Positions 1 to 35,515 of a stretch of DNA of 35,515 nt are shown in pieces. The stretch is from a virus, in IMG/VR virus record IMGVR_UViG_3300046517_001915, positions 1 through 35,515 of that record; one strand, 5' to 3'. The notes beneath the pieces were generated by a model, which saw only the letters and a program-made list of their open reading frames with translations, had not been told where the DNA came from and searched no databases. A program made the translations under genes and the position numbers. Numbering within the stretch: the first letter of the stretch is position 1; each line of letters begins with the position of its first letter.

Positions 1-89
1 GGGTAACCGCTCGTCTGCAACCAGACGGAACGTGGGTGCGACAAGACAACGGGCGCAAGCTGGTGCGACCGATGGGGAGAAGGAAGTGA
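1..89 (+). CDS. C-terminal end of an upstream gene (partial)
   Basis: An open frame enters from the left edge in phase 3 and ends at TGA 87-89. It encodes about 28 basic residues ending in PMGRRK. The stop overlaps the GTG start of the next gene in the GTGA pattern used by nearly every gene pair in this arm, which supports it being a real gene end. Nothing can be said about function because only the tail is present. Confidence 0.55.
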   Translation, partial: VTARLQPDGTWVRQDNGRKLVRPMGRRK

Positions 90-274
90 AAACCATCTAC
101 GTGCAATTCGACCCGCCGCCGATCCCGAACCGTTCGTGCGACTGGCATGCGTGGGTCGATGGTGAGGAAGAAAACCTGATCACCTGCGACGGGCCGACGA
201 AAGAGCGCGCCATCGAGAATCTGATTGACGACTACGAACTAGATCGCGACGACTACTTTGTGGTGGAGAAGTGA
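86..274 (+). CDS. Small acidic hypothetical protein, 62 aa
   Basis: The frame is open from base 32, but the GTG at 86 is the better start: a purine-rich GGGGAGAAGG lies just upstream, and this GTG overlaps the stop of the preceding frame as GTGA. The protein is acidic, with a tryptophan/cysteine-rich middle (CDWHAW) and an Asp/Glu-rich C terminus. I do not recognise a family. It is followed by the NinB-like gene with a 4-base overlap, so it is probably translated as part of the recombination operon. Function unknown. Confidence 0.75.
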   Translation: MKTIYVQFDPPPIPNRSCDWHAWVDGEEENLITCDGPTKERAIENLIDDYELDRDDYFVVEK

Positions 275-720
275 CCGCAGCCAAGACCTACATCCTGCCC
301 GAGTCCGAGCGTGCCGAGATGGTGAGCCGGCTCACGCGCGAACTGTTGACGACGCATCCAGGCAAGCGCGTCGAGGTGCGCATCCAGAAGTACGTCAAGC
401 GCCGCACGCTCGAGCAGTCTTCCGCGCTGTTTGGCCTCGCGTACAAGATCATGAGCGAAGAGACGGGCATGCGGCCGAACGACCTGCACACGCATTTCTG
501 CGGCGAGTACTTCGGTTGGCTCGAGGTCGAGATCATGGGCAAGACGTTCCGCCGGCCGGTGCGCACCACGACCACCGACGAGGATGGGAATCGCGACATC
601 GCGTCGACCGTGGTGTTCTCGGGGCTGTTCGAATTCGTTCAGCAACAGGCGGCCGAGCTCGGCATCTTCATACCGGATCCGGATCCGAACTGGAGGGTCA
701 ATCGTGCAAAGCAAGGGTAA
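271..720 (+). CDS. NinB-like phage recombination-associated protein
   Basis: This 149-aa protein carries features of a widespread phage family related to lambda NinB/Orf: an RRTLEQ motif near residue 43 followed by an amphipathic helix (LFGLAYKIMSEETG), a central segment with TTTTDE, and a C-terminal helix ending in AAELGIFIPDPDP, the family's usual 'wA.e.lGi.IPdP' ending. Lambda Orf/NinB binds single-stranded DNA and supports recombination. Its position directly ahead of an HNH-like gene and an ERF annealing gene fits a recombination module. The GTG start at 271 overlaps the preceding stop as GTGA. The family assignment rests on motif recognition, so a search should confirm it. Confidence 0.6.
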   Translation: MTAAKTYILPESERAEMVSRLTRELLTTHPGKRVEVRIQKYVKRRTLEQSSALFGLAYKIMSEETGMRPNDLHTHFCGEYFGWLEVEIMGKTFRRPVRTTTTDEDGNRDIASTVVFSGLFEFVQQQAAELGIFIPDPDPNWRVNRAKQG

Positions 721-1045
721 CCGCCCGACCGCCGCGCAGCAGCGTTGGCAGGACGCCGTAGCGAATCTCGGCAGCATCTTGAGCGGCGAGAAACCCGTGC
801 AGCTGCACCACGCCGCAGGATTCACGGCGCGGCACAACAAGGTGCTGGTGGGACCGTGGTGGATCATTCCGTTGACGAAGGCCGAGCACGACGCGATCCC
901 GGCGCTGGGGCATGAGCGCAAGGCGTGGGAGAAGCGGATGTTCACCTTGGTCTGTTGGCACTACCAGATGAATGGGGCGAACGGACTGCAACCGTTACCG
1001 TTTGGCGATGAAGTCACCTTAGCAATACAGGACTGGCACCTTTGA
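704..1045 (+). CDS. HNH-like / Ref-type nuclease candidate
   Basis: The frame is open further upstream, but the likely start is GTG 704, placed 6 bases after a clear TGGAGGG ribosome site; this gives 113 aa and a 17-base overlap with the previous gene. The core has LHH near residue 35, a GPWW segment and a later H in KAEHDAIP, a spacing reminiscent of HNH-type nucleases linked to phage recombination (P1 Ref, DUF968-type proteins). A metal-binding His pair followed by an Asn (ARHNK) and a later His fits an HNH finger, but no zinc-binding cysteine pairs are present. Its place between the NinB-like and ERF genes supports a DNA-processing role. Nuclease activity is inferred. Confidence 0.5.
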   Translation: MQSKGNRPTAAQQRWQDAVANLGSILSGEKPVQLHHAAGFTARHNKVLVGPWWIIPLTKAEHDAIPALGHERKAWEKRMFTLVCWHYQMNGANGLQPLPFGDEVTLAIQDWHL

Positions 1046-1674
1046 AAACATCCGAGAGCATTGGGAAACTCGCCGAGGCCTTGTCCAAGGCGCAGGCTGA
1101 AATGTCGAACGCTGAGATGAGCGGCTACAACAGTCATTTCAAGGCGAAGTACGCGACCTTGGCCGACATCGTTGCGGCAATACGTGCACCATTGGCAAAG
1201 CATGGACTGTCGTTCGTCCAGCTCCCCGACGATCAGGAGGGCGGCGTCTGTGTCCACACCATGCTGATGCACGAGTCTGGCGAATGGATCGCAAGCCTCA
1301 CCGCGATTCCAATTCAGCAACGGACGGCGCACGGAGTGGGTTCGGCATTGACCTACGCGCGCCGCTTCGGCCTGCAATCGATGTGCGGCATCACCGCAGC
1401 CGATGACGATGACGATGCGAACGTTGCATCGACCGGCGATCGCGATCCGGCGTCGAAGGTACAAGAGATCGCCGATCTCTTGCGCGACGCGATGGAGCGC
1501 GATGACAAACTGGGGTGGTGGGAGATCTGGCGCGAACTCAAGCCGCAGCAGATCGACTATCTGTTCAGCCAGGGCACGCGATATCTGTCATCGAAGATGA
1601 AGACCTACTCGAGAAACGTCCAGTGGGAAATGACGAAGGACGAACGCGAAGCTAACGAAAAGGCGCCAACATGA
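1042..1674 (+). CDS. ERF-family single-strand annealing recombinase
   Basis: This 210-aa protein matches the ERF superfamily along its N-terminal two thirds. It shows LAEALSKAQAEM, then the hallmark KYATLADI at about residues 33-40, the helix IRAPLAKHGLSF, an antiparallel core ending in the signature GSALTYARRFGL near residue 103, and an acidic run (DDDDDAN) that usually follows the core. ERF proteins anneal complementary single strands and can circularise or recombine phage genomes. The start is TTG at 1042, overlapping the previous stop as TTGA. The C-terminal 80 residues are less conserved and contain several Trp residues. The family call is secure. The short junction repeats in the neighbouring small genes are plausible substrates for such an annealing enzyme, but that link is inference. 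Confidence 0.92.
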   Translation: MKTSESIGKLAEALSKAQAEMSNAEMSGYNSHFKAKYATLADIVAAIRAPLAKHGLSFVQLPDDQEGGVCVHTMLMHESGEWIASLTAIPIQQRTAHGVGSALTYARRFGLQSMCGITAADDDDDANVASTGDRDPASKVQEIADLLRDAMERDDKLGWWEIWRELKPQQIDYLFSQGTRYLSSKMKTYSRNVQWEMTKDEREANEKAPT

Positions 1675-1883
1675 ACATCCTTGCCCGGTTTCTACTGAAG
1701 CGCCTGCACCGCGTCGACCCCGAGGTGTTGGCGGCGCTCAAGGCCGCTCTGCGCGACTTCAATGCGAAGCGGATGGCGTGGGGTCCGTTCACGAGCATTC
1801 GCAACCGCGTTATCAATGACCCCAGCATTGGCGTTTACGTCACAAAATTGACAGCCGACGAAGTGAGCGCGGGCCATGAGTAA
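1671..1883 (+). CDS. Small basic hypothetical protein, 70 aa
   Basis: The ATG at 1671 overlaps the ERF stop codon as ATGA, indicating coupled translation. The N terminus is basic (FLLKRLHRVD), and the remainder contains two short helices and a loop with TSIRNRVINDPS. No family is recognised. It lies between the ERF gene and a string of tiny genes, and its end overlaps the next gene by 8 bases. Function unknown. Confidence 0.7.
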   Translation: MNILARFLLKRLHRVDPEVLAALKAALRDFNAKRMAWGPFTSIRNRVINDPSIGVYVTKLTADEVSAGHE

Positions 1884-1895
1884 CGCAGATATGCC
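1876..1895 (+). repeat. Start-site repeat A, copy 1
   Basis: Twenty bases beginning ATGAGTAACGCAGATATGCC are identical to those at 2150-2169. Both copies begin exactly at a start codon and encode MSNADM followed by Pro, after which the two genes are unrelated. Confidence 0.9.
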
Positions 1896-2157
1896 AGCGG
1901 GACATCCGATCGCTTTGACCATCTCACATGCCCACAACCGCAACTCTATGCGCTTTGAAATATCCGACTACGACCGGATGCGGCTACCCTTCCCCTTGCC
2001 GGCAAAGGCCTCGTTCAACGCTGATGGTGGTATTGATCTTGACTATGGCGGCGCTTGGGCAGAGGGGGAAACGATTGATCTGCCAATAGAGTCGCTTGCG
2101 GTCAGTCTTTTGCGCTTGGCTTTTATGGTCGCCTATATCGAGAACACCAATGAGTAA
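1876..2157 (+). CDS. Small hypothetical protein, 93 aa
   Basis: The ATG at 1876 begins a 20-base block that recurs exactly at the start of the next gene (2150), so both proteins begin MSNADMP. The rest of the sequence is unrelated to that neighbour, with a middle rich in Asp, Gly and Trp and a hydrophobic C-terminal stretch (SLAVSLLRLAFMVAYI) that could be a helix or a weak membrane segment. No family recognised. It overlaps both neighbours by 8 bases. Confidence 0.7.
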   Translation: MSNADMPAGHPIALTISHAHNRNSMRFEISDYDRMRLPFPLPAKASFNADGGIDLDYGGAWAEGETIDLPIESLAVSLLRLAFMVAYIENTNE

Positions 2158-2169
2158 CGCAGATATGCC
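2150..2169 (+). repeat. Start-site repeat A, copy 2
   Basis: Second exact 20-base copy of the block at 1876-1895, starting at the ATG of the coiled-coil protein gene. Confidence 0.9.
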
Positions 2170-2611
2170 GAGCCAGCCGCATGAAGAAATTTGGTTGCAA
2201 TGGTTCGATGAAGAAGGAGATCCGGTTGCCGATGAGGTGTGTTGGTGTACGGACAAAATCTACGAGACTGACGTTTCATACACCCGCACCGATATCGTGG
2301 AATCACTCAGAGCCGAGATAACCGACGCGGCCGTTGCAAGTAGGTTGAAACAAGATCGGCTCGACACTTATCACGACCTGGTGGAATCACTCAGACAGCG
2401 GATAGCGGAGTTGGAACAAGATGCTGCGTTGGCTGATGCTGACTTCGGGAAATTGGAGGACGACAACGCATCACTCAGAGCGCAACTGGCTGAAGCGACG
2501 ACGTGGCAGCCGATCTCGTGGCACCCGAGAGGAAATCCGGCGATGACGATTCAGAATGGCTACGTCGTATCGGGTGGCTACTGGATAAAACTTCCGGAGT
2601 TACCCAAATGA
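2150..2611 (+). CDS. Coiled-coil hypothetical protein with internal repeats, 153 aa
   Basis: The frame is open upstream of base 2150, but ATG 2150 is chosen because it overlaps the previous stop and matches the start block of the gene before it. After an acidic head there is a central coiled-coil region with three related units (IVESLRAEI, LVESLRQRI, NASLRAQL) encoded by near-identical DNA at about 2297, 2381 and 2468. The C terminus has the form WQPISWHPRG...GYWIKLPELP, resembling the short 'W.pi..p.dg.....' endings of phage-encoded hypothetical proteins that follow a coiled coil. The function is unknown. Confidence 0.75.
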   Translation: MSNADMPSQPHEEIWLQWFDEEGDPVADEVCWCTDKIYETDVSYTRTDIVESLRAEITDAAVASRLKQDRLDTYHDLVESLRQRIAELEQDAALADADFGKLEDDNASLRAQLAEATTWQPISWHPRGNPAMTIQNGYVVSGGYWIKLPELPK

Positions 2612-2910
2612 CCGATAGAGCATTACTCGACGCAGCCTGCGAAATCATGGGGTGGGAGAAACAGCTCTACACGTCCGCATGGAAAAATCATCGCAATGGC
2701 ACGCAAACGGCCAAAGATGACGGCCTCACCGATTCGGGTCTAGTGGCTGTGCTGCGCAAACTGATCGACACAACGGGGTGGATGGTTATCAACAAAACTT
2801 TGGGCGGGAATTTCTCGCTTGAGATATCCGGCGTCAACATGCAGCACGGTAAAACGCTTGAACATTGCGCTCTACTCGCCCTTATCGCCTTGGATAAAAC
2901 ACATGAATAG
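2608..2910 (+). CDS. Small hypothetical protein, 100 aa
   Basis: ATG 2608 overlaps the preceding stop as ATGA and is preferred to the longer open frame. The protein has an N-terminal helix (ALLDAACEIMGW), a polar middle and a C terminus ending LIALDKTHE. That C-terminal end is encoded by a 21-base block repeated at the end of another small gene (3256-3276). No known domain recognised. Confidence 0.7.
   Translation: MTDRALLDAACEIMGWEKQLYTSAWKNHRNGTQTAKDDGLTDSGLVAVLRKLIDTTGWMVINKTLGGNFSLEISGVNMQHGKTLEHCALLALIALDKTHE
2882..2902 (+). repeat. Stop/start junction repeat B, copy 1
   Basis: Twenty-one bases (core TTATCGCCTTGGATAAAA) that encode the C-terminal IALDKT of one gene and lie just before the ATG of the next (2903). 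Identical to 3256-3276; a 13-base partial copy occurs at 3468-3480. The TTGGA within it may serve as ribosome site. Confidence 0.9.
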
Positions 2911-3106
2911 CAAAGATTTTGAGGGAAAGCTGACTGCGCTTATCAATAGTGAGTCGATGGAGAATGCGTCAAACACGCCAGACTTTTTGTTGACCAGATA
3001 TTTGATGGCTTGCCTTGAGGCTTGGAACGCAACGACTGCATTTCGGGACAATTGGTACGGCAAATCTACGGATGAATCAAAGGTGACCCATGACCAACAT
3101 CCATAA
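2903..3106 (+). CDS. Small hypothetical protein, 67 aa
   Basis: The start is taken as ATG 2903, directly after the junction repeat that contains the TTGGA ribosome site. It overlaps the previous gene's end by 8 bases. The protein is mixed alpha-helical, with a tryptophan-containing C-terminal half (CLEAWNATTAFRDNWYGKS). The latter resembles helical segments seen in many phage hypotheticals, but I do not recognise a family. Confidence 0.65.
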   Translation: MNSKDFEGKLTALINSESMENASNTPDFLLTRYLMACLEAWNATTAFRDNWYGKSTDESKVTHDQHP

Positions 3107-3281
3107 GGTTGACATTGGACCGAATCAATTCGACACCTTCTGCGATCGACTGGATGCATTGATCGAAGAATTTCCGAACATCAGTCATGCCGAGGCCGTC
3201 GGAGCGCTTGAATTCGTCAAGTTGAAGTTGTTGTTGAGGGCTATGAACACGCCGATTATCGCCTTGGATAAAACACCATGA
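3090..3281 (+). CDS. Small hypothetical protein, 63 aa
   Basis: It starts at ATG 3090, 17 bases before the preceding stop, with an AAGG ribosome site upstream. The sequence is one helix-rich unit (FCDRLDALIEEFP and EAVGALEFVKLKLLLRAM) and ends PIIALDKTP. The last residues are encoded by the second copy of the 21-base junction repeat. Function unknown. Confidence 0.65.
   Translation: MTNIHKVDIGPNQFDTFCDRLDALIEEFPNISHAEAVGALEFVKLKLLLRAMNTPIIALDKTP
3256..3276 (+). repeat. Stop/start junction repeat B, copy 2
   Basis: Exact 21-base copy of 2882-2902, lying one base before ATG 3278 and encoding the end of the upstream gene. Confidence 0.9.
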
Positions 3282-3490
3282 GCCGCTGCGAACTTTGTGA
3301 CAAGGAGGATGAATTGCGCCCCTACGGCCCGAACGGCGAGCGCATCTGCTTCGACTGCGGCATGAAGAACGTCGAGACGACGCGCGCCGAATTTGCCAAG
3401 CGCATCGCCGGATCACACAAGGTTTTCATCACTGGTGAGGACGGCCCAATTCCATACATCGGCCCTGTTATCGCCTTGGAGGGGAAATGA
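3278..3490 (+). CDS. Small zinc-ribbon protein, 70 aa
   Basis: Two cysteine pairs, CELC at residues 4-7 and CFDC at about 24-27, form a four-cysteine zinc ribbon. The remainder has a short helix (TTRAEFAKRIAG) and a C terminus ending PVIALEGK, which is encoded by a shorter third copy of the junction repeat. Zinc ribbons of this size usually bind nucleic acid or protein, but the target cannot be told. ATG 3278 overlaps the previous stop as ATGA. Confidence 0.7.
   Translation: MSRCELCDKEDELRPYGPNGERICFDCGMKNVETTRAEFAKRIAGSHKVFITGEDGPIPYIGPVIALEGK
3468..3480 (+). repeat. Stop/start junction repeat B, partial copy 3
   Basis: Thirteen bases (TTATCGCCTTGGA) match the first part of the 21-base repeat; they again lie just before a start (ATG 3487) and encode an IALE C terminus. 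Confidence 0.8.
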
Positions 3491-3690
3491 AAGCCGGCAT
3501 CGTTCTTGATGCCTGGAAGTTGCCAATCTTTGAGCGTCGCCTCAAGGACGCCGGATTCACTTGGCATAACGCCGGCAATTTCACGAACGATACCATCGCC
3601 CTGACAGTCGAAACCGACAACGTCGAATCCCTTGCCACCGTCATCAGAGCCGCGAATGGCGAAGCATCCCGGAGCACCCCTAATGCCTAA
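3487..3690 (+). CDS. Small hypothetical protein, 67 aa
   Basis: It starts at ATG 3487 after a strong GGAGGGGAA ribosome site and overlaps the previous stop as ATGA. The sequence alternates strands and helices (LPIFERRLKDAGF; TIALTVETDNVESLATVIRAA), suggesting a small alpha/beta fold. It is reminiscent of compact phage hypothetical proteins but no family can be named. Confidence 0.7.
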   Translation: MKAGIVLDAWKLPIFERRLKDAGFTWHNAGNFTNDTIALTVETDNVESLATVIRAANGEASRSTPNA

Positions 3691-3916
3691 CCCCATAGTG
3701 AGCGACGAAATTGGCTGGCTGATTGAAATGCCCGCGGGGAGATGGGGAACGGGATTCTATTGGCGCGGACCGCACGCGTCGTGGAGTTGGGGGACTGTAG
3801 ATGAAGCGATTCGATTCGCGCGCAAAGTGGACGCGGAGCGGGTAATCGAGATGTTGGATGAGTCGCCGCTTGAGGCGTGCGAACACATTTGGAGCGATCC
3901 ATATGCCCCAGTCTAA
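3683..3916 (+). CDS. Small Trp-rich hypothetical protein, 77 aa
   Basis: ATG 3683 overlaps the previous gene by 8 bases and starts the first of three neighbouring proteins sharing an N-terminal PIVS block. The body has a WGTGFYWRGPHASWSWG segment followed by a helix with basic and acidic residues (ARKVDAERVIEML), a pattern common in small phage proteins. Function unknown. Confidence 0.65.
   Translation: MPNPIVSDEIGWLIEMPAGRWGTGFYWRGPHASWSWGTVDEAIRFARKVDAERVIEMLDESPLEACEHIWSDPYAPV
3687..3703 (+). repeat. N-terminal repeat C, copy 1
   Basis: Seventeen bases (CTAACCCCATAGTGAGC) encoding NPIVS near the start of the gene at 3683; exact copy at 3913-3929 and a 13-base partial copy at 4131-4143. 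Confidence 0.9.
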
Positions 3917-4127
3917 CCCCATAGTGAGCCGAACGAAATTGCAACGCGATGCCGACATGGCAGATTGCGATCTATACCGACTGATCAGCCGAGTTGAGTC
4001 GATCTATGACGAGGTAAAGGCAAGAAGCAGTCGGTCGGCTGAACTTCAACAATCGCTGATGTCATTGCGCAAGGCACGCGGCGGTATCCGATTGTTCATG
4101 CACGACGATGACAGAAAACGAACATGA
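3903..4127 (+). CDS. Small helical hypothetical protein, 74 aa
   Basis: ATG 3903 is chosen over the upstream open frame because it places the PIVS block at residues 5-8, as in the two adjacent genes. The rest is predicted helical and charged (DMADCDLYRLISRVESIYDE; SAELQQSLMSLRKA). It overlaps the previous gene by 14 bases. No family recognised. Confidence 0.62.
   Translation: MPQSNPIVSRTKLQRDADMADCDLYRLISRVESIYDEVKARSSRSAELQQSLMSLRKARGGIRLFMHDDDRKRT
3913..3929 (+). repeat. N-terminal repeat C, copy 2
   Basis: Exact 17-base copy of 3687-3703 near the start of the gene at 3903; similarity continues weakly (GACGAAATT versus AACGAAATT). Confidence 0.9.
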
Positions 4128-4318
4128 CACACCCCATAGTGAGTGCTGAGGCTGAAAGGCTGAAGTCATTGTCTGAGCGCATCAGGCAGTACTTGTCGGT
4201 CGGCGGCTATTTCAATCCCGAACTCATGGACCACGACAAGGTGCGCGATCTGTTGATCGATCTTCGCGACATGTGCGACACCGCTATATCCCAAGATACA
4301 GATAGGGGTGAGAAGTGA
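4124..4318 (+). CDS. Small helical hypothetical protein, 64 aa
   Basis: It starts at ATG 4124 (ATGA overlap) and has the third PIVS block at residues 4-7. The remainder is a charged helical hairpin (AERLKSLSERIRQYL; KVRDLLIDLRDMCD). Function unknown. It is followed by a short secreted-looking protein with a 4-base overlap. Confidence 0.68.
   Translation: MTHPIVSAEAERLKSLSERIRQYLSVGGYFNPELMDHDKVRDLLIDLRDMCDTAISQDTDRGEK
4131..4143 (+). repeat. N-terminal repeat C, partial copy 3
   Basis: Thirteen bases (ACCCCATAGTGAG) shared with the two other copies, at codons 3-7 of the gene starting at 4124. Confidence 0.85.
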
Positions 4319-4518
4319 CGTGGATCTTCGTGCTATTCGTCGGCTGTACCAACATGAGTTTTACGCAGTGCGATCGACCGACGGTACGGGTGCAGTTTGC
4401 GACTGAACAGGAATGTCGGGAGTATGAAGCAGACCACGCAATTCCTGAATATCAGGAAGCGGTGTTGCTGGATACGAAGGGGCTCTCGTCGGGGGCGTTC
4501 TGCATCCCGCTCCGTTAG
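4315..4518 (+). CDS. Small cysteine-containing, possibly exported protein, 67 aa
   Basis: GTG 4315 overlaps the previous stop as GTGA. The N terminus is short and hydrophobic (WIFVLFVGC), followed by a polar stretch with cysteines at about residues 11, 19, 34 and 63. It resembles the small phage proteins with a leader and a 'F.t...C..' body, but I can give no function. It is the last gene of the left arm: its TAG at 4516-4518 overlaps the stop of the endolysin gene on the other strand. Confidence 0.62.
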   Translation: MTWIFVLFVGCTNMSFTQCDRPTVRVQFATEQECREYEADHAIPEYQEAVLLDTKGLSSGAFCIPLR

Positions 4519-4913
4519 GGAATATTTTTGTAGAAGGCGTGCTTGCCGATCGTCGCGCACGGTGCCTGTCCGAGCGACCAGGCTGCCGGTGTGCCAATGA
4601 CCTTATAGTGTGTTGCACCGTTCGTCGGATCGGCCCGCTCGTTCAGATCTGCAGCGACCCACCAACTTCCAGCGAATTCAAAGTCACGGTCTGTCTCATC
4701 GATTTCCAGCAGTTTCTGACGGTTCGGGTCGGTACGGTTCCAGCACGAGAACTGCAACGGCGCAAGACACACGGCGGCGGCAGTTTTGCCCCAGCGGCCA
4801 TCCAATACACGATTCTTGATTACCCAGGCAACCGCCAGCATCCCGGGCGCCCCCTCCCCACGAGCCTCGCCCCAGATGGTGCGTGCGGCAACGGCGTCAT
4901 CAAATGCGCTCAT
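4515..4913 (-). CDS. Endolysin, SleB-type cell wall hydrolase (Hydrolase_2)
   Basis: This 132-aa protein has the Hydrolase_2/SleB signature: IWGEARGEG at residues 13-21, where the Glu following WG is the expected catalytic residue, then a helix with AVAWVIKNRV, the PLQFSCWN block near residue 52, and a THY motif in the C-terminal third. SleB-like enzymes cleave the peptidoglycan glycan strand and many phages use them as endolysins. There is no signal peptide, so export would need a holin; holin-like genes lie about 29 kb upstream in the same operon. It is the last gene of the late operon and starts at ATG 4913, overlapping the previous stop. Confidence 0.88.
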   Translation of the reverse strand: MSAFDDAVAARTIWGEARGEGAPGMLAVAWVIKNRVLDGRWGKTAAAVCLAPLQFSCWNRTDPNRQKLLEIDETDRDFEFAGSWWVAADLNERADPTNGATHYKVIGTPAAWSLGQAPCATIGKHAFYKNIP

Positions 4914-5473
4914 TTGCGTCCATAGCGTTTGTTGACGATGCCACCGGAGAAGTTGTGCGTAGCGGCAATCGCAGCCACTTGCGCGGCCTGCTGCGCGGCG
5001 ATCAGTCCTGAGCGTAGCGTCACTGACGGCGTGAACACCGCGGTTGCCACCATCGTCTGCGGGGCTTGTGCGCCGATCAACTGAGACGGTCGGTCGATTG
5101 CGATCGAGAACTGCGCCGTGATCAGCGTGACTTGTGGCGCTTGTGCACCGACGATCCGCGAGTCGAGTCCCTGCTGGAGATTGAACGTCCAGACCGGTGA
5201 AACGGTAAGCGCGGGAATGATCCAGTCCGAGGTGATCCCGGTGATCGCACCGACGACGGCGATCTGCCAGGCGCCACCACCGAGCCAGTCACCGTTCACC
5301 CAATCGAGAGAAAGCCAATCCCGATGCACCCAGCGGGTCGCGATGCCGGCGAACTGCGGCGCCTGATTGGCAACGATCTGGGCAGTCCCCGGCGGGATCG
5401 GCCCCGGCATCCAATCATCTTCAACCCAGTTGGTACTGAGCCAGCTGGCGCTATACCAGACCTGCGCGCTCAT
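4910..5473 (-). CDS. Repeat-containing virion adhesin-like protein, 187 aa
   Basis: The N-terminal part has two tryptophan repeats of the form WLSxxWVxxDW (about residues 11-21 and 53-63). The C-terminal half has three 25-residue units whose cores are IVGAQAPQ (107-114), LIGAQAPQ (132-139) and LIAAQQAAQ (157-165), with an additional IVANQAPQ at 33-40. The same 25-residue pattern occurs at the start of the large tailspike (8038-10896), so both may use it for assembly or for attachment to the tail. No enzymatic motif is seen. It is probably structural. ATG 5473 overlaps the upstream stop. Confidence 0.65.
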   Translation of the reverse strand: MSAQVWYSASWLSTNWVEDDWMPGPIPPGTAQIVANQAPQFAGIATRWVHRDWLSLDWVNGDWLGGGAWQIAVVGAITGITSDWIIPALTVSPVWTFNLQQGLDSRIVGAQAPQVTLITAQFSIAIDRPSQLIGAQAPQTMVATAVFTPSVTLRSGLIAAQQAAQVAAIAATHNFSGGIVNKRYGRK

Positions 5474-6276
5474 CAGCCACTGGGTGTCGCGGCAATCGCC
5501 GTTCTGACGTTAGCCGCCGCCGTACCGGCAATCCTGACCTTCGCGTTATCGATCGTGGAGAAGGTCTGGCCGCCGTTCGAGGATCGGCCAGCGGCAAAGG
5601 CCACGATCAGAGACAACGCTGCCTTCAGCGACACCTGGGTCGTGATCGCGGCCGCACTGGCGATGCTCGAGTCATCGATGACCGCCGCCAGCACCGCATC
5701 GCGCACGGCGTTGTAAGCGGCTGCACTGAAGGTCGTACCATCGACCGAGGGAAGACTGCCCACCAACACCGTCGTGGTGCCGGCCCACTGCGTGACGTTG
5801 GCGCTCGCGCGGCCCGCCACGACGTTGAGTTGCCCTGTGCCGACGCCGGAAGAGATCAGTCCACCGGCCGTGCCAGAGTCGACCGCCGGCAGTCCGGTGA
5901 GGGCCAGGTTCTGTGCGTTGTTTGGATCGAAGCTGACTAGCTGAATCTCGATCGGCACCGGTACGATGCCGGTCCCTTTGATCATGATCGAACATTCATC
6001 TACACCGGCTGCCAACACCGCGTTCGGGATGTCGAAGCGGTACATGCCGGGATAGTTCGTTGCGTCGAGCTCAACGAATCCCCCCGAGGCGTACACACCC
6101 GTCACGGTCTGGGTCGCCATCGTGATCGATACTGGCGCAGATCCCGGGCGATGGTAGTACCCCGTCACCCCGCCAAACACCAACCCCGTCTTGCCGGCGC
6201 CGGTCGTGACAGCGGAATCGCCAATGAAGATGTCGACCGATTTCGACGTCTTGCCTTTCAGTACAAGTAGTTTCAA
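5473..6276 (-). CDS. Phage tail/adhesin-like structural protein, 267 aa
   Basis: The frame is open upstream to 6363, but the start is placed at TTG 6276 because it overlaps the preceding stop as TTGA and is preceded by GGGAGG. The N-terminal domain (TGLVFGGVTGYYHRPGS, then VELDATNYPGMYRFDIP and a hydrophobic IEIQLVSFDP) follows a pattern common in virion-associated proteins of environmental phages. The C-terminal half is rich in Ala, Thr and Val (SIASAAAITTQV) and probably forms a fibrous or coiled region. It is likely part of the tail-associated adhesin cluster. Function is inferred from context. Confidence 0.7.
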   Translation of the reverse strand: MKLLVLKGKTSKSVDIFIGDSAVTTGAGKTGLVFGGVTGYYHRPGSAPVSITMATQTVTGVYASGGFVELDATNYPGMYRFDIPNAVLAAGVDECSIMIKGTGIVPVPIEIQLVSFDPNNAQNLALTGLPAVDSGTAGGLISSGVGTGQLNVVAGRASANVTQWAGTTTVLVGSLPSVDGTTFSAAAYNAVRDAVLAAVIDDSSIASAAAITTQVSLKAALSLIVAFAAGRSSNGGQTFSTIDNAKVRIAGTAAANVRTAIAATPSG

Positions 6277-6911
6277 CTCCGCATCCCTCCCAGTAGTTCC
6301 TGCATTCCGCCCGTCATGATAGATCCAATCGGGGCAATGACACCGCCAGCGGGCGGCGTCCACGTAATGATCAGTTGCGGTGACTGAAGGCCGCCGGAAC
6401 TGTTCGGATCACCCAGTTGGATAAAGCCGCTGCCGTCGTGTTGTAGGCCGAGGTTGACGATGTCGCCGACCTGCAAACCGCTGTAAGTGTTCACGAGCGC
6501 CTGAATGATCGTGTGGATATCCAGGCTCTGCGTATCCGACGGGCCGTAGTTGTAGGCCGGCGGAATGCCGCCCCAGTCGGAGGCGGCGGTCAATACCGAA
6601 CCGAAACTGGCGCCGACCGGCCGATGCCCGGAACCCCAGGTCGTGTTGCCGGTGGGGTTGGCCGCTTCACACGCCACCCGCATCTTTGCCACAGCCGTAC
6701 CGGTGCCGGTCAGGTACGGGCGGAAATACGCCGCCGTGACGGTGGAACCCGCGGGAACGTCCACACCAATGTCGAAGCTGATGGCGTTGGAGGTAGCGAC
6801 CCCAATGCTGGCGCCTGACGACAAAAAGAAATTGCCGTTGCCGCCATGCCAGGAACCGTCGTCATAACCGACCCGGGTGCCGTCCGTCTGCGTGCTGGTT
6901 TGGGTGGTCAT
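6273..6911 (-). CDS. Tail-associated beta-rich structural protein, 212 aa
   Basis: The sequence is Gly/Ser/Thr-rich with alternating hydrophobic residues, typical of a beta-sandwich: FDIGVDVPAGSTVTAAYFRPYLTG, a middle with HRPVGASFG, and a strand-rich end (GFIQLGDPNSSGGLQSPQLIITW). The layout resembles DNRLRE-like or carbohydrate-binding domains of virion proteins. It sits between the propeller-like gene and another adhesin-like gene with 4-base overlaps on both sides. The family assignment is tentative and no catalytic residues are evident. Confidence 0.6.
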   Translation of the reverse strand: MTTQTSTQTDGTRVGYDDGSWHGGNGNFFLSSGASIGVATSNAISFDIGVDVPAGSTVTAAYFRPYLTGTGTAVAKMRVACEAANPTGNTTWGSGHRPVGASFGSVLTAASDWGGIPPAYNYGPSDTQSLDIHTIIQALVNTYSGLQVGDIVNLGLQHDGSGFIQLGDPNSSGGLQSPQLIITWTPPAGGVIAPIGSIMTGGMQELLGGMRS

Positions 6912-8041
6912 GCGTGCCTGTAGAGATAGCAGTTGGCGTTCGAACGGGTGTTCTGGCTGAAGTACGCGATGACCCCATTGAGCATCGCTCCGTGGGCGGG
7001 AATGGCAACGCTACAGACCGAATCAGGCCCGAGTGGTCCACTGGAAGGTGTTGAGACAGCGCCCGGTACCGGGCGCGCCAGCGTCAGATCGGTGAACGTG
7101 CCCGATCCCGTGGGGTTCAGTTTGTACAAACTGCGCTGCCCACCCGGCCCACCCCAGAAAACGAATTCACCACTCACCGGATCACAGACCAGATTGGCGC
7201 ATTGAATACCGAATCTAATGGGACTATCTGGGACAAGCCGCGTCGCCGTTTTATTCTGGTCGAGGCGCCAGATCCAGTTCTGCGTCAATGTCCCAGTAGC
7301 ACTGTTACCGCCGCCATAAATGATGCAGTTGAATTGCTTACTGTAGGCGGCCAGTGTGTGGTAGACATCTTGCGTCGGCTGTGTCGATGGAACAGTGATC
7401 AATTCCCAGCTGTTTGCGAGCGGATCATAGAGTGCGACATTGCCCAAGTTGATCTCAAAGATCACCAGACAGCCGGCCGCGCCTTTACCTGCCAGAGCGA
7501 CGGACCCGGTATTGCTGCCCGGCCACCATTCGTTGGCAACAAAGATCTGCTGCGAGATGAGCGGACTTGGCGTGACGGGCGCCCATACCCCACCAAAGGT
7601 TTGTCGGTAGAGATTTTCCGGCCCGGTACCACCGCCGTTCGCGCGGAAGTAATGATCCCCCGTATCGGGGCGTACGGTGTTGCCGTCATGGGGATGGGAC
7701 ACACCGTTGCTGCTATTGATCAGCCCCGACAGGAACCAGTTCCAGGTGTTGTCGGATTCGGTGTAGACGAAATACGGGCAGTTCGTCGGGATCGGTAGTC
7801 CGTGGTCGGTGCCGATAAACACGATGCGGTTGTGAATCGGGTCCCACGCGAATGAGTTGCCGTAGGGGAAGTTGCTTCCCCCTACACCGGGAACCGTTGC
7901 ATCCGAGGTCAGATACTGCAGGTTGTTCATGGGGAAAGCTTTCCATTCCCCGGGGACCATCGTGTTGGCGGCGTTCGCGAGCGCACTTCCAGACGGAGAG
8001 TTGATCACTCCGGAGAACGGTGTGGAGAGTCTAACGCTCAT
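6908..8041 (-). CDS. Kelch/beta-propeller-like virion protein, 377 aa
   Basis: Several repeated blades are visible. They take the form of a hydrophobic strand, a Trp or Tyr and a Gly pair: FAWDPIHNRIVFIGTDHG, YDPLANSWELI, YSKQFNCIIYGGGN, CDPVSGEFVFWGGPGG. The pattern 'D...n.....GG' is typical of kelch-like or galactose-oxidase-like beta-propellers. In a phage tail such propellers usually bind glycans or act as adhesins. No signal peptide is seen. It lies directly downstream of the tailspike and is probably co-assembled with it. Its role is inferred from fold and position. Confidence 0.65.
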   Translation of the reverse strand: MSVRLSTPFSGVINSPSGSALANAANTMVPGEWKAFPMNNLQYLTSDATVPGVGGSNFPYGNSFAWDPIHNRIVFIGTDHGLPIPTNCPYFVYTESDNTWNWFLSGLINSSNGVSHPHDGNTVRPDTGDHYFRANGGGTGPENLYRQTFGGVWAPVTPSPLISQQIFVANEWWPGSNTGSVALAGKGAAGCLVIFEINLGNVALYDPLANSWELITVPSTQPTQDVYHTLAAYSKQFNCIIYGGGNSATGTLTQNWIWRLDQNKTATRLVPDSPIRFGIQCANLVCDPVSGEFVFWGGPGGQRSLYKLNPTGSGTFTDLTLARPVPGAVSTPSSGPLGPDSVCSVAIPAHGAMLNGVIAYFSQNTRSNANCYLYRHA

Positions 8042-10896
8042 CGCTCGACCGCGCCGATCGCGGTGGGCACCACGCGCGTCGTCCCGTAGAAGTCAGTCGT
8101 TGGGGTGATCAGTGCATCGCCGCCCGCGTTGTCTGCCGGACTGCCCGCTTGCAGATGGAAGTCTGCAGCCCCGGCGTTGACGAACAGTGGATCCAAGTTG
8201 ATTGGACTGACGATGGTCGGTGTCCCGCTGATGGTATGAATCCCTGCGAAGTTGCCAGTGGTGACAGGTTTCTTCACAAGCAGGTTGGTGATCCAATGAT
8301 GGTCGATCACATGTCCCGAGTATGCGCCATTGCCGCCGGTATTGTTGCCGTGTGTGATGTTGTTGATCACTTGCACGTTGTCTGCCAACGGCACGTTCGC
8401 CGTTGTGAAACCGTTAGACAGTAGGTTGTAGTCGTAGATCAGGATGCCGGCATCGCGGCAGCCATAGACGGTGTTGTAATCGATGAACACATCGTTGATC
8501 TGTCCGCCCTTCCGGCCGTTGGGGGCAGTGGCCGAATCCGCAATGCGCGCCTCAGCCGTCATGAAAATCCCGTGCGCCTGGATCCCGTAGATGATGTTGT
8601 CGTAGGCGTGGATATTTCTCAGGAACCCCGGCAGCGTGTAGCCGTTGTTGATGTTGGAGCGGCCTGCCTCGAGATACAGGCCCGAGCGTTGGATGTTGTA
8701 GATGATGTTGTTGTAGACCCAACCGTTCTCTACGGCTTCCTTACAGTCGATTCCCTCTCCACCGGTCGTCCCGCCGACGTAATCGCTGAAACTGTTGAGA
8801 GAATTCCCAACGATGTTGTCGTGGATGCGGAAGTTGTAGACGCCATTGGCGATCGTGAGGTGTTCGTTGAACCCGCCCGCCCCCCAGAAGGTGTTGCAGG
8901 CGCGCTCGATGATGTTGTGGTGAATGAACAGATTCTGGATCCCGCGCCAGTTGGAAGCCGCCGGATCGGTGCCGAACGCGGTCCCCCACGCGGCGATCCC
9001 CGAGGATCCGGTATCGCGCGCCCAGCAGTTTTTGATCTCGACCACACTGATACCAGGGCCGAGCACATAGATGCCAGCCCCGACGGCGAAGGTCACCTTG
9101 AAGCCGTCGACCACGACACCGGAGGCAGTGATCAGAATTCCGTTCTGGCGGGTCTGCTGACACAGGATCGTAACCGGGAAGTTGCCACCACCCGACCCGG
9201 CCGCGCGCAGCGTGATCGCTTTATTGACGGTGGCGAGTTCTGGGTAGCTGCCGGGTTGTACCAAGACCGTCTGACCCGCCACCGCCGCATTGATGCCCGC
9301 CTGAATGGTCTGAAACGGCGCCGCGGCTGTGCCATTTCCCCCGGGAGAGCTCGCGGCATTGACGTTGATCGTCGGCGCGCCCGGACAGGCGATGAAGGAT
9401 TTGGAAAAGAGCAATTGTGCGTAGCGGGTCCAGAACTGGGTGCCGGTGTCAAAGCCACCCGTGCCGATGTAGCAGTTGTTGTAGGCAGTCAAAAGCAGTG
9501 CATTCCAACCGGGCAGATAGTTGGCAGAGCCATCGACGCTATAGGCGGCGTCGTACATGACATCCCACAGTTTGACGTAACTCGTCTGCCCAGCATGCGC
9601 GGCCCATACCTCAAGGTGCGTGCTGGCGCTGCCGGCGACTCCAGGCGTGATGTGGTAGAGCAAGGTATCCCAGGTGCCGTCGGTCGCGTAGTTCCAGCAC
9701 CCCCCAACGATCCCGTTGTAGGCATCGCAGACTTGTGCCGTCCAGTCATGACCCACCTGAATGGCGGTACCGCCGCCAATCCCCTCGAACGTGAACCCGC
9801 CGTTGCGGGAATACATCATGTGGTAGTTCGGCTGGCCCGGACCCGTCAGTTGGTTGTGTTGGGTGTAACACTGATAGGTGACAAGTTCTTGATTGGGGTT
9901 ACTGCTCGCGGTGACGTTGAACCAAACGAGTTTCCCCCCCGGCGCATTGGTCGGGCCGAAAGAATTCCCGTTGCCGATGGTGGTCCGGCGCGGATCCATC
10001 ATGACGCGGACCTGCAACCAGAAATCGGTGCCATCGAAGCGGGAATCGGGAGTCGGTCCATACCAACCGGGTTTGCTGCCGGAAGCCCAGGTATTGGTTT
10101 GGCTACCTTGCTGGGTCGGGGAAAAGACCTGCGGCGTCAGCGAACCTTGGGCCGCTGCGTCATCGACACCTTTGCCATTCGAGGCACCCGTCATCGGTGA
10201 GAAGGGCCGCCACCATTGGCCGATTTCGACGCGGTTCGGCGCGACCCCCACGGGATGGGTGATCTGCAGATAGCCGCCGCCATCGAGCCCGCCGGTAGGC
10301 ACTCTGACCACGTTCGGGAACCCCGTGATCGCGACATCGCCAGCCCCGGTCGGATCATTGCCGCCGCCGTAACCCCCCGTCCATTGGAACTGTTTGACCT
10401 CAGCATCCGATTCGAAGTTGTGATACCAGACCAGTCCCGGGTTGGTGATGCGCGCCTGGAATTCCGACACCAAGGCGGATGTCAGGGTCGTCAGTAGTGA
10501 AACGACAACGTTCGAGAAACTGCCCGTGCCGATCCCGTTGTAGTGCAGGTGTGCCTCGGTCGGATTACTGACCAGGGTAATCCCCGTGGTGCCGGTGTTG
10601 AGGCTGCCACTGAACAAGGTGAGCGACGTGAACGATTCGTTGGCGGGAATCGGCAACTGCGACATCAGATCGAAATCGGCCGCCACCCCTTGCGTGAACT
10701 GGACATTGGCAAGCGGAAAGGGTCCGATCGAGGTTTGCAGTTGGGCCGCCATCGTCTGCGGCAACTGACTGGAAACGATCTGTCCGCCGAACACCGTATT
10801 GAAGACGTTGGTGGCGGTCATGACCGCCGTCTGCGCGGCCTGCATGGCGGCAATGACCGCTCGAGAGAGGGCTTGGCTGCGCAGTTTGATCGACAT
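8038..10896 (-). CDS. Tailspike with lectin-like and right-handed beta-helix domains
   Basis: This 952-aa protein starts with two 25-residue repeats (VIAAMQAAQ at 14-22, IVSSQLPQ at 39-47) shared with the gene at 4910-5473. About residues 150-500 form a Gly/Trp-rich lectin- or lyase-like region (WYHNFESDAE, FWLQVRVMMDPRRT). From about residue 505 a pectate-lyase-like beta-helix begins with AAAPFQTIQAGINAAVAGQTV and LVQPGSYPE, followed by many 'NIIYNIQ..GLYL' turns rich in Asn. It ends with DPLFVNAGAADFHLQAGSPADNAG, a classic end cap of secreted beta-helix proteins. Such proteins bind and often depolymerise host surface polysaccharide. The substrate cannot be deduced. Confidence 0.8.
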   Translation of the reverse strand: MSIKLRSQALSRAVIAAMQAAQTAVMTATNVFNTVFGGQIVSSQLPQTMAAQLQTSIGPFPLANVQFTQGVAADFDLMSQLPIPANESFTSLTLFSGSLNTGTTGITLVSNPTEAHLHYNGIGTGSFSNVVVSLLTTLTSALVSEFQARITNPGLVWYHNFESDAEVKQFQWTGGYGGGNDPTGAGDVAITGFPNVVRVPTGGLDGGGYLQITHPVGVAPNRVEIGQWWRPFSPMTGASNGKGVDDAAAQGSLTPQVFSPTQQGSQTNTWASGSKPGWYGPTPDSRFDGTDFWLQVRVMMDPRRTTIGNGNSFGPTNAPGGKLVWFNVTASSNPNQELVTYQCYTQHNQLTGPGQPNYHMMYSRNGGFTFEGIGGGTAIQVGHDWTAQVCDAYNGIVGGCWNYATDGTWDTLLYHITPGVAGSASTHLEVWAAHAGQTSYVKLWDVMYDAAYSVDGSANYLPGWNALLLTAYNNCYIGTGGFDTGTQFWTRYAQLLFSKSFIACPGAPTINVNAASSPGGNGTAAAPFQTIQAGINAAVAGQTVLVQPGSYPELATVNKAITLRAAGSGGGNFPVTILCQQTRQNGILITASGVVVDGFKVTFAVGAGIYVLGPGISVVEIKNCWARDTGSSGIAAWGTAFGTDPAASNWRGIQNLFIHHNIIERACNTFWGAGGFNEHLTIANGVYNFRIHDNIVGNSLNSFSDYVGGTTGGEGIDCKEAVENGWVYNNIIYNIQRSGLYLEAGRSNINNGYTLPGFLRNIHAYDNIIYGIQAHGIFMTAEARIADSATAPNGRKGGQINDVFIDYNTVYGCRDAGILIYDYNLLSNGFTTANVPLADNVQVINNITHGNNTGGNGAYSGHVIDHHWITNLLVKKPVTTGNFAGIHTISGTPTIVSPINLDPLFVNAGAADFHLQAGSPADNAGGDALITPTTDFYGTTRVVPTAIGAVER

Positions 10897-11319
10897 CTAA
10901 ACGACCGTCAGTAGATCGACTTCGAGCCAGGATCCGTTCACCGGCACGAAATCTGTGGGCACACCCGTCACATAGATGTCGGCGAAATGAATCACCCGCG
11001 CGCCAAAGATCAACGCAACCCCTCGTACTGCCGCCGACCACGCGCCGGTAGCTTGCCAATAGGGTCGCCGGAAGCCGGTATTGGGATTGACGATCGAGTG
11101 CAGGTAGGTGACGTCGCCACTGATCGATGTCCACGATCCATTCAAGAGGATCGGTGCGTAACCGTTGGCGACGGTGGGTTGCACCAAGTTGATGACGAGC
11201 GTGCTCAGGCCCAGGGAATCCCGCGCATTCGTATAAGCGACCAGCGAATACTGTGCGTGGTTCTTGTACGCACTCTCGCCGATCTCATCCAGCCCGCCGT
11301 TCGGCGTGCCGACGATCAC
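10897..11319 (-). CDS. Virion-associated hypothetical protein, 140 aa
   Basis: The GTG start at 11319 follows the previous gene within 3 bases; the ribosome site is weak. The sequence is beta-rich (YSLVAYTNARD, STLVINLVQPTVANGYAPILLNG, GVALIFGARVIHFADIYV). The alternating pattern and lack of charged catalytic motifs suggest a structural or tail-associated role, consistent with its neighbours. No family recognised by name. Confidence 0.65.
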   Translation of the reverse strand: MIVGTPNGGLDEIGESAYKNHAQYSLVAYTNARDSLGLSTLVINLVQPTVANGYAPILLNGSWTSISGDVTYLHSIVNPNTGFRRPYWQATGAWSAAVRGVALIFGARVIHFADIYVTGVPTDFVPVNGSWLEVDLLTVV

Positions 11320-11321
11320 GG

Positions 11322-11738
11322 CTAGTTACCGTGGGTGATCGTGGCCGCCGTCAGGGTCAACGTGCCGGTGGCGATCAGGTTCGTGTCACTGATCTGCAAA
11401 TCACCCGTGGCCGCGGCAATGGTCGACACCGACATGTCGGTGACAAACGTCGTGCCGTCCGATTGGGTCAAGCGTGCCCATGCGGCGAGTCCTGAGACAC
11501 CCACCGTGATCCCGGCTGGGAGTGTCGGCAGCAAGGGACCGCCCGTGCCTTGTACGGCCGCGGGCGCAAACGGCGTGCCCATGATGATGGTCGCGAGCAG
11601 CACCGAGGCGCCGATTGAACCACCCGCCGCACCGGGACGGGAACCCGAATAAATCAGCAGTTTGGCGGCATTACCCGCCCGGGTCGTGATGGCGTCGAGT
11701 TGGTTAGCTTTGAGTTGTGGCGCGTAACCGAGTGACAT
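11322..11738 (-). CDS. Phage structural protein, 138 aa
   Basis: It begins MSLGYAPQLKANQLDAI, then LLIYSGSRPG, and continues with an Ala/Thr-rich beta segment ending in LTLTAATITHGN. This pattern (an N-terminal 'n.rldait..ag.aa.lriYsG.rP' block) is common in small phage proteins within tail or head modules. A good GGGGGAAAGGA ribosome site precedes ATG 11738. It overlaps the previous gene by 35 bases. The exact role in the virion is unknown. Confidence 0.72.
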   Translation of the reverse strand: MSLGYAPQLKANQLDAITTRAGNAAKLLIYSGSRPGAAGGSIGASVLLATIIMGTPFAPAAVQGTGGPLLPTLPAGITVGVSGLAAWARLTQSDGTTFVTDMSVSTIAAATGDLQISDTNLIATGTLTLTAATITHGN

Positions 11739-11910
11739 TCCTTTCCCCCTCGATGAATTGAACGTACGCCGCGCCGATCAACGGACTGATGCACACACAG
11801 AACCGCTCGAACTGTTCTTCTGTCAGTTCTTGCTTGGCGACGGCCAAGATGTTCGGCGGGGGCGTGTAATCCGATGCGACCGCAGGGATATAAAAAACAT
11901 TTTCAGACAT
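11704..11910 (-). CDS. Small hypothetical protein, 68 aa
   Basis: The open frame extends upstream to 11964, but the start is more likely ATG 11910 (MSENVFYIPAV), preceded by AGAGGTC. The sequence has a helix (LAVAKQELTEEQFERFC) and two cysteines (CVC). It overlaps the following gene by 35 bases. Nothing identifies the function. The 81 bases upstream (11911-11991) hold no gene and only a weak hairpin. Confidence 0.6.
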   Translation of the reverse strand: MSENVFYIPAVASDYTPPPNILAVAKQELTEEQFERFCVCISPLIGAAYVQFIEGERNVTRLRATTQS

Positions 11911-11991
11911 GACCGACCTCTGTTTTGCAATCAAAACCCACGCCAACGTCGACCTTGACCTCAACCGTCATGCCCCCCGTTGGCGAGGGGG

Positions 11992-12288
11992 TCACTTTAC
12001 CGTGACTGTGACTCCGGGTTGGTCGGGCTTCGGCGGTACGCCGGCACCCGACAATGTGACGACAACCGGATCGCTTTTGGCACCTTCGCCCACGGCATTC
12101 ACCAGTGAAATTGTGACCGAGTAATCACGCGCTTCTGTAATCTCGTTGGAGTCGAAGGTGGTATCGGTCGGCAGTGCCTGACCGATCAGCACGTCCGATT
12201 CGTAAATGTTCCAACCGGTGGCATTGAGCGGCTGACCGTTGACGTCGTTGGGTGGCAGCGGCGGGAAGGTGACGGTAAGGACGTTCAT
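11992..12288 (-). CDS. Fibronectin type III / Ig-like domain protein, 98 aa
   Basis: The whole protein looks like one fibronectin type III domain: VTFPPLPPNDVNGQPL at the start, ATGWNIYES (the Trp of strand C region), a middle strand ending in 'ARDYSVTISLVNAVGEGAKSD', which is the typical Y.v.v..vna.GeG..S sequence, and PVVVTLSG. Phage Ig-like/FN3 domains are usually displayed on virions and are thought to bind surfaces. It sits just downstream of the tail fibre. Fold assignment is good; role is inferred. Confidence 0.72.
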   Translation of the reverse strand: MNVLTVTFPPLPPNDVNGQPLNATGWNIYESDVLIGQALPTDTTFDSNEITEARDYSVTISLVNAVGEGAKSDPVVVTLSGAGVPPKPDQPGVTVTVK

Positions 12289-12325
12289 GCGTGACCCCTA
12301 GTCGGTGGGTGGGACAATATCAGTA

Positions 12326-14332
12326 TTACTTGCGGGCGAACAGGCGGCAGCGCCATAACGATTCGGTGATCTGCGCCGGTGCTCCGCCGAGCTTCGGCGC
12401 GATGAAGGGCGCCGTGCCACTCGAGGCGAACCAGATGTTGGTCGCATCCGCCCCGATCTGATAGCCGGTGAACGAACCGCCCACCGCTGTGACTCTCGGC
12501 AATGAAATGAACTGTCCCGGCGTATGTCCGTACTGCGTTGCGAAGTTGACCAGATACGCATCGATCTGTGACGGGACTGCGCCCAATCCATGCGGCACGG
12601 AAAAGGCGGCGGTCAATACCGTATCAGCGGCCGTGAATCCCGCCAGACGCGAGTCGACGTAATCCTTGCGTGCGAGGTGATTGGCAGCCGTCGGAACGGC
12701 GGCACCGGCCGTCACTTGTCCCGATGCCGATAGGTTCACACCGGTCCCGCCACCGAATATCGCGGTGGTCGGCGTCAGTTGAAAGAATGTGCCGTTGGAC
12801 AGTTGAACCGTGAAGTTGGAATTGACCCGATCGATCGCAACGAAGAAGTCTTGGGGGCCGACAAATCCCACCCGCGCCAACTGCACGGCATCGGCGGACA
12901 GGAACGTCAGTGAGGCGTGTGGTGATAAGGTCGCTGCGATATCCAGCCCCACCAGTGTGGCGCCATTGACGGTGGCACCCAGGCGCCGGTTGCCCGCGTA
13001 GTGGACCCACGATTCGCCATCCGGCGTGCCGGTGACGACGATCTGCGCGCCGGTCGAACCCGTCACCAGAATCGATACGGGCGCGCCTTGCCGGACGGCG
13101 GCCAACTGCAGATCATTCGCCATCTGCAGGTAGGCTTGTTGCACGCCATCTGATGACAAGAGGTTGATCAGCAACTGCTGTGTCGAATTGGAGTTCGGGT
13201 TGTTGCCCCACAGGTCGACGCCATTGGTCGACGTGGACAAGCGATCACGACTGCCGCGCAGCAACCGAATACCGTTGGCCGAGGAGATGATCACCGGCTC
13301 GTTGGCGAGTCCATTGAACCGCTCGATGAAGATCTCGGCGCCTTGGTCGTGGAACCGGTCGCTGATGCTGTTGTCGAGTTCCTGAATCGCCGATTGCACG
13401 TTCGAGGAAACGAGTGTGCCGGCGGGTGCGAACGACACCGCAGCCGCGGCAATGTTCTGCTGTTGGGCGTTGTGGACGTAATACCAACCCGCAACACCGG
13501 TCGATGAATACACCATGTAATCGTTGATTACGACGGGCACGGTATGCGGCGTCGTGTTCACTGACTCCAGCAGCGTCATGTTGCCGTTGGCATCGAAGAT
13601 GTACATGTCGCCTTGGGTGCCGGAACCGGGCGGCGTCGCCCCGTTGGTCGGCGGTCCCCACGTACCTTTCAGCGTCACGCCCAACGCTTGCTGTAAGGCG
13701 GGGGGAATCTTTCCCGTGGCGTCGAGTTTGACCAGACCCAACGGGACGTTGGTGCGCGGCGACAACAGGATGTCTTGCGCCAGGGTCGGTTGCGACACGG
13801 TGAAAGCGTTGGTGTCCCCAGAGGAAATTCCGGTGGATTTCGGCACCAAGAGCAGGTCCGCCGCGCGCCAGCCCGCATCAGTTTCGGCAATGGCGGCTTG
13901 CACATTGGTCGACAACACACTCCCCGTCGGAGCGAACGGAACGGTGGCCGCCGTCTGATCCGGCGGGAACACGATCGCCGGCGGGTTCTCTATTTCGTGC
14001 TGCAACTCCTGCGCGATCATGAACACACGATCAAAGTCCGATTCGACCTGCTTGGCCTTGTAGGGACCATAGGCCGTGTAGATCGTACTTTGGGTCAGCG
14101 GGGTCGAGCGGATGATGTCGATCGTGACCCCGCCGGCCGGCGGGGTCGAGAACACCACAAAGGCACCGGGAACCAGAATGCTGCCAGTGATCTGATAGCC
14201 GACTGTCTGCAGGACATCGTTCAGGTAGACCTTGATCGCATTGTTGTCGACCGCTTCGAATGGAATCGAGAACGAGGCGCTCGTGCCGTTGCCGATGTAC
14301 GAGGCGGCGGCGGAGGTAGTTGCGACTGTCAT
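12326..14332 (-). CDS. Tail fibre protein with T7 gp17-like N-terminal domain
   Basis: Residues 1-120 match the T7-type tail fibre attachment domain: SYIGNGTSASFSIPFEAVDNN, VYLNDVLQTVGYQI, IDIIRSTPLTQ, then a conserved helix (ESDFDRVFMIAQELQHEI). This domain anchors the fibre to the tail in T7 relatives. Two shaft modules follow at about 131-152 and 299-320, both of the form V.FAP.G...S.NVQ.AI.E.D. The distal part is variable and ends in a beta-rich tip. Length is 668 aa. The gene directly precedes the FN3 protein and follows the large internal virion protein gene. Confidence 0.85.
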   Translation of the reverse strand: MTVATTSAAASYIGNGTSASFSIPFEAVDNNAIKVYLNDVLQTVGYQITGSILVPGAFVVFSTPPAGGVTIDIIRSTPLTQSTIYTAYGPYKAKQVESDFDRVFMIAQELQHEIENPPAIVFPPDQTAATVPFAPTGSVLSTNVQAAIAETDAGWRAADLLLVPKSTGISSGDTNAFTVSQPTLAQDILLSPRTNVPLGLVKLDATGKIPPALQQALGVTLKGTWGPPTNGATPPGSGTQGDMYIFDANGNMTLLESVNTTPHTVPVVINDYMVYSSTGVAGWYYVHNAQQQNIAAAAVSFAPAGTLVSSNVQSAIQELDNSISDRFHDQGAEIFIERFNGLANEPVIISSANGIRLLRGSRDRLSTSTNGVDLWGNNPNSNSTQQLLINLLSSDGVQQAYLQMANDLQLAAVRQGAPVSILVTGSTGAQIVVTGTPDGESWVHYAGNRRLGATVNGATLVGLDIAATLSPHASLTFLSADAVQLARVGFVGPQDFFVAIDRVNSNFTVQLSNGTFFQLTPTTAIFGGGTGVNLSASGQVTAGAAVPTAANHLARKDYVDSRLAGFTAADTVLTAAFSVPHGLGAVPSQIDAYLVNFATQYGHTPGQFISLPRVTAVGGSFTGYQIGADATNIWFASSGTAPFIAPKLGGAPAQITESLWRCRLFARK

Positions 14333-14335
14333 GGT

Positions 14336-17290
14336 CTAGTCTCCGAATTTGATTCGAACATTTTCCATCCCCGGCAGTGATTGTCGCGCCATCGTTGAAC
14401 CGGTGAACGTACTGGGATTGATGCCGGCGCTCGCCAACGCCTTCTGTACGTCATCCTTGCCGAGCCAGATCGCCTGACCGGCCTTGAGGCCTTTGGCTAA
14501 TGCTTCCTCGACACGCTGACGATTCGTTCCGGGGGAACTCGTCGCCGCATCATTGTCCTTCGGCAGCACCTTTGCCATCGAATCGATAATGTCCTTGCGT
14601 GCGGCCCCCACGGTTTTCTGATAGTCATACCACGCCCAGCCATCGGGTTTGCCGGGCACCGTCAGCGTCCGCACATCAACCTTTGCCATGCCAAACGTCA
14701 ACGTCGGTGCCACCGTCGGATGGTTGATGCCATTGCGCCACAACAGATCGTCTCGCGGCCCGGAATCTTTCGCGTTCATCGGTACAAACACGGACGGGCT
14801 GATGTTGCGTTCGATGTAATTGCCCCACGATAAGATGTCCTGACCCCAACCGTTGACGTTGGGCAACAGGTCTTTGTTGAAGTAGGGCGAACGGGCTTGG
14901 ACTTCCTTGAGAATCGCATCGACCACCGTCGAGGGATCGCTCATGTCGATCTTGACGTTCTCGGCACCGCCCCGTACGGGGAGCGGATAACGACTGCCCA
15001 GGCGGACATCGCTCTCCGGTGTCTGCGTCAGCCGCCGCAAATCTCCGTAGCCGGGAAACAGGGGCGATGCCATCTGCGTGCCGAACTTGATCAGCTTCGT
15101 TCCCGCCGGCAACGGGCCGTCGATCAGATCGATCCATTGACTGATGCCCTGCAAATAACCACGATCGAGGACCGCCTTGCCCCAGCCCCAGGCGATCGCC
15201 GCGAGCGCCGTCTGCGCGTCGTCCTCGGTTTTGGCATACAGGTAGGTTTCGCGCGCGGTGCTGGTGACGTTGAGCATGCCGGAAAACGGATCAAACCCTT
15301 GCGTTGAGTACGAGCCGGTCATGTTCCCGGCGTCATCGTGAACGGGGATGGCATTCGGCTGCACATGCGCGCGACGCGCATCCTTGGTTGCTTGCGAATC
15401 AAATCCCAGTTGGCCGACGAGGTGACCCAGACCGGTCTGATTCCACGCCCATAGCGTGATGGCCGCGCCGACCGATTGTTGCGCGATGACTTTCGCGCCG
15501 GCTTCCGACCCTTGTTCAGCCAGCGCCATGTCATCGAGCATCGGCTTGGCGAGTGCCTGTAGTGCAATCCCGGTGTCGCTTTGAATCAGTCCAACCCCCG
15601 GCGTGCGTTTGTAGATCCACGACAACAGGTTGGTTGCGACCTTCAAAAACGGCATCGTCCAGAACTTCGCCCACGGATGATTCTGCAGCGCACTTTGCAG
15701 TGCTCCGCCCAATGCGCGTACAGGATCGTTGCCCGCCTGCAGGCCGACCGGCGGATTGAAAGGATTCGAATTGGGCAGTGGGTTGTTGAACGTGACCTCT
15801 GCCACCTTGTCGCGCGCGGTGGCAAAGCGGGTTGCGTCGAAGTTCTCGATGGTGTTCCAGGCATTCGTCAAGGCGTCATCGTGGGACAATCCCGCCTGCC
15901 GGCCACTGCGATACTCCGCGGCGAGTTGTTCGGCCCTGACCCCCAGCGTCGTGTAAAACGCATCCTCCGCGCCGAGCATGACGGTGTGCCGACGTGCCAC
16001 CCGGCCCAGAAAATTGATCGCGCCCAGTTTCCAGCCACTGTCCATCTGGATGCCGAACGTCGATTGCATCAACCGCTGCACGTTGGGGGCGGTGATGGCC
16101 GGCGGTCGACCGGTCCCCAATTTGCTGATGTTCGCAAGCGTCGCCGAATCTTCCATCATATGCGCCAGGCCGACTTTCAATGCATCGCTGACCGCGCTCG
16201 CCGCGCCCTGCATCTTCACGACCGACTCGAGCGCATAGCTCTGGTTGGCTTCGGAGGGTGTCATCCCGCGCGCGCGCCGAATACCCGATTGAAATAGCGA
16301 GGTGAGCACCCCCTCCGGACCCACGTCATTCAGCGTCGCACCGATGTTGCCGACGTTGTTTTTGATGTGCGTTGGAATCGACATCATGTTGTTGATCGCG
16401 TATTCCCGAATCAGATCCCCCCAACCGGCGAGTTTCTGCACTTCGCCGGCTTGCTGCAGCGCCTTGGCGGGATTGCCGATGTTGAGATTCATGGCATCCG
16501 CAATGCCGGCCACCATCTCATCGCCGCCGAACTGCTGCAGCAGGCCTTGCACTTGCGCCACCCCACTGGGCGTATCCATGCGCGCCGCTTTCGTCGCCCG
16601 CAAGATCGCGGTGGAGCGGGCGGCTTCCTTGACGGACCCGGAGAGCACGTTGTGCAGCGCCTGCGTCCGGGCCGCGGTCGACAGGAACTCCACCTTATCG
16701 GCATCGGTCAGCGTGCCGGACTCGAGCGCATCGGCAACGTACGAGGATTGTTTGGCGAGTTTCTCAGACAGTCCACCCAACAATTGCACGCCGGCGTAGG
16801 TTTCGGTATCGGAGAGGATCCGGCCTTTGACCTGCGTCCCCATCAATTCTTCGTAGCTGTAGTTCTGCGCGCGCTGCTTGACGGTTTCCCAGGTTCGAGG
16901 TTCGTTGAATGCGGGATTCGCCTCGACGTGCGTTTTCGCCATCGTCTGGATGATCGACATCGCTTGTTCGGGCGTCTCGAAGGACGCCGGATCGAACTGA
17001 TTCAGGTTGAAGTTTCTGGGGCCGGGACCGGGCGAGGTCTGCCGCGCCAACGTATCTACCGGTGTCGTCGTCGCGGCGCGCAGCGCATCAATCGCCGGGA
17101 GTTTCGGCGCGACAGGTGGAACGACTGCTGGAGAGGTAGGCGCAACCGCATTGGGATTGGCCGCCACCACAGGCGCCTCGACCTGCCCGGCGGCCGGTGC
17201 TGCCATCTCCGCGCCGATCTTCTCAGCGGCCGGCGCTGCCTCTTCGCCCCCTCGCATGAGGGTGCGCAGCAGCTGATCGAAGATCGCCAT
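14336..17290 (-). CDS. Large internal virion protein (T7 gp16-like position), 984 aa
   Basis: This is the largest gene and sits where T7-like phages encode gp16. The N terminus is Ala/Pro-rich (residues 20-70), followed by long helical segments. A motif NNMMSIPTHIKNNVGN near residue 300 is typical of large phage 'polyvalent' or internal virion proteins ('N.l.s.pt...N..gN'). No lysozyme or transglycosylase motif is evident. T7 internal virion proteins form the ejection channel across the cell envelope. The ATG at 17290 overlaps the stop of a 46-aa gene as TAATG. The family is inferred from position, length and that motif. Confidence 0.72.
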   Translation of the reverse strand: MAIFDQLLRTLMRGGEEAAPAAEKIGAEMAAPAAGQVEAPVVAANPNAVAPTSPAVVPPVAPKLPAIDALRAATTTPVDTLARQTSPGPGPRNFNLNQFDPASFETPEQAMSIIQTMAKTHVEANPAFNEPRTWETVKQRAQNYSYEELMGTQVKGRILSDTETYAGVQLLGGLSEKLAKQSSYVADALESGTLTDADKVEFLSTAARTQALHNVLSGSVKEAARSTAILRATKAARMDTPSGVAQVQGLLQQFGGDEMVAGIADAMNLNIGNPAKALQQAGEVQKLAGWGDLIREYAINNMMSIPTHIKNNVGNIGATLNDVGPEGVLTSLFQSGIRRARGMTPSEANQSYALESVVKMQGAASAVSDALKVGLAHMMEDSATLANISKLGTGRPPAITAPNVQRLMQSTFGIQMDSGWKLGAINFLGRVARRHTVMLGAEDAFYTTLGVRAEQLAAEYRSGRQAGLSHDDALTNAWNTIENFDATRFATARDKVAEVTFNNPLPNSNPFNPPVGLQAGNDPVRALGGALQSALQNHPWAKFWTMPFLKVATNLLSWIYKRTPGVGLIQSDTGIALQALAKPMLDDMALAEQGSEAGAKVIAQQSVGAAITLWAWNQTGLGHLVGQLGFDSQATKDARRAHVQPNAIPVHDDAGNMTGSYSTQGFDPFSGMLNVTSTARETYLYAKTEDDAQTALAAIAWGWGKAVLDRGYLQGISQWIDLIDGPLPAGTKLIKFGTQMASPLFPGYGDLRRLTQTPESDVRLGSRYPLPVRGGAENVKIDMSDPSTVVDAILKEVQARSPYFNKDLLPNVNGWGQDILSWGNYIERNISPSVFVPMNAKDSGPRDDLLWRNGINHPTVAPTLTFGMAKVDVRTLTVPGKPDGWAWYDYQKTVGAARKDIIDSMAKVLPKDNDAATSSPGTNRQRVEEALAKGLKAGQAIWLGKDDVQKALASAGINPSTFTGSTMARQSLPGMENVRIKFGD

Positions 17291-17430
17291 TACTCTTCGG
17301 CGCCTTCGGCTTTATCCTCGGCGGCTGATTCTTCCTCGACGGGTTTGCCATAGCCCGCGAGCGCGGCTTCGTCTTCCGCATCCCACTCAGGGCGATACTG
17401 TTCCTGTGGCTCTTGCAATTGCGTCTGCAT
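17290..17430 (-). CDS. Very small acidic protein, 46 aa
   Basis: A short frame runs from ATG 17430 to TAA 17290-17292 and has a strong GAGGGGG ribosome site 4 bases before its start. It begins MQTQLQEPQEQYRPEWDAED, is highly acidic (about 15 Asp/Glu of 46) and has a Gln-rich head. It overlaps the end of the 711-aa gene by 44 bases and the start of the 984-aa gene by one base (TAATG), so it is placed to be translationally coupled. A role as assembly partner of an internal virion protein is possible but unsupported. Confidence 0.65.
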   Translation of the reverse strand: MQTQLQEPQEQYRPEWDAEDEAALAGYGKPVEEESAAEDKAEGAEE

Positions 17431-19522
17431 CGATCCCCCTCATCAAAGCCAGTTTTGCAAACTCGGTTTGGTAATCGGTCGGTGCGGCTTTCGCATCCGC
17501 GACCCCGTGCGCTGCGTACAAATCTTTCTCGGGATACCACAGTAGCGCCTGTAAATCCGCCAATGCGATCTGCACGCTCTGCGCCTCATTGACGCCGGTC
17601 AGCGCGTGCGTCGCGGTCTGGCGCATGTACGCGCGCTGCGCGCCGTTGAGCGGGGCGTCCTGCAGCATTGTCTCATGTTCAACCAACCCTTTCGCGACGC
17701 GATTGAGTTCGGAGCGGTCGACAAATCCGCCTTTGCGGTAGTTGCCAAAGATGACGCGCGCGGCGCGGCGGAGTGACTCGGGTTTGGCCGCACCGACGTC
17801 CTTGATACGCACGCCAGCTGTCTTTGCCAATTCCGGCGTCAACAGACCGCGGAATTTATCGAGGCGCATCGCTTCGGTTTCGGGACTGATCTTCGGCGTC
17901 AGCGTGCCGGTGATCCGGCCCCACATGCGCATCCACCAACGGTCCATCGTCAGTTGATCGAAATTGCCGTGCAGGTTCTGAAAGAAACCGTTGCCGATCT
18001 TCGGCCCGAACATGGCCGAGCCATACACTTGGGTGCTCATCAATTCGCCCGAGATCTTGCCGCCGTACTTGGCAATCAGCCCGTTCAATTCCTTCACGGT
18101 GAACTGCGTCTCGAGGAACTTGACCGCGTCGTCTTCGCCTAGATCTTTCACCAACCGGTTGAAGCCGATGAACGCATTGGAGATCGACGGTGAGGATTTC
18201 CCGGCATAGGTGATCGTTTCGGGGAAGATCCCACCGGCCGCTTTGAATTCGGTGTAAGCGCGATCCGCGAAGCGCGCGTTGTCGGCCACCGCCGTGCCGT
18301 TCGACATGAACGCAACCGCCGCTTCCCATGCGGTGGCACTGTAGGGATCCTCGAGAATCTCGGGATGGACGAGCGCCGCGATCTGCTTGGCCCCCGTCAC
18401 CCGGTCGCGATACCACGTCGCGGCGTTGCCATCCTTCGCCATGGCAGCGAGGGTTTCACGCTGCATCGTCTGCGCAATGACCGGGATGTTCTCGGGGGTT
18501 TCCGCGATGGGTTTCTGCTGCGTCATCAGATAATCGCCGAACTCGCGCTGGTTGCGGAACGGCCCGATGTGCCCCGCCTCCGCCGCGCCCATGCCCGGCG
18601 TCATGCCTTTCAGTTCACCCTTCGCGAGGCGAATCAAACCATCCGTCACGCCTTTCGCCGTGAGCCAGGCCAGGCGGGCCGTCTTTGGAATCACGAGTCC
18701 CAGTGCCGACCATTCGCCGCCGTTGACGATGCGCCCGGTCAGTTCATCGTAGTTGCCGGAATCGAGCGCCTTCTGCACATCCCCATTGTTGATGTGGAGT
18801 TTGTCGAGCAGCCACGGCGAGATGGTCTTCTCACCTTTGGTCGGATCTTGAAACACCATGCCGGTGATGGCATCGGAAATGACCGATGGGATCTTTGCCG
18901 CATTTGAAATCTTGCCGACACCAGCCGAGCCAATCGCCAACGCCGATAGATAGGTGCCGATCTCTTCCGTCTGCGAAATCGGCACCGGGCCATACGGTGT
19001 TTGTTCGCCCATCTTCGGGACTTCAATCGGCATCGGCTCCTTACCCACCATTGCGGAGCCTAACGAGCCCACAAAGTTGACGCCTTCCTCGACGGCCTTT
19101 GCGGTTGCGTTGTACATCATGCGCGTCAGTTGCAGGTTGCCGAGTTCATCGGGGCTCAGATCCGCCGTGCTCAATGGCGTTGCACCAAGCTCGTTCAGCG
19201 TTGAAGGCAAGTGATAATCAGAGGATTTCTCATCGAGCGTTCTGGGATCCGGTGCCACCGCGTAGCGCGGATCGAACTGATCCACCCCAGCCCCCGGCGC
19301 CGGCAGATTGCCATCGCTGGCGGCTTGCGGATAGTTGTACTGCACAATCCCGGGGCCGGCCGGATAGTCACCTTTGATTTCTCGCGCCGCGGTATCGCGC
19401 GCATCTTCCGCTTGCGCTTTCTGTTCCATGTCGAAGCGCGACCGTGCCACCCCGGCAGGAGATGTCGCATAGTTGCGCGCGCTCACGTAATCCGACAGCG
19501 AGGTATCTTCAGCCACCGACAT
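17387..19522 (-). CDS. Internal virion / polyvalent-type protein (DUF7178-like), 711 aa
   Basis: The protein is long and largely helical. Between about residues 500 and 545 it has the stretch GPKIGNGFFQNLHGNF followed by LTMDRWWMRMWGRITG, which I recognise as typical of DUF7178-type domains of phage polyvalent or internal virion proteins. The N terminus is Pro/Gly-rich and probably disordered. The gene lies between the 558-aa internal virion gene and the 984-aa one, the place of T7-like ejection proteins. The start ATG 19522 has an AAAGGGG ribosome site and overlaps the previous gene by 14 bases. Confidence 0.7.
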   Translation of the reverse strand: MSVAEDTSLSDYVSARNYATSPAGVARSRFDMEQKAQAEDARDTAAREIKGDYPAGPGIVQYNYPQAASDGNLPAPGAGVDQFDPRYAVAPDPRTLDEKSSDYHLPSTLNELGATPLSTADLSPDELGNLQLTRMMYNATAKAVEEGVNFVGSLGSAMVGKEPMPIEVPKMGEQTPYGPVPISQTEEIGTYLSALAIGSAGVGKISNAAKIPSVISDAITGMVFQDPTKGEKTISPWLLDKLHINNGDVQKALDSGNYDELTGRIVNGGEWSALGLVIPKTARLAWLTAKGVTDGLIRLAKGELKGMTPGMGAAEAGHIGPFRNQREFGDYLMTQQKPIAETPENIPVIAQTMQRETLAAMAKDGNAATWYRDRVTGAKQIAALVHPEILEDPYSATAWEAAVAFMSNGTAVADNARFADRAYTEFKAAGGIFPETITYAGKSSPSISNAFIGFNRLVKDLGEDDAVKFLETQFTVKELNGLIAKYGGKISGELMSTQVYGSAMFGPKIGNGFFQNLHGNFDQLTMDRWWMRMWGRITGTLTPKISPETEAMRLDKFRGLLTPELAKTAGVRIKDVGAAKPESLRRAARVIFGNYRKGGFVDRSELNRVAKGLVEHETMLQDAPLNGAQRAYMRQTATHALTGVNEAQSVQIALADLQALLWYPEKDLYAAHGVADAKAAPTDYQTEFAKLALMRGIDADAIARATGTVSP

Positions 19523-21185
19523 CGACCCCTTTGTTCTGTTGTTGGGCCTGGTTCAAATTCTGCAGACGCGAAAGATAGCTGAGATAATCCGGCAACTGAT
19601 TGAGCAGCGCATCCTGCTCTGGCTTCGATAGCGTCTTGTCCGTCAGGATCTTGTCTTCGATGCCGTTGCGCGTGATGCCTGTCTTGGGGTGTCCATCGAG
19701 GTCGAAGACGTCGGGATATTTCACGCGCAATGTCGATCCCAGCGACGCCGCTTTGCCGGCTGTCGTCTGCATGTAGGGACCGATGTTGTTGAGCGTCCAT
19801 GACAGCAGTCCGGCGCGTTCTCCGGTGGGCGTATGCTGCGCGATGTTGTCGAGATTGAACTTGAACTCGGCAAGCGCCGCGGCCACCTTGGGTTGGTTGT
19901 TGAATACGGCGCGCATGATGTCTTCGGTCGATGCGCCTTGCCCCATCGTTGCCACGTCAGCCCCAAGAAATCCCGCCGCGCGCGTAATTGCTTCTTTGTA
20001 GTAAGGATCGTTGAAGATCGGCTCGTTCAGTTTCGTCAACTGCGTCTTGATGTCGAGGTAGGTCTTCGAAGACAACATTCCTTTGGCGAGCGCCATGTCG
20101 GCGTCATCGCCAAGCTTGACGGAATCCGCCGTCTGATCGATCGGCGATTTGGACCGAGCCTGCGAGATCGCGAGCGCTATCGAGGAGACAAGCGTGCGGT
20201 TGTCGATCGCCTCGCCATCTCTATGCAAGAATGATGACGCCGCCGTTATCTGTCCCGAATCCAGGTTCATCGAGGCAAGTTGTGAGTCGGTTTGAATCTG
20301 CCCGCTGATGATGCCGCGGATCGCGCTGATGGCCGTTTCGTGGCGCGCATCGGTCCTGAGTTTGTCTTCTTGTTCGATTGATTTGTCATGCAGCGAGATC
20401 ATGCTCGAGATCACACTCGCCTTCATCTCCTCAGTGACGTTCGGATCATCGATTGCTCTGACCTGATCCACGAATTGTGTCAGGGCCGTTCCCGAATTCG
20501 ACTGCGCAGAAAAATCGATCAACTTGCCGTACAGACTCTCCTTGCTGATGTGCTCGTCAACCGCCTTGAAAGTCTCGCGGGTATACATTCCGGATTCCAC
20601 GTTGCTCCGGTTCGTCCGCTTGGCGAGATCAAACTCACCTGCAGCGATGTTCTCATCGACCGCATCGACCCCGGAAAAAGCTCTGTCCTGACCGCGGCGT
20701 TGGATCAGCGCGTCCTGCAATTGTGCGGCGTGCTGATTGATGACGGAGGTGCTCATGTACTGGGCGATCTGACGTTGATGAGAGGGCAGTTTCGCGTAGG
20801 TGGCTTCCTCGATGGGTTTCATTTGGTCGCGAAACGCCTTCTCGCCGAATGTGCCCTGCTCGGGATGTTGTGGATCGAGCAGATCGGAAGCATCGCGCAG
20901 CGTGCCATCGGGTTGTTTGATCTGGCGCTGTTCGTAGATGTCGGTCGAAATACTTTTGGCGGTTTGCGCCATGGCGCCGGCGGTTTGTTGACCGACGACG
21001 CGATCCTGCAGTTGTTGATCGGCGACCGCAGCCTCCGCAAAGCGCGCGAGTTCAGAACTGGTATTCTCGAGGCCATGCTGCAGGGCGACGTAGGGCGCCG
21101 CCGCTTGTCCCGGGGTCGGCGCCGCATTGGCTGCCTCCGCCAGAATTTTGTCCGTTTCACCCGTAAACCCGCGCGGTATCTCCAC
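19509..21185 (-). CDS. Internal virion protein (T7 gp15-like position)
   Basis: A long helical protein of about 558 aa, rich in Gln, Ala and Asp, without cysteine-rich or catalytic motifs. Residues such as QQLQDRVVGQQTAGAMAQTAKSI, followed by many short helices, resemble T7 gp15-type ejection proteins. It follows a gp14-like gene. GTG 21185 shares one base with the previous stop (TAGTG) and has GGTGGGG upstream. TTG 21200 and GTG 21197 are alternatives that would add four to five residues. Function is inferred from order and composition. Confidence 0.7.
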   Translation of the reverse strand: MEIPRGFTGETDKILAEAANAAPTPGQAAAPYVALQHGLENTSSELARFAEAAVADQQLQDRVVGQQTAGAMAQTAKSISTDIYEQRQIKQPDGTLRDASDLLDPQHPEQGTFGEKAFRDQMKPIEEATYAKLPSHQRQIAQYMSTSVINQHAAQLQDALIQRRGQDRAFSGVDAVDENIAAGEFDLAKRTNRSNVESGMYTRETFKAVDEHISKESLYGKLIDFSAQSNSGTALTQFVDQVRAIDDPNVTEEMKASVISSMISLHDKSIEQEDKLRTDARHETAISAIRGIISGQIQTDSQLASMNLDSGQITAASSFLHRDGEAIDNRTLVSSIALAISQARSKSPIDQTADSVKLGDDADMALAKGMLSSKTYLDIKTQLTKLNEPIFNDPYYKEAITRAAGFLGADVATMGQGASTEDIMRAVFNNQPKVAAALAEFKFNLDNIAQHTPTGERAGLLSWTLNNIGPYMQTTAGKAASLGSTLRVKYPDVFDLDGHPKTGITRNGIEDKILTDKTLSKPEQDALLNQLPDYLSYLSRLQNLNQAQQQNKGVDVGG

Positions 21186-21616
21186 TACTGACCCCACCAA
21201 CCGGCCGCTTTACCGCCGCTGTAGATGCTCCCGGCCAGTTCTGCTGCGTTGGAAAAGTAGTTGCCGACCTGCTGGTATTGAACGGCTTTGTTTTCCAGAC
21301 TCGCCCCTTTCAGACGTTGTTGGGTCAGGTAGGCGTCGGCCGCAACGGCGCGATGAAATTGATCCTTGGTTTCCTGCATGACGGTGGCGGCAGAGCCGAC
21401 GCCGACATCAACCCCGGAGGCGGCATAGCGCGATGACTGTTGCCCCAGTGTGGTCAACTCCTGCTGGCGCATCGTGCGGAAATCTTCCTGCCAACTGAAC
21501 TTGATCGCGCGCGACTGGGAACGGCTGGCGTTGTTGGCCTTTTGCGCGGCGGATTTGCCGGCCACTCCTTGACCAATGGCCGCGACTCCTTCAATGACCG
21601 CTGGCACCCACGACAT
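21185..21616 (-). CDS. Internal virion protein (T7 gp14-like), 143 aa
   Basis: The N-terminal 25 residues are hydrophobic and Gly/Ala-rich (VIEGVAAIGQGVAG), followed by a long helix with KSAAQKANNASRSQS. A segment YAASGVDVGVGSAATVMQET is characteristic of gp14-like proteins ('a.sGv..g.gSa..v...t'). The C terminus is Gly-rich and ends GGKAAGWWGQ. T7 gp14 inserts into the outer membrane during ejection; this one is placed accordingly, after tail tubular protein B. The ATG overlaps the preceding stop as TAATG. Confidence 0.8.
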   Translation of the reverse strand: MSWVPAVIEGVAAIGQGVAGKSAAQKANNASRSQSRAIKFSWQEDFRTMRQQELTTLGQQSSRYAASGVDVGVGSAATVMQETKDQFHRAVAADAYLTQQRLKGASLENKAVQYQQVGNYFSNAAELAGSIYSGGKAAGWWGQ

Positions 21617-24093
21617 TACCCCTCCTCCGTCGTCATCAGGCCGAAGATCCCGGTCAGGTGCAGCGGCAGCGGCAAGTCTTGTTCGATGACAATTTTCCCG
21701 TCACTGCCGAAATTCGCGATCTTCACATCCCCCGAGAATAGGCCGGTCGCCGCGTCATAGAAATCATCCTGCGTTTTTTCATTCGGCCGGACGCCGTTCA
21801 ACTTGGGCATCGCCGAGGTGAGTAGCCGCATGACCGGCAACACCCAACGGATCTTCTGCGACTGACTCGTCATCTGCTGTTGGGATTCCAGGCGGTTGGG
21901 TTCGATGCGCGCGACGTAACCAAAACCAATTGAGACGGTGGAACCGAGCACCGTCTCCACATTGATCCGGCCCGCGTAATCGGGAATGAACTGACCCAGG
22001 TACACGCCATCCTCGACCACTTGCACGACCCGTCCGGCAAACCGCGCCGGCATCGTCAGTTGAGTATCCCCCGTTCCTGTCTGTTGCACGAACGAGTCCA
22101 GATGCACCGACCAGTCCTTACCGGCGTAAGGCGTCACCGTCCACGCCAGCGGCTCATCAAGATTGATCTGGTCGGCAAAGAACGTCGGAGTGGCATCGAA
22201 CAGGTTCTGGCTGGTGCCTTCCATGATTTCGAAACAGGGATGGTTTTCGAAGGCGCCGATCGCGGGGTTGTAGGTGTAGCGATTGACCAACGTAATCAGC
22301 GACATCCCATTGCCGTCATACCCCGTCAGGATGTCGATCACCGGGTCGCTGAGCGAATGTTTGTGCCAGGCCAGCGCATGGTAGGCCGTTTGACTCGGCG
22401 CATAACTCATGCCCATGAGTGCCCCATCCGTTCGCACGGCCCACAAATACGTCTCTGTACTCTGGAAACTCGCCAGTCGTTTCAGGCGATTCTTCATCGT
22501 GAAGAGGTGTTCGGCGAACGACGTCAGATCCCACGATTGCCAGGTTTGCAAATCGTTGGAGAATTGCACTTGGCGGATCTGCCGATCATCGATCGTCGGG
22601 AAGAACACATCGCCGTCGACTTCGGTGGCATGGATCTCCTTCGAACAGTTGTAACCGTTGATGCGGATGAACGAGACATTGGTCGGGGTCCACGGTCGGG
22701 CGAACTGTGCATACACCCCGGCACTGGTGCCAATGAACAGGATCTGCGCCGAGAAGATCCAGCGGATGATCGAGTTGTCGGCGCTCGCGAGACGAAACAG
22801 AATCCCGTCGTCGTCATTGACCCCGAGTGTGAAATCCAGACTTCGGGCAGACCCCACGATCATCGCCGCGGCGATGACGGAGGGCGCATCCGGTGGGCCA
22901 CTGCCGACGAGGCGTTGTTCGTGGAATGCCATCTCCCCTGGCCAACCTCGCCCTCGAGGCGAATAGGAATCGTCAATTGCCCAGGCCGCGACCGCAATGT
23001 CATAGTCTTTGTCTAACGGAATCGTTGCGCCGCGCGCGATCCAATAGGTCGCCGTATTCGCCCCCACACCGGGCTCGTTGGTCGACGCACCGATGTTCGT
23101 TGCGATACATTCGTAGTAAATCCCACCGTGCAGCATCAGAAATGGTCCCGACCACAGCGGTTCGGAATCGCCTTGTGCGTTGTTGGTTTTCTTGAATTCG
23201 TAGTTCGTGATCTCGGGGCTGACGACCGAGCCGCCCAACGAGAAGAATCCCAGAATTCCGGTCCCGTCGCCTTTGCTGCTGTAGTACTTGAACGATATGT
23301 TGTAGGTCGTGACAAACCCGACCGTGCTCGCAATGTCCACTACCGCACTGCCCGGCACCACGGCGCTGATGTACTTGTTCAGCACCTCCGCGATCCCGAC
23401 CGTGGTAGACCCGCCATCGGCTTGATAGAACGAACTGAGCACCAACTGCCCCTTCGAGGAGACGGCGTAAATACCCGAGACTTGGAAATAGGCATTACCG
23501 ACGACACCGGCTGCGGAATAGGTGATCTTCAGTGTCCACGTCGAGGTCTGAGAGATGGGCGAGGCGTCATCCTCGTAGGTGTAGAGCGGCGCGATGAAAT
23601 TGACCCCGGGATCGGTCAGCGCCACCGGCGTCTTGAACGTGATCTTGCGCGGCCGATGCGCGGGCGAATAGATAATGACGGTATCGTTGTACTGGGCAAC
23701 GCCCAGACTTTTCAGGTCGCTCAAGGTGTAGGGACTGACGTCGTGACCAATCACCTGGAAGGTCGGCAGTGCATACACCCAGGCTTCCCCCGGCACCATG
23801 AGCAGCACGATGTCGGCTGACTCACCCCGCAGGGCAAACGTCCGATAGCTCAGGCCATCGGTGGGGGCATTCGGAATATCGTCCGTGACGTCGCGGCCGA
23901 ACTTGAAGCCTTCACGTTTGTAGGCCCCGCCTTGCGGCAGCACAATCATGTTAGTCAGTTCCCGACAACCGGAACGGTAGACGTCGGCGGCGTTCATGCC
24001 GAACAACTGATCCCCAGCCACCCGGGAGCCGACCCGGGGAGAGGTTTCACCGAATATGAAATTCGTGATCAACGCATGGAAGCGCGCCGGCAT
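21616..24093 (-). CDS. Tail tubular protein B (T7 gp12-like nozzle protein)
   Basis: This 825-aa protein begins with a typical gp12-like N terminus: FIFGETSPRVGSRVAGDQL, then YRSGCRELTNMIVLPQGGAYKREGFKF, matching 'F..GelSPr...R.D...y..g...l.N.....G....R.gt.fv'. Later beta-rich blades include WAIDDSYSPRGRGWPGEMAFHEQRLVGSG, also a hallmark of the family. The protein forms the nozzle of the short tail in T7-type phages. It lies immediately downstream of tail tubular A with a one-base overlap (TAATG). The assignment is secure at the family level. Confidence 0.9.
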   Translation of the reverse strand: MPARFHALITNFIFGETSPRVGSRVAGDQLFGMNAADVYRSGCRELTNMIVLPQGGAYKREGFKFGRDVTDDIPNAPTDGLSYRTFALRGESADIVLLMVPGEAWVYALPTFQVIGHDVSPYTLSDLKSLGVAQYNDTVIIYSPAHRPRKITFKTPVALTDPGVNFIAPLYTYEDDASPISQTSTWTLKITYSAAGVVGNAYFQVSGIYAVSSKGQLVLSSFYQADGGSTTVGIAEVLNKYISAVVPGSAVVDIASTVGFVTTYNISFKYYSSKGDGTGILGFFSLGGSVVSPEITNYEFKKTNNAQGDSEPLWSGPFLMLHGGIYYECIATNIGASTNEPGVGANTATYWIARGATIPLDKDYDIAVAAWAIDDSYSPRGRGWPGEMAFHEQRLVGSGPPDAPSVIAAAMIVGSARSLDFTLGVNDDDGILFRLASADNSIIRWIFSAQILFIGTSAGVYAQFARPWTPTNVSFIRINGYNCSKEIHATEVDGDVFFPTIDDRQIRQVQFSNDLQTWQSWDLTSFAEHLFTMKNRLKRLASFQSTETYLWAVRTDGALMGMSYAPSQTAYHALAWHKHSLSDPVIDILTGYDGNGMSLITLVNRYTYNPAIGAFENHPCFEIMEGTSQNLFDATPTFFADQINLDEPLAWTVTPYAGKDWSVHLDSFVQQTGTGDTQLTMPARFAGRVVQVVEDGVYLGQFIPDYAGRINVETVLGSTVSIGFGYVARIEPNRLESQQQMTSQSQKIRWVLPVMRLLTSAMPKLNGVRPNEKTQDDFYDAATGLFSGDVKIANFGSDGKIVIEQDLPLPLHLTGIFGLMTTEEG

Positions 24094-24668
24094 TATCGAT
24101 ACGCGGTCAGTTGGGTATTGGTCACCATCCGCGTGCTGGATTCTTGCCCGTACTGATTCTCACACTCGGATTTTCTGAGTTCATACAACTGCACCATCGA
24201 GGTCAGCTTCCCTGATGAGCTCGTCAAGGTATAGGTCAGTTGTGCCGCCAAGAACGCCGAGAACGCTTGTACGAACGAGGCATCCATGACCGCTTCGATA
24301 TTCGGCAGTGTCCGGATGTAGCGGATCTGCACGCCGTCAGAGTAATTGCACAGAATCTGCTGACCTTCGCGGACCCAGCCATCCCGATCCGTCAGCGACT
24401 GACCGGCCTGGAATACTCCGAGCACCAAGGTACAGTCCTGCGGCAGATCAAAAGCGTTGGCATAACCAAACGGAGGCGCGGTCGAGGCGCCCAACTGGGC
24501 CGTCCGGGCGATTGCAAAGTTCGGTTTGATTTCTCGCAGGCACGCATCGCGCGTCAGTTGGTAGAAGACGTTACAGGCGCGGGCTTCGTTGGTGTCTTCA
24601 TCCAGCGACTGGATCGTCTTTTCAGCCAAGAGCATCAAAGCATGGTTGCAGATCCCGATCTCATCCAT
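24093..24668 (-). CDS. Tail tubular protein A (T7 gp11-like head-tail adaptor)
   Basis: This 191-aa protein has the gp11-like pattern: ICNHALMLLAEKTIQSLDEDTNEARACNVFYQLTRD, where 'a.N.AL..lG...i.sl...s..A..c...y...rd..l' is the family consensus, then W/R-less NFAIART and PFGYANAFDLPQDCTLVLGV ('f.yay.lP.dclrv..v'). It connects the portal to the tail nozzle. Its C-terminal helices (LTYTLTSSSGKL, VQLYELRKSECENQ) also match. ATG 24668 overlaps the previous stop as TAATG. Confidence 0.9.
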   Translation of the reverse strand: MDEIGICNHALMLLAEKTIQSLDEDTNEARACNVFYQLTRDACLREIKPNFAIARTAQLGASTAPPFGYANAFDLPQDCTLVLGVFQAGQSLTDRDGWVREGQQILCNYSDGVQIRYIRTLPNIEAVMDASFVQAFSAFLAAQLTYTLTSSSGKLTSMVQLYELRKSECENQYGQESSTRMVTNTQLTAYR

Positions 24669-24982
24669 TACCAGCGCCTCGAGCGGTTACGTTTTTTGTT
24701 CAGCGCCTTGTAGCGGATCTCAACCTCTTCCTCTGCGGCCGAAATCTGTTGTTGGGTCACGTGATACTTTTTGAAGTACTCGGCCCGATCGGCTTGCGAG
24801 ATGGACCGCTGATCCATCGTCACGATCACGTCGGCGATCTGGCTGATCGGAATGAAGTGGACCTCCTCAATCATGCACCGCTCGCAGGTGTTGAATCCCG
24901 GGATCAGCGTGATTCCCCCGCAGTACTGACAGAGTGTAGTCGAGATGGTTTGTACCACCTCACCGTTCACAACTTGCGCCAT
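24668..24982 (-). CDS. Zinc-ribbon hypothetical protein, 104 aa
   Basis: Two cysteine pairs (CQYC at 18-21, CERC at 33-36) form a likely zinc ribbon, followed by a beta strand (VIVTMDQRSIS) and a charged helix ending in a very basic tail (KKRNRSRRW). A GGAGGGG ribosome site precedes ATG 24982. It is the first gene after the intrinsic terminator. The zinc ribbon and basic tail suggest nucleic-acid or protein binding. Whether it is a virion protein is unclear. Confidence 0.72.
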   Translation of the reverse strand: MAQVVNGEVVQTISTTLCQYCGGITLIPGFNTCERCMIEEVHFIPISQIADVIVTMDQRSISQADRAEYFKKYHVTQQQISAAEEEVEIRYKALNKKRNRSRRW

Positions 24983-25034
24983 TCACCCCTCCAAAAAAAA
25001 GGCCCATAGCGGCAGCCATAGGCCTCAAAATCAC
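24960..25034 (-). CDS. Possible 24-codon ORF through the terminator
   Basis: A perfect AGGAGGT ribosome site (25042-25048) lies 7 bases before GTG 25032-25034. The short frame runs through the terminator stem and T-run and stops at 24960-24962, inside the next gene in another frame. The encoded peptide (Met/Ala/Gly-rich) is not recognised. It could be chance, or a leader peptide whose translation weakens termination. Listed only because the ribosome site is the strongest in the region. Confidence 0.25.
   Translation of the reverse strand: MILRPMAAAMGLFFGGVNGASCER
24993..25024 (-). terminator. Intrinsic terminator after the capsid gene
   Basis: Read on the minus strand, a 10-bp stem (with two G-U pairs) and a four-base loop starts with GGCCUAUGGC and closes with GCUAUGGGCC. 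It is followed immediately by eight U residues. It lies 36 bases past the capsid stop and before the zinc-ribbon gene, so it can reduce transcription into the tail genes relative to the capsid gene. It is the only convincing intrinsic terminator seen in the late operon. Confidence 0.88.
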
Positions 25035-25059
25035 GGAACAAACCTCCTGGGATGGAGGC

Positions 25060-25908
25060 TTAGGTTTCCGTGGTGTCCATCTGAACCACACCCTCATCCT
25101 CGATGCGCGTCGCGCCCATCGTCATCCGGCAGTACACCTGCCAGGCACCCGACTTGTCGGGACGTTGCAGGATGAACGAGTACATGTCCTCGTTGATGGC
25201 AAGGCCCATCGCCATCTTCTGGAACATGAAACAGGAACGGGTCGTGAGCGTCAGCGTCAACCGTTCCGAACGCACCCAGTTGAGTGCCAGGAAACTGGTG
25301 ACCTGACCCGAGGCCAGCGACCGCTGTACGTTGTAGTCGGCCGACGTGACGGCGGCCAGCTGCAGGACGTCCCTGAGTTGCTTCGATCCGTACACCAGCG
25401 TCCGGTCTTCGTCGTAGACGTCCGAGGCGTTGAGGATCTGCTGGGCGTTCAAGAGATGCACCAGTGTCATCGACGCGGCCAGTGCGTTCTTCTGCCCCGC
25501 CGGCAGTGCCACCGAAGCACCCGCACCGTCCGTTGCGTTACCGAGCGCAGCCGCGATGATCAGGTCATCTTTGGCACGGCCCAGTGCCATCGCACCGGCG
25601 ATCGCGTATTCGGATTCCGGGCTGATCAGCAAGCGAAGTTTGTCTTCACGGTCGACCAGATCGCCCCATTCCTTATCGGTTGGGGAGACGGCGCGACGTG
25701 AGTGCGGCGCATCGAGCACCGGGGTATCGGCATGGCGGGAGACTTTCGTCTGTGCCGCAACCTTCGCCAAGCGTTCGAAGTTGTAGGTGTTACCGACCAG
25801 CGATTCAACCCGCACCTTGTCGCCGATGCGTGAACCGCGCTGTTGGGAAAGTTGATACACATTCGCCTTGAACTCCGAGACGAATGCGTTTGAGATTGTG
25901 TTGGCGAT
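25060..25908 (-). CDS. Major capsid protein (podovirus type)
   Basis: The protein shows the pattern of a podovirus coat family: YQLSQQRGSRIGDKV, FERLAKVAAQTKVSRHADTP, HSRRAVSPTDKEWGDLVDREDKLRLLI, ALGRAKDDLIIAAALGNAT. A GTG start at 25858-25860 gives 266 aa but cuts off upstream in-frame codons reading ANTISNAFVSEFKAN, which match the family's usual N terminus. No ATG, GTG or TTG occurs between these and the in-frame TAG. The best start is ATC 25906-25908, 9 bases after a TAGGAG ribosome site, giving 282 aa. An AUC start is rare, so the 5' boundary is uncertain (the GTG also has an AAGG upstream). It is followed by a terminator. Confidence 0.88.
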   Translation of the reverse strand: MANTISNAFVSEFKANVYQLSQQRGSRIGDKVRVESLVGNTYNFERLAKVAAQTKVSRHADTPVLDAPHSRRAVSPTDKEWGDLVDREDKLRLLISPESEYAIAGAMALGRAKDDLIIAAALGNATDGAGASVALPAGQKNALAASMTLVHLLNAQQILNASDVYDEDRTLVYGSKQLRDVLQLAAVTSADYNVQRSLASGQVTSFLALNWVRSERLTLTLTTRSCFMFQKMAMGLAINEDMYSFILQRPDKSGAWQVYCRMTMGATRIEDEGVVQMDTTET

Positions 25909-26053
25909 TTTGGCGCGCTCCTAAAGTTTGTCGAAACCTTTCGGAACGCGCCCCGGAAACCGGACGTTGCCTTGCCTACGCGGCCAGCGATCGGTCTATC
26001 CCGATTGCCTTGCGGACCTTGCGGCACTCCGCGAGCGAAACTCTACCCCACGC
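25909..26053 (-). promoter_or_regulatory. Untranslated leader upstream of the capsid gene
   Basis: This 145-base stretch is the longest gene-free segment in the window. It contains the ribosome site TAGGAG (25918-25923) and a short CCGG-TTT-CCGG inverted repeat around 25950-25960. I see no sigma-70-like promoter boxes and no repeat of this sequence elsewhere, so a phage-specific promoter or processing site is possible but not demonstrated. Confidence 0.3.
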
Positions 26054-26191
26054 TTACGGCGGATTCAACGCGCCGATATTGGTGGGTGGTGCGGACACGG
26101 CTTGCGCTTGTGTCCACGTATTCAAATTCTGCGACGGTGTCGTGCGGTTGGAATCGCACGTGCCGAACCGCGCCAGCATTTTCTCGATCAT
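26054..26191 (-). CDS. Tiny hypothetical protein, 45 aa
   Basis: The frame runs from ATG 26191 to TAA 26054-26056 with a GAGG 9 bases upstream. It begins MIEKMLARFG and ends with a proline-rich APPTNIGALNPP. The amphipathic N terminus and Pro/Asn-rich tail do not match a family that I can name. It sits between two other tiny genes and the capsid gene. Moderate support only, from ribosome site and operon layout. Confidence 0.5.
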   Translation of the reverse strand: MIEKMLARFGTCDSNRTTPSQNLNTWTQAQAVSAPPTNIGALNPP

Positions 26192-26221
26192 GGAAGGTAG
26201 CCTCGTTTCGAATAACTGCGG

Positions 26222-26386
26222 TTACGACGTTTTTGCTGCATCAAGGGCACGGATGCGTTCCGCTTCTTCGGGCGTCTTTGCCCAATCGGGACCGACGTAG
26301 GTGACCTTGGGTTCTGCGTCACGGTAATGCTCCGGTTCGTCCTTCTGCCCAATCGCAGGCTGCAGTAGCAATTTTGGCTTGATCAT
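26222..26386 (-). CDS. Tiny hypothetical protein, 54 aa
   Basis: ATG 26386 overlaps the preceding stop as ATGA, and the frame ends at TAA 26222-26224. The sequence begins [14 protein letters not shown] and has an acidic/aromatic middle ([23 protein letters not shown]) typical of small head-module proteins that may bind the capsid. Function unknown, but tight coupling to its neighbour supports expression. Confidence 0.6.
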
Positions 26387-26508
26387 TTCTTTTTCCGTTT
26401 GTCAGCTTTGACGTATTCCTTGCCGACCTTTTTCGGGATGCCCAACGTACTTTTGCCGTGGGCTGCCGCCTCCATCGCACGGTGTTGTCGAGGGGTCTTG
26501 CTGGGCAT
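26383..26508 (-). CDS. Tiny basic protein, 41 aa
   Basis: The frame runs from ATG 26508 to TGA 26383-26385 and overlaps both neighbours (TGATG upstream, ATGA downstream). The sequence ([20 protein letters not shown], then [15 protein letters not shown]) is of a kind I recognise from many phages, where a short Lys/Arg-rich protein lies next to the capsid or portal genes. It is likely a DNA- or capsid-associated small protein; the exact role is unknown. Confidence 0.7.
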
Positions 26509-26879
26509 CAGAGCGTCTCCACGCGATGTATCCGATCTGTCTCGCCGTGATTGAATGATTCGTGGGCAATCGAGGCGTCTACCTCGTAGATTGCGCCTAA
26601 CGCGCAGTGGTAATCAACCCCACCAGCCCGCGAGATGCAGCCGTCATTGGTCGCCAGCACCGTGTGCGTCTTATGGTGGTGCGGTGGCTGATCGGTATGT
26701 AGGTGGATCTTCCCGCCCGGTTTGATCTTGATGTAGGCCACCTTGTTGTGGATCTGCACCCAGAAATCATCGTCAGCGGCGCCGAGCACCCCAATCACGT
26801 GGTTCCACCGCTGCCCTTCTGTGTACGCGAGTTCGGCGAGAATCCCATCGGGTGAGATGCGGCCAATCTCTAGGTACAT
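26508..26879 (-). CDS. Asp/Asn beta-hydroxylase-like protein (2OG-Fe(II) fold), 123 aa
   Basis: The start is taken as ATG 26879, inside the end of the previous gene; the upstream open frame is out of place. The body is a double-stranded beta-helix: [16 protein letters not shown] contains the HxD iron motif (H61, D63), a THTVLATN strand follows, then [24 protein letters not shown] gives the distal His (H106) and the Arg (R116) expected to hold 2-oxoglutarate. This is the arrangement of aspartyl/asparaginyl beta-hydroxylases. Such enzymes hydroxylate protein side chains. The target here is unknown; a neighbouring virion protein is conceivable. It is shorter than the usual cellular enzymes. Confidence 0.68.
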
Positions 26880-27490
26880 AACCCGGTGTTGGCGGCGTAG
26901 AAGTCCGCATTGCGCATCGAATAGCGCCGGATCGCGACAGAACGGATCTGCGCGGTACACGCCGCCGTGATCGGCGAGCGGATCGTCAGCGAAACGGGCG
27001 CGCCGGTTACCGAGGCGATCGCGATCGTGACGAAACCATCGTTACCCAGTGCAGCAAGCCACTGCGCCGCCGTGAAGGTCTGGATCGACGTCGCGCCGAG
27101 CAGTACCGTCAATGAACCCACGCTCAAGTTGCCTTGGATCCGCAGCACCAGCTTTTCTGCGGCAACGCCTAAGAACGTCGCGGGACTGGGCTGTGCTTGA
27201 AGTCCGGGTGGATACAGCGTGAACACGACATCGCGCGCGGCGGCGGGCGCGGCGGCGGCGATCTCGACTTGCCGCAACGCGAGGTTGTACGTCCAGTCGG
27301 TCGGCACCACCACACCAATCGGCACTTGTGAGGAGGTATAGATCGGGACGGCGTTCTGGTTCACCCACTCCTCGATCATGTCGACCACGGGCGCCGCCGG
27401 GGTGCCCACCGCACCGTGCGCGGTGAAGTAGCTATCCCCGGACCATTTCTCGATCTTCGTGTAATTGACGTTCGCAACCCCAGTACTCAT
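26870..27490 (-). CDS. Head-module structural protein, 206 aa
   Basis: A beta-rich protein without catalytic motifs. Blocks such as PIYTSSQVPIGVVVPTDWTYNLALRQVEIA and LVLRIQGNLSVGSLTVLLGA, followed by APVSLTIRSPITAACTAQIRSVAIR, suggest a virion surface or decoration protein. The RBS GAGGAGG lies before ATG 27490, which overlaps the scaffold stop as ATGA. Located between the scaffold and the hydroxylase-like gene, so head decoration is a reasonable but unproven idea. Confidence 0.65.
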   Translation of the reverse strand: MSTGVANVNYTKIEKWSGDSYFTAHGAVGTPAAPVVDMIEEWVNQNAVPIYTSSQVPIGVVVPTDWTYNLALRQVEIAAAAPAAARDVVFTLYPPGLQAQPSPATFLGVAAEKLVLRIQGNLSVGSLTVLLGATSIQTFTAAQWLAALGNDGFVTIAIASVTGAPVSLTIRSPITAACTAQIRSVAIRRYSMRNADFYAANTGLCT

Positions 27491-28335
27491 GACGCCTCCT
27501 CAAATAGAAAGTCTTTACCCGGGGCCAATGGCGCTTTCCCTTCGGCGATACGTCGCAGCCGCATCATCTCCTCGAGCGCCGCGTTCTTCGTCTTGCGTCC
27601 GACCTCGCCCATCCCGAGTTCCGACGTCGGCTTGTTGAACGCATGATCCGGGTTCCTGCGGATCTCGCTGATCTTGATCGACGCTTCCTCCGGGGTTTCG
27701 ATGAACTTGAGCGCCGGCGTCAGATCACCCATACCACGCTCCTGAAACAGTTTACCGACTTCCGCCAATGCAATGATGGTTTCCGCACTGGGATTGGCGG
27801 CCAGCTGGTCGACCAATGCCTGGCCGCCAAACTTCTTCGCCGCGGCGAGCGCGCGGTCCTTGGCCGAGGCCAACCCCGCGTCGCCATACTTGGCCTTGAC
27901 GATCGAATCGACCTTGCCGAACCGTTCCTGCTCGGCGGCCTTCGACGCCAACCGCGCTTCGATCTGACCCTTGGCGAAGGATTCGAATTGATTCGGCGCC
28001 AAGCCCTGTTCGTGCGCCCACTTCTTCCAACCGTTCACCTCGTCCTGCGTGACGACAGTCTCTGCTCCTGCGGGCGGTGCTTTCAGTTCGTACGCTTCCG
28101 GCTTTTCCGGGCGCACAAACTCATGGAAGGTTTCACGTGGCACCATGCCGACCTGCTGCAACTTCGCCTTGAACGCGGTCTTGTCGGCATCACTCGCGCC
28201 TTCCCCAGGAATGCGAATGGAATTGCCGACCTGCGACTGATACATCAGCGCGCTTTTCACGATCGCCGCCAGATCCGGCGCTTCCTTGACTAACGTCGAT
28301 TCGTTCAGTTCATCGGACAGACCGTCAATTTTCAC
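27487..28335 (-). CDS. Scaffolding protein, 282 aa
   Basis: A helical, charged protein with no cysteine, rich in Ala, Glu and Lys, located between the portal and capsid genes as expected for a scaffold. The N-terminal third contains IPGEGASDADKTAFKAKLQQVGMVP and EAYELKAPP, a pattern common to phage scaffolds ('iP.e.ad.ee...f...lg.P..p..Y'). The rest is coiled-coil-like (ARLASKAAEQERFGKV, KNAALEEMMRLRRIAEG). The GTG start at 28335 follows GAGGAG by 9 bases and overlaps the previous gene by 11 bases. Confidence 0.85.
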   Translation of the reverse strand: MKIDGLSDELNESTLVKEAPDLAAIVKSALMYQSQVGNSIRIPGEGASDADKTAFKAKLQQVGMVPRETFHEFVRPEKPEAYELKAPPAGAETVVTQDEVNGWKKWAHEQGLAPNQFESFAKGQIEARLASKAAEQERFGKVDSIVKAKYGDAGLASAKDRALAAAKKFGGQALVDQLAANPSAETIIALAEVGKLFQERGMGDLTPALKFIETPEEASIKISEIRRNPDHAFNKPTSELGMGEVGRKTKNAALEEMMRLRRIAEGKAPLAPGKDFLFEEAS

Positions 28336-28519
28336 TGATGAAACTCCTCATGTAGTCGATCATCTCGAATTGACCGACGTTGTATGCCATCGTCAACGGA
28401 TCGGTACTGAACAGCGTCTTGGCAAACCGCCGCTCGAGTTCGTTCAGCACCCACTTGCCATCGGGCGACCCCAACAGCCGCCCGGCGATCACTTCGAACT
28501 CTTGTTCGTCTGGGCTCAT
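28325..28519 (-). CDS. Bbp19-like phage protein, 64 aa
   Basis: A small helical protein with features of the Bbp19 family: a helix with GKWVLNELERRF, then a linker (AKTLFSTDPLTMAYNVGQFEMIDYM). The family consensus 'G..vL.dL........d....a...G.r.v...i' fits. Members typically lie beside portal genes in podoviruses; the function is unknown. ATG 28519 overlaps the portal stop as ATGA. Confidence 0.75.
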   Translation of the reverse strand: MSPDEQEFEVIAGRLLGSPDGKWVLNELERRFAKTLFSTDPLTMAYNVGQFEMIDYMRSFISEN

Positions 28520-30213
28520 GCGGCTTGCGGCACCATCCGGGTGACCGCCCCCTTCATCTGCGCATCATTGCCCGCCTGGCCGATGTTCTTCGCCGCCTCC
28601 GATCCCATCAGCGCCGACTGTTCATCCATTGCCTGCTGTTTCGCATCGTTGCGCGTTTTCCGTACCGCCTCGACTTCGTCATTCGAACGTAACACTTTGG
28701 CCGGCACACCCAAGAGATTGGCTTTGTACCGCTGCGCTTTGTCCAGATCGATGATGTCCATCGCCTCTTCGATGCCGGAATTCTTCAACGCCAGCGCATC
28801 GCCCATGAAGCGGTCGATCGCATCGGTCTCCACTTGCTTCGCCGCTTGCGCCATCGGACCCACGTACTCGACGTCGAGCGCCTGCTCCTGCAGCCCCTCT
28901 GGCATCGGCAGAAACGCTTTCTTGCGGTACATGATGTTGAAACACCGCTGCAACATCGGATCCAGCACATCGGGTTTCAATTGCACGACCACAGGGCCGA
29001 GCGAGCGATACACCGCCTCAGAGCGTTTAGCGATTTCATAGGCGGTCATCTGTCCGACCTGTTCGCGCGCGGGCAACTCGAGTGCGTGGTATTTGAAGAT
29101 GTCGCGGATCTGGAAGCGTTTGTCTTCGAGTTCCGTCATGTGGTGATTCAGATCCGGCGCAAACTCCCAAGGTTTTGACTCCTCGAGGTTGCGAACGACT
29201 GTCACACCACCCGAGGCAAGGTTCGCATCCCCAACGATGTTGTTCTGTTTGGTCTTGATCGGTGGGTCGATCTGTTTCGCCCATGCGGCCAGTTCCAGCC
29301 GTTCGGCTTCGTTCACGGAACGGACGGTGGGCAACGCTCTTTCGCCCGGCCCATAACCCATGATGTCGTCAGACTTCTTCCGCCAGCGGCCAATGAAGGA
29401 CGCCTGTTCGTACGTGCCGCCATCCTCGACGATTTCCGTCGATTCCACCGATACCCACACCTCTGCCCAGGGCCGCTCGAGCGGCACTAACGGTCCTTCC
29501 GGGCGCGTCGATTTACCGTCGACTTTTGGCAAGGTGCGCTTGAAGCGACACTTCAGCGCCGCGAACACCTTATCGGGATCGTTCTGGTAGGCATCGCGGA
29601 TCTTCTCCGGGCACTTGTCGCCGAACCGCGTCAGCCATTGTTCCGCCGTCAGGTCGAACTTCTCGAATACCTGATCGATCAGGCCTTTCGAAGATTCCGC
29701 CAATCCCAACGAGCCCAGATGTAACGAACGGAACATGAATCCCCGAAAGTCATCGGTCTCACTGTCGGAGTCGTACTCGGCTTCCTTCTCGTCCACCTCC
29801 GTACCGGCCGAACCGAACGCGCCGAGATCCAGATAGAACTGGCCCATGATCATGTCGAAGTTGGATTCTCTGATCGCTTGCCTTAGTTTGTCCTGGCAGT
29901 CATCGAGCCATTCCCGGTTGGCGTCGACGTCTTCGATGTCTTCATCCCGAAACTTCAGCCCAAACCACACCGACGAGGGATTGGTCAGCGCCTCATGCAA
30001 ACGGTTGGACAGCCGGTCGTTGGCTTCCATTGCGGTCGAATCGTAGATCTTCGATGAAACATCCGTGCCCGGCGTCAGGTGTGTCGTGAACCCCGACCGC
30101 TGCGACGGCATGATGTAGTAGGCGATGTCGTTCCATCTGAGGCGCCAATTGCCGAGCAATCCCCAGCGATGGTCGTAGAGCTTCTTCAGCCGGGTCGCGT
30201 CGTAGGTGAGCAT
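28516..30213 (-). CDS. Portal / head-tail connector protein
   Basis: The start is ATG 30213 (overlapping the previous stop as TGATG), giving 565 aa; the open frame extends upstream but without support. The sequence matches the T7-type connector family: LRWNDIAYYIMPSQ, YDSTAMEANDRLSNRLHEALTNPSSVWFGLKF, WLDDCQDKLRQAIRESNF and a central YLDLGAFGSA ('D.gvfGta.l'). The C-terminal half includes the wing/stem region (MTAYEIAKRSEAVYRSLGPVV, 'T..Ei..r..e....lgp...rl'). It forms the DNA-entry dodecamer at one capsid vertex and binds the terminase. The family is secure. Confidence 0.92.
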   Translation of the reverse strand: MLTYDATRLKKLYDHRWGLLGNWRLRWNDIAYYIMPSQRSGFTTHLTPGTDVSSKIYDSTAMEANDRLSNRLHEALTNPSSVWFGLKFRDEDIEDVDANREWLDDCQDKLRQAIRESNFDMIMGQFYLDLGAFGSAGTEVDEKEAEYDSDSETDDFRGFMFRSLHLGSLGLAESSKGLIDQVFEKFDLTAEQWLTRFGDKCPEKIRDAYQNDPDKVFAALKCRFKRTLPKVDGKSTRPEGPLVPLERPWAEVWVSVESTEIVEDGGTYEQASFIGRWRKKSDDIMGYGPGERALPTVRSVNEAERLELAAWAKQIDPPIKTKQNNIVGDANLASGGVTVVRNLEESKPWEFAPDLNHHMTELEDKRFQIRDIFKYHALELPAREQVGQMTAYEIAKRSEAVYRSLGPVVVQLKPDVLDPMLQRCFNIMYRKKAFLPMPEGLQEQALDVEYVGPMAQAAKQVETDAIDRFMGDALALKNSGIEEAMDIIDLDKAQRYKANLLGVPAKVLRSNDEVEAVRKTRNDAKQQAMDEQSALMGSEAAKNIGQAGNDAQMKGAVTRMVPQAA

Positions 30214-30611
30214 CAGGCGGCAGCGGTCTGTTTCTCTTCCTGCCACTCATTCCACGGCACTTGCGCGCGTGTCTTGTACGAGTCGATGTGCGCGAGCGCC
30301 GCCATGTCGTCAATCTTCACCGTTGAATTGCCGAGGTTGTGGATCGACACGATCAGGTTCTCGACCGTCTTGGGACCGATGAAGATTTGCTTGCGCAGGT
30401 ACAGTCCGCGCTCCTCGAGTTCGTACACCGGGGACAGCTCTACTGTCACGCCATCGGGAATTTCCATCGTCAGCCCCGTCATGAACCGCTCGACGGTCGA
30501 GTTGTTCACGTAACCCTTGTTCGGCGACATCGACCGATACAGATAGACCTTGCCGGACGACGGCGGCGGGATGATGTCCTGCGCCATGTGGTAATTCAGT
30601 TTGCCGTTCAT
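30213..30611 (-). CDS. dUTPase-fold-like protein, catalytic site not conserved, 132 aa
   Basis: The start at ATG 30611 follows GGGGGAG and is preferred to the longer open frame. The middle of the protein (about residues 38-110) has the order of strands seen in trimeric dUTPases: FMTGLTMEIPDG, VYELEERGLYL, IVSIHNLGNSTVKI, DDMAALAHI, equivalent to 'tGl...iP.g', 'rsgla.k.gi', 'v...N.....v.I..Gd.iaQl'. The Asp of the usual catalytic 'GxID..Y.G' motif is missing (FIGPKTVENL), so it is probably not an active enzyme. It lies between terminase and portal. Structural or assembly use of the fold is inferred. Confidence 0.5.
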   Translation of the reverse strand: MNGKLNYHMAQDIIPPPSSGKVYLYRSMSPNKGYVNNSTVERFMTGLTMEIPDGVTVELSPVYELEERGLYLRKQIFIGPKTVENLIVSIHNLGNSTVKIDDMAALAHIDSYKTRAQVPWNEWQEEKQTAAA

Positions 30612-31306
30612 AGACTCCCCCGATAGCGCGTCACCTGATTCTGTACGTTCGGTATCCAGCCATTGATGCCGCGTACGCAATACCGCATTGCATCCATGAT
30701 GTGATCGTTGACCTTCACTACTTTGCCCTTCTCATCTCGCCTGTACAACCGGAACTCTTCGAAGAAAGCCGCCAGATGGCGGAACACCTTGAGCCGTCCC
30801 GTCGTCAGTCGTTCGTACACATCGAAGATCCCCGCCTCAACGGTGTTGTCAGCGGGCTCGACTCGCAGGTATTTCTCGTAGATATCGAGGATCGCTTCGC
30901 CGTCCTTGATCTTGCCGGCGCCGGCCGCTGAGGGGTCAATGTAGCCGGGCCATTCGCCGCGCTGTTGAATCGCACTGATGTGAACGGCAGGCTCGGCTTG
31001 GCCCCGCTTGTACACATCGTACACATACACGGTGTCCGTGCCCATGTCGCGCGCGCACCAGACAGCAGCAGTTGCGTTCCAACCGACATCGAGCCCATAG
31101 CCGCGAGTGAACATGTTGGGGATTTCGAAACCATCGACCTTGATCTCATCCTCGTCAATCGGATAGATCGCACCGGACCCCAGCATCGGAATGCCTTGGG
31201 TTCTGGCTTTGATCTGATACGGCGGAATCGTCTTGATCAGCCGCTGTTTCTCGTCCTCACTCAGATGTGGGGCATCATCCCATCCTGCGTTGATCACCCC
31301 GACCAC
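30608..31306 (-). CDS. terL: Large terminase, C-terminal (nuclease) half of a split gene
   Basis: This separate frame encodes the second half of a large terminase. It starts in the segment WDDAPHLSEDEK, then PMLGSGAIYPI, then the RNase H-like nuclease with YGLDVGWN (D73), YIDPSAAG (D124) and NDHIMDAMRY (D201 or D205), the three acidic positions expected. GTG 31306 is chosen because it shares one base with the previous stop (TAGTG); TTG 31321 is an alternative. The ATPase half is encoded at 34533-35261, more than 3 kb upstream. The nuclease cuts concatemers during packaging. Confidence 0.88.
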   Translation of the reverse strand: MVGVINAGWDDAPHLSEDEKQRLIKTIPPYQIKARTQGIPMLGSGAIYPIDEDEIKVDGFEIPNMFTRGYGLDVGWNATAAVWCARDMGTDTVYVYDVYKRGQAEPAVHISAIQQRGEWPGYIDPSAAGAGKIKDGEAILDIYEKYLRVEPADNTVEAGIFDVYERLTTGRLKVFRHLAAFFEEFRLYRRDEKGKVVKVNDHIMDAMRYCVRGINGWIPNVQNQVTRYRGSL

Positions 31307-31914
31307 TATTGCACCAGCCAACCCACCACGGAATCGATCGTATACGCCGCCGAGGCACCGCCGTTCAACGACAGTCCAATGTACTGACCCGCCAGCGCGG
31401 TGTTGTCGAAGGTGGCTGAGACGATTCTGTCGCCGTCACCCATCTGCGTGCCGGTGAATCCCATGTGCGCAACGATCACGCCCGAGGCGCTGACGGTTCG
31501 CACGAGCGCACTGACGAGCATGGTGTTGACCGACGCCGTCGCCGCTTGAGCCACAGTCTGCGCCAGCGCCGCGCGCGAGGTATCGGCCGTTGATTGCGCC
31601 GAGCCGATCCTGACGGTGGTCGCAACGAGCGCCACACCCGCAGCCGTTTTCTCGATGCCGACCAGCCACTGATACAACTGCCCGACCTGCATTCCATACG
31701 CGGGAATCAGGATGCTCGAGCCGGTGAGGTAAGTGTCAGCGGCAAAGCCGGTCAACTGGCCCACCCCGTAGTTCTTCGACAGCGTCCCGCCGCGGTGGAT
31801 ACCGCCATCGTCCGTCTGCACCAATTTCTTTGCGGTGGAGTCGATCCAGATGACGGATTTACCCGCCGCCGGTGTGGCGGGTGCCACTTGGTTGTCGATC
31901 AGAATATCGGCCAT
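31306..31914 (-). CDS. Tail-associated structural protein, 202 aa
   Basis: The N terminus (PAAGKSVIWIDSTAKKLVQTDDGG) resembles the short beta modules that head many phage tail or fibre proteins ('g.a.lwid...k.l...dd.G'), followed by LTGSSILIPAYGMQVGQLYQWLVG and an Ala/Thr-rich segment. The last third is a beta-rich end ('GLSLNGGASAAYTIDSVVGWLV'). It immediately precedes the nuclease half of the terminase and follows the tail fibre-like gene. ATG 31914 lies 1 base from the previous stop. Structural role is inferred. Confidence 0.72.
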   Translation of the reverse strand: MADILIDNQVAPATPAAGKSVIWIDSTAKKLVQTDDGGIHRGGTLSKNYGVGQLTGFAADTYLTGSSILIPAYGMQVGQLYQWLVGIEKTAAGVALVATTVRIGSAQSTADTSRAALAQTVAQAATASVNTMLVSALVRTVSASGVIVAHMGFTGTQMGDGDRIVSATFDNTALAGQYIGLSLNGGASAAYTIDSVVGWLVQ

Positions 31915-33228
31915 CTATCCCCCTCTCCCGGCGAGCACCAGTCGGCCGACCGGCGCAAGATCAAACACGAACAATTCACCTGTCCCAATCACGGTTGCCC
32001 GCGCACTGCCCAGCAGACTAGCACGCTTGTACTGCAGCGCGTACGCATCGGCGTCGATCTGACAGGAACCCAAGGCGTAGTAGCCGAGTAGCACCGGATT
32101 GGTGCCGAGCACACTGAGGCGCGCGCCTGCTTTGGCCGTCAATCGATTGGCATCGGATACCGCGAATCTCAACGGAATCGTGAGCGCGCTGGTATCGGGT
32201 AACACAAACGGATCGCCAAAATCCTGTACGGTCAACGGCGCCGGAATTGCCCACCGATTATCGTCGCGTAGATAGTTCGTCCCGTCCGGTGTGCCCGTCG
32301 GTGTGACCTGCGACAACGTACCTAGGCCGTGGACGCCGCTGGTCAATGCCGCATGTGTGGCAATGCCGCCGGCTGCCTCAAAAGCCGTTGTATTCTGCGC
32401 AGCCGCCGTGCCCAGTGTTGGCTTGTTCAATATCTGCGAATCGCCCGCGACCGAGTTCCAGTCGGCGTTGACGTTCACTTCCGCACCGGTGGCAATCCCG
32501 CCCAACTTCGTATCGAGCGCCGTGGTGTAACTCGCGGTCGTGCCGTCAAGCACCGACGTATGCGCCTGCACATCGGTGCCGATGACCAGACCCAACGTCG
32601 CGCGCGCATTCACGGCCGCCGCATCATCGACCAGGGTTGCACCAAACGCGCTGATACCGTGTGTCGTGGTAATGGCGGCATGGGTCGCGATCGCGCCCGC
32701 CGCTTCGAAGTCGGTGGTGTTCTGCGCGGCGGCCGTGCCCAAAGTCGGTTTGTTGAGGATCTGCGAATCCCCAGCACCTGAGGTCCAGTCCGCATTCACA
32801 TTGACTTCAGCGCCGGCCGCGATGCCGGCCAACTTCGAATCCTTCGCCGCAGTAAAGCTGGCATCATTGGCGTCGAGGACCGCGGTGTGCGCCTGGACGT
32901 CAGTGCCGATCACGAGGCCCAGGGATGTCCGTTGCGCCGCGGCGTTGGCACCCGCCATGACCGCTCGACCCGCCGTGGTCGCAACGCCCGTGTCGATGCT
33001 GAAGACCGTCCCAGCCCCAGAGACAACGATGTCGCCTTTGTCGCCGTCCGAAACGCCGCCGCCGGTCGTGTAGTAGCCCAATCCCGTCCACGCTGTCGAT
33101 CCATCACCGAGTTTGATCTTGCCGGTATCGGATTCGGTCGCGAGTTCACCCGCCACCAGCACGGGATTGTTGGCCGTGTAGTTGGCGGCGGTGTCGCGAC
33201 GGGGAACGATGTAGCCTTGAATGCTCAT
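31915..33228 (-). CDS. Tail fibre-like protein with tandem repeats, 437 aa
   Basis: The N terminus has the motif VLVAGELATESDTGKIKLGDG, typical of the phage tail 'GE.a..tDt..l..GdGs..w..l' domain found in fibres and hyaluronidase-like proteins. Residues 103-187 and 212-296 are two copies of an 85-residue module (each begins LGLVIGTDVQAHT) with a period of 109 residues, probably forming a repetitive shaft. The C-terminal third is beta-rich. It belongs with the 202-aa protein as a tail/adhesin pair located inside the split terminase region. ATG overlaps the previous stop as ATGA. Confidence 0.78.
   Translation of the reverse strand: MSIQGYIVPRRDTAANYTANNPVLVAGELATESDTGKIKLGDGSTAWTGLGYYTTGGGVSDGDKGDIVVSGAGTVFSIDTGVATTAGRAVMAGANAAAQRTSLGLVIGTDVQAHTAVLDANDASFTAAKDSKLAGIAAGAEVNVNADWTSGAGDSQILNKPTLGTAAAQNTTDFEAAGAIATHAAITTTHGISAFGATLVDDAAAVNARATLGLVIGTDVQAHTSVLDGTTASYTTALDTKLGGIATGAEVNVNADWNSVAGDSQILNKPTLGTAAAQNTTAFEAAGGIATHAALTSGVHGLGTLSQVTPTGTPDGTNYLRDDNRWAIPAPLTVQDFGDPFVLPDTSALTIPLRFAVSDANRLTAKAGARLSVLGTNPVLLGYYALGSCQIDADAYALQYKRASLLGSARATVIGTGELFVFDLAPVGRLVLAGRGG
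32341..32595 (-). repeat. Tail fibre shaft module, copy 2
   Basis: Encodes residues 212-296, the second copy of the 85-residue module. The DNA copies have diverged much more than the proteins, suggesting an old duplication kept for structure. Confidence 0.85.
32668..32922 (-). repeat. Tail fibre shaft module, copy 1
   Basis: Encodes residues 103-187 of the tail fibre-like protein. It aligns without gaps to the second copy (32341-32595), for example in LGLVIGTDVQAHT, GAEVNVNADW and SQILNKPTLGTAAAQNT, with a period of 109 residues. Confidence 0.85.
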
Positions 33229-33413
33229 GCAGTTGAATCAATCGCGCCGATGATGGGTGTTCCCGCAGGCGCAGGCGCTGAACTCAAACCACCGATCACG
33301 GGATTACCGCCGCCAATGGGACCACCACTAACCGGTGCCCCATGACCCCGCTGCAACGACCGCAGCTGCGTCTGCAGCGTTCGAACCTGCAGCGGTATAC
33401 TGACTTCAGCCAC
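33225..33413 (-). CDS. Small Gly/Pro-rich hypothetical protein, 62 aa
   Basis: The frame is open to ATG 33464, but GTG 33413 has a GGAG ribosome site 7 bases upstream and overlaps the previous stop, so it is chosen. The N terminus is a short helix (LQVRTLQTQLRSLQRGHG), followed by Gly/Pro/Ala repeats (PVSGGPIGGGNPVIGG and APAPAGTPIIGAI). This is probably a flexible accessory to the tail fibre. No known family recognised. Confidence 0.55.
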   Translation of the reverse strand: MAEVSIPLQVRTLQTQLRSLQRGHGAPVSGGPIGGGNPVIGGLSSAPAPAGTPIIGAIDSTA

Positions 33414-33678
33414 CTTTGCGCTCCAAGTTGTCGATTCTCTGCTCAAGTCGGCCGACCCGATCATTGAGCCTATTCAAATCATCTTCGAGGCGCGTCACAC
33501 GGATCCTTGATTCAACTGCCATTGGCGTGGTCCTGCCCGACTCGAGCGCCTCGATGCGATATGTCAGAAATCCCCATAACACCAATCCCGCAAAGCCAAT
33601 GACGCTACCAAGGATGCCGAGCACCACGCCCAATGAGACGGTCTCACTAAGGAATGTCCCGCTATTTTCTTCACCCAC
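33406..33678 (-). CDS. Membrane-anchored coiled-coil protein, spanin- or holin-like, 90 aa
   Basis: GTG 33678 directly follows the previous stop. A hydrophobic segment (about residues 15-40: LGVVLGILGSVIGFAGLVLWGFL) is followed by a charged coiled coil (RVTRLEDDLNRLNDRVGRLEQRIDNLE). One transmembrane helix plus a coiled coil is the design of inner-membrane spanins (Rz-like), although many other small phage membrane proteins share it. It follows a lipoprotein gene, which would be the natural partner (o-spanin). The pairing is inferred. Confidence 0.55.
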   Translation of the reverse strand: MGEENSGTFLSETVSLGVVLGILGSVIGFAGLVLWGFLTYRIEALESGRTTPMAVESRIRVTRLEDDLNRLNDRVGRLEQRIDNLERKGG

Positions 33679-33894
33679 TCATGGAGCATCAGGGTTACGA
33701 ATCGCTGGTGCTGTCCCCGTCGGCCAACACTCTTGTTGGAAGTGACCGCTGCCACCGATGCCGGATAGCGTTGTCGCCAGCTGCGCGTCGATGGTGGTGT
33801 GGCAGTTCTGCTTCACGTCCTCGAGCAGTTTCTGAAAATCGCCGTTGGCGCATCCCGACAACAGGAACGGAAACAGGATGAGTGCCAGCTTCAT
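33679..33894 (-). CDS. Small lipoprotein, possible o-spanin, 71 aa
   Basis: The N terminus MKLALILFPFLLSGCANG is a clear lipoprotein signal with lipobox LLSGC, processed at Cys-15. The mature part has two further cysteines and a helix (FQKLLEDVKQNC) but is not strongly proline-rich as in many Rz1 proteins. The gene is followed immediately by a membrane coiled-coil gene, so a spanin pair is possible. A Gram-negative host is implied. Confidence 0.65.
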   Translation of the reverse strand: MKLALILFPFLLSGCANGDFQKLLEDVKQNCHTTIDAQLATTLSGIGGSGHFQQECWPTGTAPAIRNPDAP

Positions 33895-34094
33895 GGCGTT
33901 TTCCAGAAGTTGTCGAATCGACCGGAGAGCGCCGCGATCGCCGCCATCAGGCCGATGATCACAAAGATGATGGTGATGATCTTGTCGGGCATCACGATGC
34001 CGAGCAGCCCCAACACCCAGACGGTCACGTAGTACAGCAGCACCACGAACGCGACCGCGAGCAGAATTCCTAGCACGCGAACGAACAGGTTCAT
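33891..34094 (-). CDS. Holin-like two-helix membrane protein, 67 aa
   Basis: Two hydrophobic helices are visible (about residues 5-32, LGILLAVAFVVLLYYVTVWVLG, and 38-56, IITIIFVIIGLMAAIAAL), joined by a short turn (MPDK) and ending in a polar tail. This is the topology of class II holins. It is one of two such proteins in the cassette, and which (if either) makes the lethal pore cannot be decided. It overlaps both neighbours as ATGA. Confidence 0.65.
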   Translation of the reverse strand: MNLFVRVLGILLAVAFVVLLYYVTVWVLGLLGIVMPDKIITIIFVIIGLMAAIAALSGRFDNFWKTP

Positions 34095-34393
34095 TCTAAG
34101 CCTCCAGTGCCAGTCGGCGGATCAGTCGGTGGGTGCGATGGCAACGCATTGCTTGCGATCTCGCGCAGCACACCCGTGGTATCGGCAGTGCCTTTGGTCG
34201 TCCCGAACCACCATTGTTGGGAGTTCGAGTGTTGATTCACGAGCGCACCGATGACCGACGCAAACAGCGCGATCATCGCTTCATTCGATTTGGAGGCGTC
34301 AAAGAAAAGCAGGATGTAAACGATTGCGCCAAGGCCCAGGACGATCATCATCACGTTGATCAGCGTCAGGTAATACCGTTGGCTGTTCTCCAT
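34091..34393 (-). CDS. Holin-like membrane protein, 100 aa
   Basis: The ATG at 34393 overlaps the preceding stop as TGATG (a GTG at 34396 would add one residue). A hydrophobic helix (LINVMMIVLGLGAIVYILLFF) is followed by a second weaker one (AMIALFASVIGALVNQ), then HSNSQQWWFG and a Pro/Gly-rich tail. This resembles phage holins that carry a short 'NqhsnsqqWwfGtt.gt' segment near the C terminus. The gene sits in the lysis cassette. Role is a good guess, not certain. Confidence 0.68.
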   Translation of the reverse strand: MENSQRYYLTLINVMMIVLGLGAIVYILLFFDASKSNEAMIALFASVIGALVNQHSNSQQWWFGTTKGTADTTGVLREIASNALPSHPPTDPPTGTGGLE

Positions 34394-34605
34394 CACGCCG
34401 GCACCATGGGGGCAGCCTTCGCGCCCGTTGACTCATCGTGTTTGCATTTCATCTCGACGTGGCCGCACTGCTCGCACGTCGTCGTGCATTCGGATCCGGG
34501 TGTGGACTTGCCGGCGAGCTCACACCCACTGATCAAGGCATACGCCCCCCAGGTAAGAAGTGCAGCACCGTATCGGACATGCCGAGCAATGGTGTGAACG
34601 TACAA
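34393..34605 (-). CDS. Small lipoprotein overlapping the end of terL-N
   Basis: The frame begins at TTG 34605 (weak ribosome site) and lies within the terL ATPase frame for 73 bases in another phase. Its N terminus has basic residues (RHVR), a hydrophobic stretch (YGAALLTWGAYALIS) and a lipobox-like ISGC. The mature part holds a CxxC pair (CEQC) and three further cysteines, hence a possible metal site. The start is uncertain because no ATG or GTG is available. A structural or lysis-related role is possible. Confidence 0.5.
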   Translation of the reverse strand: MYVHTIARHVRYGAALLTWGAYALISGCELAGKSTPGSECTTTCEQCGHVEMKCKHDESTGAKAAPMVPA

Positions 34606-35261
34606 ATCAGTTGGCCCGGCTTCCGCCCCTCTTCGGTCGACATCGTTCTAATCTGACACTCGGAGTAGATCTGCATGTCGGGCTCCTCGTCAAGCCATAT
34701 CAGGTGCATCGCCGTCCCTTGAAAGGTCTTGCGGCCCTGTTCGTACGACTTCAGCTGCAGTACTGAGGGCGGCAAGGTCGGATGGTCGTCGCGGCGGATC
34801 CACGCGGTATCGATGCCACCACCACCACCCCGTCGAGGCAGGATGTCGACAATGAGGTGCTTGGGTATCAGTCCCGAGCCCCAGTCACCGCGATCGCCGA
34901 ACAGCACCGGCTGAATGATGTCGCGCACGGTGTCTGCGGTGTCTCCTGCGGCCCAGCCCTTGATCGGTGTATCGATCCTGATCCCAGGCCACCATGACGG
35001 ATACAGGCCCGTCAGATGCACCATCGTCTCGTAGCCGCCGGCGATCGTCTTGCCACAACGGTTGGCACTGATCAGAGCTCGCTCTGCCTCGGTCTTGCCC
35101 ATCTCCCAAAACGCGAAGTGCTTCTTGTACTCCCGCCAACCCAGGGGACCGGACTCCGGATACAGATCGAGGTAGTGCGTGTACTTCAGCGTTGCGGCGT
35201 GGTCCTCGAGCGCGTGCAGCAGTTCGAGGAGTTCCTCGTCAGTCGCGGCTGCGAGGTTCAC
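34533..35261 (-). CDS. terL: Large terminase, N-terminal (ATPase) half of a split gene
   Basis: This 242-aa frame carries the complete terminase motor ATPase: Walker A SANRCGKT (residues 65-72), Walker B LIWLDEE (188-193) and the coupling motif TFTPL (221-225). It ends at LPGGRMP, exactly where intact terminases of this type pass from the ATPase to the nuclease domain. The nuclease half lies at 30608-31306, with eight other genes between them. The GTG start at 35261 overlaps the previous stop as GTGA. The motor would translocate DNA into the capsid; it presumably assembles with the nuclease polypeptide. Confidence 0.9.
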   Translation of the reverse strand: MNLAAATDEELLELLHALEDHAATLKYTHYLDLYPESGPLGWREYKKHFAFWEMGKTEAERALISANRCGKTIAGGYETMVHLTGLYPSWWPGIRIDTPIKGWAAGDTADTVRDIIQPVLFGDRGDWGSGLIPKHLIVDILPRRGGGGGIDTAWIRRDDHPTLPPSVLQLKSYEQGRKTFQGTAMHLIWLDEEPDMQIYSECQIRTMSTEEGRKPGQLICTFTPLLGMSDTVLHFLPGGRMP

Positions 35262-35515
35262 TTGCTCTTCTTCGATCGATACGCTTTCTGTCGCGCGCGA
35301 TTCTTCGCCTTGAGTCCATCGAGCTCGGCGGTCAGCGCGGCGATCTCTTCCCTGAGTCGTGCGATCACAACCACGTGGGCATCAGGCATCAGGCGCGTAA
35401 CGTTACGGGGCGCAGGTGTAACGTTACGTTCTGGGCCAGCTGCAGCGAACACATGCGGATCACGCAACCAATGCGCAGTACCGCAGACGTCGCACATCGC
35501 GGGCTTCGTGCTCAT
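35258..35515 (-). CDS. Small zinc-motif, coiled-coil protein ahead of terL
   Basis: The first ATG lies at the right edge of the window (35515), so an earlier start outside is possible. The protein has a CDVC pair at residues 8-11 and a later His, then two NVT repeats, a helix (VVIARLREEIAALTAELDGLKAKN) and a very basic tail (KAYRSKKSK). Position before terL is that of a small terminase, and a coiled coil with a basic tail would fit DNA binding, but no terminase small-subunit motif is recognised. The DNA for the NVT repeats holds two 10-bp palindromes. Confidence 0.6.
   Translation of the reverse strand: MSTKPAMCDVCGTAHWLRDPHVFAAAGPERNVTPAPRNVTRLMPDAHVVVIARLREEIAALTAELDGLKAKNRARQKAYRSKKSK
35397..35427. 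repeat. Paired palindromes, possible protein-binding site
   Basis: Two perfect 10-bp palindromes, GTAACGTTAC, lie at 35397-35406 and 35418-35427, with 21 bases between equivalent positions (two helical turns). They lie within the small gene ahead of terL and encode the two RNVT tetrapeptides. The arrangement is that of a dimer-binding operator or a packaging recognition site, but no such protein is identified. Confidence 0.5.

Follow-up and report, generated by a model that had tools for sequence, protein, structure and literature searches.

TerL, the large terminase subunit, is regarded as a single-chain hallmark motor and is much used as a phylogenetic marker. In phage annotation, the ATPase and nuclease of a terminase are at times given as distinct genes, and isolated cases of such genes may be known; in herpesviruses, the gene for the TerL homologue UL15 comprises two exons, with other genes lying in the intron. 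The D6E TerL is ordered as core, lid, 12-residue linker and nuclease, and its lid is assigned a role in coupling ATP hydrolysis to movement via the P-loop arginine (PMC5727402). Introns interrupt terL in ICP1 and SIOphi, often near homing nucleases (PMC10448857, PMC11878797), and Aeh1 nrdA and phage 25 gene 43, a DNA polymerase gene, each yield an enzyme in two polypeptides that cooperate (PMC2988022).

Here we describe a P22-type terL present as two genes in a metagenomic virus contig (the whole IMG/VR record IMGVR_UViG_3300046517_001915, 35,515 bases; hereafter, the window). Sequence comparison and structure prediction lead us to read it, with a probability of roughly three in four, as a natural two-gene TerL whose chains most likely reassemble, and in which the split came first and the intervening genes entered the gap later.

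Results

As a preliminary description of the window had proposed, terL is divided between an intact ATPase half (terL-N, 35261-34533) and an intact nuclease half (terL-C, 31306-30608), both on the minus strand, with eight same-strand ORFs between them; a P22-type TerL is one polypeptide, whereas here two ORFs lie 3.2 kb apart. terL-N encodes a 242-aa P22-type terminase ATPase core ending in LPGGRMP, with Walker A (SANRCGKT), Walker B (LIWLDEE) and TFTP (TFTPL) motifs, and its predicted structure (pLDDT 92.6) has the P74-26 TerL ATPase domain as its top PDB match. terL-C encodes the predicted last ATPase strand (VVGVINA), the lid region (WDDAPHL...QGIP) and an RNase H-like nuclease with its triad of acidic residues intact, matched by family profile to the P22 nuclease 4DKW (E 5e-53). 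The Pfam model Terminase_6N (E 3.5e-12), which represents an ASCE ATPase and its Walker A, Walker B and coupling motifs, is itself divided, with columns 5-147 on terL-N and columns 165-212 on terL-C, where the RNase H-like nuclease model Terminase_6C (E 1.4e-9) follows. The reported overlap of each start with a neighbouring stop is also present: the GTG of terL-N shares bases with the preceding stop (GTGA), and the GTG of terL-C, at 31306, overlaps the TAG of the upstream gene by one base (TAGTG).

The impression that both halves are intact rather than decaying is borne out by comparison with the related contig L002, against which dN/dS is 0.067 for the ATPase half, 0.047 for the nuclease half and 0.083 for the portal gene. 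Purifying selection on both halves is thus strong, and since the window and L002 are both split, it worked on genes already separate. A six-frame profile search found no further piece of terL in the contig or its relatives, those that bridge the ends of the window included.

Where the preliminary description went astray was in placing the break at the domain boundary. Pfam, an alignment to the D6E TerL and the predicted fold of an intact homologue (L005, pLDDT 88) all position it ahead of both the lid and the last ATPase strand. In the L005 model, residues 28-286 match the P74-26 ATPase domain, its core and lid together, and residues 286-468 match the P22 nuclease domain 4DKW (Z 24.8). terL-N extends three residues beyond the counterpart of residue 235 and terL-C resumes at about 245, so that the break falls in the loop 236-245, which follows helix 226-231 and precedes strand 246-251. 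The predicted cut is thus inside the ATPase domain, some 45 residues before the start of the nuclease domain, and because of this position we infer that terL-C carries the lid helices and, from ASCE strand order, the last strand of the ATPase sheet.

The eight genes between the halves, all on the minus strand, begin with a small lipobox ORF (LISGC; gene 1, 34393-34605) that starts at a TTG within the end of terL-N, or at a TTG overlapping the terL-N stop, and is absent from L002. Genes 2 (34091-34396; phrog_785, E 0.036) and 3 (33891-34094) encode small membrane proteins with weak holin matches, and the L002 homologue of gene 3 (80% aa identity) begins with ATGA at the terL-N stop. Gene 4 (33679-33894), encoding a small lipoprotein, and gene 5 (33406-33678), encoding a weakly XhlA-like membrane plus coiled-coil protein, have homologues after the portal gene in another relative, L176 (70% and 43% aa identity, respectively). 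The small protein of gene 6 (33225-33464) is conserved in L002, gene 7 (31915-33228) encodes a tail-fibre-like protein with an N-terminal Mtd_N domain, and gene 8 (31306-31914), with no assigned function, has its stop one base into the nuclease start. The block had been described as one of lysis and tail genes; the tail part stands, given the Mtd_N match (E 5e-10), while the lysis part is weak, with holin matches at PHROG E values of 0.036 and 0.05 and no endolysin found among the eight genes by PHROG search. Family profile searches found no HNH or GIY-YIG gene among the eight.

Gene 7 and its L002 counterpart (L002:3275-4030) have their N-terminal ~52 residues alone in common. The C-terminus of the L002 protein differs from the window's, being collagen-like Gly-X-Y beyond the N-terminus, and receptor-binding turnover typically looks so.

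Downstream of the terL halves lies the portal (head-tail connector) gene (28516-30246, minus strand; phrog_332, E 1e-104), where the late operon is intact. The genome is mosaic, its P22-type terL occurring together with a T7-type portal, tail tubular proteins and tail-fibre N-terminus (12326-30246). The ends of the window (1 and 35515) are bridged by about 3.5 kb of relative L083 (L083:2859-6373), and because this contig connects both ends, circular permutation of a nearly complete genome is probable. No terS was recognised in the window; a 105-aa ORF in L083 (5898-6215), which matched no family, is a candidate.

Relatives with the same gene order, which the preliminary description had thought worth seeking, come from two other samples. 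L002 (IMG/VR contig 3300046642_000538) holds both halves, and L003 and L083 (3300046535 contigs) hold one half each; all three share 93-94% protein identity with the window and 84-86% DNA identity around terL. They keep the split with a differing block, the L002 interval measuring 4.0 kb and lacking the first two block genes. Further out, the window, L002, L175 and L176 form one clade, all split (support 97-100), and L175 has a small ORF within the terL gap. In L176, the halves overlap by ATGA with no insert and are followed by the portal gene, a small membrane protein gene, another small protein gene and the homologues of block genes 4 and 5. The view that the block split the gene therefore does not hold, as this sister clade member is split without an insert. 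Because part of the block, moreover, lies after the portal gene there, these gene orders are most simply read as a split that preceded the arrival of block genes in the gap, with the reverse movement, out of the gap in L176, being possible.

In both L002 and L003, which come from two samples and are 99% alike, an in-frame TGA follows nine codons of the nuclease half (VVGVINAGW*DDAPHL), at 5149-5151 in L002 and at the equivalent position in L003. Restarting at the next ATG would drop the last ATPase strand and the lid, and were the TGA fixed, the nuclease chain of these contigs would begin MLGSG, the same start as the P22 nuclease domain construct. The 31 codons past the L002 TGA are conserved (5 nonsynonymous and 11 synonymous changes), and for this reason the stop may be recent or bypassed; it could thus reflect recent decay or readthrough, or else be a sign that the last strand and lid are dispensable.

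To place the window among its relatives, terL loci were drawn from five collection scans plus three phage records, yielding 284 distinct loci with both domains. Of these, 183 are intact and 101 split, a proportion (36%) that is not an unbiased frequency because sampling began from a split query. All 101 splits fall between the two profiles and none within either. Hardly any residues are missing at the break, a point on which the preliminary description had asked for an alignment: split chains reach a median of 6 residues past the ATPase profile and 4 ahead of the nuclease profile, equalling the intact linker (median 9), and so lose almost nothing. No split locus having the relevant column lacks Walker A, Walker B, TFTP or the first nuclease Asp. 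A split intein was considered and rejected, since extensions this short leave no room for intein halves.

On a FastTree tree there are at least 32 changes between split and intact, irrespective of direction (about 79 with shuffled labels), falling to 22 (shuffled, about 65) when branches below support 90 are collapsed and to 14 (shuffled, about 53) when those below 95 are. Split terL is found at 22 loci in genomes of named strains, and in the two such genomes checked, Vibrio galatheae and Neptunomonas marina, the next genes are a portal gene and a capsid-like one. In cultured phages with near-full coverage, among the matches listed, terL is one continuous match or nearly so. The terL match in KR296688, a phage-collection record, looks like two pieces. 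The uncultured podovirus MW202785.1 has two neighbouring genes, each annotated 'large terminase protein'.

The gap between the conserved domains ranges from 19 bp, a stop/start overlap, to 5.8 kb, and is below 160 bp in 52 of the 101 split loci. Four-base stop/start overlaps occur in 55 of the 101, compared with 42% for the out-of-frame stops of intact terL, an enrichment modest enough that we dropped the overlap as proof of coupling.

Inserts in the gaps of relatives include HNH nucleases, BrnA antitoxin, HipA, bestrophin, DUF1643 and LPD23, with an HNH gene between the halves at five loci (L014, L046, L213, L241 and L296). Pairs of relatives differ at the junction: the halves of L160 overlap, and in its relative L296 the HNH gene occupies this junction, whose sequence is visibly duplicated; L086 has no insert and its close relative L085 a small ORF; and the Acidovorax loci L266, L267 and L262 have common flanks and different cargo. 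Direct repeats flanking the insert are clear in L014 alone, where the HNH insert (L014:1345-1960) lies between 13-bp copies (CGATGCCTGAAGT), and a diverged duplication is visible by eye in L296. In prophages, the terL junction seems to serve as a site for cargo such as nucleases, toxin-antitoxin genes and others. L014 has a further, small insertion in its nuclease half, at W|DD, and this half must therefore be read from another start. In L119, a 2.8-kb interval between the halves (L119:6744-9480), including a HipA-like gene, is on the opposite strand, and with cargo so oriented it is less evident how the downstream half would be expressed.

Discussion

We propose that in the window the ATPase core is made as one polypeptide and the last ATPase strand, lid and nuclease as a second, from separate genes, and that the two co-expressed (co-translated) chains would associate non-covalently, via the ATPase sheet and the lid, into one TerL subunit. 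The split would have arisen as a short stop/start overlap in the exposed loop that joins the ATPase core to its final strand, and phage-native genes, encoding small membrane proteins, lipoproteins and a tail-fibre-like protein, would later have come to occupy the gap. The same cut in about a third of the relatives examined suggests a natural two-chain motor, and the plausibility that the preliminary description had granted such a motor is strengthened by intact, selected genes, the lack of a second terL and relatives with the same order. Reassembly into a TerL subunit with packaging activity is, on this evidence, the most likely outcome. Weighing against it are the in-frame TGA of L002 and L003, the opposite-strand cargo of loci such as L119, and the continuous or nearly continuous terL match of all listed cultured phages with near-full coverage.

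Several other explanations deserve weighing. The likeliest rival, in our judgement still an unlikely one, is that the halves act independently, as a nuclease-less packaging ATPase and a separate headful or maturation nuclease; separate genes are free to drift apart, and the P22 nuclease domain folds stably in isolation (4DKW). Against this, the last ATPase strand and the lid appear to sit on the nuclease chain, and published TerL models require the lid for coupling hydrolysis to DNA movement (PMC5727402), which should leave the ATPase chain incomplete as a motor by itself. That the halves are instead exons, rejoined when a self-splicing intron removes the interval, is the principal alternative known for terL and gains some plausibility from the terL introns of ICP1 and SIOphi (PMC10448857; PMC11878797) and from the HNH genes in the gaps of five relatives. 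We nonetheless consider it very improbable: Rfam, in a search that could overlook a divergent intron, revealed no intron family in the window (gathering level), its block (E<=1) or 17 other split loci, a group I intron would not fit into the 52 gaps shorter than 160 bp, and both halves have their own starts.

Equally hard to sustain is the idea of a defective phage whose terL is decaying, with the halves as its remnants. Decay would accord with the in-frame TGA that interrupts the nuclease half in L002 and L003, but dN/dS is low and comparable to that of the portal gene, the catalytic motifs are complete, the cut recurs at one site in many lineages and the downstream late genes are intact. As the window is a metagenomic contig, an assembly artefact must also be weighed; we rejected it as most improbable of all, as separately assembled contigs of other samples, at 84-86% DNA identity, show the same split and order, and 22 named-strain genomes have a split terL.

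Beyond the natural two-gene TerL proposed for the window, it is conceivable, at somewhat less than even odds, that a large P22-type group regularly uses a two-chain motor whose ATPase fold is completed in trans, the nuclease chain contributing a strand and the lid, and whose gene junction is a place where cargo genes repeatedly dock. Naturally split genes of this kind, cut between ATPase core and lid, would allow a direct test of whether packaging needs a covalently joined core, lid and nuclease. Split terL may also explain poorly annotated ATPase-only and nuclease-only families, such as phrog_31467, and terL-based surveys and completeness estimates could miscount phages that have it. The preliminary description knew of no standard example of this arrangement, and we too found nothing on point concerning a split TerL in the literature searched, but within this terL family the split itself is common (101 of 284 loci). 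To our knowledge, neither recurrence at one site inside the ATPase domain nor its use as a cargo site has been described.

In comparison with known systems, the window shares family, motifs and ATPase and RNase H-like folds with the P22 gp2-type TerL (Terminase_6N/6C), but terL is one continuous gene in P22 and EBPR podovirus 1 and two genes with eight between them here. Herpesvirus UL15 is likewise a terminase gene interrupted by unrelated genes, though eukaryotic splicing rejoins it, and in ICP1 and SIOphi splicing restores a single chain, whereas Rfam detected no intron in the window. A further parallel is offered by Aeh1 nrdA and phage 25 gene 43, in which an essential phage enzyme is split into two cooperating polypeptides, as the chains here would be; those splits were made by inserted genes, mostly homing endonucleases, whereas the window block is without HNH or GIY-YIG genes. 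MW202785.1, annotated without comment, is split at the same position as the window, with a gap between the conserved domains of 163 bp as compared with about 3.2 kb in the window.
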